NCBI GenBank assembly: GCA_009746045.1
Contig: RPFO01000380.1
Span: 1,126,343-1,190,342, forward strand
Length of the DNA stretch: 64,000 bases
Source of the DNA: Mesostigma viride
Taxonomy: Eukaryota; Streptophyta; Mesostigmatophyceae; Mesostigmatales; Mesostigmataceae
Direction of reading: 5' to 3'
The position numbers and the translations under genes are program-made. Below are positions 1 through 64,000 of this stretch, one piece after another (within the stretch, counting starts at the first letter, position 1; every line of letters starts with the position of its first letter). A model generated the notes under the pieces. It did no database searches. It saw only the letters and a program-made list of their open reading frames with translations, and was not told the DNA's origin.

Positions 1-195
1 GTGTGGGGGGGAGGGATGTACATGTGTGTTGTGTGTTACTTAGGTGTGTTCTGTGTGTGTTGCGTGTGTGTGATTGTGTGTCTTGGGTGTGTGTTGGGTG
101 TCTTGTGTGTTGGTGTCTTGTTTTTAGGTGTTGGTGTGTGTCTTGGGTGCAAACATAGCGTGTGTGTGTTGGGTGTGTTGTTCGTGTGTGTATGA
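1..195. repeat. GT-rich microsatellite flank of the satellite array
   Basis: Degenerate (GT)n/(GTGTTGG)n low-complexity DNA. The two overlapping ORFs consist only of Cys/Val/Gly or Thr/His/Pro and are by-products of composition. It is the left edge of the 48-kb satellite region; a matching AC-rich block lies at the right edge (48189-48350). Confidence 0.85.
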
Positions 196-317
196 AAATA
201 TAGAAAATTGTTATGTTTGACGATAGTCATAGTGTACTACTAAAAACTTGTACATACATATGCTGGAATGATTTTCTTTTTACTATTCCATTCACTATTG
301 CTTATTTCTTCAAACAT
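196..317. other. Short AT-rich unique stretch between microsatellite and satellite
   Basis: About 120 bp of AT-rich sequence with no ORF, repeat or recognisable signal. The first satellite half-unit (CATGTACATGCACGCAAGG) begins at about 315. Confidence 0.6.
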
Positions 318-1425
318 GTACATGCACGCAAGGGGCGGCTGCACACACACGTACACACACCGAGCACGCAAGGAGCGACTGCACTCACATGTACACACAC
401 CATGCACGCAAGGGCCGGATGCACACACACGTACACACACCATGCACGCAAGGGCCGGCATGCACACACACGTACATCCACCGCGCACGCAAGGGGCAAG
501 TGCACACACACGTACATCCACCGCGCACGCAAGGAGCGACTGCACTCACATGTACACACACCATGCACGCAAGGGGCGGTTGCACACACACGTACATACA
601 CCATGCACGCAAGGGGCCGGCTGCACTCACATGTACATACACCATGCACGCAAGGGGCGGCTGCACACACATGTACATACACCATGCACGCAAGGGGCCG
701 GCTGCACTCACATGTACATACACCATGCACGCAAGGGGCGGCTGCACACACGTGTAAATACACCGCGCATGCAAGGGGCGGCTGCACACACACGTACACA
801 CACCATGCACGCAAGGGGCAACTGCACACACACGTACACACACCATGCACGCAAGGAGCGACTGCACACACACGTACATACACCGCGCACGCAAGGGGCG
901 GCTGCACACACACGTACACACACCATGCACGCAAGGAGCGACTGCACTCACATGTACATACACCATGCACGCAAGGGGCGGCTGCACACACGTGTAAATA
1001 CACCGCGCATGCAAGGGGCGGCTGCACACACACGTACACACACCATGCACGCAAGGGGCAACTGCACACACACGTACACACACCATGCACGCAAGGAGCG
1101 ACTGCACACACACGTACATACACCGCGCACGCAAGGGGCGGCTGCACACACACGTACACACACCATGCACGCAAGGAGCGACTGCACTCACATGCACATA
1201 CACCGCGCACGCAAGGGGCGGCTGCACTCACATGTACATACACCATGCACGCAAGGGGCGGCTGCACACACGTGTAAATACACCGCGCATGCAAGGGGCG
1301 GCTGCACACACACGTACACACACCATGCACGCAAGGGCCGGCATGCACACACACGTACACACACCATGCACGCAAGGGGCGAGTGCACGCACACTTACAC
1401 ATACACCGCGCACGCAAGGGGCGGC
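318..1425 (+). repeat. 40-bp satellite array, segment 1
   Basis: Tandem units of 40 bp (some 41 bp). Each has an alternating purine-pyrimidine half (GCACACACACGTACATACAC) and a GC-rich half (CGCGCACGCAAGGGGCGGCT). Variants at the end of the unit (GGCGGCTG, GGCAACTG, GGCGAGTG, GGCCGGCATG, GGAGCGACTG) alternate along the array. The unit contains no TAA, TAG or TGA on the plus strand and few on the minus strand. Because 40 is not a multiple of 3, several frames stay open at once with a 40-residue period. I do not regard these ORFs as genes: they have no unique N-terminus, no domain, and equally open opposite-strand frames. Confidence 0.95.
708..1187 (+). repeat. 240-bp higher-order repeat within the satellite
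   Basis: The blocks 708-947 and 948-1187 appear identical, so six 40-bp units form a 240-bp higher-order unit. The same pair recurs at 3122-3361 and 3362-3601 in the duplicated segment. This points to recent unequal exchange. Confidence 0.85.
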
Positions 1426-1715
1426 AGTTACGTTAAATAGTGCCGGAACCTTTTGCCGCCTGAGGCAAATCGGTCCGTAACACTATTTTGCCCGGAATAA
1501 CCACTTCCGAGCACCCAAGTTAATTCGGCCGAATTAACTTGGGTGCTCGGAAGTGGTTATTCCGGGCAAAATAGTGTTACGGACCGATTTGCCTCAGGCG
1601 GCAAAAGGTTCCGGCACTATTTAACGTAACTAAAACCTGGCCTCGTGGAGGGGGGACGAAGAGCCCGAGACATCCGCCTAGGCCGCTGAGCACGCACCAC
1701 TAAATGCGTCGGAGC

Positions 1716-1804
1716 TGCCTCAGTGAGGATTCGAACCCCTGACCTCCAAGGTGCACAGGTTTTAGTTACGTTAAATAGTGCCGGAACCTTTTGCCGCCTG
1801 AGGC
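1716..1804 (-). other. tRNA-like fold, minus-strand mirror copy in palindrome 1
   Basis: Exact mirror image of the plus-strand tRNA-like sequence at 1929-2017, as required by the palindrome. It has the same 7-bp acceptor-like stem and TTCGAAT loop, so the element carries two such structures facing away from each other. Confidence 0.45.
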
Positions 1805-1928
1805 AAATCGGTCCGTAACACTATTTTGCCCGGAATAACCACTTCCGAGCACCCAAGTTAATTCGGCCGAATTAACTTGGGTGCTCGGAAGTGGTTATTC
1901 CGGGCAAAATAGTGTTACGGACCGATTT

Positions 1929-2017
1929 GCCTCAGGCGGCAAAAGGTTCCGGCACTATTTAACGTAACTAAAACCTGTGCACCTTGGAGGTCAGGGGTTC
2001 GAATCCTCACTGAGGCA
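1929..2017 (+). other. tRNA-like fold spanning the P/S' boundary
   Basis: GCCTCAG at 1929-1935 (inside P) pairs with CTGAGGC at 2010-2016 (inside S'), a perfect 7-bp acceptor-like stem 88 nt long overall, followed by A. Inside are a T-arm-like block with loop TTCGAAT (B-box-like GGTTCGAATCC), a variable-arm-like hairpin ACCT-TGG-AGGT, an anticodon-arm-like GCAC...GTGC stem with an oversized loop of about 21 nt that contains the P/S' junction, and a weak D-arm. The size fits a type II (Ser/Leu) tRNA, but the A box is poor and no anticodon can be assigned. I infer a tRNA-derived relic, not a working tRNA gene. Confidence 0.45.
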
Positions 2018-2307
2018 GCTCCGACGCATTTAGTGGTGCGTGCTCAGCGGCCTAGGCGGATGTCTCGGGCTCTTCGTCCCCCCTCCACGAGGCCAGGTTT
2101 TAGTTACGTTAAATAGTGCCGGAACCTTTTGCCGCCTGAGGCAAATCGGTCCGTAACACTATTTTGCCCGGAATAACCACTTCCGAGCACCCAAGTTAAT
2201 TCGGCCGAATTAACTTGGGTGCTCGGAAGTGGTTATTCCGGGCAAAATAGTGTTACGGACCGATTTGCCTCAGGCGGCAAAAGGTTCCGGCACTATTTAA
2301 CGTAACT

Positions 2308-3839
2308 GCGGCTGCACACACACGTACACACACCATGCACGCAAGGGGCAACTGCACACACACGTACACACACCATGCACGCTTGGGGCGACGGCACTCA
2401 CATGTACATACACCACGCACGCAAGGGACGCCTGCACACACACGTACATCCACCGCGCACGCAAGGGGCGAGTGCACACACACGTACATCCACCGCGCAC
2501 GCAAGGGGCGAGTGCACACACACGTACATCCACCGCGCACGCAAGGGGCGAGTGCACACACACGTACATCCACCGCGCACGCAAGGGGCAACTGCACACA
2601 CACGTACACACACCGCGCACGCAAGGGGCGGCATGCACACACACGTACACACACCATGCACGCAAGGAGCGACTGCACACACACGTACATACACCGCGCA
2701 TGCAAGGGGCGGCTGCACACACACGTACACACACCATGCACGCAAGGGCCGGCATGCACACACACGTACATACACCGCGCACGCAAGGGGCGGCTGCACA
2801 CACACGTACATACACCGCGCACGCAAGGGGCGGCTGCACACACACGTACACACACCATGCACGCAAGGGGCAACTGCACACACACGTACATCCACCGCGC
2901 ACGCAAGGGGCAAGTGCACACACACGTAGATCCACCGCGCACGCAAGGAGCGACTGCACTCACATGTACACACACCATGCACGCAAGGGGCGGTTGCACA
3001 CACACGTACATACACCATGCACGCAAGGGGCCGGCTGCACTCACATGTACATACACCATGCACGCAACGGGCGGCTGCACACACATGTACATACACCATG
3101 CACGCAAGGGGCCGGCTGCACTCACATGTACATACACCATGCACGCAAGGGGCGGCTGCACACACGTGTAAATACACCGCGCATGCAAGGGGCGGCTGCA
3201 CACACACGTACACACACCATGCACGCAAGGGGCAACTGCACACACACGTACACACACCATGCACGCAAGGAGCGACTGCACACACACGTACATACACCGC
3301 GCACGCAAGGGGCGGCTGCACACACACGTACACACACCATGCACGCAAGGAGCGACTGCACTCACATGTACATACACCATGCACGCAAGGGGCGGCTGCA
3401 CACACGTGTAAATACACCGCGCATGCAAGGGGCGGCTGCACACACACGTACACACACCATGCACGCAAGGGGCAACTGCACACACACGTACACACACCAT
3501 GCACGCAAGGAGCGACTGCACACACACGTACATACACCGCGCACGCAAGGGGCGGCTGCACACACACGTACACACACCATGCACGCAAGGAGCGACTGCA
3601 CTCACATGCACATACACCGCGCACGCAAGGGGCGGCTGCACTCACATGTACATACACCATGCACGCAAGGGGCGGCTGCACACACGTGTAAATACACCGC
3701 GCATGCAAGGGGCGGCTGCACACACACGTACACACACCATGCACGCAAGGGCCGGCATGCACACACACGTACACACACCATGCACGCAAGGGGCGAGTGC
3801 ACGCACACTTACACATACACCGCGCACGCAAGGGGCGGC
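2308..3839 (+). repeat. 40-bp satellite array, segment 2
   Basis: Continuation of the 40-bp satellite between the two palindromic elements. It contains the second copies of the blocks seen in segment 1, including the 240-bp higher-order pair at 3122-3601. Confidence 0.95.
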
Positions 3840-4128
3840 AGTTACGTTAAATAGTGCCGGAACCTTTGCCGCCTGAGGCAAATCGGTCCGTAACACTATT
3901 TTGCCCGGAATAACCACTTCCGAGCACCCAAGTTAATTCGGCCGAATTAACTTGGGTGCTCGGAAGTGGTTATTCCGGGCAAAATAGTGTTACGGACCGA
4001 TTTGCCTCAGGCGGCAAAAGGTTCCGGCACTATTTAACGTAACTAAAACCTGGCCTCGTGGAGGGGGGACGAAGAGCCCGAGACATCCGCCTAGGCCGCT
4101 GAGCACGCACCACTAAATGCGTCGGAGC

Positions 4129-4217
4129 TGCCTCAGTGAGGATTCGAACCCCTGACCTCCAAGGTGCACAGGTTTTAGTTACGTTAAATAGTGCCGGAAC
4201 CTTTTGCCGCCTGAGGC
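4129..4217 (-). other. tRNA-like fold, minus strand, palindrome copy 2
   Basis: Same sequence as 1716-1804, in the duplicated element. Confidence 0.4.
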
Positions 4218-4341
4218 AAATCGGTCCGTAACACTATTTTGCCCGGAATAACCACTTCCGAGCACCCAAGTTAATTCGGCCGAATTAACTTGGGTGCTCG
4301 GAAGTGGTTATTCCGGGCAAAATAGTGTTACGGACCGATTT

Positions 4342-4430
4342 GCCTCAGGCGGCAAAAGGTTCCGGCACTATTTAACGTAACTAAAACCTGTGCACCTTGG
4401 AGGTCAGGGGTTCGAATCCTCACTGAGGCA
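4342..4430 (+). other. tRNA-like fold, plus strand, palindrome copy 2
   Basis: Same sequence as 1929-2017: GCCTCAG at 4342 pairs with CTGAGGC ending at 4429, with the TTCGAAT loop between them. Confidence 0.4.
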
Positions 4431-4720
4431 GCTCCGACGCATTTAGTGGTGCGTGCTCAGCGGCCTAGGCGGATGTCTCGGGCTCTTCGTCCCCCCTCCA
4501 CGAGGCCAGGTTTTAGTTACGTTAAATAGTGCCGGAACCTTTTGCCGCCTGAGGCAAATCGGTCCGTAACACTATTTTGCCCGGAATAACCACTTCCGAG
4601 CACCCAAGTTAATTCGGCCGAATTAACTTGGGTGCTCGGAAGTGGTTATTCCGGGCAAAATAGTGTTACGGACCGATTTGCCTCAGGCGGCAAAAGGTTC
4701 CGGCACTATTTAACGTAACT

Positions 4721-7700
4721 GCGGCTGCACACACACGTACACACACCATGCACGCAAGGGGCAACTGCACACACACGTACACACACCATGCACGCTTGGG
4801 GCGACGGCACTCACATGTACATACACCACGCACGCAAGGGACGCCTGCACACACACGTACATCCACCGCGCACGCAAGGGGCGAGTGCACACACACGTAC
4901 ATCCACCGCGCACGCAAGGGGCGAGTGCACACACACGTACATCCACCGCGCACGCAAGGGGCGAGTGCACACACACGTACATCCACCGCGCACGCAAGGG
5001 GCAACTGCACACACACGTACACACACCGCGCACGCAAGGGGCGGCATGCACACACACGTACACACACCATGCACGCAAGGAGCGACTGCACACACACGTA
5101 CATACACCGCGCATGCAAGGGGCGGCTGCACACACACGTACACACACCATGCACGCAAGGGCCGGCATGCACACACACGTACATACACCGCGCACGCAAG
5201 GGGCGGCTGCACACACACGTACATACACCGCGCACGCAAGGGGCGGCTGCACACACACGTACACACACCATGCACGCAAGGGGCAACTGCACACACACGT
5301 ACATCCACCGCGCACGCAAGGGGCAAGTGCACACACACGTAGATCCACCGCGCACGCAAGGAGCGACTGCACTCACATGTACACACACCATGCACGCAAG
5401 GGGCGAGTGCACGCACACTTACACATACACCGCGCATGCAAGGGCGGCTGCACACACACGTACATCCACCGCGCACGCAAGGAGCGACTGCACGCACACT
5501 TACACACACACCGCGCACGCAAGGGGCGACTGCACACACACGTACATCCACCATGCACGCAAGGAGCGGCTGCACTCACATGTACATACACCGCGCATGC
5601 AAGGGGCGGTTGCACACACACGTACACACACCATGCACGCAAGGGGCGAGTGCACGCACACTTACACACACACCGCGCACGCAAGGGACGCCTGCACACA
5701 CACGTACATCCACCATGCACGCAAGGAGCGACTGCACACACACGTACATCCACCATGCACGCAAGGGGCGGCTGCACACACACGTACACACACCATGCAC
5801 GCAAGGGCCGGCATGCACACACACGTACATCCACCGCGCACGCAAGGGGCAACTGCACACACATGTACACACACCGCGCACGCTTGGGGCGGCTGCACTC
5901 ACATGTACACACACCGCGCACGCAAGGGCCGGCTGCACACACACTTACACTCACCATGCACGCATGGGGCGGCTGCACACACACGTACACACACCGCGCA
6001 CGCAAGGGACGGCTGCACACACACGTACATACACCGCGCACGCAAGGGGCGGCTGCACACACACCTACATACACCATGCACGCAAGGGGCGGCTACACAC
6101 ACATGTACATCCACCGCGCACGCAAGGGGCGAGTGCACACACACGTACACACACCGCGCACGCAAGGGGCGGCTGCACCCACATGTACATACACCATGCA
6201 CGCAAGGACAAGGATGAACACACATCTACACACACCATGCACGCAAGGGCCGGCTGCACACACACTTACACACACAATGCACGCTTGGGGCAACGGCACA
6301 CACACGTACATACACTGCGCACGCAAGGGGCAACTGCACACACACGTACACACACCATGCACGGAAGGGACGGCTGCACTCACATGTACATCCACAGCGC
6401 AACCACGGGCGGCTGCACACACACTTACATACACCATGCACGCAAGGGGCGGCTGCACACACATGTACATCCACCGCGCACGCAAGGGGCGAGTGCACAC
6501 ACACGTACACACACCGCGCACGCAAGGGGCGGCTGCACACACACGTACACACACCATGCACGCAATTGCTGGCATGCACACACACCCACTGCCCGCACAT
6601 GTACATCCACCGCGCACGCAAGGGGCGCCTGCACCCACATGTACATACACCATGCACGCAAGGACAAGGATGAACACACATGTACACACACCATGCACGC
6701 AAGGGCCGGCTGCACACACACGTACATACACCATGCACGCAAGGGCCGGCATGCACACACACGTACATACACTGCGCACGCAAGGGGCAACTGCACACAC
6801 ACGTACACACCATGCACGGAAGGGACGGCTGCACTCACATGTACATCCACCGCGCAACCACGGGGCGGCTGCACACACACGTACATACACCGCGCACGCA
6901 AGGGGCGGCTGCACACACACGTACATACACCGCGCACGCAAGGGGCGGCTGCACACACACGTACACACACCTTGCACGCAATTGCCGGCATGCACACACA
7001 CGTACATCCACCGCGCACGCAAGGGGCAACTGCCCACACATGTACACACACCGCGCACGCAAGGGCCGGCTGCACACACACGTACATACACCGCGCACGC
7101 AAGGGGCAACTGCACACACACGTACACACACCATGCACGCAAGGGCCGGCTGCACTCACATGTACACACACCATGCACGCAAGGGCCGGCTGCACACACA
7201 CTTACACACACAATGCACGCTTGGGGCAACGGCACTCACATGTACATACACCATGCACGCAAGGGGCGGCTGCACACACACGTACACACACCATGCACGC
7301 AAGGAGCGACTTCACGCACAGGTACACACACCATGCACGCAAGGTTCGGCTGCACACACATGTACATCCACCGCGCACGCAAGGGGCGAGTGCAAACACA
7401 TGTACATACACCGCGCACGCAAGGGGCAACTGCCCACACATGTACATCCACCGCGCACGCAAGGGGCGGCTGCACACACGTGTACATCCACCGCGCACGC
7501 AAGGGGCGGCTGCACACACACGTACACACACCATGCACGCAAGGGCCGGCATGCACACACAGTACACACACCGCGCACGCAAGGGGCGGCTGCACACACA
7601 CGTACATACACTGCGCACGCAAGGGGCTGCTGCACACACACTTACACTCACCATGCACGCAAGGTCCGGCTGCACACACACGTACACACACCATGCACGC

Positions 7701-8910
7701 AAGGGCCGGCATGCACACACACGTACACACACCATGCACGCAAGGGGCAACTGCACACACATGTACACACACCACGCACGCAAGGGGCGGCTGCACACAC
7801 ACGTACATACACCGCCCACGCAAGGACCGGCTCCACTCACATGTACATCCACCGCGCAACCACGGGGCGGCTGCACACACACGTACATACACCGCGCACG
7901 CAAGGGGCTGCTGCACACACACTTACACACAAAATGCACGCTTGGGGCGACGGCACTCACATGTACATACACCGCGCACGAAAGGGGTGGCTGCACACAC
8001 ACGTACATCCACCGCGCACGCAAGGGGCGGCTGCACACACACATACATACACCATGCACGCAAGGGGCGAGTGCAAAAACATGTACATACACCGCGCACG
8101 CAAGGGGCAACTGCCCACACATGGACATACACCATGCACGCAAGGGGAGGCTGCATTAACACGTACATACACCGCGCACGCAAGGGCGGCTGCACACACA
8201 CGTACACACACCATGCACGCAAGGGCCGGCTGCACACACACGTACATACACCGCGCACGCAAGGGGCGGCTGCACACACACGTACATATACACCATGCAC
8301 GCAAGGGGCGGCTGCACACACATGTACATCCACCGCGCACGCAAGGGGCGAGTGCACACACACGTACACACACCGCGCACGCAAGGGGCGGCTGCACACA
8401 CACGTACACACACCATGCACGCAAGGGCCGGCATGCACACACACGTACATCCACCGCGCACGCAAGGGCAACTGCACACACATGTACACACACCGCGCAC
8501 GCTTGGGGCGGCTGCACTCACATGTACACACACCGCGCACGCAAGGGCCGGCTGCACACACACTTACACTCACCATGCACGCATGGGGCGGCTGCACACA
8601 CACGTACACACACCGCGCACGCAAGGGACGGCTGCACACACACGTACATACACCGCGCACGCAAGGGGCGGCTGCACACACACGTACATACACCATGCAC
8701 GCAAGGGGCGGCTGCACACACATGTACATCCACCGCGCACGCAAGGGGCGAGTGCACACACACGTACACACACCGCGCACGCAAGGGGCGGCTGCACACA
8801 CACGTACACACACCATGCACGCAATTGCCGGCATGCACACACACGTACATCCACCGCGCACGCAAGGGGCAACTGCACACACATGTACACACACCGCGCA
8901 CGCTTGGGGC
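4721..8910 (+). repeat. 40-bp satellite array, segment 3
   Basis: Over 100 tandem 40-bp units. An additional unit variant, GGACAAGGATGAACACAC, appears from about 6205. The stretch from about 6795 to 8165 recurs almost unchanged at about 15814-17184 (offset 9019), on the other side of LTR element El1. Up to five frames are open over kilobases, including one plus-strand frame of 1343 codons; I treat all of them as non-coding. Confidence 0.95.
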
Positions 8911-9255
8911 AGTTAAAGCCCGACCGGCTCAGCTATGGCGGTCGGTCACGTTGAGCTTGGGATAAGGTGAACACAGAGAACTACTGTCGGAGCTGGCCCA
9001 CCACTGGTTTATGTCTTAGCCAGCAAACCCTATCCGGTTAGCCGTAACCGTGGGACAAGCTAGCCGTCCGTACTGACCCGGATAAGGCCCCGGACTGGGG
9101 CCTAGGTGGCGCCGGCCCTAGGCGCCGCCCTTAGACCGGTCGCCCGCGTCGGACCGCCGGATTATAGCCGGCGGCTTAGCGGACGCTAGCGGGAGGCGTG
9201 CGGACGGACATGGGGAACTTAGAGCCAGATCCTAGGGCTCTAGAGTTACTCAACT
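8911..9255 (-). repeat. El1 3' LTR
   Basis: 345-bp LTR, plus-strand ends AGTTAAAGCC and TTACTCAACT. In the transcribed sense it begins AGTTGAGTAACTC. The matching copy is at 14719-15063. Confidence 0.92.
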
Positions 9256-9575
9256 CCGACATACTCTTTTGTTCTTTGATTAATTATCAAAATAATTACA
9301 TCAAATGCAGACCATACAAAACCCTCTAAGGTAGGGAACTCAAGGGGGCCTCAAGGCCGTCAAAATCACCACGGTATCGACCCGCGCCCTTGTGATCACA
9401 CATGAATAGTGATGTAATAAGTATCGAGAAAAAAACAACTATGCCACCAGACAAAAGGTGACCCATTTATTAGGACCAGTGACCCGCCGACGGGCCCAAG
9501 GCACCGTCCAACGTGGCTAGGGTATGGTCAGGACAAGCAAAAAAACTACCACCATGATATTCGTGAATGCTAGCA

Positions 9576-9629
9576 ACACAGGGTGAGTTATGGCTGTATT
9601 CATAAAGCGCCCGAGCCGTAACCCTGTGT
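9576..9629 (-). promoter_or_regulatory. El1 3'-UTR hairpin whose loop is complementary to the primer site
   Basis: Plus-strand arms ACACAGGG(T) at 9576-9584 and (A)CCCTGTGT at 9621-9629, plus an inner stem TTATGGC/GCCGTAA, enclose a loop that starts with TGTATTCATAAA (9595-9606). In the minus-strand RNA the loop reads TTTATGAATACA, exactly complementary over 12 nt to the first nucleotides after the 5' LTR (14718 down to 14707). Stop codon and LTR flank this 3' region. Function is inferred: cis primer, or a 5'-3' pairing signal. Confidence 0.7.
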
Positions 9630-9632
9630 GGC

Positions 9633-11951
9633 TCACGGGTGTTGCATCGTCATGCGCTTGCGCAACACTGCGTACTGCGGGGCAGCCTCCCGCGCCTCCT
9701 TGGTGAGTGCATCCGCGGGATTGAGTTCATCCGCGATGTGCTGGAGACGCGTGACGCAGGAGGCCGCCTCAGCGAGTACGAGGTAATCAACGTCCTGTGA
9801 CCGCGCATAGGGATTGTCAAGGAAGGCCAAACAACTTTGTGAGTCAGTGTGCACCGTGCTAGTCCAGTGAAGAGTGAACCCACACGAGCCAAATACCCAA
9901 CCCAGCAAGTACCGCAGCCACATGCCATGTGAGATAGCTGAAACAATGCCCCGGCATTCAGCCGTGTTGGGGCTAGTGGCAATGCGGCTGTGCAAGCGCG
10001 AGTACCAATCTAACAACATGCCAGGCTGTCCCTCATTGCTAATAAAGAACAGTGCCCCCATGCGGGCCCGCACTTGGCTGACTGTGCGCGTCTCTAGATT
10101 AGCATCCGTCACTATCTCGAGGTGCACCGGCTGTGAGCAATCGAGCCCACGAAGCACAATGCCGGGCGTCATGGCCAGCTGCCGCCGAACATGAATGGAC
10201 CCTAGTCCTTCCAGCACATCATCGGGCAGGCGAGCGAGCACCGCCAAATCAGGTGCCACCGTGTCCGCCAACCACCCGAGCTTGCCCTTAACCGAGGGCC
10301 CATGGGTTGCCAACAGCGGGGACGGGAGGTCGGCCAGCAGGTCAACCACATAGTTGCGGCTATCCTGCATGTGCATGACCCATTCGCCAGAACGCGAATC
10401 CCGCTGCAACGTAGACTGCACGCCGCAAAACACCACGGGTTTACCCTCCTCATGATCCACCGCCCTGCCCAGGGGAAACTTAGCCGCCACTGCAGCAAGA
10501 AACTGGGTAGCAAAGGTGCGAGGTGCCACCAGCTTGAAGTCATCGCCATGCCACACGAAGAGGGCTGGCTCGCCAGGGACGCCGGTGGGGACCACAAAGA
10601 AGTTAGGATCCGCGCGATGGTACGTGGCCCCTAAGCTCTGCAAGACCTCCTCCGCGGAAATGCGGAAGATGATGGGAGAGCTCTGCAGCCCCTCCACCCC
10701 TGTCAACAGCTCGATATACTCGCTGCCAATGGTGCCATCCTGCCAGACCACCGGGACCTTCACCACGTAGCGGGTGCCTTGCCATGTTTGCTGCGCGACC
10801 CCAGCGTCGCTGTGGAGGAATGCCCGCTGAAAGTCACCGCACCACATCCCGTAGTCCTTGCCCGCGTTCCGCTTGCCCAAGTAGATGACCGTCAGTAGCC
10901 GATGCGAAACATGGTTGAGCCCAGGGGTATAAAGATCCTTGGCGTCCAGCGGGGAGGACCCCTTCGTCTCCGTGACCACGGGCCTTACCCGGAACACCAC
11001 CGAAGAGTTGGTCTCGTCCGGCTTGTAGGTGAGCACGAACTTCAACCGCAACCGCGTGGCCCCGGCTGGCACACTCTCCAATCCTCGGTAGACCTCGCGC
11101 TCTCGCCACTGCTCCTTGGCTCGAATGAACGCGTCGCGCCACAAAGCAAACTTGAGAGGATCTTGACAGTCCAGGACAAGTTGCTCCCACGTCACAGGGC
11201 TATCCGCCGCCAGTGAGTGTGAGTGGAGGCCGAAGCTGCGCGGGTGCCAATCCTGAGGCTGAATGATGGACTGGACGAGCGGCGGTGTGGAAAACGCCGC
11301 CATCGGTAAGCGCCGCACGACGCCGGGCTGCCCGACCACCACCCCCAATGGAGCGTGGTACTCGCGAAGCGGGATGCTGCCCACCCCCGCGACTGACAGC
11401 AAGTCAGCGGACACTGAGAACCCCGGGTATGATACGAAAGGTTCGCCCAGCAAGGCCACATCCTCGTAGCCATCCACGACGTGAAACGGCGTGTCAATGC
11501 CCAACACCGGCAGCACCACCATCCCGGTAACTTGATATGCCGAAGTGCCTGCAAAGTCGGTCACCGATTTGTACGGCGACTCTAGCACTGGATACAGGGT
11601 GGCTGCCCGACGAGAGATAATAGACACGGATGCTTGCGTGTCCACAGCCACCAGCTGCCACGGTCTACACGTAGGAAACAAGGCTGACTTAACCGGCCTG
11701 ACCCCCTGTGAGAGAGTTTTGACCTGAGCCACCCCTGATGCAGCTTTCGCTTTAAGCGCCTGAGCACGCCACAAGGCCGTGACCGTTGAAGCCAGGTCCC
11801 TAGGTGGGCGAGGCGCATGGGCAGGACCCTGACCCTCCGGCGAGGCCACGCTAGGCGGGCCTCCCACATTATCCGTGGCTAGCACAGGAGGTGAGTCACT
11901 ACGTGCACTAGGTCCCGTCAAACCCACCCCATCCTCATCCCACCCATCCAC
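9633..11951 (-). CDS. El1 pol, protease-like + reverse transcriptase + RNase H part
   Basis: A 772-codon open frame forming the C-terminal two thirds of the El1 polyprotein. After a low-complexity linker comes a retropepsin-like domain (VAVDTQASVSII with a later ALLGEPF block; canonical DTG/DSG has Q in place of G). Then a Ty1/copia-type reverse transcriptase: a GDFQRAFLHSD block corresponding to the usual DV.NAFL motif, EGLQSSPIIF, and the catalytic FVWHGDDF (10539-10550) where Copia elements normally have YVDD. It ends in RNase H with VTDANLETR, NTAECRG, HTDSQS and NPADALTK blocks. The first residues overlap the integrase frame. The product would act in cytoplasmic virus-like particles. Family assignment is firm; activity is doubtful because of the upstream frame breaks. 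Confidence 0.9.
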   Translation of the reverse strand: MDGWDEDGVGLTGPSARSDSPPVLATDNVGGPPSVASPEGQGPAHAPRPPRDLASTVTALWRAQALKAKAASGVAQVKTLSQGVRPVKSALFPTCRPWQLVAVDTQASVSIISRRAATLYPVLESPYKSVTDFAGTSAYQVTGMVVLPVLGIDTPFHVVDGYEDVALLGEPFVSYPGFSVSADLLSVAGVGSIPLREYHAPLGVVVGQPGVVRRLPMAAFSTPPLVQSIIQPQDWHPRSFGLHSHSLAADSPVTWEQLVLDCQDPLKFALWRDAFIRAKEQWREREVYRGLESVPAGATRLRLKFVLTYKPDETNSSVVFRVRPVVTETKGSSPLDAKDLYTPGLNHVSHRLLTVIYLGKRNAGKDYGMWCGDFQRAFLHSDAGVAQQTWQGTRYVVKVPVVWQDGTIGSEYIELLTGVEGLQSSPIIFRISAEEVLQSLGATYHRADPNFFVVPTGVPGEPALFVWHGDDFKLVAPRTFATQFLAAVAAKFPLGRAVDHEEGKPVVFCGVQSTLQRDSRSGEWVMHMQDSRNYVVDLLADLPSPLLATHGPSVKGKLGWLADTVAPDLAVLARLPDDVLEGLGSIHVRRQLAMTPGIVLRGLDCSQPVHLEIVTDANLETRTVSQVRARMGALFFISNEGQPGMLLDWYSRLHSRIATSPNTAECRGIVSAISHGMWLRYLLGWVFGSCGFTLHWTSTVHTDSQSCLAFLDNPYARSQDVDYLVLAEAASCVTRLQHIADELNPADALTKEAREAAPQYAVLRKRMTMQHP

Positions 11952-12912
11952 GGGGTCATATTGGGGCCCAGGGGAGGGGGGGGTGTAGCTGTGTCTGCCC
12001 CTGGGAGCGACCCGTGGGGTACCACCTCAGATGCTACGACAGGCGCATTATCCTTCACTACCCACCCCAGTGCCCTGTTGGCTGCCAGCTCACTCTCCAT
12101 GCTATCCCCTTGCTTATAGCCTGCCACCGATGCCCATGGTACCCTATACACCCGATCATTCCACTCTATGTCTATGACCCGCAGCGGCCAGTCTAACTTT
12201 GTGATGGCCCCAGGCCCCTGCATGGTGCCCCGTTTGCCGCTGGGCGAGCTCTCCTTGTGGAACATGACCAACTGCCCGACCTCAAAAGCGCTAGACAAAT
12301 CAGGCAGCGTGGCATCCTTGAGCCGCAGCTTGGCGGCGGTATCCTGTAGATGCTGTTGGTATGCCTCTACTACCTCGGGTGAGTAGGTGCCCGCTGACAG
12401 CCCCCGAGGCGTGACTAGCCCAAAGCCCTTGACATCAAGCACGTGCCTATGGTTGCACACATGCATGAGCTCCTTGCACCACGCCGTCTTGACCGCGTAG
12501 GATTTGCCATGTGGGTTATCCTGTCGCTTGGCTGCCACAGTCTTGACATAGCTTACAGTGCGATCTATCATGCCCATATTGCCGTGATCCTCACGCCCCA
12601 CGATGACCACGGCCTCCATCCCCGGCAAACCTTGCACACAGCGGAACTGCTGGTCTAGCATGAGCTCCACTACGGGATGAAAGAAAGCCAGGCTGATCTT
12701 GATAGCCCTGTGCAGGTCAGCCTCAAACATGTGGGCAGCGGCTCAATGTAGGTGGCCTTGCTGAACCTATCCTTGACTATGAAATAGGTGTCCCCCCCTT
12801 CCATGTGCATGACATCCCCCACAAGGTACCCTCGCTCCAAGGGTGGAGTCTTGGCATGCCGCCTACGCGACTTCTTCCTGATCTTGATGCAGGCAGGACA
12901 CTGAGCACGCAC
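11918..12912 (-). pseudogene. El1 integrase region, split over two frames
   Basis: The frame 12912-12670 carries the zinc-finger Cys pair (CPACIK) and the start of the integrase core (DVMHMEGGDTYFIVKD). A frame change near 12730 leads to 12730-11918 with LMLDQQF (second Asp), GREDHGNMGMIDR (third acidic residue is Asp at 12563-12565 where Glu is usual) and a C-terminal beta-barrel-like segment (GPGAITKLDWP). A second frame change joins it to gag near 12915. The His part of the HHCC finger (MHRAYGH) lies at the end of the gag frame. Both breaks fall inside conserved domains, so they look like indels, although a recoding site at the gag/pol border cannot be excluded. Confidence 0.85.
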
Positions 12913-12917
12913 ATTCT

Positions 12918-14699
12918 TCAGCTCGTTGTATAAAGGTGCCCCAACATGTGTGCCCCCTCTACCTCGGCTTGGGCCTCATGCCCGTATGCACGGTGCATCT
13001 GGTATGCTAACAGTTTCAGGGTGACAGCCTGAGGTGCAGTGGCATTGTCAGGATTCTCAACAGGTGGGGTGACTACTGGGGTAGTGACATTGGCTAACTG
13101 GGCAGCTTCAGAGGCTGCACGAAAGGCCGCCCGTGTGAGCACCTTGCCAATGTGAAGATCCACACTAGGGTGGTGTGTACCGAGAACATCTGCCCGCCCA
13201 GCATTCTCTTGCACTGTCACAACATTCCTCATAGGCCCAACCGCCCCAGTATCTAGCTGGGGTGCTGCAGTAGTGCTTGGTCGCTCGGCGTTGTACACAC
13301 CCGACCTAGAAGACACCACATTGCTTAGGTCACGCATTGTAGACCCGTGCTCAGGAAGCACGTGATCCTGGCGCGACAGAGCCAGAGCAGCATCAACGGA
13401 TTGCGTGAGCACATCACGGAATGAGACAGAGGATGCAGTCACGTTGCTTTTAGGAACGACGTCAGGCTCTACGACGGCCCGGTTCAGCGTGACGCATTGA
13501 GCAAAAGAAGGGGTATCGAGCGTGCTCTCACCTGACTTTCGTGCTGCCCGTCGCTCTGCCCACTCCTCGCGTGTGCCGTGGACGACGATGCGCTTGGCCT
13601 TGCACGCCTCCACGCTGTGACCACGCAGAACGTCGTGGCACTTGCGGCAAAGGTTGTCCTCGAGCTCCAGGTCCGGGCGAACTCGGCAGTCATCCCGGAC
13701 ATGGCGACGTCCGAAGCAGCGCTCACAGCGTTGCTTGCGGTCAGTAGACGCCCCCTGCTGCCGCTTGGCCGGGGGATGATCACCCTGCTTGGCGTCGCCA
13801 CCATGCCCGCGCTTGCGCCCTCGCTGGCCCCCGTTGTTGCCGTGGCCGACGACCTTTTTCAGGATGGCCGTAAGCTCCGACCGCGTAATTGGAGCCTCTG
13901 CGCCTGAAGAAGAAGACGCGCCGGCATCCACCTTGCGCAGGGATGGCAGAGCAGCCGAGGCAGCCGGCTTGGACTGCGCACTCTTGAAGCATGAAATCAA
14001 ATACAGCATGCCCTCGTCGAAACTGACGGCACTCTTCTTTTTGAGTTCCGTCGCTATGGTCAGATGCACATCCGACGACAGGTCGCATTTCTTGAGAAAT
14101 CGATTGCACAGGAAAATGGGCTTGAGAGTATCTAGCAGCTTGTGCTTGTGCACGAAGACCTGGAAATCACGTGCAGCCCCGGGCAAATTTGCCTTATTAA
14201 CTGCATAGCCCTCGAAGTCGTTGAAGGCTTGCTCGTCGGCCTCTTCCTTAGACCGCGACAAGTGGGCATCTAGACCGTTGTAAAAAACTTCCCAGGTTTG
14301 TTTGTTGTCGTCCGCAATGCGAACTAGATTGGCAATGTTTGGGTGCTTTGTTGTACTGCAGAATACTGCACGGAACTTGCCAATCAGCTCCGAATCTTTG
14401 TCTGCGCGTCCATCGCGCAGACGCTTGAGAGCAGCTAGAAAATCTGCTGCGTCGTCCGCCGTATAGTCGGCCGGTAGATCTGCGGGCACCTCCGTTTGCT
14501 TGAGAGGGCCGCGATTTAGTGCATCGTCAGCAGCCAGCATGAGATGCTTGAACTGCTTGGCCAGTTCAGGTTGCGCCACGAGGGTTTGCATCAACCTCGT
14601 GGCCTCGTCCGCACTAAAGCGTGGCAGGACGGACCCTGCGGCCTCGCCACTTGGCGTATCTGTGTGTTCGCCCGTGCGGCTCCGTGTACCGGAAGCCAT
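12918..14699 (-). CDS. El1 gag (two CCHC zinc knuckles), running into the integrase N-terminus
   Basis: 593 codons from an ATG only 20 nt downstream of the 5' LTR. The N-terminal 300 residues form a capsid-like helical region. Two nucleic-acid-binding knuckles follow: CERCFGRRHVRDDC (CX2CX4HX4C, canonical) and CRKCHDVLRGHSVEAC (CX2CX6HX4C, longer). The last residues already belong to the integrase pre-domain (YQMHRAYGH), so gag and integrase were once one frame and there is no protease between them. Role: assembly of the particle and packaging of the element RNA. Confidence 0.85.
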   Translation of the reverse strand: MASGTRSRTGEHTDTPSGEAAGSVLPRFSADEATRLMQTLVAQPELAKQFKHLMLAADDALNRGPLKQTEVPADLPADYTADDAADFLAALKRLRDGRADKDSELIGKFRAVFCSTTKHPNIANLVRIADDNKQTWEVFYNGLDAHLSRSKEEADEQAFNDFEGYAVNKANLPGAARDFQVFVHKHKLLDTLKPIFLCNRFLKKCDLSSDVHLTIATELKKKSAVSFDEGMLYLISCFKSAQSKPAASAALPSLRKVDAGASSSSGAEAPITRSELTAILKKVVGHGNNGGQRGRKRGHGGDAKQGDHPPAKRQQGASTDRKQRCERCFGRRHVRDDCRVRPDLELEDNLCRKCHDVLRGHSVEACKAKRIVVHGTREEWAERRAARKSGESTLDTPSFAQCVTLNRAVVEPDVVPKSNVTASSVSFRDVLTQSVDAALALSRQDHVLPEHGSTMRDLSNVVSSRSGVYNAERPSTTAAPQLDTGAVGPMRNVVTVQENAGRADVLGTHHPSVDLHIGKVLTRAAFRAASEAAQLANVTTPVVTPPVENPDNATAPQAVTLKLLAYQMHRAYGHEAQAEVEGAHMLGHLYTTS

Positions 14700-14706
14700 C
14701 GGGATT

Positions 14707-14718
14707 TTTATGAATACA
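14707..14718 (-). promoter_or_regulatory. El1 primer-binding site candidate
   Basis: The first 12 nt after the 5' LTR in the sense strand are TGTATTCATAAA. They do not resemble the usual TGG-starting site for a tRNA 3' end. El3 has TGTATTCATT at the same place. The reverse complement occurs in the hairpin loop at 9595-9606. Confidence 0.65.
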
Positions 14719-15063
14719 AGTTAAAGCCCGACCGGCTCAGCTATGGCGGTCGGTCACGTTGAGCTTGGGATAAGGTGAACACAGAGAACTACTGTCGGAG
14801 CTGGCCCACCACTGGTTTATGTCTTAGCCAGCAAACCCTATCCGGTTAGCCGTAACCGTGGGACAAGCTAGCCGTCCGTACTGACCCGGATAAGGCCCCG
14901 GACTGGGGCCTAGGTGGCGCCGGCCCTAGGCGCCGCCCTTAGACCGGTCGCCCGCGTCGGACCGCCGGATTATAGCCGGCGGCTTAGCGGACGCTAGCGG
15001 GAGGCGTGCGGACGGACATGGGGAACTTAGAGCCAGATCCTAGGGCTCTAGAGTTACTCAACT
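14719..15063 (-). repeat. El1 5' LTR
   Basis: 345-bp copy of the El1 LTR. It should contain the promoter for minus-strand transcription, but I see no clear TATA box. Confidence 0.92.
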
Positions 15064-17204
15064 GGGGCGGCTGCACTCACATGTACATACACTGCGCACG
15101 CAAGGGGCGGCTGCACACACACGTACACACACCATGCACGCAATTGCTGGCATGCACACACACCCACTGCCCGCACATGTACATCCACCGCGCACGCAAG
15201 GGGCGCCTGCACCCACATGTACATACACCGTGCACGCAAGGACAAGGATGAACACACATGTACACACACCATGCACGCAAGGGCCGGCTGCACACACACG
15301 TACATACACCGCGCACGCAAGGGGCTGCTGCACACACACTTACACACAAAATGCACGCTTGGGGCGACGGCACTCACATGTACATACACCGCGCACGAAA
15401 GGGGTGGCTGCACACACACGTACATCCACCGCGCACGCAAGGGGCGGCTGCACACACACATACATACACCATGCACGCAAGGGGCGAGTGCAAAAACATG
15501 TACATACACCGCGCACGCAAGGGGCAACTGCCCACACATGGACATACACTGCGCACGCAAGGGGAGGCTGCATTAACACGTACATACACCGCGCACGCAA
15601 GGGGCGGCTGCACACACACGTACACACACCATGCACGCAAGGGCCGGCTGCACACACACGTACATACACCGCGCACGCAAGGGGCGGCTGCACACACACG
15701 TACATATACACCATGCACGCAAGGGGCGGCTGCACACACATGTACATCCACCGCGCACGCAAGGGGCGAGTGCACACACACGTACACACACCGCGCACGC
15801 AAGGGGCGGCTGCACACACACGTACACACCATGCACGGAAGGGACGGCTGCACTCACATGTACATCCACCGCGCAACCACGGGGCGGCTGCACACACACG
15901 TACATACACCGCGCACGCAAGGGGCGGCTGCACACACACGTACATACACCGCGCACGCAAGGGGCGGCTGCACACACACGTACACACACCTTGCACGCAA
16001 TTGCCGGCATGCACACACACGTACATCCACCGCGCACGCAAGGGGCAACTGCCCACACATGTACACACACCGCGCACGCAAGGGCCGGCTGCACACACAC
16101 GTACATACACCGCGCACGCAAGGGGCAACTGCACACACACGTACACACACCATGCACGCAAGGGCCGGCTGCACTCACATGTACACACACCATGCACGCA
16201 AGGGCCGGCTGCACACACACTTACACACACAATGCACGCTTGGGGCAACGGCACTCACATGTACATACACCATGCACGCAAGGGGCGGCTGCACACACAC
16301 GTACACACACCATGCACGCAAGGAGCGACTTCACGCACAGGTACACACACCATGCACGCAAGGTTCGGCTGCACACACATGTACATCCACCGCGCACGCA
16401 AGGGGCGAGTGCAAACACATGTACATACACCGCGCACGCAAGGGGCAACTGCCCACACATGTACATCCACCGCGCACGCAAGGGGCGGCTGCACACACGT
16501 GTACATCCACCGCGCACGCAAGGGGCGGCTGCACACACACGTACACACACCATGCACGCAAGGGCCGGCATGCACACACAGTACACACACCGCGCACGCA
16601 AGGGGCGGCTGCACACACACGTACATACACTGCGCACGCAAGGGGCTGCTGCACACACACTTACACTCACCATGCACGCAAGGTCCGGCTGCACACACAC
16701 GTACACACACCATGCACGCAAGGGCCGGCATGCACACACACGTACACACACCATGCACGCAAGGGGCAACTGCACACACATGTACACACACCACGCACGC
16801 AAGGGGCGGCTGCACACACACGTACATACACCGCCCACGCAAGGACCGGCTCCACTCACATGTACATCCACCGCGCAACCACGGGGCGGCTGCACACACA
16901 CGTACATACACCGCGCACGCAAGGGGCTGCTGCACACACACTTACACACAAAATGCACGCTTGGGGCGACGGCACTCACATGTACATACACCGCGCACGA
17001 AAGGGGTGGCTGCACACACACGTACATCCACCGCGCACGCAAGGGGCGGCTGCACACACACATACATACACCATGCACGCAAGGGGCGAGTGCAAAAACA
17101 TGTACATACACCGCGCACGCAAGGGGCAACTGCCCACACATGGACATACACCATGCACGCAAGGGGAGGCTGCATTAACACGTACATACACCGCGCACGC
17201 AAGG
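15064..17204 (+). repeat. 40-bp satellite array, segment 4
   Basis: Satellite between El1 and El2. From about 15814 to 17184 it duplicates 6795-8165 with the same order of variant units, including rare ones such as GACTTCACGCACAGG. This is a second, larger-scale higher-order duplication. Confidence 0.95.
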
Positions 17205-17848
17205 ATTTAGATGAACGCGGATCAGTGAGTTTCTGGTCTTCCCAAGATGTGATGAATGGAGCCATGGTTTCAATCAGCGGCTTTTAACCTTTACCACAGT
17301 TGCCTCACTACCCTGTGGTCACTAGCCTGAGGCGGCAGTACCCACGGACGGTGTTGGGAAAAGACGCTTGGCCACTGCTGTGTCCGAGCCTTTCTAGGTC
17401 TCACCATTGCTGCCAGGCCTTGCACGCCTTGGCAGGTCCGCCACTGTCAATTTCCTTGGTTGCATCAATCCAGGACGTCTGTCCTTCCATGAATGACAGT
17501 AACGCTCTGGATTTATCCGTCATGACAAGTACCCGTCCATCCCAGGCCTGCAGGACTGCCAGTCCTGAAGTCCTGTGACATTCTTGGTACCATCAACCAA
17601 TATTGACCACAGTACCTCCTAGTGACAGTCGGTCCTGTGACACGTAACGTGTGATGGTTCACCCAACACTGCCACGTGCCCTGTCCCTCACGTGTCCTTA
17701 GTCCTGGTACTGCTGTAGCGTCCGGCGGCATTACTTCGGGACTTGATAACTCTCAAGTTCCTTGTCCAAATGAGGCGTTTAGCACGGCGTTGGAAAAGCC
17801 ACTTCAAGTATGATATGCTTAGCATATTGCATCACCAATATGCTAACT
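17205..17848 (-). repeat. El2 3' LTR
   Basis: 644-bp LTR with plus-strand ends ATTTAGATG and ATGCTAACT. It differs from 26079-26722 at very few positions (for example TCAATCAGC versus TCAACCAGC near 17270/26145). Edges are fixed by the CAAGG duplication and by divergence inside. Confidence 0.9.
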
Positions 17849-17862
17849 CCAACCCTTTCTTG
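17849..17862 (-). promoter_or_regulatory. El2 polypurine tract
   Basis: In the sense strand CAAGAAAGGGTTGG lies directly against the 3' LTR, the expected place for the primer of plus-strand cDNA synthesis. A second similar tract (AAAAGAAAGGGTTGGGG) lies at about 19394-19410, on the far side of the MITE. Confidence 0.65.
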
Positions 17863-17979
17863 TTTTGGAGCTGCAAGCTTCACACCATGACCAACCCATT
17901 CCTTGCTGCCTTGTGAAATGGACACCTGGTTACCCTGGACTTATAATAAGCCTCATGAGCACCCCTTTTGCCACCTTAA

Positions 17980-19324
17980 CCCTTAGTCGGGAAACCACCC
18001 GACCTGTCGGGTGGTTTGACAAACGGTCGAATTTCGCGCCGCGCCGTGAGCGCCGCGCCACTTGTGACGGATGCAAGTTGTCCGGTGGGTCCGGGGACAC
18101 TTAGGGACGAGGGTGATGCATAGGTTTGGGGGTAATATTCGCCATAGCCTGGTAATTACAACGTGCATTGAGAAGGTATCACGTGACTTTGGCGGGAAAT
18201 TTTCACTCGCGCGCGCGCGTAACTAGATATGGCTGCCAGCGTGCGGTTCTCACGGAAATTTTGCGTGTCGCGGCCAGAAACGGTTCAGAATTTTGCTCAG
18301 AATGACGATGCGTGATTTTCGTAGGTCAGGCATGGCCAAACTTGTAGGATTGGGAAAATTCAGGTAGGAAAATATTGCCTTCTTGGTCTTCAGTGCCAAA
18401 TGAGTAATCGCTTATCATATTTCCATTTTATCCTCATGGCCGGGCTAGTCTGCGCCAGCCCAAGCATCCAGATTTGGTACGGGATGTCCGCTGATGCGTT
18501 TGCTGGGAATGCGGACGCGTTTATAGGTAATCTTTGAACGGAGCATCAACCTGGTAATCATAAAGGATGCATGCATGATCCGACTATGGCGACCTATGCC
18601 TGTAAAGCAATGGTATGTGTGAGATATGAGGGTCCCGGCCAGTGGAACCCGGGCAGGACGTGAACGAGCCAGGTACGGCAACGTGTTTGCGTGTCCTTTG
18701 CAGCGGAATACGTCTCCCATGCATTATATTTGACGAGCTTTCTTGTGCATCTTTCAGCAAGCTTCCATGCCTGCTGTAAAAAGCGGTATTAGCCCTGAAA
18801 GTGACCACTTTATGGCATTTCTTTGGAGCATATCATTTCGTTAATGCAGGTAGGCAACATGTTTGTATTCCAGCACCTTTGGCAATCTTTTATAGCTTGT
18901 TATAATGCATTCTTGTATTGCATGTCATAGTTGGGTGTTCACGCGCGCGTAACCCACACCCGTATATGAGCACCTTATATAGGTCTAATGGGTTATCCGG
19001 GTGGTCTGACCCAAGGAAGGCACCATTGGACTATCCAACTAAGTTGTCCAATGATGTTGTTGAGGTTCCATACCCTCCCTGGGAAGTTAGGTGGGGGTTC
19101 ACTTTTCCTTGGGGAAAAAAGATCGTCTTTTGGCCAAGTTTGACTGGAGCTATCATCCAAATGCTTCAATAAACCCGTGGTATTATTGCATATTCTGAAA
19201 GCCCTCGAAGTGTAGATACTCCTAGCATCTTGGTTGGGGGTATTTGGAGTTGTGGCCTGTGAGTTATGATTTTTCTCATTTTCAGGGGTCTGAAAGTGCC
19301 AAAAATGGTCCTCCCGACTAAGGG
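17980..19324. mobile_element. piggyBac-type MITE nested in El2
   Basis: 1345 bp with 13-bp perfect terminal inverted repeats CCCTTAGTCGGGA (17980-17992 and 19312-19324), flanked on both sides by TTAA (17976-17979, 19325-19328), the target duplication of piggyBac-type transposases. A perfect subterminal hairpin AAACCACCCGAC-CT-GTCGGGTGGTTT lies just inside the left end. No ORF above about 90 codons and no transposase domain, so it is non-autonomous. It inserted into the 3' untranslated part of El2 after El2 arrived in the satellite, or was carried along with it. Confidence 0.85.
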
Positions 19325-19497
19325 TTAATGGTATCCTCTTTTAGGTATCTATGGTTCAACCCTGCCATCTGATCATTAACTTGACCTGCAGGTCATCCCC
19401 AACCCTTTCTTTTGCAACTGTACCTTGGCTTGGGCTTAAAGGAGGATATTGAATATTCCTTAGGCAACATATCCTGGATATCTGAATGAGAGGCCCT

Positions 19498-19532
19498 GAC
19501 TACAGGAAACGTATTACAGTGAGTTCCTGGTC
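19498..19532 (-). promoter_or_regulatory. El2 3'-UTR hairpin complementary to its primer site
   Basis: Plus-strand arms GACTACAGGAAAC (19498-19510) and GTTCCTGGTC (19523-19532) pair with small bulges. The sequence CGTATTACAGT (19510-19520) overlaps the end of the left arm and the loop and is identical to the first 11 sense nucleotides after the 5' LTR, so the two are complementary in the RNA. Ignoring the later MITE it lies about 310 nt before the 3' LTR, comparable to El1. Confidence 0.65.
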
Positions 19533-20161
19533 TTCCCAGTTATCACTGGCGCCCGTTTCATGGCGCCCGCCCCGAGCGTTCCAGGCATCATCCATCCAAA
19601 TGTTCACCAATGGAAACCACTTCAACACCACTGTGCCACTGCTTGATGGGGAGCCCATGTCATCACTGGGTGTTAAAGCCCAGGAGTCATACATACCAGG
19701 CTGTGGCTCAACTAGGGAATCGAACCCTACCCCAGAACCCCAGGTTAAACTTAACCTGGTCACATGACAGACAACAAGAGAGATTGGCATACAACATGAT
19801 TATGTTTTATTATAGAATATCCACCAAAACCAATGTTGAGTGTTCCCAGTGGACCAGCCTGCACCAGCAAGGCCCAACTGTCAGGTTACAACACCATAAT
19901 ATCCAAGGTTGTCACTTATTCACAGCTAAAGAAAACTAAACAAGAGAGATATATACAAACAACCTGGAAGAACTCTCAACATGGCCTGCCCTGTCATGGC
20001 CTAACTGCCCGAGGCCAAAGGCATCCCACTGTGCTAATCCTTTACAGGAAGAGCTTGCTCCTGTTGAGCCTTCTACCTGCTTGGTGACAGGTAGGCTACC
20101 TGTTGCCCTCCCCCCTGGGGACAACAGCACTGGTCAGCCACCAACTGGCAAAGGCTGGACT

Positions 20162-22733
20162 TCAAGTCCCACCAGAAAAGGGGTCCATGAGCCCTTTGAG
20201 CACAGGGTATTGTAGCTCAGCCTTGCTCTCCAGCTTGGTGAGGGCGTCTGCTGGGTTGTCAACACCAGGCACATGTTCAAGATGAGCAAGGTAAGACATC
20301 TCCTTCAGCAACAAATAATCCAGATCCCTGCTCCTGGCGAGCTGTCTGTGCACAAACTGCACCATGCCCATGCTGTCTGTCTTGACCAGTGTGTGCAGCT
20401 GCAAGCTACAGGAAGCTACCTGACAGAGCTGGTAGAATAACTCCCTGAGGTAAAGAGCAGTGTGTAGCCCCTCACATATTGCCCTGCACTCAGCAATGTC
20501 ACTGCTGGGCGTCACCCTGTTCTGTAACCTACTGTACCAGCTGACCAGAGAAGTGTGCTCCTGTTGTAGTGTAATGAGTGCTGCTGCCCTACCCCTGACA
20601 TCCGTCACCTTCCTGCTGTCCATGGAACTGTCCACAAAAAGCACCATGTTGAGTGGTTTGTACAAGTCCACAGCTGCCAGTATGAGTGGAGGTGAGCTCC
20701 TGACAGACTCAACCACCTGCTCTGCCCCTACCTCAACCAGCTGAGCATCTGTGAGCCTACTCAGCACCAACAAATCTGGGGCACAAATGCTAGCTAGCCA
20801 AGCCAACATTCCCCTGATTGTGGCACACCTGGCCTGGGTAATGGGCTGCTGGAGGGCATCAATGATCTGCTGAGGATAGTTGTTGCCACCCTCCATCTTG
20901 ATAAACCAAGTACCTGCCCTCTTGATCAGCGTGGCCTGCATTCCACAAAACACCATGGGCTCATCCTGCTTCATGTGCTGGACCTTTCCTAACTCAAACC
21001 TCTTCTGGATCTTGGACAGTACTGAATCCACCCACTCAGGAGGCCCTAAAAGGTGCAGGTCATCTCCATGCAGAGATGCAAACACAGGCAACCCTTCATG
21101 AGTACTCTGGAACAAGCAAGGATCAACTGGAGACACAGTAAAGCCACAGTGAGTTTTCAGAAACTTTTCCAGGCTCTTTCTCCAGATGATAGGGCTGGAC
21201 CTGAGACCCTCCAAACCCTTGAGTATTCTGAGATATTTTGACTTGATCTCTGCTCTCCACACCTTGGGCACTGTTACAAAGAAGGGAGGGATATCACGCC
21301 ACGTCTCCTTGGCCTGCTCCACATCACCTTGAGAAAAGCCCTCTTGAAATCAATCAGCACAGAGCTGTACGCAATGCCCTTGACCAGGAAAGACAGATAT
21401 ATACACAGAACAATCCTCCAGGTATCATGCAGCATCCCAGGCGTATACAACTCCTCATCTGTCAGCTCCCCCGTGCCATGGTACTCAGTCACAACTGGCC
21501 TCACATGTGGCACCTGCACCCGTCTATCTCCTTCAGCTTGAGCACAAACAAGAGCCTTAGCAACTGATGCTCCCTGGGCAACTCATCCACAGGCTCAGCA
21601 CAGTTAGACACTATCCAGTCATGCCCACTGGAGACAAACCCTAGAATCCATGCCTTAGCCATCTTGGGGCTTTGCATCAACTCTACCAACTGGTGCCAGG
21701 AAATAGGACTGTGACCAGCAATCTGGTACTTGTGCACCCCCAAGTCCCGTGGATCTAGGGTGGTTGGGATGATCAACAAGTCCTCAGCAATGGGCTCCTT
21801 GCCTTCAGGCCCCACACTCTGCTGCCCCTTCACAGCCTTGACTGCCACAGCTAGACCCTTGGAGTAGTGATATCTCTGGAGGGGCAAACTGCCATGACCT
21901 TCTAGTGCAAGCTCATCTGCTGACAGAGTCACTCCTGGCATGCACAAGAAATTCTGGCCCAAAATGGCAGGCCCCTGGTACCCTTCCACCACACAGAACG
22001 CAGTGGGGACACCCAGGATAGGCACAGTCACTTCCCCTAGGATCTTCATTGTTACAGTGCCCGTAAAGTCACTCACTGCCCTGCAGCCAGCCTTATTCAC
22101 CTTCAGGCCCTGAGCATCCTCCACCCTGATGATAGACACCTCTGAGTTAGTATCCACTTCTAGGGTAGCAGCCCAGCAAGAACCCCATTCAGTCAACTTA
22201 GATACCTTGGGATCCTTGTGCTTGTTGAACATGAGCGACCGGACAATGTCTGCCATGAGTGGCCTCTTGGACCCTGGTGCAGGCCCAGCCCCCGTTGGCT
22301 CCACCACAGGTGATGCAGTTGCCTCCTGCACCTCATCATCATCAGAGGGATAGCCACCTCCCACGTCAGTGACAGGCACATCAACTACCTGGTCCTTAAC
22401 CTGGCCCTCCAGCCAACACTGGGGTCCAGGCCCGTCTGCAGGCCAGATTGCATGTGGCTTGCGTTCCTTGACGTTGGCCCAGCTCAACCTGTAAACATGC
22501 CTGGGATTACTCTCCAAGGCCACAAGGCAGGAACGATTGGCATCTTCCACACAGGTCACCACCCCGTTCTGCCACTTGCCCCTCTTGCCCTGCATTGATG
22601 GCTCCTTCCACATTCTGACCTTCAGCCCCACCTGAGGCCTCAGCACATTCCAGCCCCTATCCTTGCGTCTCAACTGAGCAAACACCCTGTCTGCTTTCCT
22701 CAAGCAAGCCTGGACCACTTCCTGGGCTAGCAT
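20162..22733 (-). pseudogene. El2 pol, integrase C-terminus + protease-like + RT + RNase H
   Basis: Three overlapping frames (22733-21501, 21519-21274, 21322-20162) together give the C-terminal polyprotein. Recognisable in order: integrase C-terminal barrel (QNGVVTCVEDA), protease-like domain (EVDTNSEVSII then AILGQNFL), RT with LIDFKRAFLK, GLEGLRSSPIIW and ASLHGDDLHL (HGDD at 21059-21070), and RNase H (LFVDSSMDSR, DIAECRA, KTDSMG, NPADALTKL). Frame changes near 21510 and 21300 interrupt the RT N-terminus. No long deletion is seen. Either a recently decayed copy or indel errors in the assembly. Confidence 0.88.
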
Positions 22734-23695
22734 CCAAACTGCAGTGCTACAGGATTGACAGCCACCCCGTCATAATAGTAGTTTATTCTGAGGTTCAACT
22801 GTTCTTCCACCTGCCTGGTCCACACTGCCCTCTCCAAAGCAGATGCTACCAGTGGCACCTTAGGTTCTGCCAGCACTACGGTCTTGACCTCCCTGATGGA
22901 TCTCTCCACAGCACCTTGCTGTCCATGGCTCTCCCTGGGCGTGACCAGCAGCTTGCATGGCAGTTGCTCCTGCTGTGACAGTAGGCACTCAAACTGAATA
23001 TCAGCCTGTACTGTCTTGTACACCCCAAAGCCTGGTAAGAGAGTCTGCAAGCCCAGCAGCAGGGTATTCCCCTTCATATCTGGCAGAATCTGGAGCAGCC
23101 TGTACCTGCTAAATCTGTCCACTGCCACCAAAATGTATAAGCCCCTGATATGCTGGACGTCTACCTGGATGTCCCCCTTCTCCCTGGCAGGCTCCCTAGC
23201 ATGGGACCTTGGCTTCTTGGCAGCATTCTCCTTACAAGTACATTGCTCAGCTGCAGCCCTGCATGCTTCCCTCAGTGGCTCATCTCCAATCTTCCAACCA
23301 AACATCTCAGCCATGGCTGTGTGACCAAAGATATTGTGCAGCCTGCGTCCAGCATCCGTGTAGCTCAGTTGCCTAGCCAGATTACGCACCTGGGAAGACG
23401 CCTGGACGGGCCCTGCGTGTGAGGACGCAACATCCACCTTCTGCATCTTGGATCCAGAGGACCCAGCAGACCCTCCCAGCAGAGCATCTAGGCTCCCAGA
23501 GCCAACCCTGTCTGGGGACCCTCCACCTGTTGACAGTTGAGGGGATTGTTGTGCTGCAGCATGCATGCAATCTTGTGGAATGAGAACATCAGTACACCCC
23601 TGGTGCTGATCAGAGGTGGCACCCTGCCCAGATTTATTTACATGTGAAGCTGTGTCCCCACAGGGTGTCTCACTATGTACACGGGACTGCTTCAC
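22727..23695 (-). CDS. El2 pol, integrase N-terminal and catalytic core
   Basis: 322 codons. A Ser/Gly-rich N-terminal region is followed by the zinc-finger-like RRLHNIFGH ... EQCTCKE (the Cys pair is CxC here, against CxxC in El1 and El3). The DDE core is QVDVQHIRGLYILVAVD, VQADIQFECL and RESHGQQGAVER, in which the third acidic residue is the canonical Glu (22904-22906). The frame ends a few codons into the C-terminal domain and overlaps the next one at 22733. The integrase would join cDNA ends to the target with a 5-bp stagger. Confidence 0.85.
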   Translation of the reverse strand: MKQSRVHSETPCGDTASHVNKSGQGATSDQHQGCTDVLIPQDCMHAAAQQSPQLSTGGGSPDRVGSGSLDALLGGSAGSSGSKMQKVDVASSHAGPVQASSQVRNLARQLSYTDAGRRLHNIFGHTAMAEMFGWKIGDEPLREACRAAAEQCTCKENAAKKPRSHAREPAREKGDIQVDVQHIRGLYILVAVDRFSRYRLLQILPDMKGNTLLLGLQTLLPGFGVYKTVQADIQFECLLSQQEQLPCKLLVTPRESHGQQGAVERSIREVKTVVLAEPKVPLVASALERAVWTRQVEEQLNLRINYYYDGVAVNPVALQFGC

Positions 23696-23698
23696 TAG

Positions 23699-25022
23699 TC
23701 ACTTCTGATCAGACTGCCCCTTCTTCTTGTTTGGGCAATCCCTCTTCCAGTGACCTTCCTTGCCACAAGCAAAACACTTGCTCTTGCCAGACCCTCCCCC
23801 TGGGGCCTTGCTGTCCTGCTTGTTCTGGTTGCCTGAGGCCTGATTGTTATTCTGCCCCTGGCCACCACCCTTACCCTGCTGATGGCTGTTACGGTTGCCA
23901 GACTGGTTCCCCTGATTCTGGTTCCCCTGCTGACCTCCTCCACCACCCTGGTTCTGCTCCTTCTGGGCCTGCTTCCTTCTCCTGCTACCATACCGTGTCC
24001 CAGATGGGGTACGGTTCTTGCCCTGGCTAGCCTGAGACGCTGACCCTCCCTGAGAACTGATACCCTTGCAGGTAGGGACCCGGGTCCTGAAGTTTAGTAT
24101 CACACGCTTCAGAGCCCCCCAGGTGCCATCAGTGAGATCACAGAGCTGCCTAGCAGTAGCCCTACCTTCCTCTGACAAGCCCATCTTATCAAAGAAGTGG
24201 TCTGCTGCTGCCCTGACTGTCACACTGAAGCCCTGCTTCTTGCCTGCCTCCACGATCAACTCAAACCTGGCCAGCTCAGCAGCCACCTCACCCTTGATCT
24301 CAAACTCATCAAATTCTCTCTTCTTTTCCATGGTGAGATTGTGAACCCTGTCAGAAAACTCCTCCTTGATGTCATCTAGGAACTGCAGCCAAGTGTGCCC
24401 CTCTTTCAGAGCATGCCTAGCCATGTCATTGACCCTTTCAGACGACCCCTTGTTTGCGGTGGAAGAGTGAAACACCCTGACAATATCCACACCTGCTGCG
24501 ACAGAGCCCACGACTAGCTTCATGTCATCAAGCCATTTATCCAGGTTGTCTTGCTTCAGGGAGGGTTGAGCGCTTTCTGCCCATTCATGACTGTCACAGC
24601 ATCAGAAAATGGACGGGTGCCAGGCAACACACTCCCCACACGCACTGGTGGTGCCTGGGGAGGGTCAATCCTAGCCTCCAAACGCTCGGGCAACATACCA
24701 GACACCCTATCGTGAACAGCAGCTTGCTTTGCAGCACGCACACCTGGGGTGACGATGGCGTCCTCCTCACCAGGCGTTGTGAGCACCACTGCTCCGTAGG
24801 TCGCCTGGCACGCTTGACTTTCTCCGCCTCAGCTTGCCCATCACGCCACCGCTTGTGTGTTCTCCCGGCTCTGGGGTCCATCTCTGGGATAGGTTGCCCA
24901 GCTGGCGCCTCCACGCCCCTCTCCTCCATCGCCTCCCCTTCCTCTCTGGCGATGTCCTCCTCTGCCGTTCGCTCCCGTTGCTCCTCGAATGTCGCCGCAC
25001 CCCGGCTTGCCCTCCTAGGCAT
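23699..25022 (-). pseudogene. El2 gag/nucleocapsid-like ORF, broken by frame changes
   Basis: Begins at an ATG at 25022 (MPRRASRG), a charged Glu/Arg-rich N-terminus. Frame changes occur near 24780 and 24550. The last part (24523-23699) has a helical capsid-like region, then a Gln/Asn/Gly-rich tail and one canonical zinc knuckle CFACGKEGHWKRDC shortly before the stop. It ends 3 bp before the first codon of the integrase frame, consistent with gag-pol coupling. No protease is present between the zinc knuckle and the integrase. Confidence 0.8.
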
Positions 25023-25090
25023 TATATACAATGGCTGCGACCAACTTTGCAACAAGAAAACAGCAAACTCTCCACCTATCCTCCACCCCC

Positions 25091-26054
25091 TCAAGCCTCG
25101 TTTTCAGACGAAGCTTCTCCTGCAACCGGTGCAGGTGCTGGCTCGTGGAACGGTCCCTCCACCGGATTCAATGGCTGCCCCTGGTCGTCGTGAGTAGGCA
25201 CAGGCCTAATAACCACCGGAAGCCTCAAACCATACGCGTAATCACGTATCCAGCGAGAACGCCCCCACCTCAGCAAATGGCCTCACCTAAACCAACGTTG
25301 TCGTCAATGTGGTAGCGATTAAGCTCGTCCCGCTGCGCCTGCTCACGGCCCTCCTGAGAGCCGTCGCCCTCGTGACGCCTCTGGGCCGGCTGTACTACCG
25401 CCCCTGCTGGCTGATCTACGAAGTCGTAGAAGGCGTCGTCGGCTGAGACCTCTCGACCGCCAACCACGTCGACAGTCAAACTTAGCTGGTTTAACTCTCG
25501 GCGAGAATGTGGAGTATCCCGACTAGTGTAGATGGAGAAGGGATTAAGAGTAATGAAGACACGATCAGCAGCGCCTCTGGTCAACTCTAAGACAGAGTGC
25601 GCCAGATTCTGGCACTCTGCCACCAACGCCTGCGTACTGCCACGAACGATGGCCTCCCGCCTGTCCCGGGCGACCTGCACCACGTTTGGCACGCCGGTGT
25701 AGTCGTCCCCAAGGCGGAGATTGGCGACAAGGTCGTTTATCTCTCGGGCACCCCCGAGGCTTATGGCAATTATCTGCAAAAGCAGAGTGACCACCTGCTC
25801 AAACGCGAATGCGTTTGTGTGGCCAGCCCGCCAAGACGCTGGCAGCCTTCTGATGATTTCCGCGAGGTCCTCGCGAAATCTCAGCAGCTGCTCGGCTGCT
25901 CCTCGGACGTACTCGCCCGGCGCCGACACCGCTCTAATATTCGGCGCACTTCCTCCGAGTCCTCGTGCCCTCCTGCGGGTACTGGACTGGACGCCGCTAC
26001 CGTTGCTGCACGCGCAAAGGTGTTTGTCCTAGCTTCAGAGTCCGAATTCGACAT
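25091..26054 (-). pseudogene. El2 extra 5' ORF in the usual gag position, function unknown
   Basis: The first ATG after the 5' LTR (26054, 24 nt downstream) opens a frame starting MSNSDSEART. It shifts near 25935 to the 219-codon frame ending at 25270, and again near 25275 to the frame ending at 25091. Predicted product about 320 residues, mostly helical, no zinc knuckle, no family recognised. It sits where El1 and El3 have gag and could be a capsid protein separate from the zinc-knuckle protein encoded downstream, which would give El2 a two-ORF gag. That is inference. Confidence 0.55.
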
Positions 26055-26067
26055 ATCCGTCGACCAG

Positions 26068-26078
26068 ACTGTAATACG
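26068..26078 (-). promoter_or_regulatory. El2 primer-binding site candidate
   Basis: The sense strand reads CGTATTACAGT immediately after the 5' LTR. Its complement is found at 19510-19520 in the 3' region. The match stops exactly at the LTR edge. Confidence 0.6.
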
Positions 26079-26722
26079 ATTTAGATGAACGCGGATCAGT
26101 GAGTTTCTGGTCTTCCCAAGATGTGATGAATGGAGCCATGGTTTCAACCAGCGGCTTTTAACCTTTACCACAGTTGCCTCACTACCCTGTGGTCACTAGC
26201 CTGAGGCGGCAGTACCCACGGACGGTGTTGGGAAAAGACGCTTGGCCACTGCTGTGTCCGAGCCTTTCTAGGTCTCACCATTGCTGCCAGGCCTTGCACG
26301 CCTTGGCAGGTCCGCCACTGTCAATTTCCTTGGTTGCATCAATCCAGGACGTCTGTCCTTCCATGAATGACAGTAACGCTCTGGATTTATCCGTCATGAC
26401 AAGTACCCGTCCATCCCAGGCCTGCAGGACTGCCAGTCCTGAAGTCCTGTGACATTCTTGGTACCATCAACCAATATTGACCACAGTACCTCCTAGTGAC
26501 AGTCGGTCCTGTGACACGTAACGTGTGATGGTTCACCCAACACTGCCACGTGCCCTGTCCCTCACGTGTCCTTAGTCCTGGTACTGCTGTAGCGTCCGGC
26601 GGCATTACTTCGGGACTTGATAACTCTCAAGTTCCTTGTCCAAATGAGGCGTTTAGCACGGCGTTGGAAAAGCCACTTCAAGTATGATATGCTTAGCATA
26701 TTGCATCACCAATATGCTAACT
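26079..26722 (-). repeat. El2 5' LTR
   Basis: 644-bp LTR, partner of 17205-17848. An internal palindrome near its outer end (AGCATATTG...CAATATGCT) is present in both copies. Confidence 0.9.
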
Positions 26723-29700
26723 CAAGGGGCGGCTGCACACACACGTACACACACCATGCACGCAAGGGCCGGCTGCACACACACGTACATACACCGCGCA
26801 CGCAAGGGGCGGCTGCACACACACGTACATATACACCATGCACGCAAGGGGCGGCTGCACACACATGTACATCCACCGCGCACGCAAGGGGCGAGTGCAC
26901 ACACACGTACACACACCGCGCACGCAAGGGGCGGCTGCACACACACGTACACACACCATGCACGCAAGGGCCGGCATGCACACACACGTACATCCACCGC
27001 GCACGCAAGGGGCAACTGCACACACATGTACACACACCGCGCACGCTTGGGGCGGCTGCACTCACATGTACACACACCGCGCACGCAAGGGCCGGCTGCA
27101 CACACACTTACACTCACCATGCACGCATGGGGCGGCTGCACACACACGTACACACACCGCGCACGCAAGGGACGGCTGCACACACACGTACATACACCGC
27201 GCACGCAAGGGGCGGCTGCACACACACGTACATACACCATGCACGCAAGGGGCGGCTGCACACACATGTACATCCACCGCGCACGCAAGGGGCGAGTGCA
27301 CACACACGTACACACACCGCGCACGCAAGGGGCGGCTGCACACACACGTACACACACCATGCACGCAATTGCCGGCATGCACACACACGTACATCCACCG
27401 CGCACGCAAGGGGCAACTGCACACACATGTACACACACCGCGCACGCTTGGGGCGGCTGCACTCACATGTACATACACTGCGCACGCAAGGGGCGGCTGC
27501 ACACACACGTACACACACCATGCACGCAATTGCTGGCATGCACACACACCCACTGCCCGCACATGTACATCCACCGCGCACGCAAGGGGCGCCTGCACCC
27601 ACATGTACATACACCGTGCACGCAAGGACAAGGATGAACACACATGTACACACACCATGCACGCAAGGGCCGGCTGCACACACACGTACATACACCGCGC
27701 ACGCAAGGGGCTGCTGCACACACACTTACACACAAAATGCACGCTTGGGGCGACGGCACTCACATGTACATACACCGCGCACGAAAGGGGTGGCTGCACA
27801 CACACGTACATCCACCGCGCACGCAAGGGGCGGCTGCACACACACATACATACACCATGCACGCAAGGGGCGAGTGCAAAAACATGTACATACACCGCGC
27901 ACGCAAGGGGCAACTGCCCACACATGGACATACACTGCGCACGCAAGGGGAGGCTGCATTAACACGTACATACACCGCGCACGCAAGGGGCGGCTGCACA
28001 CACACGTACACACACCATGCACGCAAGGGCCGGCTGCACACACACGTACATACACCGCGCACGCAAGGGGCGGCTGCACACACACGTACATATACACCAT
28101 GCACGCAAGGGGCGGCTGCACACACATGTACATCCACCGCGCACGCAAGGGGCGAGTGCACACACACGTACACACACCGCGCACGCAAGGGGCGGCTGCA
28201 CACACACGTACACACACCATGCACGCAAGGGCCGGCATGCACACACACGTACATCCACCGCGCACGCAAGGGGCAACTGCACACACATGTACACACACCG
28301 CGCACGCTTGGGGCGGCTGCACTCACATGTACACACACCGCGCACGCAAGGGCCGGCTGCACACACACTTACACTCACCATGCACGCATGGGGCGGCTGC
28401 ACACACACGTACACACACCGCGCACGCAAGGGACGGCTGCACACACACGTACATACACCGCGCACGCAAGGGGCGGCTGCACACACACGTACATACACCA
28501 TGCACGCAAGGGGCGGCTGCACACACATGTACATCCACCGCGCACGCAAGGGGCGAGTGCACACACACGTACACACACCGCGCACGCAAGGGGCGGCTGC
28601 ACACACACGTACACACACCATGCACGCAATTGCCGGCATGCACACACACGTACATCCACCGCGCACGCAAGGGGCAACTGCACACACATGTACACACACC
28701 GCGCACGCTTGGGGCGGCTGCACTCACATGTACATACACTGCGCACGCAAGGGGCGGCTGCACACACACGTACACACACCATGCACGCAATTGCTGGCAT
28801 GCACACACACCCACTGCCCGCACATGTACATCCACCGCGCACGCAAGGGGCGCCTGCACCCACATGTACATACACCATGCACGCAAGGACAAGGATGAAC
28901 ACACACGTACATACACCATGCACGCAAGGGCCGGCATGCACACACACGTACATACACTGCGCACGCAAGGGGCAACTGCACACACACGTACACACCATGC
29001 ACGGAAGGGACGGCTGCACTTACATGTACATCCACCGCGCAACCACGGGGCGGCTGCACACACACGTACATACACCGCGCACGCAAGGGGCGGCTGCACA
29101 CACACGTACATACACCGCGCACGCAAGGGGCGGCTGCACACACACGTACACACACCTTGCACGCAATTGCCGGCATGCACACACACGTACATCCACCGCG
29201 CACGCAAGGGGCAACTGCCCACACATGTACACACACCGCGCACGCAAGGGCCGGCTGCACACACACGTACATACACCGCGCACGCAAGGGGCAACTGCAC
29301 ACACACGTACACACACCATGCACGCAAGGGCCGGCTGCACTCACATGTACACACACCATGCACGCAAGGGCCGGCTGCACACACACTTACACACACAATG
29401 CACGCTTGGGGCAACGGCACTCACATGTACATACACCATGCACGCAAGGGGCGGCTGCACACACACGTACACACACCATGCACGCAAGGAGCGACTTCAC
29501 GCACAGGTACACACACCATGCACGCAAGGTTCGGCTGCACACACATGTACATCCACCGCGCACGCAAGGGGCGAGTGCAAACACATGTACATACACCGCG
29601 CACGCAAGGGCCGGCTGCACTCAATTGTACATACACCGCCCATGCAAGGGGCAGCTGCACACACACGTACATACACTGCGCACGCAAGGGGCTGCTGCAC

Positions 29701-32390
29701 ACACACTTACACTCACCATGCACGCAAGGGGCGGCTGCACACACACGTACACACACCGCGCACGCAAGGGACGGCTGCACACACACGTACATACACCGCG
29801 CACGCAAGGGGCGGCTGCACTTACATGTACACACACCGCGCACGCAAGGGGCGGCTGCACACACACGTACATACACCGCCCACGCAAGGACCGGCTCCAC
29901 TCACATGTACATCCACCGCGCAACCACGGGGCGGCTGCACACACACGTACATACACCGCGCACGCAAGGGGCGGCTGCACACACACGTACATACACCGCG
30001 CACGCAAGGGGCGGCTGCACTCACATGTACGTACACCGCGCACGCAAGGGGCAACTGCCCGCACATGTACATCCACCGCGCACGCAAGGGGCGAGTGCAC
30101 ACACACGTACACACACCGCGCACGCAAGGGGCGGCTGCACACACACGTACACACACTGCGCACGCAAGGGGCGGCTGCACTTACATGTACACACACCGCG
30201 CACGCAAGGGGCGGCTGCACACACACGTACATACACCGCCCACGCAAGGACCGGCTCCACTCACATGTACATCCACCGCGCAACCACGGGGCGGCTGCAC
30301 ACACACGTACATACACCGCGCACGCAAGGGGCGGCTGCACACACACGTACATACACCGCGCACGCAAGGGGCGGCTGCACTCACATGTACGTACACCGCG
30401 CACGCAAGGGGCAACTGCCCGCACATGTACATCCACCGCGCACGCAAGGGGCGAGTGCACACACACGTACACACACCGCGCACGCAAGGGGCGGCTGCAC
30501 ACACACGTACACACACCATGCACGCAAGGGCCGGCATGCACACACACGTACATCCACCGCGCACGCAAGGGGCAACTGCACACACATGTACACACACCGC
30601 GCACGCTTGGGGCGGCTGCACTCACATGTACACACACCGCGCACGCAAGGGCCGGCTGCACACACACTTACACTCACTATGCACGCATGGGGCGGCTGCA
30701 CACACACGTACACACACCGCGCACGCAAGGGACGGCTGCACACACACGTACATCCACCGCGCACGCAAGGGGCAACTGCACACACACATTAACACACCAT
30801 GCACGCAAGGGGCGGCTGCACACACATGTACATCCACCGCGCACGCAAGGGGCGACTGACATACACCATGCACGCAAGGACAAGGATGCACACACATGTA
30901 CATACACCGCGCACGCAAGGGGCGGCTGCACACACACGTACATACACCGCGCACGCAAGGGGCGAGTGCGCACACACGTACATACACCGCGCACGCAAGG
31001 GGCGGCTGCACACACACGTACATACACCGCGCACGCAAGGGGCCAGTGCAAGCACATGTACATACACCATGCACGCAAGGGCCGGCATGCACAGAAACGT
31101 ACATACACCGCGCACGCAAGGGGCTGCTGCACACACACGTACACACACCATGCACGCACGGGGCGGCTGCACACACACGTACATCCACTGCGCACGCACG
31201 GGGCGACTGCACACACATGTACATAAACCATGCACGCAAGGGGCGGCTGCACACACATGTACATCCACCGCGCACGCAAGGGGCGAGTGCAAACACACAT
31301 ACACACACAATGCACGCTTGGGGCAACGGCACTCACATGTACATACACCATGCACGCAAGGGGCGGCTGCACACACACGTACACACACCATGCACGCAAG
31401 GAGCGACTTCACGCACAGGTACACACACCATGCACGCAAGGTTCGGCTGCACACACATGTACATCCACCGCGCACGCACGGGGCCAGTGCAAGCACATGT
31501 ACATACACCATGCACGCAAGGGGCGGCTGCACACACATGTACATACACCGCGCACGCAAGGGGCGAGTGCAAACACATGTACATACACCGCGCACGCAAG
31601 GGGCAACTGCCCGCACATGTACATCCACCGCGCACGCAAGGGGCGGCTGCACACACATGTACACACACCATGCACGCAAGGACAAGGATGCACACACATG
31701 TACACACACCCTGCACGCAAGGGGCGGCTGCACACACACGTACACACACCGCGCACGCAAGGGGCGAGTGCAAACACATGTACATACACCATGCACGCAA
31801 GGACAAGGATGCACACACATGTACACACACCATGCACGCAAGGGGCGGCTGCACACACACGTACATACACAATGCACGGTTGGGGCGACGGCACTCACAT
31901 GTACATACACCATGCACGCAAGGACAAGGATGCACACGCATGTACATACACCGCGCACGCAAGGGGCGGCTGCACACACATGTACATACACCATGCACGC
32001 AAGGGGCGGCTGCACACACATGTACATCCACCGCGCACGCAAGGGGCGAGTGCACACACACGTACACACACCGCGCACGCAAGGGGCGGCTGCACACACA
32101 CGTACACACACCATGCACGCAATTGCCGGCATGCACACACACGTACATCCACCGCGCACGCAAGGGGCAACTGCACACACATGTACACACACCGCGCACG
32201 CTTGGGGCGGCTGCACTCACATGTACATACACTGCGCACGCAAGGGGCGGCTGCACACACACGTACACACACCATGCACGCAATTGCTGGCATGCACACA
32301 CACCCACTGCCCGCACATGTACATCCACCGCGCACGCAAGGGGCGCCTGCACCCACATGTACATACACCATGCACGCAAGGACAAGGATG
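26723..32390 (+). repeat. 40-bp satellite array, segment 5 with higher-order repeats
   Basis: The longest uninterrupted satellite stretch (5.7 kb). The block from about 26724 to 27631 recurs at an offset of 1261 bp (about 27985-28892). A 360-bp unit (nine monomers) is tandemly duplicated at about 29813-30172 and 30173-30532. A plus-strand frame of 1391 codons runs through most of the segment and is considered non-coding. Confidence 0.95.
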
Positions 32391-32872
32391 AGTTGGTTGG
32401 AGACCCATCTAGGGTCCACATGGGTCCTCAGAGATAGAGGATCTTGTACAGATTACTACAATATACTTTATTGTAGTATTGGGCCAATGGCTGTACTTCA
32501 CTAGTACTCGCCAATGGGATAACGCCACGTAGAATATGTGGGCGTCTCCCAGGCCTCCACGTCACCGGCTGGTCAAGGGCCGGTGTAGTACTGTCAATAG
32601 GACTGAGCCGACTATCGGCCTATTATGTATGCGCATCTGCCTTGGTACCTCCTAGAGGATTCTAGAAGTATCTAACACGCGGCATGCACTGAACTACACG
32701 GAATGCATGTCCACGTAGGATATTCAGCAAGACTGATGAAGGTGCCAAGCGCAATAGAATATATGCGCAACGAAGACGAATTATGCAGCAACGACAATAA
32801 CGTATGAGAACAATAAACACAACGTTCATTTCATGCTTTCTGATTTACATCGCATTCCATTTATTTGCAACT
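32391..32872 (+). repeat. El3 5' LTR
   Basis: 482 bp, AGTTGGTTGG...TTTGCAACT. ACTACAATATACTTTATTGT near 32455 and the AT-rich end are possible promoter/terminator parts, but I cannot define the transcription start. Confidence 0.92.
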
Positions 32873-32883
32873 TGTATTCATTG
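32873..32883 (+). promoter_or_regulatory. El3 primer-binding site candidate
   Basis: TGTATTCATTG directly after the LTR; the first nine bases are shared with El1. The exact reverse complement CAATGAATACA lies at 38314-38324. The gag ATG begins only 3 nt downstream. Confidence 0.65.
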
Positions 32884-32885
32884 CA

Positions 32886-34127
32886 ATGTCTTCGGACGAC
32901 AATCTTTCAGAGCAGAGGTCTGGCCCTGGTGAGCACGGACCGGCTCAATTTTCTGTCGACCCTGGCCCAGGCGAGCACAGGGATGACAATAAGAATATGT
33001 CCGACCAGCCCCGGGAGGAGGGCTGCGGGCAGGGAAGTACTAGTAGTGACAACCAGCGTGCGCGTGATAAGGTGCTTCGGCGGGAGACCTTGCTTCAAGA
33101 GGCGAAGCTGCTGTCGGCAATCAAGAAATGGGTTCCAGCCCCGCTGGTGCCTGGTGCTATTCAAGCAGACCGGGATCGCTTTGTAAGCTCTCTTGGGCCG
33201 TTTTTCCGCAGGCTCGCGGGCAACCGAGACATCATTCCGGACTGGCTGGAGTTTCTTCGTGGAACCCCGCTGGGAGACCGCGAGAAAAACCACCCAGAGT
33301 GGATTTCGCTGCTGGATAGAGCACAGCGTCTGCGGTGGTCGCCGTTCGAGTTTCTGCGCCGAGCGAGGGAGACTTTTCTTCGTTCTATCACTGCCAAAAC
33401 CTGCGACGAGATCGAGGAATTTGTAGATGCAAAGCCGAAGCCCGGGCAGACCATCATCGAGCACCTCAACTCTTACTACGACATGCTGGAGAAGCAGGGG
33501 CTCCGGTGGCCTGACGAGGCGGTGAATCTCCGATGGATCCAAAACTGTGCTCTGTCCGAATCCGAGAAGCGGAATTTGGTCGCCAACTGCCGCGGTTACC
33601 TGTGCGACACTCACCGATGCAGAGCTCACCTCAAGGAGCTCCTGACGAATCAAACCCGTGTTTCCAGAGAAGGAGGTGCCGCGGAGGTGCCTCGTGTCGC
33701 CATGGTGATGGAGCAGCAACGGGAAATCTTCTGCTACAACTGCGGGCAGCCCGGGCACACACGCCGCGCATGTAAGGGTAAGGTTGTCGCTAATTCTGAG
33801 TCCTTCCCTCCCTGCACTTTCTGTAATAGGACTAACCATCTGGCTAAGGATTGCTACTTTCGCAAGTGCAAGTCTTGTGGCAATTCTGGACATGATGCGT
33901 CTGCCTGCAGGAGCAAGGCGGGCGCTGGACCCAAGGATACCCAGATGGAGGTCCTCAAGCTGCTGCAGCAGATCTCCCAAGCCGTCAAGAGCGGTGCCCT
34001 TCGTGGTGGCGACGCTTCTCAGCCGCGTGGTGGTGACGCTTCCCAGCCGCGTGGTGGTGATGCTTCTCAGCCGCGGGGTGGCAATACCTCTCGTGGCCGC
34101 AAGAGGAAGCAGCAGCAGAAAAACTAG
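32886..34127 (+). CDS. El3 gag with three CCHC zinc knuckles
   Basis: 413 codons from the ATG at 32886 (MSSDDN), 13 nt after the LTR; the open frame reaches further back only through a TTG. A Pro/Gly-rich N-terminus is followed by a capsid-like helical domain (about residues 60-250), then three canonical knuckles CYNCGQPGHTRRAC, CTFCNRTNHLAKDC and CKSCGNSGHDASAC, and a C-terminal tail of repeated RGGDASQP units ending in a basic cluster. The repeats are perfect at the protein level and nearly so in DNA, which suggests recent slippage. Pol starts 38 nt downstream in another frame, so pol expression needs re-initiation, a separate mRNA or recoding. Function: particle assembly and RNA packaging. 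Confidence 0.9.
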   Translation: MSSDDNLSEQRSGPGEHGPAQFSVDPGPGEHRDDNKNMSDQPREEGCGQGSTSSDNQRARDKVLRRETLLQEAKLLSAIKKWVPAPLVPGAIQADRDRFVSSLGPFFRRLAGNRDIIPDWLEFLRGTPLGDREKNHPEWISLLDRAQRLRWSPFEFLRRARETFLRSITAKTCDEIEEFVDAKPKPGQTIIEHLNSYYDMLEKQGLRWPDEAVNLRWIQNCALSESEKRNLVANCRGYLCDTHRCRAHLKELLTNQTRVSREGGAAEVPRVAMVMEQQREIFCYNCGQPGHTRRACKGKVVANSESFPPCTFCNRTNHLAKDCYFRKCKSCGNSGHDASACRSKAGAGPKDTQMEVLKLLQQISQAVKSGALRGGDASQPRGGDASQPRGGDASQPRGGNTSRGRKRKQQQKN

Positions 34128-34165
34128 ATGATCCTCTCTGTTTATATAACCCCTACAGCGTCCTT

Positions 34166-37100
34166 ATGGATGCTGATGAGAGTGGACTCATGGCAGATGA
34201 GGCCTGCCAGGTGGTAGGGGCTCCAGCAGTAACCCCTACTGACCGTAAAGCTGCCCCAGTGAGCAGCAGTAAAAGTGCCCCTGTTTGTGGCATTCCTATC
34301 CATGCCTGGAATAAAAAGAGTACCCCAGAGGGAACTCTTCCTGTAAATAATACATGTGGATCTGCTCCTGGTTGTAGACAGATGCCACATGGTGTTGCCC
34401 AGGTGAGCAACGTATCTGTGAACAATACATGTGGTGCAGCTCCTGTTTGTAGCCAAGCACCCATTGATATTGTTAACAGTCAAGCTCCTCAGAGCAATAA
34501 TCCTTGTTATATTGATAATAAAAACTTGGACTCTTGCTCTGCCAGGAACGTGGATGCCCGTCCATGTCCTGAAGAGCCTGAGCCTAATGATTGTATTAAT
34601 CTTAGGACTCTGGCTAAGAGTTTGCATGATGCCTGTGGCCATGGAAACAATGCCATTAGGCTTGTTCAAGCCATTAATAACAAGGCTCTCTGGCAGGCTT
34701 ATCAAGATGTCAGAGAACATTGTGTGTGCCAATTGTGTGCTAACAAGCCTTCCAAACGTCATGCAAAGCATCCTGCAGATGGTAGGGGTAATCTACAAGC
34801 TGATATCCTCTACTTCACCAATTACAGGCAATTGCCTTACTTGGTGGCTGTGGATGAATGGTCAGGCTACATTGGAATTGAACCTATGGCAGCAGGGGAT
34901 GAGAATACTCTCCATGCCGCAGTTCTTGTTATTCTGCAGAAGTTTGCAGTTATTCATAAGCTGCAGATGGACTTGCAGTTTAACTGCCTGACCAAATACT
35001 CTGATCTGCCTTTCCTAAGGATTGTGGGTCGTGAAGATCACCAAGCCCAAGGCAAGGTTGACAGATATATACAGGAGCTTAAGAAGTTGGTAATATCCGG
35101 GGACTATCCTGAGATGTTTAAACCAACTTTTGCTGTCAGGTGTTTGGGTGCTGCAAAAGTGGAAAACACCATGAACAACCGTTTTCATACTATCAAGGTG
35201 CGTGGTGTTCCACGGCTGGTCTCACCTCGTGGACTAGCAGGTGGCCTCTACCCTGATGACATCATGCAGGCATGGAGTAAGCAGAGGTGGGCACAGTATG
35301 CTCATCTCTGTGAAAAGGATAAACAGAGAGGAGAATCATTAAAATTTGAGGTGGGAGACCAGGTGATCTTCCACAAAGAAAATGCTCCTGGTAAACGTGG
35401 TTATTGGCAGGGTCCAGGGACCATAACCTCAGTTGACCTGGAGATGAAAACTGCTGATGTGGTCTGGAATGGGACCACTTATCATCTGGCTTGGAATAGA
35501 TTGAAGAGAGATCCAATGAACGTTCAAGAAAATCCCCTGGAAATTATGGCCCCTGAAGAGGCACTTGGATCTCCCAATCTTTCCTGTCCACCTTTGGCCA
35601 GTGAACAGGCTGGACTCCAACTACCAGAAAGGGCGGCCTCCCATCAACTGGAGCCTACTACTCAGCAAGCTCAGCCTAAGACATTGACTGGGATATCACA
35701 GGATGATATGGATGAAGCTGACTTGTTGGATAATAGGGTGTCTGATCAGCACCGGAAGCTCCGGCCGTTGGAACATGGGCTTGAGACCCCTGGGCAGGTG
35801 GATAACATATTTCAGTCTGAACAGCCAAAGCTTGGATCCAATTACCCTGGTAATAAGCCATTGCCCTTGGAGACTGATGGGATTCCAGCCCAAGGAAGAC
35901 AAGCTGAGGAGGGGTTGTCCAGGTTGAACACTCAGCTCGGCAAGAGAGGCAATCCTCAAGAGCTTCGGGATATTGTAAAGAAGCTCAAGCCCTCACTAAA
36001 GATTGCCAAAATAACTTCTCTTCTAGAGAAGGGCATGGACCTTGATGGCTTTGATGTGGATACCAAAGCAGAGGTCTCTGTCACCTCGCCCTTTAATGCT
36101 TTGCTGGATAAGTATTCCCTTGAACCCAGTCCATGGACTATTGTCCAAGACTTTGCGGGTAACACTGATCATCAAGTTCTTGGGAATATCACTATCCCAT
36201 TCTTGGGTGAGTCTTTGACACTTTGTGTTGTTGATGGCTATAAGGGACCCACTCTCATTGGCCAGCCATTCTTGGTGACTCCCGGTGTTACCATTGTTGA
36301 TGGCCCCAATAACACAAAGAGTCTCCTAAAAACCCATTGTGACCCAATTCCTCTGGAATCATTCAGATGTCTCTTGCCTCTTGAAATGTTCCAGAAGGCA
36401 AATTGGAAGACCGCCTGTGTCGGTTCAATAAAAGGAGCAGAATGGGGAAGGGATATACCCCCAGCTTCTGAGCTGGTAGAACCCGCCCAGCTCAGTGTGA
36501 CTTCTCTTGGTCTCACAAAAAGGTCATTTGCTGCTCATAGCCCCATGTCCTTTGATGATGTAGACCTGGATTGTCACACTTTCGCTGGCCTTGAGGCCTG
36601 GCGAGTAGCATTGGCGCGTGCGCTCCAGGAGTGGCAAACGCTGGATGTTTTTGAAGGCATTTCAGAACCTCCACCCAATGCTCAAATGCTTCAGTTGCGT
36701 TTTGTATGCAAGATGAAGAGCAAGCTTGGTGAGCCTCCCATACCAAACGCACGTCCAGTCGTGACCCAGTTCCATGGTACTACAGACTTTGATAAGGAGG
36801 AGCTGTACACTCCTGGCCTGTCACATCCTGTTCTCAGGCTTATTCTTAGTCTGTACCTTGGTGCTTTGGACTATGGCTTGGATTATGGAGCAGAAATTGA
36901 TGACTTCACCAGGGCCTTTTTGCATGGTGATCCTCAGGTGGCCAGAGCCACTTGGCAAGCTCAAAGACCCTGTTGTGTTAAGACCCCAGCATGCTGGATA
37001 GCTGAAGTAGGTCATCCCTACATGCAGCCTAAAGTGGGCTGGGAAGGACTGGTCAGCAGTCCAGTCATCTGGTATGAAACCATTGCTCCTGCCATCCAGG

Positions 37101-38095
37101 AGAGATGTCAGATGCAACAATCTCATCTTGCTTATTGTCTCTTTGTGGGGCAATCCAAAGGACAACCCACCTGGGCTACCTTACATGGAGATGATATGCA
37201 ACGCATTGGTCCCAAGGGATGGTTGAATGAGACCTATAAAAGGCTCAATGACAAGTCCCCTATTGGTACCAGAGCATGGTTTAGTAAAAACAGCCAGGTA
37301 CCTTACTGTGGCATTGGCTGTACCCTTTTCCAGGATGACAAAGGATGGCATCTTAAGCTGCAATCGGCGAAGGGGTATAAAGAAAAAGTAATAACTCAGT
37401 TGCCCAAGAGAGTAACTGAGGAGAATGCCCCTACGGTTAAAGGTCAACTGGGTTGGCTGGCTGCCACAACTAACCCTGACCTGGCAGTACAGAGTAGGAT
37501 GCCAGACTCTGTTGTTGTAGGAGAAGGAAGGAGGCGCCTGGAGAGCTGCCTCAATGAATCTCCTGACTTGGTGTTGTCCGGTGTAGACTGGCATGGGCGC
37601 ATCATCATAGACGCCTACACAGATGCTAGCCAAGAGTCTAGATCTGCCAACAAGATTGGTGCCAGAGCCGGATGCCTGATCACCATCAGGAATGAAGGCA
37701 AACAGCCCTCGTTGGTATACTGGTCCAGTAACCTTCAGAGGAGGCGGTTTGCTGGCATTGACACCGCTGAGTGCAGGGCATACGCCATGTGCATTCGCGA
37801 TGCCATATACATAAGAGAGCTACTCTTATGGTGTCTGAGTCAGATAAGACCTCAACCCGTGATTGATGTCAGGGTTTATTGTGATAATAAGCCCGTGGTC
37901 TCTTTTATCAAGAATGAGAGGGCCACTACTACTGACTTGGACTACCTTGTGGCAAAGGAGTTGTCCAGCCACTGTATAACCATACATCTGCCAGGACACT
38001 CAAATCCTGCTGATGCTATGACCAAGCTTCCACGACTGGCCCTTAATGGGTACCAGTTGCTGCGGTCCATGATGGCTGGGAAACCCTTGTCATGA
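34166..38095 (+). CDS. El3 pol polyprotein: integrase, protease-like, RT, RNase H
   Basis: 1309 codons without interruption. N-terminal linker (1-140). Integrase: zinc finger (HDACGH ... CQLCANK), core with DILYF/VAVDEW, LQMDLQFNCL and GREDHQAQGKVDR (third acidic position Asp, 35060-35062), and C-terminal barrel (GPGTITSVDLE), to about residue 450. Protease-like domain at about 630-710: DVDTKAEVSV then TLIGQPFL. RT at about 800-1090: IDDFTRAFLHGD, WEGLVSSPVIW, LHGDDM (HGDD at 37184-37195). RNase H at the end: DAYTDASQE, DTAECRA, YCDNKP, NPADAMTKL. The order integrase-protease-RT differs from Copia (protease-integrase-RT). The protease has K where Gly is normal in DTG. Intact length argues that these oddities are functional. 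Confidence 0.92.
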   Translation: MDADESGLMADEACQVVGAPAVTPTDRKAAPVSSSKSAPVCGIPIHAWNKKSTPEGTLPVNNTCGSAPGCRQMPHGVAQVSNVSVNNTCGAAPVCSQAPIDIVNSQAPQSNNPCYIDNKNLDSCSARNVDARPCPEEPEPNDCINLRTLAKSLHDACGHGNNAIRLVQAINNKALWQAYQDVREHCVCQLCANKPSKRHAKHPADGRGNLQADILYFTNYRQLPYLVAVDEWSGYIGIEPMAAGDENTLHAAVLVILQKFAVIHKLQMDLQFNCLTKYSDLPFLRIVGREDHQAQGKVDRYIQELKKLVISGDYPEMFKPTFAVRCLGAAKVENTMNNRFHTIKVRGVPRLVSPRGLAGGLYPDDIMQAWSKQRWAQYAHLCEKDKQRGESLKFEVGDQVIFHKENAPGKRGYWQGPGTITSVDLEMKTADVVWNGTTYHLAWNRLKRDPMNVQENPLEIMAPEEALGSPNLSCPPLASEQAGLQLPERAASHQLEPTTQQAQPKTLTGISQDDMDEADLLDNRVSDQHRKLRPLEHGLETPGQVDNIFQSEQPKLGSNYPGNKPLPLETDGIPAQGRQAEEGLSRLNTQLGKRGNPQELRDIVKKLKPSLKIAKITSLLEKGMDLDGFDVDTKAEVSVTSPFNALLDKYSLEPSPWTIVQDFAGNTDHQVLGNITIPFLGESLTLCVVDGYKGPTLIGQPFLVTPGVTIVDGPNNTKSLLKTHCDPIPLESFRCLLPLEMFQKANWKTACVGSIKGAEWGRDIPPASELVEPAQLSVTSLGLTKRSFAAHSPMSFDDVDLDCHTFAGLEAWRVALARALQEWQTLDVFEGISEPPPNAQMLQLRFVCKMKSKLGEPPIPNARPVVTQFHGTTDFDKEELYTPGLSHPVLRLILSLYLGALDYGLDYGAEIDDFTRAFLHGDPQVARATWQAQRPCCVKTPACWIAEVGHPYMQPKVGWEGLVSSPVIWYETIAPAIQERCQMQQSHLAYCLFVGQSKGQPTWATLHGDDMQRIGPKGWLNETYKRLNDKSPIGTRAWFSKNSQVPYCGIGCTLFQDDKGWHLKLQSAKGYKEKVITQLPKRVTEENAPTVKGQLGWLAATTNPDLAVQSRMPDSVVVGEGRRRLESCLNESPDLVLSGVDWHGRIIIDAYTDASQESRSANKIGARAGCLITIRNEGKQPSLVYWSSNLQRRRFAGIDTAECRAYAMCIRDAIYIRELLLWCLSQIRPQPVIDVRVYCDNKPVVSFIKNERATTTDLDYLVAKELSSHCITIHLPGHSNPADAMTKLPRLALNGYQLLRSMMAGKPLS

Positions 38096-38279
38096 GGAGT
38101 AATCTGGGAGCCTGAGCCTAATGCTCCTCCTGTAGGTTTTTATCCCCCTGGAGGTTTTGTCCTCTCTGGAGAAGAGGTTTTCCTTCAGATTTGGGTTTTC
38201 CCTACAGCAGGTTACACCAACCATGCAATGATGAGATGCAAACTCCATAAGACCCAAGTGAGTCCCCATTGCCCACATA

Positions 38280-38346
38280 TGTGAAAGTGAACTGGCCAGG
38301 TGCGGCCGAACATCAATGAATACATCTAAGCCTTATCACTTTCACA
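38280..38346 (+). promoter_or_regulatory. El3 3'-UTR hairpin presenting the primer-site complement
   Basis: An 11-bp perfect stem TGTGAAAGTGA (38280-38290) / TCACTTTCACA (38336-38346) encloses a 45-nt loop with a small GGCC/GGCC helix and the sequence CAATGAATACA (38314-38324). That sequence is complementary over 11 nt to the first nucleotides after the 5' LTR. If the RNA were cut after ...AATACA, its 3' OH would sit exactly where minus-strand cDNA must start. From 38096 to 38279 no gene is seen. Confidence 0.72.
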
Positions 38347-38363
38347 AGGGAAAGAATGGCTGG
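38347..38363 (+). promoter_or_regulatory. El3 polypurine tract
   Basis: AGGGAAAGAATGGCTGG, purine-rich, abutting the 3' LTR at 38364. Expected primer for second-strand cDNA. Confidence 0.65.
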
Positions 38364-38845
38364 AGTTGGTTGGAGACCCATCTAGGGTCCACATGGGTCC
38401 TCAGAGATAGAGGATCTTGTACAGATTACTACAATATACTTTATTGTAGTATTGGGCCAATGGCTGTACTTCACTAGTACTCGCCAATGGGATAACGCCA
38501 CGTAGAATATGTGGGCGTCTCCCAGGCCTCCACGTCACCGGCTGGTCAAGGGCCGGTGTAGTACTGTCAATAGGACTGAGCCGACTATCGGCCTATTATG
38601 TATGCGCATCTGCCTTGGTACCTCCTAGAGGATTCTAGAAGTATCTAACACGCGGCATGCACTGAACTACACGGAATGCATGTCCACGTAGGATATTCAG
38701 CAAGACTGATGAAGGTGCCAAGCGCAATAGAATATATGCGCAACGAAGACGAATTATGCAGCAACGACAATAACGTATGAGAACAATAAACACAACGTTC
38801 ATTTCATGCTTTCTGATTTACATCGCATTCCATTTATTTGCAACT
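38364..38845 (+). repeat. El3 3' LTR
   Basis: 482-bp copy of the El3 LTR, followed by the GGATG target duplication. Confidence 0.92.
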
Positions 38846-41800
38846 GGATGAACACACACGTACATACACCATGCACGCAAGGGCCGGCATGCACACACAC
38901 GTACATACACTGCGCAAACAAGGGGCAACTGCACACACACGTACACACCATGCACGGAAGGGACGGCTGCACTTACATGTACATCCACCGCGCAACCACG
39001 GGGCGGCTGCACACACACGTACATACACCGCGCACGCAAGGGGCGGCTGCACACACACGTACATACACCGCGCACGCAAGGGGCGGCTGCACACACACGT
39101 ACACACACCTTGCACGCAATTGCCGGCATGCACACACACGTACATCCACCGCGCACGCAAGGGGCAACTGCCCACACATGTACACACACCGCGCACGCAA
39201 GGGCCGGCTGCACACACACGTACATACACCGCGCACGCAAGGGGCAACTGCACACACACGTACACACACCATGCACGCAAGGGCCGGCTGCACTCACATG
39301 TACACACACCATGCACGCAAGGGCCGGCTGCACACACACTTACACACACAATGCACGCTTGGGGCAACGGCACTCACATGTACATACACCATGCACGCAA
39401 GGGGCGGCTGCACACACATGTACACACACCATGCACGCAAGGAGCGACTTCACGCACAGGTACACACACCATGCACGCAAGGTTCGGCTGCACACACATG
39501 TACATCCACCGCGCACGCAAGGGGCGAGTGCAAACACATGTACATACACCGCGCACGCAAGGGCCGGCTGCACTCAATTGTACATACACCGCCCATGCAA
39601 GGGGCGGCTGCACACACACGTACACACACCGCGCACGCAAGGGACGGCTGCACACACACGTACATACACCGCGCACGCAAGGGGCGGCTGCACACACACG
39701 TACATACACCATGCACGCAAGGGGCGGCTGCACACACACTTACACTCACCATGCACGCAAGGGGCGGCTGCACACACACGTACACACACCGCGCACGCAA
39801 GGGACGGCTGCACACACACGTACATACACCGCGCACGCAAGGGGCGGCTGCACTTACATGTACACACACCACGCACGCAAGGGGCGGCTGCACACACACG
39901 TACATACACCGCCCACGCAAGGACCGGCTCCACTCACATGTACATCCACCGCGCAACCACGGGGCGGCTGCACACACACGTACATACACCGCGCACGCAA
40001 GGGGCGGCTGCACACACACGTACATACACCGCGCACGCAAGGGGCGGCTGCACTCACATGTACGTACACCGCGCACGCAAGGGGCAACTGCCCGCACATG
40101 TACATCCACCGCGCACGCAAGGGGCGCCTGCACCCACATGTACCTACACCATGCACACAAGGACAAGGATGAACACACATGTACATACACCGCGCACGCA
40201 AGGGGCGGCTGCACACACACGTACACACACCATGCACGCAAGGGCCGGCATGCACACACACGTACATCCACCGCGCACGCAAGGGGCAACTGCACACACA
40301 TGTACACACACCGCGCACGCTTGGGGCGGCTGCACTCACATGTACACACACCGCGCACGCAAGGGCCGGCTGCAGACACACTTACACTCACCATGCACGC
40401 ATGGGGCGGCTGCACACACACGTACACACACCGCGCACGCAAGGGACGGCTGCACACACACGTACATACACCGCGCACGCAAGGGGCGGCTGCACACACA
40501 CGTACATACACCATGCACGCAAGGGGCGGCTGCACACACATGTACATCCACCGCGCACGCAAGGGGCAAGTGCACACACACGTACACACACCGCGCACGC
40601 AAGGGGCGGCTGCACACACACGTACACACACCATGCACGCAATTGCCGGCATGCACACACGTACATCCACCGCGCACGCAAGGGGCAACTGCACACACAT
40701 GTACACACACCGCGCACGCTTGGGGCGGCTGCACTCACATGTACATACACTGCGCACGCAAGGGGCTGCTGCACACACACTTACACTCAGTCACCGTGCA
40801 CGCATGGGGCGGCTGCACACACACGTACACACACCGCGCACGCAAGGGACGGCTGCACACACACGTACATATTACACCGCGCACACAAGGGGCGGCTGCA
40901 CTCACATGTACATCCACCGCGCAACCACGGGGCGGCTGCACACTCACGTACATACACCGCGCACGCAAGGGGCTGCTGCACACACACTTACACACACAAT
41001 GCACGCTTGGGGCGACGGCACTCACATGTACATACACCGCGCATGCAAGGGGTGGCTGCACACACACGTACATCCACCGCGCACGCAAGGGGCGGCTGCA
41101 CACACACATACATACACCATGCACGCCAGGGGCGGCTGCACACATACGTACCTACACCGCGCACGCAAGGGGCTGCTGCACACACACTTACACACACCAT
41201 GCACGCTTGGGGCGGCTGCACACACACGTACCTACACCGCGCACGCAAGGGGCGGCTGCACACACACGTACATACACCGCGCATGCAAGGGGTGGCTGCA
41301 CACACACGTACATCCACCGCGCACGCAAGGGGCGGCTGCACACACACATACATACACCATGCACGCCAGGGGCGGCTGCACACATACGTACCTACACCGC
41401 GCCCGCAAGGGGCGGCTGCACACACACTTACACACACCATGCACGCAAGGGCCGGCATGCACACACACTGGCATACACCGCGCACGCAAGGGGCGGCTGC
41501 ACACACGTACACACACCATGCACGCTTGGGGCGGCTGCACACACACGTACCTACACCGCGCACGCAAGGGGGGCTGCACACACACGTACACACACCGCGC
41601 ACGCAAGGGGCGGCTGCACTCACATGTACACCCACCATGCACGCAAGGGGCGGCTGCACACACACGTACATACACCGCGCACGCAAGGGGCAACTGCCCA
41701 CACCTGGACATACACTGCGCACGCAAGGGCCGGCTGCATTAACACGTACATACACCGCGCACGCAAGGGGCGGCTGCACACATACGTACCTACACCGCGC

Positions 41801-42388
41801 ACGCAAGGGGCTGCTGCACACACACTTACACACACCATGCACGCAAGGGCCGGCATGCACACACTGTCACTGGCATACACCGCGCACGCAAGGGGCGGCT
41901 GCACACACGTACACACACCATGCACGCTTGGGGCGGCTGCACAGACACGTACCTACACCGCGCACGCAAGGGGCAACTGCACACACATGTACACACACCG
42001 CGCACGCAAGGGCCGGCTGCACACACACGTACATACACCGCGCACGCAAGGGGCAACTGCCCGCACATGTACATCCACCGCGCACGCAAGGGGCGGCTGC
42101 ACCCACATGTACATACACCATGCACGCAAGGACAAGGATGAACACACATCTACACACACCATGCACGCAAGGGCCGGCTGCACACACACGTACATACACC
42201 ATGCACGCAAGGGCCGGCATGCACACACACGTACATACACTGCGCACGCAAGGGGCAACTGCACACACACGTACACACACCATGCACGGAAGGGACGGCT
42301 GGACTCACATGTACATCCACCGCGCAACCACGGGCCGGCTGCACACACACGTACATACACCGCGCACGCAAGGGGCGGCTGCACTCAC
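38846..42388 (+). repeat. 40-bp satellite array, segment 6
   Basis: The first ~730 bp repeat 28893-29620 at an offset of 9953 bp, so El3 split one copy of a duplicated satellite block. From about 40,790 the units become less regular, with 2-3 bp insertions and deletions (for example CACTGTCACTGGC near 41865) and a 240-bp repeat at about 41035-41400. Confidence 0.94.
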
Positions 42389-43118
42389 ATCCAATCATTG
42401 CTTTATCCCATTGGAGTGAGGGGCTGCCAGAAGAACCAGATTTATTACATATAAGTGATAAGCCCACGTCAAGGCCGTAGCCAATCTGAGACTCTAGACT
42501 AACTAGGCCACCCGACAGGTGGCTAGGACATCACATTACCAGGGCCAACTCACCTGGGCCAGTCATGAGGACCTGGACTTGTAATACCCTCAAGCAGCGA
42601 GGGAGGGCGGGTGGGAGCTGCAAAGAGGCCTAATTGTGGCAGTACCACAACCCTAAGTAGTCGGACCGCCCTGGGGTGGCGCGTGCCAGCCCACTGACCA
42701 AAAGGCCAGTGGCACCGTGACGCGCGCCAGCCCACTGACCAAAAAGGCCAGTGGTGCCGTGGCGCGCGCCAGCCCACTGACCAAAAGGCCAGTGGCGCCG
42801 CGCCACCCCCGGTCCACACTACCCCCCCCTCACTTCTAGTCGGACTGACTACTGCGGCCGCCCCTCCCCCTTTGAGTATGCCGCAAGTCATAGATAATAC
42901 GAGCGTGAGCTCACAAAATCCAATCATTGCTTTATCCCATTGGAGTGAGGGGCTGCCAGAAGAACCAGATTTATTACATATAAGTGATAAGCCCACGTCA
43001 AGGCCGTAGCCAATCTGAGACTCTAGACTAACTAGGCCACCCGACAGGTGGCTAGGACATCACATTACCAGGGCCAACTCACCTGGGCCAGTCATGAGGA
43101 CCTGGACTTGTAATACCC
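42389..43118 (-). repeat. N1 B2-A2-B1 repeat cluster
   Basis: Plus-strand order: B2 (42389-42589), linker (42590-42615), A2 (42616-42917), B1 (42918-43118). The A unit contains a 51-bp-scale tandem motif GCCAGCCCACTGACCAAAA...GGCCAGTGG repeated three times, and ends GAGCTCACAAA. Confidence 0.85.
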
Positions 43119-44211
43119 CAAACCCCCAACCTGGCCCTCGGCCGCAGGCTGTCGCGTGACCCCGCCTCCCGTCGCCCCCCGTGTCCCCTGCCGCTACCAG
43201 CGGCTCCATCAGCCTAGCCAGGCGGCAATACAACGGGGGGAGCTAATAGTCTTCCTGAGCAGGATGATTCATCCCCAGGCCCAGCACACATCCCCTCACC
43301 CCAAAAGGTGCAGCTCGTCGAGGGTAAAGACACGCCGGATAAAACACAACCCCACGGGCCCGCCACACAGGTGGGTCCTTACACGTCCCCCCCCTCGTGG
43401 GGGGCGGGGAAAACGCAAAGGCAGAGCGGAGCCCGCAGCCTTACCGCGGGCGAAGCGGAGCCTTCGCGTTTTCCACGCACCCCGCGAGGGGAAAAATTTT
43501 TTTTTTGGAAACCTGCCAACCCGTGAGGGGTTTTCCACGCACCCTCCCCCGCACCCAAGCTGCGTCCTTGGATTCCCCCTCCGCCTGTACGCCATGCCCC
43601 GTCATCCCGTTTTTATGTTTTTGCACCATGGAAGCAGACCAACGATGTAACATAGCAGTAGCCGGGTGCCCGTTAAGGCACCGGACCCTACCCTCTCGTC
43701 TGCAGCACGAGGCTCCTCCTCCTCCATGCGTTGGGTAAAATTCTGCCCTTATATACTGCATGGACACTTCCCCCAACAATTCGTCACCTCGCCATCCCCC
43801 GCACCTCCCCTTCTGGCCCACGCCGGCCGGAGGGAATACGCCAGGCGAACTGAATTTCAGGTTTCGGCAGCTTGGACCACGCAATACTGTTTTACAGTGA
43901 TTCCTGCACCATCTCACGATTTTTACCACCCGCCTGCACTATTCCACAGCTCCCGTCGACTGTGGCCTGGCCTGCCCAAATCATCTCGTGGCAGGAGATG
44001 ATGTTCCATAGTGTCGGTCGGCGCCCAAATAATGCAGTGGAAATCGAGTCCTGTACTTCGAAAAACAGGGGCCCCGCCACCTTCCCCCCTCGGCGGCCAA
44101 AAATTTAAATCACTCTGGGCCCTCCCGAATAAACGGGAAGGCTGGTAGCCATCGACTAATTTGGGCTTGTGCCGCCATGGCCAGCCGCCACCGAATTTCG
44201 ATGGTCGCGAC
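43119..44211 (-). other. N1 internal region, no recognisable gene
   Basis: 1093 bp, GC-rich, similar over parts to the internal region of N2 (for example CTGCCGCTACCAG and CAGGCGGCAATACAA blocks). Short ORFs exist (up to about 160 codons) but none has a recognisable domain or is shared with N2. It includes an A/T-run hairpin-like stretch near 43490-43510. Confidence 0.7.
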
Positions 44212-44513
44212 AGCTGCAAAGAGGCCTAATTGTGGCAGTACCACAACCCTAAGTAGTCGGACCGCCCTGGGGTGGCGCGTGCCAGCCCACTGACCAAAAG
44301 GCCAGTGGCACCGTGACGCGCGCCAGCCCACTGACCAAAAAGGCCAGTGGTGCCGTGGCGCGCGCCAGCCCACTGACCAAAAGGCCAGTGGCGCCGCGCC
44401 ACCCCCGGTCCACACTACCCCCCCCTCACTTCTAGTCGGACTGACTACTGCGGCCGCCCCTCCCCCTTTGAGTATGCCGCAAGTCATAGATAATACGAGC
44501 GTGAGCTCACAAA
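44212..44513 (-). repeat. N1 A1 repeat
   Basis: 302-bp copy of 42616-42917 forming the outer end of N1; the satellite resumes with ATGTACATACACCG. Confidence 0.85.
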
Positions 44514-45680
44514 ATGTACATACACCGCGCACGCAAGGGGCAACTGCCCGCACATGTACATCCACCGCGCACGCAAGGGGCGGCTGCACACACACGTACA
44601 TCCACTGCGCACGCACGGGGCGACTGCACACACATGTACATAAACCATGCACGCAAGGGGCAGCTGCACACACATGTACATCCACCGCGCACGCAAGGGG
44701 CGAGTGCAAACACATGTACATACACCGCGCACACAAGGGGCAACTGCCCACACATGTACATCCACCGCGCACGGAAGGGCCGGCTGCACTCACACGTACA
44801 TACACTGCGCATGCAAGGGGCGCCTGCACACACACGTACACACACCATGCACGCAAGGGCCGGCATGCACACACACGTACATACACTGCGCACGCACGGG
44901 GCGACTGCCCACACATGTACATCCACCGCGCACGGAAGGGCCGGCTGCACTCACACGTACATACACTGCGCATGCAAGGGGCGCCTGCACACACACGTAC
45001 ACACACCATGCACGCAAGGGCCGGCATGCACACACACGTACATACACTGCGCACGCACGGGGCGACTGCACACACATGTACATACACCATGCACGCAAGG
45101 GGCGGCTGCACACACATGTACATACACCGCGCACGCAAGGGGCGAGTGCAAACACATGTACATACACCGCGCACGCAAGGGGCAACTGCCTGCACATGTA
45201 CATCCACCGCGCACGCAAGGGGCGGCTGCACACACATGTACACACACCATGCACGCAAGGACAAGGATGCACACACATGTACACACACCATGCACGCAAG
45301 GGGCGGCTGCACACACACGTACATACACCGCGCACGCAAGGGGCGGCTGCACACACATGTACATACACCATGCACGGAAGGACAAGGATGCACACACATG
45401 TACACACACCATGCACGCAAGGGGCGGCTGCACACACACGTACATACACAATGCACGGTTGGGGCGACGGCACTCACATGTACATACACCATGCACGCAA
45501 GGACAAGGATGCACACACATGTACATACACCGCGCACGCAAGGGGCGGCTGCACACACACGTACATACACCGCGCACGCAAGGGGCGAGTGCGCACACAC
45601 GTACATACACCGCGCACGCAAGGGGCGAGTGCGCACACACGTACATCCACCGCGCACGCAAGGGGCGGCTGCACACACAC
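44514..45680 (+). repeat. 40-bp satellite array, segment 7
   Basis: Satellite between N1 and N2. Its unit order resembles 31,180-32,000, including the GGACAAGGATGCAC variants. Confidence 0.94.
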
Positions 45681-47691
45681 ATCCAATTGCTGCTTTAGTT
45701 CCATTGGAGTGAGGGGCTGCCAGAGAAACATGTTTATTACAAATACGTGTTAGGCACACGTCCAAGCCATTAGCTAACCTAAGAATCTGCAGTTTCTAAG
45801 CTAACTAGGCCACACAACAAGGGCCGAAACATCATACCAGTCATAAGGACCTGGGCCAGTCAAGAGGACCTGGGCTTTGTAACATCCGTCTGGCAGCAAG
45901 GGTGGGTGGGTGGGAGCTGCAAAGAGGAGTGGTTGTTGCCCCGCCACAACCCTAAGTATCCACCGTCTACCTAGTCGTAGGTGGGGTGACGGACGCCAGC
46001 CCACTGACCAACCGGCCAGTGGCGCCGCGCCGTCCCCGGTCCACAGGACTGCCCCCGGTCCACAACACAAATTGGACCCGGTCCACAGTACCGTCCCCGG
46101 TGCCCCCCCCCCCACAACACCGTACCCCCCCCCCTAGTACTGGCTACCTAGTCAGACCTGTCTACTGCGGCCTCCCCTCCCCCTTTGAGACTTCCGCAGG
46201 TCATAGATAGAACGAGCGTGAGCTCACAAAATCCAATTGCTGCTTTAGTTCCATTGGAGTGAGGGGCTGCCAGAGAAACATGTTTATTACAAATACGTGT
46301 TAGGCACACGTCCAAGCCATTAGCTAACCTAAGAATCTGCAGTTTCTAAGCTAACTAGGCCACACAACAAGGGCCGAAACATCATACCAGTCATAAGGAC
46401 CTGGGCCAGTCAAGAGGACCTGGGCTTTGTAACATCCCGCACCCACTACCTGGCCACTTGGCCGCAAGCTGTCGTATGGCCCAGACTTCTCGTCGCCCCC
46501 CTTGTCCCCTGCCGCTACCAGTGCTTCATTAACCAGGCGGCAATACAAGGGGGAAGCCAAAAGTATCCCCGTAGGGACCCCCACTGCGGGGGGTTCTCAC
46601 CCATATGGGCACTGCCCTCGGCAGCCACCCCTGCAGGCTCGGCAATTCTTTGTACACCTTTCTTCACAGGCATAGCACCCCCGGCACCCCAATGACGCAG
46701 CTGCGTCTGGGATCCGCTATCGCCCCGCCCTAACATCCTTCCCCTTCCCCGCTGTGCACCGTCAGTCCCAACAACTCGTCCCCGCTTAAATTACGCGGCA
46801 ACGACCCCACCATTCCGCGCTGGCCGCCGGCCGCTGTCGCCTCACTTGGCACGAGGAAATGTTAGGCTGTTTAGGGTGCTGCCCCCCCTGGCGCTGGGGC
46901 TGCAGCCACCCCGCTCCTATGCTGGCCTGGGGGCTCGATTCCCCCTTCTTCCCATGCTCGTATAGCGCGCTCATGCACTATTCTTGACGATATTCATTAG
47001 CCAGGCCCAGCACATACGATACACCACGAACTTGCCTGCGGCGTATTCCCCCTCCGCCTGTAGCTGTTGCCACCCTAGCACCACGACTGCCCCGCTTTAG
47101 TTGTCCGATCAAGAGTCACTCCCGCGTCTATCCAGACCCCTCCCGCGAGCCCGGGGTGGCGAGTACAACGCAGCAGAAATAAAACAATCTGGCACTGGCA
47201 GCTACCGCCTGCACTTCGAACGGCAAGTTATTGGGGTGCTGCCGACCCCCGTCGCGCAGCCGTCATAACCTTAAATAAGACAGGCCCCCGAATAATAATT
47301 CGGAGGCCGGTAGCTGTGATTTACATTCGGCACCGCCATAGCAGTGCACACACGCCGTCAGTGGGCCGTCGACACAGCTGCAAAGAGGAGTGGTTGTTGC
47401 CCCGCCACAACCCTAAGTATCCACCGTCTACCTAGTCGTAGGTGGGGTGACGGACGCCAGCCCACTGACCAACCGGCCAGTGGCGCCGCGCCGTCCCCGG
47501 TCCACAGGACTGCCCCCGGTCCACAACACAAATTGGACCCGGTCCACAGTACCGTCCCCGGTGCCCCCCCCCCCACAACACCGTACCCCCCCCCCTAGTA
47601 CTGGCTACCTAGTCAGACCTGTCTACTGCGGCCTCCCCTCCCCCTTTGAGACTTCCGCAGGTCATAGATAGAACGAGCGTGAGCTCACAAA
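45681..47691 (-). mobile_element. Non-autonomous split-direct-repeat (PAT/DIRS-like) element N2
   Basis: 2011 bp, same family as N1 but a distinct subfamily. Minus-strand order: A1 (47691-47376, 316 bp), internal (47375-46438), B1 (46437-46231, 207 bp), A2 (46230-45915), linker of 27 bp (45914-45888), B2 (45887-45681). The ends are the same as N1 (plus strand ATCCAAT...CTCACAAA). The empty site is GCACACACAC|GTACATAC with no duplication. No RT, RNase H or recombinase ORF. Confidence 0.82.
46438..47375 (-). other. N2 internal region, no recognisable gene
   Basis: 938 bp without a supported ORF. It shares patches with the N1 internal region at its B1 side (GTCGCCCCCCTTGTCCCCTG; CAGGCGGCAATACAAG), confirming common origin. 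Confidence 0.7.
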
Positions 47692-48188
47692 GTACATACA
47701 CCGCGCACGCAAGGGGAGAGTGCAAACACATGTACATACACCATGCACGCAAGGGGCGGCTGCACACACACGTACATACACAATGCACGGTTGGGGCGAC
47801 GGCACTCACATGTACATACACCATGCACGCAAGGACAAGGATGCACACACATGTACATACACCGCGCACGCAAGGGGCGGCTGCACACACACGTACATAC
47901 ACCATGCACGCAAGGGGCGGCTGCACACACGTACATCCACCGCGGACGCAAGGGGCGGCTGCACACACACGTACATACACCGCGCACGCAAGGGGCGAGT
48001 GCAAACACATGTACATACACCGCGCACGCAAGGGGCGGCTGCACACACACGTACACACACCATGCACGCAAGGGTCGGCATGCACACACACGTACATACA
48101 CCGCGCACGCAAGGGGCGGCTGCACAGAAACGTACACACACCGCGCACGCAAGGGCCGGCTGCACACACATGTACATACACCTTGCAC
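47692..48188 (+). repeat. 40-bp satellite array, segment 8 (right end)
   Basis: Last dozen satellite units before the AC-rich microsatellite. Confidence 0.93.
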
Positions 48189-48350
48189 GTACAACACACA
48201 ACACACACACACAACAAAAAATTATATACACACACACACGCACACGCACACGCACACGCACACGCACACGCACACGCACACGCACACGCACACGCACAAC
48301 ACACACAACACACACAACACACACACGCACACGTGAACAACACACACACA
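48189..48350. repeat. AC / ACGCAC microsatellite at the right edge of the array
   Basis: Contains (CACACG)n at about 48230-48299 between (ACAAC)-like runs. Together with the GT-rich DNA at 1-195 it brackets the satellite region. Confidence 0.9.
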
Positions 48351-48959
48351 CAACAATTATAATATTAGTGTAGTATATCAAACAAAATAGTAATAAAGTA
48401 TTTGCAAGCGTACTTCGTGTGAATTATGTGTAGACGAGAATAGAAGCTAAACAAAACTCTAATGGAGAAAGAGGGATTCGAACCCTTGGGAAAGTTACCC
48501 CATACATAGCATTCCACTCGGACATTTCTCCGAAAAAAAGGTCACGTAAGCTTTAAGGGTGGAGAGTTAAGGGTGTAGGTTGTAGGATGTATGGTGTAGG
48601 GTGTAGGGTGTCTTGAGCTTTCTTTTTTGAGATCAATGGAGTCCCCTTCCATGATCATGTGCGTGAGCTGGTTATGATTTTCATCTATGGCGTGTGTGGC
48701 CACATCGTGTATTTACAACAACTTTCTAGCCATGGATAACTAGGTAACCATAAATTGGTTACCATGATAACTAGGTAAAAACGTGTTGGTTTCAGAATAC
48801 ATGTGATCGCTGCATTGTCATCTACAATGTACAAATCAATTACGGATTTCGGGGCTACGGATTTCGGGGCTAAGTTTTTGTGGGTAGAGATTGGCAAGGG
48901 TGTTTTTATCTTGCCACTTGGTCACTTGGTGTGCATTACGTCTGTTCTTGCGTTGGAGT
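48351..48959. other. AT-rich intergenic stretch, no gene recognised
   Basis: Apart from the tRNA-like relic it holds small repeats only: a GTAGGGTGTAGG-like run near 48575-48610, GGTAACC...GGTTACC inverted repeat within a direct repeat GATAACTAGGTAA at 48736-48778, and a 15-bp tandem GGATTTCGGGGCTAC at about 48844-48874. Confidence 0.5.
48464..48531 (-). pseudogene. Truncated tRNA-Ser-like sequence
   Basis: 68 nt with a perfect 7-bp acceptor stem (GGAGAAA/TTTCTCC), a T-arm with loop TTCGAAT, and a GGG...CCC long-variable-arm-like stem as in type II tRNAs. The D-arm is reduced (TCC-GAGT-GGA) and no anticodon arm can be folded, about 20 nt shorter than a normal tRNA-Ser. The sequence resembles organellar tRNA-Ser genes in style, so a decayed organelle-derived insertion is possible. 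Not expected to be functional. Confidence 0.55.
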
Positions 48960-49265
48960 CAAAAAACTGTCCGTGTGTGGTGGTGGACTTTTCCTCACGG
49001 GCAGTCGCCATATGTCATACAAGCACTTGTTCGGCGTACCACTAGCTCATGTATGTCACCATTGTAATTTTGCGTTGTAACAGCATTTCTCGGAGCCAAC
49101 GGCCGTTGGACTCAAAAAACTGACCGTGTGTGGTGGTGGACTTTTCCTCACGGGCAGTCGCCATATGTCATACAAGCACTTGTTCGGCGTACCACTAGCT
49201 CGTGGATGTCACCATTGTAATTTTGAGTTGTAACAGCATTTCTCGGAGCCAACGGCCGTTGGACT
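48960..49265. repeat. 153-bp tandem duplication ending in the palindrome CCAACGGCCGTTGG
   Basis: Two copies at an offset of 153 bp (48961 and 49114) share CCGTGTGTGGTGGTGGACTT and GCATTTCTCGGAGCC. Each ends with the 14-bp palindrome CCAACGGCCGTTGG (49096-49109, 49249-49262). A third, more diverged copy start is visible from 49263. Confidence 0.8.
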
Positions 49266-49620
49266 CCGAAAAACTGATAGCCTTGTCTGAAGGTGTGTGC
49301 GTGAGATGGCACATGTGCATCGTCGGGGGGAGTTTTCTCAAGAGCCACATGTGGTAGTGTAAGGTGGGCATGCTTAGTGCGTACGGGTGGGAGGGACAAG
49401 AGGTGCAGAAGTTGACGGCTTTTGACCTTGGGAAATGACAAGGCACACATAAGACAACAAAGTGATAATTTTAATGTCTTTACGGGTGTACTGTCAATTT
49501 CTCCGAGCCAACGGCCGTTGGACTCTCGAAACTCTCATAACCCTGTCTACAATGTGTGTGCGTGCGATGGCACTTGTGCCATGTGCCGGGGGGGGGTGAG
49601 AAATCTGTCGTTCATTAATT
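49264..49620. repeat. Diverged duplication of about 260 bp
   Basis: AAACTGATAGCCTTGTCTG...GTGTGTGCGTGAGATGGCAC at 49267 recurs as AAACTCTCATAACCCTGTCT...GTGTGTGCGTGCGATGGCAC at 49529, preceded by a third CCAACGGCCGTTGG (49508-49521). No convincing gene. Confidence 0.55.
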
Positions 49621-49680
49621 TGTGCCTCGTCGGGGTGGGCATGCATGAATTTGTGCCTCGTCGGGGTGGACATGCATGAA
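49618..49680. repeat. 31-bp tandem duplication
   Basis: TTTGTGCCTCGTCGGGGTGG + (G/A)CATGCATGAA occurs twice in direct succession. Confidence 0.85.
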
Positions 49681-49940
49681 AGCATTTTCATTGGTACTCG
49701 GGGTTTAATATTTTTGTCTTGCTGTTGAAACGTCGACGTGCTCTTCTCCTGCTCTTTTTTTTTCCTACTCAACGGCCGTTGGTGCTTTCAAACTTGCCCA
49801 GCGTTATGACTAGGATGCCCTTCTTTACTGCTAGCCACCGCCCCTTGTGTACAATGCTAGAATTAGGCCGGGGTAATGGTCCACCGCGTCCCCAGTGCAA
49901 GGTTCGTGAATGCGCTGGTTCGTAAAAAATTCGGCACTTG

Positions 49941-49965
49941 GAGGGTTCGAACACCTGACCCCACT
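49941..49965 (-). other. tRNA T-arm-like (B-box) fragment
   Basis: The minus strand reads GGTCAGGTGTTCGAACCCTC, close to the B-box region of the tRNA-like fold in the palindromic elements (GGTCAGGGGTTCGAATCCTC). No A box or acceptor stem is visible; a SINE or tRNA remnant is possible. Confidence 0.35.
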
Positions 49966-50081
49966 TTCGTTATTTCAACATGCCCTGAACGAAAAAGCTG
50001 CGTAAAGGATACGTTAACCGTCCCCTGTTATTCTTGATTATATTATTGCGATATCATGGACGTACACACGCGGTTGGTGGT

Positions 50082-50200
50082 CCGTACTTGCCAACTGCAC
50101 TTGCAAACTGACTGACTGACTGCCTCCGTTACGCACTTGCGTGTGTTTCCGTACTTGCCAACTGAACTTGCAAACTGACTGAATGACTGCCTCCGTTACG
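50082..50200. repeat. 67-bp tandem duplication with ACTG microsatellite
   Basis: CCGTACTTGCCAACTG...GACTGCCTCCGTTACG is repeated at an offset of 67 bp, with a short (ACTG)n inside. Confidence 0.8.
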
Positions 50201-51595
50201 ACTAACAAGTGAACGACGAGTGAGCTACTAAAGTTTTGTTCAGTTCATTGTGTCTCTATGTACATAGCCGTTTATTCAAAACCGTTGCGTGGATACCTTG
50301 ATTCTGGGTTCGCTGATACTTGTTTCCCATTTTAAATCTCCCGTCCATAATTGGATACATGTAATGTAGGAGGATACCCACTTGCCCGAAATCCGCGTAA
50401 CGGGTGATTAGTACTGCTGTAAGCGGAACCACAGACAAATCTGTCTAACGGGCTAACATTATTGTCCTTCATGTACTGGTTTTTGCACGCAGGACGCCAT
50501 TCGCAACACCGCCTGACGGAGTCGGATGGACCGGACGTGCGTGAGGCTGCTGTTCACAGTCGTGAAGTTGGCAGACATTAATATCAACACGGTCACGAGA
50601 ATTCGTCCAGAGAATAATTGATGCTTGTGACGTGCTCGACGGCTGCGATGACCGAGATGATGCGTGTAGTGCACAGCGTCCGAGACGTCGCGACACCCGT
50701 GGCTGTCCTGTTGATGCGAACGCACGGTGACGAGACGGAGCCCATTATATAGGTGGATTACAAGTTAGAACGGCCCTCGCGGTTGCACTGTTTAATCGCG
50801 AACGTGGATTTTGCGGAGCCGACGGCCGTTGGGGATTGGAAATCTGATGATATCGGGGCTGCGCACGACATCGAGGAACTGGGGATCGACGTAGGTCTAC
50901 AGGCTCACTTGTCCGTCAACATGTATGGCCTCGCTTGACTGTCATCATCTTGACATGTACATAACTAGTTCATATACCATGCATTTGACACTGCCTGCAC
51001 GTGGATTTTCCAGACATACATTGAGGGTAATTATAACTCGAAAGCACTACGTACGATTGAGACGTCCGGTCGTAGAGCAGATGCACTGGAGCTTTCTGAT
51101 CTTCCAATTGATGGGTCTGTAATTATGTAAGATATTCAGATATCGCGATGACTCGAGCATCGATGCATGGAATGTAATAATGTATTTCATTCAATTATAC
51201 ATCCAATTTAACTCCGCAATTGAGGGGCACACATGTCCATCAGCCCGAGACAACATTTCCCAAGTAATTTTCGATTAGTGATTTAGTGTGGGCCTTCCCT
51301 ACATGATCTCCCAACGGAGTCATGCCTATAATTTAATCTTTAATTTATAGAATGATAGATTACTATTAATTTCTTCAGGGTTATTCTCCCAGTTATCGGG
51401 TTTTTCCTTATGTTGCATGCCTATCTCACCTCCGTAATCTATCATTCTCAATGAATATATATTAAAAATATAATTACTTACAGCAGAGTGAAATCACTCA
51501 AACCAAAGCAAACGCCCAGCTATAAACCTATATACAGAGCCATGTCAAAGCTCTATACTACGATAAGACCAATAGAAACGCCTAACGGGAGGAAC
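50201..51595. other. Gene-poor stretch, nothing firmly recognised
   Basis: 1.4 kb, AT-rich after 51,120. A 61-codon ORF at 50753-50938 (MDYKLERPSR) and an 88-codon minus-strand ORF at 50459-50725 show no recognisable domain. A near-copy of the recurring palindrome (CCGACGGCCGTTGG, 50819-50832) lies here, again preceded by GGAG. ATTATATAGG at 50746 looks TATA-like but has no gene attached. Confidence 0.4.
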
Positions 51596-52555
51596 CTAAT
51601 AGCCCTGCTGCACCGCAAATATCAGCCCGCGTACGGCGGAGCATGATGCGTCAGCCATGGCCCGAGTCAGCGCCACCGACAAGCGCTGACGCCAATATGA
51701 CGTCCAGGTCCGCGCCGACCATGGGGCCCGCTGGCCCTCCAGGTCCAGCCGGTCCTCCCGGAGCCGGCAACACTGCTTGAAGAAGGCGGAGGTCAGGGGC
51801 CCCATGGCCCCAAACTCCTCCAGGACAAAGGGCACCACACGATGGTGCCCGACGTCGCCGTAGGCCAGGAGCTTGGCCCGCTCCGCCCGGTCCGCCGTGT
51901 AACCTGCCGTGAGGGAGGCCCCAGCCACGTGGCTAAGAGCCAAGGGCCGCGCCACCGAAACGTCAATAAGCAGATGCCGGCCACCCCCCTCAAAGTCCAG
52001 CACCACGATGTCAGGCCGGTGGTTGGGGGAATAGAAGGCAGCGCCATCCGCATCCTCGGACCGGATGTTCGCGTGGGGGAAAACCGACCGAATCATGGCG
52101 AGCACCACCGTCAGGAGGACAGTGTGCAAATACAAATACCAATTCTGATTCTGTTGGCCCCCCATGCAGGCAAGGTAGTGAGTCCCCGTGGGATCCAGCG
52201 GCTGCCCACAGCTACCACAAGGCCGCCCGGCCGGAACAAGAGGCTGCGGGGCAAATAGCTGGTGCCGGAGCGCCACCGAGTAGTGGCTGGGAGCCAAGGC
52301 GAATGGGGGGGCCATGGGAAGAGCACGAAGGTACGCCGAGCCCACACTCCGCAAGGAAAGCGAGAACAGCCACGCACGTCCCTGGGCGTTGAGGTCCGCG
52401 AAAAGAGCAATCCAATCAGCCGTGTGCAGAATACCCGCGTAGGTTTTCTGGTGTTTATTGATTATATATATCAGCGTGTGCGTCTTAGAAAGAGGAATCC
52501 ATTGTGATAGTTGCCGCAAAATTCGGAGCCCAAACGCGAAAGTGATGGGCGCCAC
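51596..52555 (-). pseudogene. C-terminal fragment of a LINE-type polyprotein (zinc motif + nuclease-like domain)
   Basis: 320 codons; the first codon is GTG, so there is no proper start and the sequence is likely 5'-truncated. Visible in order: a helical segment (ADLNAQGRAWLFSLSL, LRALPMAPPFALAPSHYSVALR), a CX2CX8HX3C motif (CGSCGQPLDPTGTHYLAC), then RPDIVVLDFEGGGRHLLIDV, the arrangement of a PD-(D/E)xK-like nuclease core, and SVARPLALSHV. This layout is known to me from the C-termini of many algal and animal reverse-transcriptase polyproteins. The RT itself is absent upstream; the unit abuts the DIRS-type element. A captured host gene is the less likely alternative. Confidence 0.5.
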
Positions 52556-52720
52556 CGTCAGCCATGGCTATCTCGTGGCTAAATGTCTCGCGGTAAATCG
52601 CAGCCATCATGGCTAGAAACATCGAAGTGTCACGTACTTCATGACAAGCATGCCAGGAGAAAAATTTTCTGGCACAAGCCCTATCTGGCTAGACAATTGA
52701 GTGAGGGAAAGTATATAACA
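52556..52720. other. Spacer between LINE fragment and DIRS-type element
   Basis: 165 bp without a gene. CATGGCTATC and CATGGCTAGA repeats and a GTATATAAC motif just before the element are the only notable points. Confidence 0.4.
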
Positions 52721-53154
52721 AATCGTGGTTCTCTGAACATAGTTTCTTTATAGTGAGATGGAAGGGTAGCCGCTATAGCTAGGTTATTGGGTTCACGTGA
52801 CATACCTTTTGAGGCCGGTGCGGCCTGATCCGGATCAGTCGTGGCCAAAGCTTTGGCCAGTTTTTCTTGGCCAGGTGGCAGGAGCTACGTTGAGATATAA
52901 ACCTGCCACTGTCTAGGTTTCTTGGCTCATGGCGTAGTGATTAACTAGATCTAGATTCTTTCTCTCACGCAATATGTGACCTAATAGCCCCGGCAGCCTT
53001 ACGTAAGCTGCCGGCAATTAGAACGCCACATTGCGTCATTTGTTCAGACGCAACATTTGCGTGGCGAAAAAATGCCGTCCGGGCCAAGGCCGCATGACAC
53101 GCAAAAAAGGACAAAAACAAACCCACCTAGCTAAGGTCGGCCTCTTTTCTTTTC
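52721..53154 (+). repeat. DIRS element A1 repeat
   Basis: 434-bp split direct repeat identical by eye to 57626-58059. It should hold the promoter; CTGCCGGC/GCCGGCAG-type inverted repeats occur near 52991-53015. From 53155 to 53241 is a short leader before ORF1. Confidence 0.88.
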
Positions 53155-53241
53155 ACGAGGGCGGCGACAGCAAGCCAGGGGAAACGAACCTCTGGTTTGA
53201 CGAACCTGTACTGTCGGAGCCATTTTTGGCCCTGAGCAGCA

Positions 53242-54296
53242 ATGCCGAAGGGGCGCAAAGCTACAGGAGGGCAGGCAGCGCGCGGGGAGGACGGGACGCC
53301 CACACCGCGGGCTGCTGCCGCCAGTCACGCGCCAGTCGCCTTCAGCGCCAAAAAGAAGCAGCTCGCCACTCTGCTCGCCAAGTGCATCAGCCCCGCAGAG
53401 GCGGTGGGGGCAGTCGAGCAGGTCTTCGGTGCCGAGGACTGGGTGACGGACGCCAGCTCGTGGAGCTCGAGCCAGCTGAAGTCTGTCGTGCAGTTGCTGG
53501 CCGATCACGTTGATGTTGGCGACGTGTTGGACGCACGTGACCCAAACGGAACGTTGGTGGCAAAACTGCTGGCCGTGGCAGATCTCGCGGCGGACGAGGA
53601 GGAGGATCAGGCGCTGCCACCAACGACACCTGCGCAGCGAAAAATGGCCAAGCCGAAAGGCGCGGCCAAGGTTTCGGCAGGTGGGGGGGCTGTCGGAAAG
53701 GAAATGAGGGCGAGGTTGGCGACATTCGTTGGGGCACCTCCGGAAACCGAAAATCAGGACGACGAGGAGGACGAGGAGGGGGAGGTCGCAGCCGAGAAAT
53801 TCATGCAAGGTTTGAAGGCAGCGCTGGGAGGAATGGAGGGGGCGGGAAGCCACTTCAAGGCCTCGAAAGGGGTGGCGCTGCCAAGCCGAGCCAAGAGCGT
53901 GAAATATCGGGTTTCGGAGCGGGTGCTGCCGGGGGTGTTGGAGGACGCCAGCGACAATGGGATGGGAATCCGGTCGTGGGTCATGACGGTAAAGCCTGGA
54001 AATTGGCGGAACATGGAGAACAGGAAAATTGTCATGAACATTGCATTGGCCATGGACACCCTTCTCAAGGAGCTGGGCTCAGCAGCCGGGGAGCTTGTGG
54101 GCATGGAGTACCTAATGAGGGTGGTGGCGGCCTTGCTGCAGGTGGAAGGGCAAGGAGGGGGGGGTGGAAGGTGGCCAGCCACCTCCTGCCATTGGGGGAG
54201 GAGGCTGCACTGTCAGCCACCCCGGCTGTCAAGGCAGCTCTCCAAACTGCCATCCTCTTGGACAAGCTCAGCAAGGCTCAACAAGTAGGGAAATAG
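53242..54296 (+). CDS. DIRS ORF1, gag-like protein (frame change in a G run)
   Basis: Starts at ATG 53242 (MPKGRKATGG). Charged, Ala-rich N-terminus, acidic block (ENQDDEEDEEGE), then a conserved-looking helical region (VKPGNWRNMENRKI ... ALAMDTLLKEL). The frame as sequenced ends at 54288, but after the G8 run at 54157-54164 the adjacent frame continues as a sensible helix (LLPLGEEAALS ... LLDKLSKAQQ) to a stop at 54296. A 1-nt difference in the G run therefore separates the likely true C-terminus from the N-terminal part: sequencing error, mutation or slippage. Role inferred: particle/RNA binding. Confidence 0.75.
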
Positions 54297-57200
54297 AATC
54301 CCAGCGGGACCGCTCCCTTTTCCCGCTGCCATACCCACTTAGGCCAGCGTACACCGCGTGGGGCAGGGTGAGATCGGCACGCCGGCGACAGCGTGCCACG
54401 CGCCGCCACCGCGAGTACACACTGCAATGCAAGGTAGTGCGTTGGCTTAATTGGCTGTGGGGAGGGGGGCAAGACCCTCCTCCTAACCCTAGAGGGGCGT
54501 GCTCTAAGGGGAGGGAGGAGGCCCTTGCGAGGGTCAAGAGGCACTGCACCTGGCACAGTCGCCGCGTAGGGGGCGTTGCGACAGGCCAGGAGCAAGAAGG
54601 TGCTGATGCAATATATGGGAAGCAGAATAAGTATGAACAACTGCGCGCGGACGCGGTGAGTCTACCAAAGGCGGAGGTGGCGGGGAAGGCACGGCTGCTC
54701 GACCTGTTGGCTATGCGGCCGAGCTGGCGGGAGATATATGCCAGCGAAGAGAACTGCATCAAGCCAGCGGTCGTGGCGAGCGCAAAGTATTGGAATGTGC
54801 CCAAGCCCAGCCGGGGATGCTCCATGGCTGAATGGGGCAAGCTCATGAGCCGGGCAGCGGGCGTGGGCATGGTGGCGTTCCGGGAGAGGCGGCCCAAGTG
54901 GGTGGATGGCTGCTTTGGAGTGGCCAAGGGGGTGGGTGAGCTTCGGTTCATCGTCAACAGGAAGCTGGGCAACCTGCTGTGGGTGGACCCCCCCAAGATC
55001 CTGCTACCCCACCTGGGCATCCTCGTGGAGGTCTACATCAAAGGCTGGTGCTACTGCGCCAAGAGCGACCTCGTGTCATACTACTATTCCATCGAGGTGC
55101 CCGAGTGGTGGTGGGACTACCAAGGGCTTCCTAGTGTGTGGTCGACTAGCGTAGGTCTGGCAGGGCCCAGGCGGAAGGTGTGGCCCGTGCTCAAGGTGCT
55201 GGCCATGGGACATTCCCATGCGGTGGCGCTGGGGGAGGCCATCCATGAGATGGTGCTCTACATGACCGGTGCCCTGGATCCGAGGCGCCAGGTCAACTAC
55301 CTCTCAAGCGCAGGTGAGCTCACCTTGGTGCGCGACGAGTGTGGCCAGCCACTGCGCTTGGCCATCGAGTACAAGGAGGAGCGCGCCGGGGAGCTTCAGA
55401 TTGACCTGGAAAACCCCCCTGCCCCCATGCTGTCCATCACTATTGATGACTTGGTGGCCAGCAACGGGCGGACCTGCGAGGCGGTGAACCAGCTCATCAC
55501 GCGCGCTATTGAGGAAGGCTACCTCCCTAACAACCTTGTGCCGTCTAAGGAGAAGACTAAGATGGCGAGCCTGGAAGGGGACGAGCTAGAAGCCCTAGGG
55601 GTGGTGCACCGACGGAACGGCGTGCTGGAACCAACGGTCAAGCAGCTCAACCTTGTGATCGCCCACACGCAGGCTATACTCACTCGAGGCCGAGCTACGG
55701 CCGAGGGGCTGGCTGCCGTCTTGGGGCGGTGGTTGTGGCTGCAGATGTTAAGCCGCAGCTGCTTGTCCATTTGGCAGCAATGTTTCAAATTCATCAGCCT
55801 GCAAGGGTGGGGGCAGCGATCCTGGGTGCTGTGGGCCGGGGTGCGGGAGGAGTTAGAGTGTGCCCTGGCCTTGGCTCCCATGCTAAGGGTTGACCGAAGC
55901 GCACCTTTGGCCCGTGAGGTGGTTGCATCTGACGCGTCCACCTACGGGCAAGGTGTCGTGTACGCAACCATGGAGCCGGGCGATGTGACGGAGCTGGCGA
56001 GGGCACGAGAGGTGCGGGGGTACCCGACTTTGCTCATACCAAGTGAGGTGGCCTACGCTGGCCCTAGGCCACTGAGCGCGCGGGCGCAACAAGCAATCAC
56101 TAGCCAGCAATGGCGGGTTGGGGTCCGGAGTCGTTGGCGGGATCCGGGGATGCACATCAACGAGAAGGAGGTGCGGGCTGCAGTGAAGGGCGTGGAGAGG
56201 AGTGCGCGCAGCTTGGCAAACCGAGGCAAGCGGGTGGTGAGGTTGGTGGACTCCACCGCGGCGTTGGGCTGCTTGGCTAAGGGGCGGTCCTCATCCCACA
56301 AGCTCAACAAGCAGTGCCGCCGCTTGTGCGCGCTGACCCTCGCCACGGGGAGTCGTTCCCAGTGGGTGTGGACGCCGAGTGCACTTCAACCAGCCGATGG
56401 CGTTTCTCGCGGCCAATCCATGGCGACTTTCTTGGCAGGCTGGGTGCGCGACCTGACCGCGGAAGGCATCCATCCTAACCCGGGGCCCCCTGCACCTGTT
56501 AGCTACCTTCCATTGCTAGAGGGGAAAGTAAAGCCGGCTACTTTGCTGGCCTACCGTCGTGGTCTTGATTCCCTCTTGACTTGGTGGGAGGCTGGTGGGC
56601 GGGCGGACGGGTCATCGTCACGAGCTGACACCCTTGAGGAGACATTTTGTGCGTATGTCGCCTGGGCTCATTTTCGGGGGTACAGCCGCCAAGTGTGTGT
56701 CAATGCCTTGATGGGGTTGCAACTTTATTATCCCGGTATGGTGAAGCGGTGGGACTTGGCCCGTGGCGTCCTCGCTGGGTGGAAAACACTTGTGCCCCCC
56801 CGTGCCCCTCCTCCCATTCCATGGGAGGCGGCGTTTGCACTTGCCAGCACGATGGTCATGCAAGGTCAGCGCCTTGCGGGCCTGCTGGTTGTCATCGTGT
56901 TCCGCCATTACCTGCGAATCTCGGAGGCGCTGAACCTCCGTGTTGGCCATGTGCGCCTCCAGCCTGACGTTCGGCTTGGGCCGGCTCAACGGGGCGCCCT
57001 ACTGCTGAGGTCTACCAAGACCTCTAAGGGCAAGACTCAGTCAGTGGTGGTAGAAGATGTGATGTCTGAAACCATCCTCCGTCACTGCATCGCGGGTAAG
57101 CACGCTTGGGAGGCCGTGTTCCCTTTCACCTACCCGCAATTCCGGCGCATTTGGCAGGCTGCGAGTCAGGCCTTGGGGGTCGCCCAGATTTTCACCATTC

Positions 57201-57418
57201 ACGGGCTGCGGCATGGAGGTGCCACTCACGATTTCCTCGCGGGTCGCAGCATGGGGGACATCCAGGGCCGGGGGCGCTGGCTTAGCAGCTCCACGGTTGC
57301 CCATTATGTGGGCTTGCACCGCAGTTTGGAGGTGCAGCTGCCTGAGGTTATTCTTCGGGCCATGGCCGCCTGCCCCCCTCGGGCCTGGCGGGCTATTTTG
57401 AAATTGCCCTCCACCTAA
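54164..57418 (+). CDS. DIRS ORF2: reverse transcriptase, RNase H, tyrosine recombinase
   Basis: 1084 open codons; the first codon is GTG and the first in-frame ATG is at 54713, so the start is uncertain. RT: ELRFIVNRK, KSDLVSYYYSIEVPEW, and the catalytic block ITIDDLVASNG (about 55440) in place of the more usual YLDD. RNase H: INEKEVRAAVKG, RLVDSTAALG, QPADGVSRG (about 56,150-56,410). A 2A-like EGIHPNPGPP motif (about 56,465-56,488) sits exactly between RNase H and the recombinase. Recombinase: HYLRISEALNL (Arg), IHGLRHGGAT (HxxR) and VAHYVGLH (Tyr), so the catalytic set is complete. The last codons are 72 bp before B1. Confidence 0.92.
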   Translation: MEGGQPPPAIGGGGCTVSHPGCQGSSPNCHPLGQAQQGSTSREIESQRDRSLFPLPYPLRPAYTAWGRVRSARRRQRATRRHREYTLQCKVVRWLNWLWGGGQDPPPNPRGACSKGREEALARVKRHCTWHSRRVGGVATGQEQEGADAIYGKQNKYEQLRADAVSLPKAEVAGKARLLDLLAMRPSWREIYASEENCIKPAVVASAKYWNVPKPSRGCSMAEWGKLMSRAAGVGMVAFRERRPKWVDGCFGVAKGVGELRFIVNRKLGNLLWVDPPKILLPHLGILVEVYIKGWCYCAKSDLVSYYYSIEVPEWWWDYQGLPSVWSTSVGLAGPRRKVWPVLKVLAMGHSHAVALGEAIHEMVLYMTGALDPRRQVNYLSSAGELTLVRDECGQPLRLAIEYKEERAGELQIDLENPPAPMLSITIDDLVASNGRTCEAVNQLITRAIEEGYLPNNLVPSKEKTKMASLEGDELEALGVVHRRNGVLEPTVKQLNLVIAHTQAILTRGRATAEGLAAVLGRWLWLQMLSRSCLSIWQQCFKFISLQGWGQRSWVLWAGVREELECALALAPMLRVDRSAPLAREVVASDASTYGQGVVYATMEPGDVTELARAREVRGYPTLLIPSEVAYAGPRPLSARAQQAITSQQWRVGVRSRWRDPGMHINEKEVRAAVKGVERSARSLANRGKRVVRLVDSTAALGCLAKGRSSSHKLNKQCRRLCALTLATGSRSQWVWTPSALQPADGVSRGQSMATFLAGWVRDLTAEGIHPNPGPPAPVSYLPLLEGKVKPATLLAYRRGLDSLLTWWEAGGRADGSSSRADTLEETFCAYVAWAHFRGYSRQVCVNALMGLQLYYPGMVKRWDLARGVLAGWKTLVPPRAPPPIPWEAAFALASTMVMQGQRLAGLLVVIVFRHYLRISEALNLRVGHVRLQPDVRLGPAQRGALLLRSTKTSKGKTQSVVVEDVMSETILRHCIAGKHAWEAVFPFTYPQFRRIWQAASQALGVAQIFTIHGLRHGGATHDFLAGRSMGDIQGRGRWLSSSTVAHYVGLHRSLEVQLPEVILRAMAACPPRAWRAILKLPST

Positions 57419-57490
57419 TTTGGTTGTTCATTTCTCTGTCATTATGCTAGGTTCTTTGCCCCTGGCATGGATCGCCAGGGAGGGATATAA

Positions 57491-57625
57491 GGGTAAGGCT
57501 AGCCTTTGCCAAGCAATAAGTGTTCCCATGAGCATCGGCGGCCGGGATGTGGCCTGCCTTTTGTATGTGCTCCACTCATTGTTTTAATAAAGAGTCTGGT
57601 TACCCTGGAGTTCCACGGTTAATAG
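57491..57625 (+). repeat. DIRS element B1 repeat
   Basis: 135 bp, repeated at 58085-58219. It contains AATAAAGAG, a possible polyadenylation signal, downstream of ORF2, and directly joins A2. Confidence 0.87.
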
Positions 57626-58059
57626 AATCGTGGTTCTCTGAACATAGTTTCTTTATAGTGAGATGGAAGGGTAGCCGCTATAGCTAGGTTATTGGGTTCA
57701 CGTGACATACCTTTTGAGGCCGGTGCGGCCTGATCCGGATCAGTCGTGGCCAAAGCTTTGGCCAGTTTTTCTTGGCCAGGTGGCAGGAGCTACGTTGAGA
57801 TATAAACCTGCCACTGTCTAGGTTTCTTGGCTCATGGCGTAGTGATTAACTAGATCTAGATTCTTTCTCTCACGCAATATGTGACCTAATAGCCCCGGCA
57901 GCCTTACGTAAGCTGCCGGCAATTAGAACGCCACATTGCGTCATTTGTTCAGACGCAACATTTGCGTGGCGAAAAAATGCCGTCCGGGCCAAGGCCGCAT
58001 GACACGCAAAAAAGGACAAAAACAAACCCACCTAGCTAAGGTCGGCCTCTTTTCTTTTC
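57626..58059 (+). repeat. DIRS element A2 repeat
   Basis: 434-bp copy of A1; the B1/A2 border (TTAATAG|AATCGTGG) is the circle-junction sequence. Confidence 0.87.
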
Positions 58060-58219
58060 CCGCCCACCCTCCCTGCGTGTTTGGGGGTAAGGCTAGCCTT
58101 TGCCAAGCAATAAGTGTTCCCATGAGCATCGGCGGCCGGGATGTGGCCTGCCTTTTGTATGTGCTCCACTCATTGTTTTAATAAAGAGTCTGGTTACCCT
58201 GGAGTTCCACGGTTAATAG
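58060..58219 (+). repeat. DIRS linker and B2 repeat
   Basis: A 25-bp C-rich linker (CCGCCCACCCTCCCTGCGTG...) then B2. Linkers of N1 and N2, read in their sense direction, are similarly CCCACC-rich and end in GCTGC, at the same place in the layout. Confidence 0.8.
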
Positions 58220-58449
58220 AATAAGGTTTCTATGCACTATCCTGATGTGCTATATACAGCCGTTAGGTCACTAATGCCCGAGCATCACGCCAGGAGCTCA
58301 TGCTTATTGTGCACCATTACAAGCAGACATTTCTCGTCAGACTGAGCTGTTGGCTGAGGTGCCAAGGCACTCCATTTGGCGGCTTGTCAGCCTGTGGCTG
58401 GCTCAATCCTGGTCGGGGGCTTGGTGCAGTCCGCACACCGACCACAGAC

Positions 58450-58596
58450 CTCGTGCCAGCTGGCGCGTATTGCTTCATGATGTCAAACCCAAAATATCTC
58501 ATCCTTCCGCTCTCCTCGTTGCCGCGGCTCATCCTCTCGAGCTCAAATTCAGATATCTTCTGAGTAAGCTCAATGAACCCCTGCACCTTCTCAAAC
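58450..58596 (-). CDS. Host gene, downstream exon (unrecognised protein)
   Basis: Acceptor TTTTCCGCAG at 58606-58597 precedes a 147-bp exon that reads FEKVQGFIELTQKISE ... MRYFGFDIMKQYAPAGT, a compositionally normal protein sequence. Its first base completes the codon left by the exon at 59248-59331. A possible donor GTCTGT follows at 58449 but is weak; if unspliced, the frame runs to a stop at 58317. The DIRS element ends only 230 bp further on, so it may lie in the next intron or have cut off the gene's 3' end. Family not recognised. Confidence 0.6.
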
Positions 58597-59091
58597 CTGC
58601 GGAAAAGGTAAACGCCACAGTCCAGACAACAACCAGAAAGCGTAAGACAGCCACAAGCATACACGACATGGGTGTCCCTCTATTCTCATGAAGACAAACC
58701 ACCAATGCATGGATATCAGATGTACATGCCCGGGCTGCATGTGGGGGGACCATGAGCCATGGCCAATAAGCAATTGGCCATGATATAGGTCTATTGAGAT
58801 GCAGGATCCGCAAAATTGAAGGAAAGGCATTGGACCGCTAGACTCGCACCTGCATGGGCGGCGTCATCCGCAGGTGTGTGCAGCCCATAGGGCATGGGAC
58901 TGGCGTGGCCATGGATGCAAGCATGCCGTGTCGAAATGATTCAGACAAGCACATTTGCTGTCATGATGCATATTTGCTGGCATGCTGGACATTTGCTGGC
59001 ATGCCAGATCACGCTTGCGACCGCCAAGAAAGATGACGACAGGGACAAATGTTTTGCCATGTTTTGCCAAGATTTGACAGGGAGAGGAGCC

Positions 59092-59197
59092 ACAGGGCAC
59101 CTTTTGATGGTGACACACGGCCTAAGGGTTTAGGGTTTTAGGGTTTACCCTAAACCCTAAACAGGGCACCTTTTGATGGTAACACATGGCCTAAGGG
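59092..59197. repeat. Interstitial telomere-type repeat between 37-bp direct duplications
   Basis: 59129-59160 reads TTTAGGG-TTTTAGGG-TTTA then CCCTAAA-CCCTAA, a head-to-head telomere-type block. It is flanked by two 37-bp direct copies (59092-59128 and 59161-59197; ACAGGGCACC...CCTAAGGG) differing at two positions. It lies within the host-gene intron 58597-59247. Confidence 0.85.
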
Positions 59198-59247
59198 CCG
59201 CGGAATAGGTATAAGCGTAGGGCAGAGAGGATTGGGAAGACACATAC

Positions 59248-59331
59248 CGCTCTGTCCGCCGGGCCATCCCTTCCACCGCCGTCCCAAGTCCCTGGACCAC
59301 CTTGGCGCGCTGGGGATCCATGGACCTGCAC
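59248..59331 (-). CDS. Host gene, 84-bp internal exon
   Basis: Acceptor ATTGTTTGTCAG ends at 59332, donor GTATGT starts at 59247. The exon reads CRSMDPQRAKVVQGLG then TAVEGMARRTER. Phases match on both sides: upstream exon leaves GG, this exon supplies G; it ends with CG and the next exon supplies G. The joint agreement of two splice sites and frames makes the model credible. Confidence 0.65.
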
Positions 59332-59453
59332 CTGACAAACAATAAAAAGCACAGGGGGCAAGGTGGGCAGATCAGTGGGCAGGTGCGTGCCAGTGTGCTT
59401 GGGTGATGGCAGGGACGAAAAGTTGGATTACTATGTAATTCTTGCTTGTGGCC

Positions 59454-59455
<2 letters not shown>

Positions 59456-59489
<34 letters not shown>

Positions 59490-59519
59490 GGGGGGGGGCG
59501 GGGGGGCAGGGTTGGGGGG
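59456..59519. repeat. Poly(G) tract in an intron
   Basis: 31 consecutive G residues (59456-59486) followed by further G runs interrupted by TTA, C and CA. Strong G-quadruplex potential on the plus strand; C-rich in the sense of the host gene. Confidence 0.85.
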
Positions 59520-59690
59520 TTGGACAAACGAAGATGCTGCATGGACTGTGGATGCAGAAAACGCATAGCAGCCGGACGGCTGAGTGATGGATGCCCAGAT
59601 GGAATAAATGAAAATCCAAACTACCATCTTTTGCCAGCTTAATCCAATGATGATGCCACTACTATGTAATATAATATCTATCGCACCATG

Positions 59691-59870
59691 CTCATGACGT
59701 TCTCCCTATCACATCGTACACATGACATTCTCCCTATCACATCGTACTCACAACATTCGCCCTATCTCATCGTACACGTGACATCCTCCCTATCTCATCC
59801 TACTCATCCTATCTCATCCTCCCTATCTCATCCTACTCATCCTATCTCACGACGCTCTATCTCATGGGCG
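59691..59870. repeat. TCTCATCCTACTCATCCTA-type minisatellite
   Basis: Imperfect units of about 27 bp (CATTCTCCCTATCACATCGTA) that become shorter (CCTATCTCATCCTACTCAT) toward the right, inside the host-gene intron 59332-59882 next to its donor site. Confidence 0.8.
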
Positions 59871-59882
59871 CTCCACACGTAC

Positions 59883-62110
59883 CCTGCGCCAAACGATGCC
59901 CCAACGCGAGCCTCGTCCGCTCCAGCGCCTGTCACCCGCCTGCCGACCACCACCCCGTGGCTGCCATTCGCCACCAACGCCCCGCTGGCCCTGGCATCTG
60001 TTACCATCGTGGCCGCCTCCTGCTGCTGGCACCGGCACAGCTCGAACAGCTCACACTCCTGCTCAGGCGTGACGCACATCATGACCCGCTTCCGCCTCTT
60101 GGCGGCCCGGTCAGCCCTATTTGACCCGCCGCCTCCCGCTTGCCTCGCCCGCACCGCACCGCCATTCTCATCCTCGTCCTCGTCGTCCTCCTCATCCCCC
60201 TGATTCGCCGCATCGCCACGCGAGCCGCCACCGCCTCCGCTATTATTATTACCACCAATGCCACCTGCAAATCCGCCCCCGGTCCCTGGGCGCCTCTTCA
60301 GGGCACCCCCAGCGCCCGCGCTGCTCCCTGCAGGGACCTGCCGCGGCCGGCCCCTTCCCTGCCGCCGGCGCGTCGGCCCAGCCCCTCCTTTCTCCCCGGG
60401 CCCAGCAACGTACTTCCTCCCGGCCCCACCCTTGGCATTGCCGGGTCGCTGGCCCATGAGCCTCCTCTTGGCCGCCTTCAGGTCCAGCCCCCGGGCACCC
60501 GGGGCCACGCTGATGGTCCACCCGTCGATCACCAGGAGGGGCTCACCGTCGTCTTCTGCCTCCGTCGCCTCCATCGCCTCCATCGCCTCCACCCCCCCTT
60601 GCTCGCCGGGGGCCACTCTACGGCCACCCGCAACACGGCCATCACTCGTGCCGGCGGCCACTGCACCCTCGTCCTCATCCTCGCCCACCAGCGCACTGTC
60701 CTGGGTAGGAGGCGGCGGCGAACGGGAGTCCTCTCGCGCAGCAGAGAGCGGCGAGCGCGAGACTTCTCGGGAGAGGGACAGGGGCGATTGTGCCTTGCCT
60801 TGGGCAGACAGGGGTAACGATCTGACACCGTCGAGGACAGGATGGGGCGCCGCAGAACTAGCCAGAGGCAGCTCCCTCGCTTCCTTGCCTCCCTTCTCTT
60901 CCTTGTGGCCCTTGTCGCCCCCCTCCGGCACACCACCCGCAACCTCGTCTGCTGCCGCCTCTTGTCTTGGCGGTTGGCTAGGTTCTGGCATTGGTTGACG
61001 CCCTTCTGCTCGCGCACGCGGCGATGTGGACACGCCGGCAAAGGCACCGGGCGACGAGACAGGGTCGGGGCGGAACGGCCCCGAGCTCGGTCCTGTTTCG
61101 GGTTCGGCCCGAGGTTCGGTTGGAGGTTCAGAGGAAGGTGTGGACTCCAATGGCTTGTCCACCGCGTTGCCTTGGGGAGGTATACTCTCCCCCAGTGCCG
61201 CGGCAACACCCTTGCGCCACGCATCACGCGATAGCTCGTCCTGGCCACCTTCCTCGGTGTTGACGGCGTGACCAACGACAGCAGAAAGGCCAGGACCCAA
61301 ACCAGGGGCAACTCCAGTGCCAGGACCACTAGCACCCTCTGCCCCCCCAGAAGCTGTGCGCTCTCGCTCGCTCCGATGGCTCCTGCCGCCCTTGTGCAGG
61401 TTATGGCTACCGTCCTTGCTGTCGTTACTGTCCCCACTGCAGCGGTCGCTATTATTGCTCACCTCAACCCCCCCGCTGCCCGATCTGCCCGCGCTCATCG
61501 GAGATCCGATCTGCCCGTCCAATATGCTGGTTTTGACCGGCGGGGTCCCTGGGCCCCCCGCAGGTGCACCCTCAGCTGGCTGCCCCCCACCGGATGATGC
61601 CATGATGCCACAGGGCGATGCCACGGCGGGATCGGCCTGCTCCGTCTTGACCTCTGCGGCGTCGGCCATGGAGGAATGGCCCAAGTCGCAGGCTGAGCTT
61701 GTGGCTGTTGGCTGACCCCCCTTGCTTGCTACAGGGGTGGCGGCAGCAGTAGAGGCAGCACCCGTAGGGGTGGCACCCTTGCCACCGCTGGCAGCATCGG
61801 TAGCAGAAGCCGCCACCGCGGTTGGGGCGGCAGCAACCATCCTCTGAAACTGCTCCTCGTCCGCGAGCACCAGCCGGGCCTGCAGCGCGGGGCACGCCGT
61901 TAAACCCGGCAGCAGGACCCCCAGCAGGTCGGGACACAGTTTGAGGCGGTTGTGGGCGCGCCGGATGACCGCGGCGGGCGTGCTGTCGTCCCAGTCATCG
62001 TCCAGGTCAGCGTCCGCGTCGCTGTCATCAGCAAAGTCCAGCTCAGCGGCAACGGCCTCTGTGCCGTCTTGTCTGCCGGCATCCGCAACGGCTGCGGGTT
62101 CCTCTTCCGA
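59883..62110 (-). CDS. Host gene, large exon: low-complexity nuclear-type protein with AT-hook
   Basis: 742 in-frame codons between an acceptor (ACCCCCCCAG, 62111-62120) and a donor (GTACGT from 59882). It begins SEEEPAAVADAG, with an acidic stretch and a short conserved-looking segment (RRAHNRLKLCPDLLGVLLPG), continues as Ala/Gly/Ser/Pro-rich low complexity, has an AT-hook-like RRRQGRGRPRQ (about 60342-60372), an acidic DEEDDEDEDE run, a basic cluster AAKRRKRV and then CVTPEQECELFELCRC. AT-hook and basic clusters suggest a nuclear DNA- or chromatin-associated protein; that is inference. GC-rich codon use contrasts with the LTR elements. Confidence 0.65.
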
Positions 62111-62147
62111 CTGGGGGGGTCATGGCATAGGGGGGAGGGAGGAGGGA

Positions 62148-62470
62148 GGGCAGAGGGCAGAGGGCAGAGGGCAGAGGGCAGAGGGCAGAGGGCAGAGGGC
62201 AGAGGGCAGAGGGCAGAGGGCAGAGGGCAGAGGGCAGAGGGCAGAGGGCAGAGGGCAGAGGGCAGAGGGCAGAGGGCAGAGGGCAGAGGGCAGAGGGCAG
62301 AGGGCAGAGGGCAGAGGGCAGAGGGCAGAGGGCAGAGGGCAGAGGGCAGAGGGCAGAGGGCAGAGGGCAGAGGGCAGAGGGCAGAGGGCAGAGGGCAGAG
62401 GGCAGAGGGCAGAGGGCAGAGGGCAGAGGGCAGAGGGCAGAGGGCAGAGGGCAGAGGGCAGAGGGCAGAG
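62148..62470. repeat. 7-bp GCAGAGG minisatellite (about 46 copies)
   Basis: Almost perfect tandem array; because the unit is 7 bp, all plus frames and several minus frames stay open and give spurious ORFs. It lies in the host-gene intron just upstream of the acceptor at 62111, where its CCTCTGC strand acts as a long pyrimidine-rich tract. From 62471 to 62745 the purine-rich strand bias continues without tandem order. Confidence 0.95.
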
Positions 62471-62745
62471 AGCGGGGCAGAGGGAGGCGTCAAATGGCAG
62501 TGAGAGAAGGGAAGGCACGTAGAACGAGGGAAGAGGCACGGAAGGGGGAGGGTGGGAATAGGCAACAAGGGAGGTGGGAAGGCGGGGGTGGGAAAGGCAA
62601 GGAGGACAGGAGGAATCTGGAAAAGAAGTGGGTCATGGCAGCAGGGCCGAGGTAGGAGAACAGCGAGGAAGAGGAGAGAGGAGAAAGAGAGATTGAAGGT
62701 GTGGGAAAAAAGTCTGGCAAGGGTTGAACAGGGGACGACAGCATT

Positions 62746-63145
62746 AAATTAGAGTGCGGCTGTGTGCGATGATGGCACCTCTGAGTATGGCTCCACGGGA
62801 CTGCGTGACTACTTCAACAAAGGGCGATGGAATCACACCTGCGCACTCGCAAGCGCACCTCACGCGAGTGCACCGTCTGGAATGCGCCGGCGTGTGAGCG
62901 ACGGCGTGGGTCCTATGAGACTCCACTGATCGCATACAGGGGTATGGCAAGTGGTGCCGATGGGCTGCATGCGGGTCACAACCTACCCCTCTCCCCCCCC
63001 AAAACCCATTCAACCCCCACGCCCCCCCACCATATACCCACACACACAAACCACTACAGACACACGCAAACGTCCTAGCAAAACTGTCACCAATCCCTGC
63101 GGAGGTGCAGACCATTCCATCCACCATGGCATCAATCCATGACCC
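62746..63145. other. Intron-like stretch, no exon firmly supported
   Basis: Between the two minisatellites I see no frame with both a good acceptor and donor. One candidate acceptor is CTGCACCTCCGCAG (minus, ending near 63099), but the following frame is not convincing. A C-rich and CACACA-rich patch lies at 62985-63070. Confidence 0.35.
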
Positions 63146-63528
63146 CGCCTTGACAACCACGCAACGATGGCCCCACCTTGACAACCACGCAACGATGGCC
63201 TCACTTTGACAACCACGCAACGATGGCCCCACCTTGACAACCACGCAACGATGGCCCCACCTTGACAACCACGCAACGATGGCCCCACCTTGACAACCAC
63301 GCAACGATGGCCCCACATTGACAACCACGCAACGATGGCCCCACCTTGACAACCACGCAACGATGGCCCCACCTTGACAACCACGCAACGATGGCCCCAC
63401 CTTGACAACCACGCAACGATGGCCCCACATTGACGACCACGCAACGATGGCCCCACCTTGACAACCACGCAACGATGGCCCCACCTTGACAACCACGCAA
63501 CGATGGCCCCACATTGACAACCACATAC
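63146..63528. repeat. 28-bp minisatellite (about 13.7 copies)
   Basis: Units CCACCTTGACAACCACGCAA + CGATGGCC with a few variants (CACTTTG, CACATTG, GACGACC), inside the host-gene intron. ORFs across it repeat CQGGAIVAWLSRWGHRCVVV-like blocks and are spurious. Confidence 0.93.
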
Positions 63529-63586
63529 CTTCACAGTGGAACCTGGGACATCCGCCGAGACAGCTGGCGCGTCAGCCAGGTCATCC
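63529..63586 (-). CDS. Host gene, small upstream exon
   Basis: 58 bp between a strong acceptor (CCTTTTCCTTACAG ending at 63587) and donor GTATGTGG (from 63528). Reads DDLADAPAVSADVPGSTVK and ends in phase 0, compatible with the start of the exon at 62110. Any exon further upstream (63600-64000) could not be defined. Confidence 0.5.
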
Positions 63587-63810
63587 CTGTAAGGAAAAGG
63601 CAGCCGAGACGTGCCGGGCATGTCAGGCCGGTTAGAGGGTGACAGGCCAAACACCAGGCCGACCAGACAGGCATCCAAGACGGGATGCAACCCAGGCGTC
63701 CGCCTGCCGTCATCGTTTGCCTCTTTTTCACGGGTCACTTTACAAATTTGTAAGCAAAGTAAAAAAAGTGGACTCCCATCTCTCCTGTCCAGACGGGAGA
63801 TGGAGCAGCA

Positions 63811-64000
63811 TTAACAGCAAACAGGAGCACCCTACATAGCAAACAGGCATGGGCCTAGGCAGCCAAAATGAGTGCAAGGCTACAGCAAAGAGGAGCCACC
63901 TTAACAGCAAACAGGAGCACCCTACACAGCAAACAGAAGCGCCCGAGGCAGCGCAAGGGGAGCAGATCTAAACAGCAAAAAGAAGCAGCCTCGACCAAGC
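63811..64000. repeat. About 90-bp imperfect tandem repeat (ACAGCAAACAGGAGC)
   Basis: TTAACAGCAAACAGGAGCAC CCTAC-type blocks begin at about 63811 and 63901, with shorter AGCAAACAG and AGCAAAAAG motifs scattered to the window end. No gene seen. Confidence 0.65.

Follow-up and report, generated by a model that had tools for sequence, protein, structure and literature searches.

A candidate minus-strand primer encoded in the 3' hairpin of divergent copia-like LTR elements of Mesostigma viride

El3, an LTR element in the 64,000-nucleotide stretch of Mesostigma viride DNA analyzed here (the window), and its relatives make up a divergent copia-like clade that, as judged from the sequence, quite probably obtains its minus-strand primer from its own RNA, by a cut in a 3' hairpin. 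In LTR elements and retroviruses, minus-strand priming by a host tRNA is the rule, and the primer has to end at the LTR edge. This is where the match between the putative primer-binding site and the hairpin loop ends in these elements. The layout of El3 is as follows.

32386..32390 (5' copy) and 38846-38850 (3' copy), plus strand: target-site duplication GGATG, 5 bp
32391..32872, plus strand: 5' LTR, AGTTGG..GCAACT
32873..32883, plus strand: proposed primer-binding site TGTATTCATTG, beginning at the LTR edge
32886..34127, plus strand: gag ORF with CCHC zinc knuckles (PF00098)
34166..38095, plus strand: pol ORF with integrase-like, protease-like, reverse transcriptase (RT) and RNase H-like parts
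38280..38290, plus strand: outer hairpin stem, 5' arm TGTGAAAGTGA
38298..38302, plus strand: apical stem, 5' arm AGGTG, followed by the GC box CGGCCG (38303-38308)
38314..38324, plus strand: proposed primer CAATGAATACA, ending in CA, two bases predicted to pair atop the apical stem
38336..38346, plus strand: outer hairpin stem, 3' arm TCACTTTCACA
38364..38845, plus strand: 3' LTR, AGTTGG..GCAACT

The two LTR copies are identical. The parts of pol are presumed from motifs, and were assigned also by alignment with a relative in the window that has a weak RVT_2 match (relative B, below). As an earlier note on this DNA had claimed, TGTATTCATTG lies at the exact edge of the 5' LTR, which ends at 32872, and its 11-nt complement lies in the loop of the 3'-UTR hairpin; within El3, the complement occurs only there. 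The note had placed CAATGAATACA in the loop of a perfect 11-bp hairpin, at a distance of 39 nt from the 3' LTR. The hairpin and its position stand (outer stem TGTGAAAGTGA/TCACTTTCACA, perfect over 11 bp, loop of 45 nt), but the match is mostly and not wholly unpaired, since its last CA pairs with the 5' side in the predicted fold. This fold is overall ordinary (z of -1.18, with 30 of 200 shuffles equally good), and the pairing of the flanks of the match beats 300 of 300 shuffles. Neither strand of the El3 LTRs contains a run of seven or more letters of the 11-nt complement, and thus Tf1-style priming by the 5' end of the RNA is out for El3. A palindrome within the El3 site, CATTGCAATG, was considered as an explanation and rejected, being local to El3. 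Among the other internal positions of El3, 6 of 1985 also have an exact downstream complement of at least 11 nt. For El3 taken singly, the probability of a chance match is small but not nil; chance is removed because the match recurs in other families.

The match is not specific to El3, as two distant relatives in the same window, A and B, show it with other letters.

14719..15063, minus strand: relative A, 5' LTR, AGTTGAG..TTTAACT, duplication GCCCC
14707..14718, minus strand: relative A, proposed primer-binding site TGTATTCATAAA
9595..9606, minus strand: relative A, proposed primer TTTATGAATACA, in the hairpin loop
9576..9629, minus strand: relative A, 3' hairpin, outer stem ACACAGGGT/ACCCTGTGT
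8911..9255, minus strand: relative A, 3' LTR
26079..26722, minus strand: relative B, 5' LTR, AGTTAGC..TCTAAAT, duplication CCTTG
26068..26078, minus strand: relative B, proposed primer-binding site CGTATTACAGT
19510..19520, minus strand: relative B, proposed primer ACTGTAATACG
19506..19559, minus strand: relative B, apical hairpin GAAACG/CGTTTC with a GGCGCC box
17205..17848, minus strand: relative B, 3' LTR

Across families, all from this one genome, a perfect complement of 9-12 nt counted from the LTR edge was found in 11 of the 12 testable elements, that is, in 10 of 11 families (F7 and F10, 99.75% alike, were counted as one). Only Watson-Crick pairs entered the match lengths, so that the runs contain no G-U by construction. 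In each of these 11 elements, the stretch searched contains the complement only once, 5.1-7.0 kb downstream. The eleventh family, F3, is represented by a frameshifted, decayed copy in which 8 of 10 positions pair, with two mismatches; the predicted hairpin loop was looked for in F3 and not found. That the pairing stops short of the LTR, as the note says of El3, is true of 8 of the 11 elements; in F2, F7, and F10 it reaches one base further. The exact LTR edges of B2, F9, and F4 come from homology, without a target-site duplication: that of F9 was set by the 48 nt at the end of its LTR, which are present twice, and that of F4 by alignment to F5, as the F4 3' LTR is missing. El3 copies, found in 19 of 20 stretches (none in L026, only the 3' part in L031), were not counted because the site itself had served to select them and they show hardly any variation. 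Also left out were F6 (L039, F1-like) and F8 (L040, F7-like), both without the 5' part, F11 (F1-like, with N in the 5' stretch), and F12 (F1-like, with the site of F1 and its hairpin outside the fetched stretch).

A chance inverted repeat could be invoked for any single element, since lone 9-nt matches are not rare: elsewhere inside these elements, a comparable match is found at 1 to 98 of 1985 internal positions per element, the highest count being that of F10. However, the log10 chance rates over the 11 elements sum to -24.4 (about -23 without F10, the near-twin of F7), a sum over families that are related and not independent, and the letters covary, so that this explanation is already refuted and its probability is negligible. 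The covariation is seen in compensatory changes of the kind the earlier note had proposed to look for: the 11 perfectly paired elements carry seven distinct 9-mers at the site, each fitted by its own loop, and a full match is reached in only 1 of 5040 permutations. Between alignable elements, paired changes are found at two positions (B versus B2) and at one position (F4 versus F5). Site and loop varying independently, named in the note as evidence against the idea, was not seen among the testable elements.

Several of the stems covary as well. Their letters differ between families and the pairing is kept in most families. The apical runs of B (6 pairs), B2 (8), F4 (7), F5 (8), E (5), and F9 (5) are the longest or joint longest of their own row when the arms are cross-tabulated between families. 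Outer stems of 9-19 pairs are present in F7, F2, El3, and A. Apical pairing is short in F2 and F7 (3 pairs each) and in A (1 pair), and the 5' arms of these three pair equally long or longer with the 3' arms of other families (e.g., 8 pairs for F2 and F7 with F5). Of 300 shuffles, the number with flank pairing as good as the real one was 0 for El3, 1 for F7, 2 for F2, 7 for F9, and 17 for A; for B, B2, F4, F5, and F1, it was 51 to 103, no better than shuffles. Rfam gave no known motif in the window at gathering scores and, for the hairpins of B and El3 only, no match up to an E value of 5.

We propose that the 3' tail of the element RNA folds into a hairpin with a primer of 9-12 nt on the 3' side of its loop, the last two bases of which (CA or CG) would top the stem in most families. 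The RNA would then be cut directly after CA or CG; the nuclease might be the RNase H that belongs to the RT of the element, as is the case in Tf1, or one of the host. The primer ends include ..AATACA, ..AATACG, and ..AGTACA, and RNA and small-RNA reads have been produced for M. viride (PMC6947507). The freed 3' end could then anneal to the site beside the 5' LTR, on the same RNA or on a second packaged copy, and be extended by the reverse transcriptase from the LTR edge. Plus-strand synthesis would copy the primer, and the site would thereby be rewritten from the loop in every cycle, which would explain why the matches are perfect despite letters that differ between families.

A site that pairs with a tRNA 3' end starts with TGG. 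None of the 12 elements has TGG at the LTR edge, and priming by the 3' end of a tRNA was rejected on this ground; the control, a conventional copia family that also belongs to this genome (L029), has a TGG-type site and no 9-nt match. A better-fitting host tRNA, which the earlier note had named as counterevidence, did not turn up among 20 tRNA loci with 8 anticodons, an incomplete set in which the tRNA of the control is missing too. Of the 9 different sites, 8 were compared with this incomplete set, and their edge-anchored matches were at most 5 nt at all 20 loci.

Half-tRNA priming is used by copia itself. The primer of the elements studied here could likewise be a host RNA (a half tRNA or another small RNA), with the hairpin as its mimic or decoy. 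Half-tRNA priming is reported for green-plant copia elements (Osser, Bryco, Gymco-II, and Bianca) and its geometry is similar, the primer being cut from an RNA hairpin near the loop, within the anticodon stem (PMC6317226); moreover, the site of relative A has an internal, not edge-anchored, 8-nt match to one tRNA locus. However, there the hairpin comes from a tRNA gene, whereas here it is encoded by the element, and at least seven different primer sequences occur in one host, each identical to the element's own loop, which makes a host-RNA primer very improbable.

The main rival is that the pairing only joins the RNA ends and another RNA is the primer. In Ty1 (CYC5-CYC3) and Ty3 (bipartite PBS), the two ends of a single RNA are brought together, and efficient reverse transcription depends on this contact (PMC4974528); presentation in a loop would fit such a contact. 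Their primer is tRNAiMet, however, and CYC5 of Ty1 lies apart from, and downstream of, a separate PBS (PMC4974528), whereas in the present elements it is the putative PBS itself that the 3' partner complements exactly. Given that, in all but one of the 12 elements, the match fills the place of the PBS from the LTR edge on, leaving no other edge site, and that edge-anchored tRNA matches are so short in the incomplete set above, we consider mere cyclization unlikely. Pairing could also mask the start of gag, controlling translation or packaging, as the first ATG of El3 is only 13 nt past the LTR edge; but over 11 elements, this distance ranges from 13 to 93 nt and the match always starts from the edge, which leaves this reading with even less probability than a host-RNA primer.

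The published primer kinds are the whole tRNA, the half tRNA, and the self-primer of the 5' LTR (PMC6317226). If true, the 3'-hairpin primer would be a fourth kind beside these three, and we lean toward this broader view, in which a somewhat anticodon-arm-like hairpin of the 3' tail, cut close to where its loop begins, rewrites its own binding site in every round, and the whole clade is freed from host tRNA, with a primer sequence that can drift freely. The closest likeness is to Tf1/sushi elements (Ty3/gypsy), where the primer also comes from the element's own RNA and pairs at the LTR edge, over 11 nt in Tf1 (PMC7175516, PMC6317226); Tf1-type self-priming is predicted for the copia lineage TAR too (PMC6317226). 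In Tf1, however, the primer is the RNA 5' end, located in the LTR and beside the site (PMC7175516, PMC6317226), whereas here it would reside in a 3' hairpin 5-7 kb away, with a copia-like RT and, in El3, an LTR without the match. LTR elements without a TGG site are also known from GalEa (fungal, with the CHS hairpin), Skipper, and SM-Tcn1, whose authors either suspect that priming works in another way or do not decide (PMC5445492, PMC5006619, PMC2864245). In GalEa, the hairpin differs in being beside the LTR, and 12-41 bp separate its partners; Skipper and SM-Tcn1 yielded no partner, and a 3'-tail hairpin goes unmentioned for all three in the available text of these reports. For several groups that lack a recognizable site, no priming model is accepted. 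The 3'-hairpin primer gives a concrete model, backed by natural covariation in about ten families. It also yields a search rule, in which the first 10 nt past the 5' LTR are used to look for a complement in the tail that separates pol from the 3' LTR. The model, if true, would predict independence from tRNA-fragment silencing and a self-rewriting binding site.

Several features bear on membership in the Ty1/copia superfamily. An alignment of El3, A, and B stands at about 33%. The RVT_2 model matches B weakly (E of 4e-4, under the curated cut-off) and has no match in El3 or A, and residues 790-1309 of El3 pol had no homolog among 8000 candidates scored. Protein searches with the RT were saturated by near-identical copies. 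The gag CCHC knuckle (PF00098) is present in El3 and B, and the ORF in the place of gag in relative A has no PF00098 match. The superfamily has the order PR-IN-RT-RH; here, the integrase-like part precedes a protease-like VDT..G.PF stretch (itself poorly modeled, pLDDT of 48). As in that superfamily, 5-bp target-site duplications flank El3 (GGATG), A (GCCCC), and B (CCTTG), as well as F1, F2, F7, and F10.

The earlier note had matched a site just past the 5' LTR of El3, a plus-strand copia-like LTR element, to a hairpin loop in the 3' tail, and this arrangement was recovered in full: TGTATTCATTG (32873-32883) forms the first 11 nt past the 5' LTR, and its complete reverse complement lies at 38314-38324, in a hairpin of 11 perfect pairs with a 45-nt loop, as earlier described. 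The loop match is the sole complement of TGTATTCATTG within El3, and no run of 7 letters of that complement was found in the LTRs (32391-32872 and 38364-38845), which are identical, with the termini AGTTG/CAACT; GGATG borders the element on both sides. Throughout the 440-Mb genome (G000), TGTATTCATTG occurs 371 times versus 158 for the reversed control and, in our reading of the 100 places listed, the excess falls largely in opposed pairs. El3 sequence was present in 19 of 20 fetched stretches, mostly as near-identical copies and deletion derivatives; these stretches were chosen via the site itself and thus carry little information on covariation. Deletion derivatives without parts of gag-pol (L012, L016, L021, L024, L027) retain site and loop, as expected for cis-acting signals, and, being site-selected, they provide no test. 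Stretches L010 and L011 (G000:C1:7254000-7273000) hold several El3 copies packed together in both orientations, with LTRs 99.2-99.8% like those of the window element.

In the RT part, the pol proteins of two minus-strand relatives in the window, A and B, share about 33% identity with that of El3. A carries TGTATTCATAAA directly past the LTR and TTTATGAATACA in a hairpin loop; in B, the corresponding pair is CGTATTACAGT and its partner ACTGTAATACG. The B RT as query returned two relatives at 85%, one of which, B2, has CGTATTATTGT directly past the LTR and the partner ACAATAATACG. Across 3.3 kb of DNA, B and B2 share 76% identity, and two of the eleven site/loop positions have changed, on both sides. 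For a wider survey, a codon-wobble pattern of the motif LYTPG[LM] was run on the genome (1334 places versus 1 in the control). Among the 100 matches listed, 13 letter signatures were present, one being B2's; for the other 12, the first listed copy was taken, blind to the site (F1-F12), with F6, F8, F11 and F12 outside the testable set. A perfect match of 9-11 nt starting at the LTR edge was found in F1, F2, F4, F5, F7, F9 and F10, while F3 matches at 8 of 10 positions. With El3, A, B and B2 included, 11 of 12 testable elements are perfect, or 10 of 11 families when F7 and F10 (99.75% identical along 6.9 kb) are counted as one; for no other pair of elements that match in DNA does the best stretch exceed 79%, F3 being outside this comparison. 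The compensatory site-loop changes that the earlier note had proposed to look for are borne out across these relatives, with 7 distinct 9-mers and the full score in 1 of 5040 permutations; elsewhere inside these elements, a match of equal length was found at 1 to 98 of 1985 positions. The F3 pair looks like F5's with one more change per side. F3 could also be classed as a decayed B2-like copy, given its ~90% likeness to B2 over a 507-bp stretch. Its RNase H part has a frame change; the RT frames of B, F4 and F9 are also broken and their match is nevertheless perfect.

Target-site duplications set the LTR edge in El3, A, B, F1, F2, F7 and F10; in F5 the two LTRs diverge exactly there, and the F4 edge comes from alignment with F5. 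The repeat extends one base past the edge in B2 (C) and two in F9 (TG), extra bases that were taken for chance. Minus-strand DNA begins at the right end of the LTR, so the primer must end there, and it is there that the loop match ends. Pairing of site and loop could serve cyclization alone, a possible reading in which the loop has no primer role; judged from sequence, the loop is the likeliest primer, because the match ends at the LTR edge, there is no TGG site and each family has its own self-matching letters. LTR termini vary in the clade (AG..CT in El3, A, F1 and F9; AG..AT in B; TG..CA in F2, F7 and F10), as seen in L032, L033, L036, L037 and L038 versus the window.

The hairpins of nine elements were compared, omitting F1 (GC box not clear) and F10 (F7's twin). 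All share a layout of 5' arm, GC box (GGCGCC, CGGCCG or GGCGC) and a 15-43-nt loop with the putative primer at its end, and pairing was tested with a 3' arm beginning with the final two bases of the primer (CA or CG).

Apical pair run, counted from the top, by element
B: 6; B2: 8; F4: 7; F5: 8
E (El3): 5; F9: 5
F2: 3; F7: 3; A: 1

In a cross-table of arms, B, B2, F4, F5 and F9 each pair longest with their own arm; El3's own run ties with another in its row, and those of F2, F7 and A are not the longest; the 5' arms of F2 and F7 form 8 pairs with F5's 3' arm. The strongest evidence for the predicted apical stem is that both of its sides differ in letters between B, B2, F4 and F5. Strong outer stems occur in F2, F7, A and El3, and flank pairing strength as such was not above shuffles in B, B2, F4, F5 and F1. 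In 10 of 11 elements a T directly follows the primer, the exception being element A with a G; this T adds a pair in F2, F7 and F10, whose LTR ends in the base A, hence the one-base overrun of their match. Just upstream of the primer, the hairpins of B, B2, F4, F5, F1 and F2 carry GGAACTC, GGGACTC or GGACTC.

L029, a conventional copia family that RVT_2 picked out in this genome, has TGGTATCGGAGG at its LTR edge; in this one such family fetched, no match of at least 9 to that site was found, and El3 pol gave no tblastn match to it. Element D (window 52721-58059), a tyrosine-recombinase element that we take to be DIRS/PAT-like, likewise has no match of at least 9 at its edge; its 434-bp repeats are identical, and it contains an EGIHPNPGP stretch, presumably 2A-like. 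Of 63 scored tRNA matches, 20 loci entered the comparison; they cover 8 anticodons (Val, Thr, Asp, Ala, Asn, Ile, Lys, Met), and some are probably of organellar or bacterial origin. None of 8 site sequences (F3's omitted) matched this incomplete set over more than 5 nt from the LTR edge; A's site has an internal 8-nt match to a tRNA locus, not from the edge. The tRNA-type site of L029 reaches just 6 nt at best among the 20 loci, so the set misses at least its tRNA and the comparison is weak.

In the parts available of the literature on LTR-element priming, no element with a primer in a 3'-tail hairpin was found; the original Tcn2-5 work, reportedly the 2001 proposal of Goodwin and Poulter, lay outside this coverage. 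A possibly novel priming has been proposed for Tcn2-5 of Cryptococcus, according to PMC7175516, where the RNase H of Tf1 is also described as able to cut such RNA duplexes. PMC6317226 names three primer kinds and seeks self-primers in the 5' LTR only. Half-tRNA primers are there cut in the anticodon stem, and the cut proposed for the El3 clade would be similarly placed, just inside the stem, freeing the loop primer. If so cut and extended, the primer would serve as template for the site in each round. For the M. viride genome, the terms "primer binding" and "copia" are absent from the accessible text of PMC7027972, as is "copia" (looked up with "repeats") from that of PMC6947507.

The pol of El3 (34166-38095), like that of A, B and L030, has an integrase-like part, then a protease-like stretch (VDT..G.PF), then RT-RNase H. 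The integrase-like part, we assume, comprises H..C..C residues, a core and a GPY/F-like stretch. The apparent domain order is IN-PR-RT-RH, with the protease-like stretch putative, as its structure model was too poor to prove a protease; we know of this order in neither copia nor gypsy. The B2 RT matches, at 100% identity along 69% of the query, a protein from the EukProt set Mesvir1, a name taken to mean Mesostigma viride, a streptophyte alga. A protein filed as Prorocentrum lima is 87% identical to the B2 RT and an environmental one 56% (the pair P0002 and P0003), reflecting either a wider spread or contamination. Within the window, A, B and El3 are all inserted in arrays of a 40-bp minisatellite, which is present in large arrays at 4721-8910, 26720-32390 and 38846-42400, and a 1.9-kb unit at 42616-44515, bounded by identical direct repeats of 304 bp, is perhaps a non-autonomous element.
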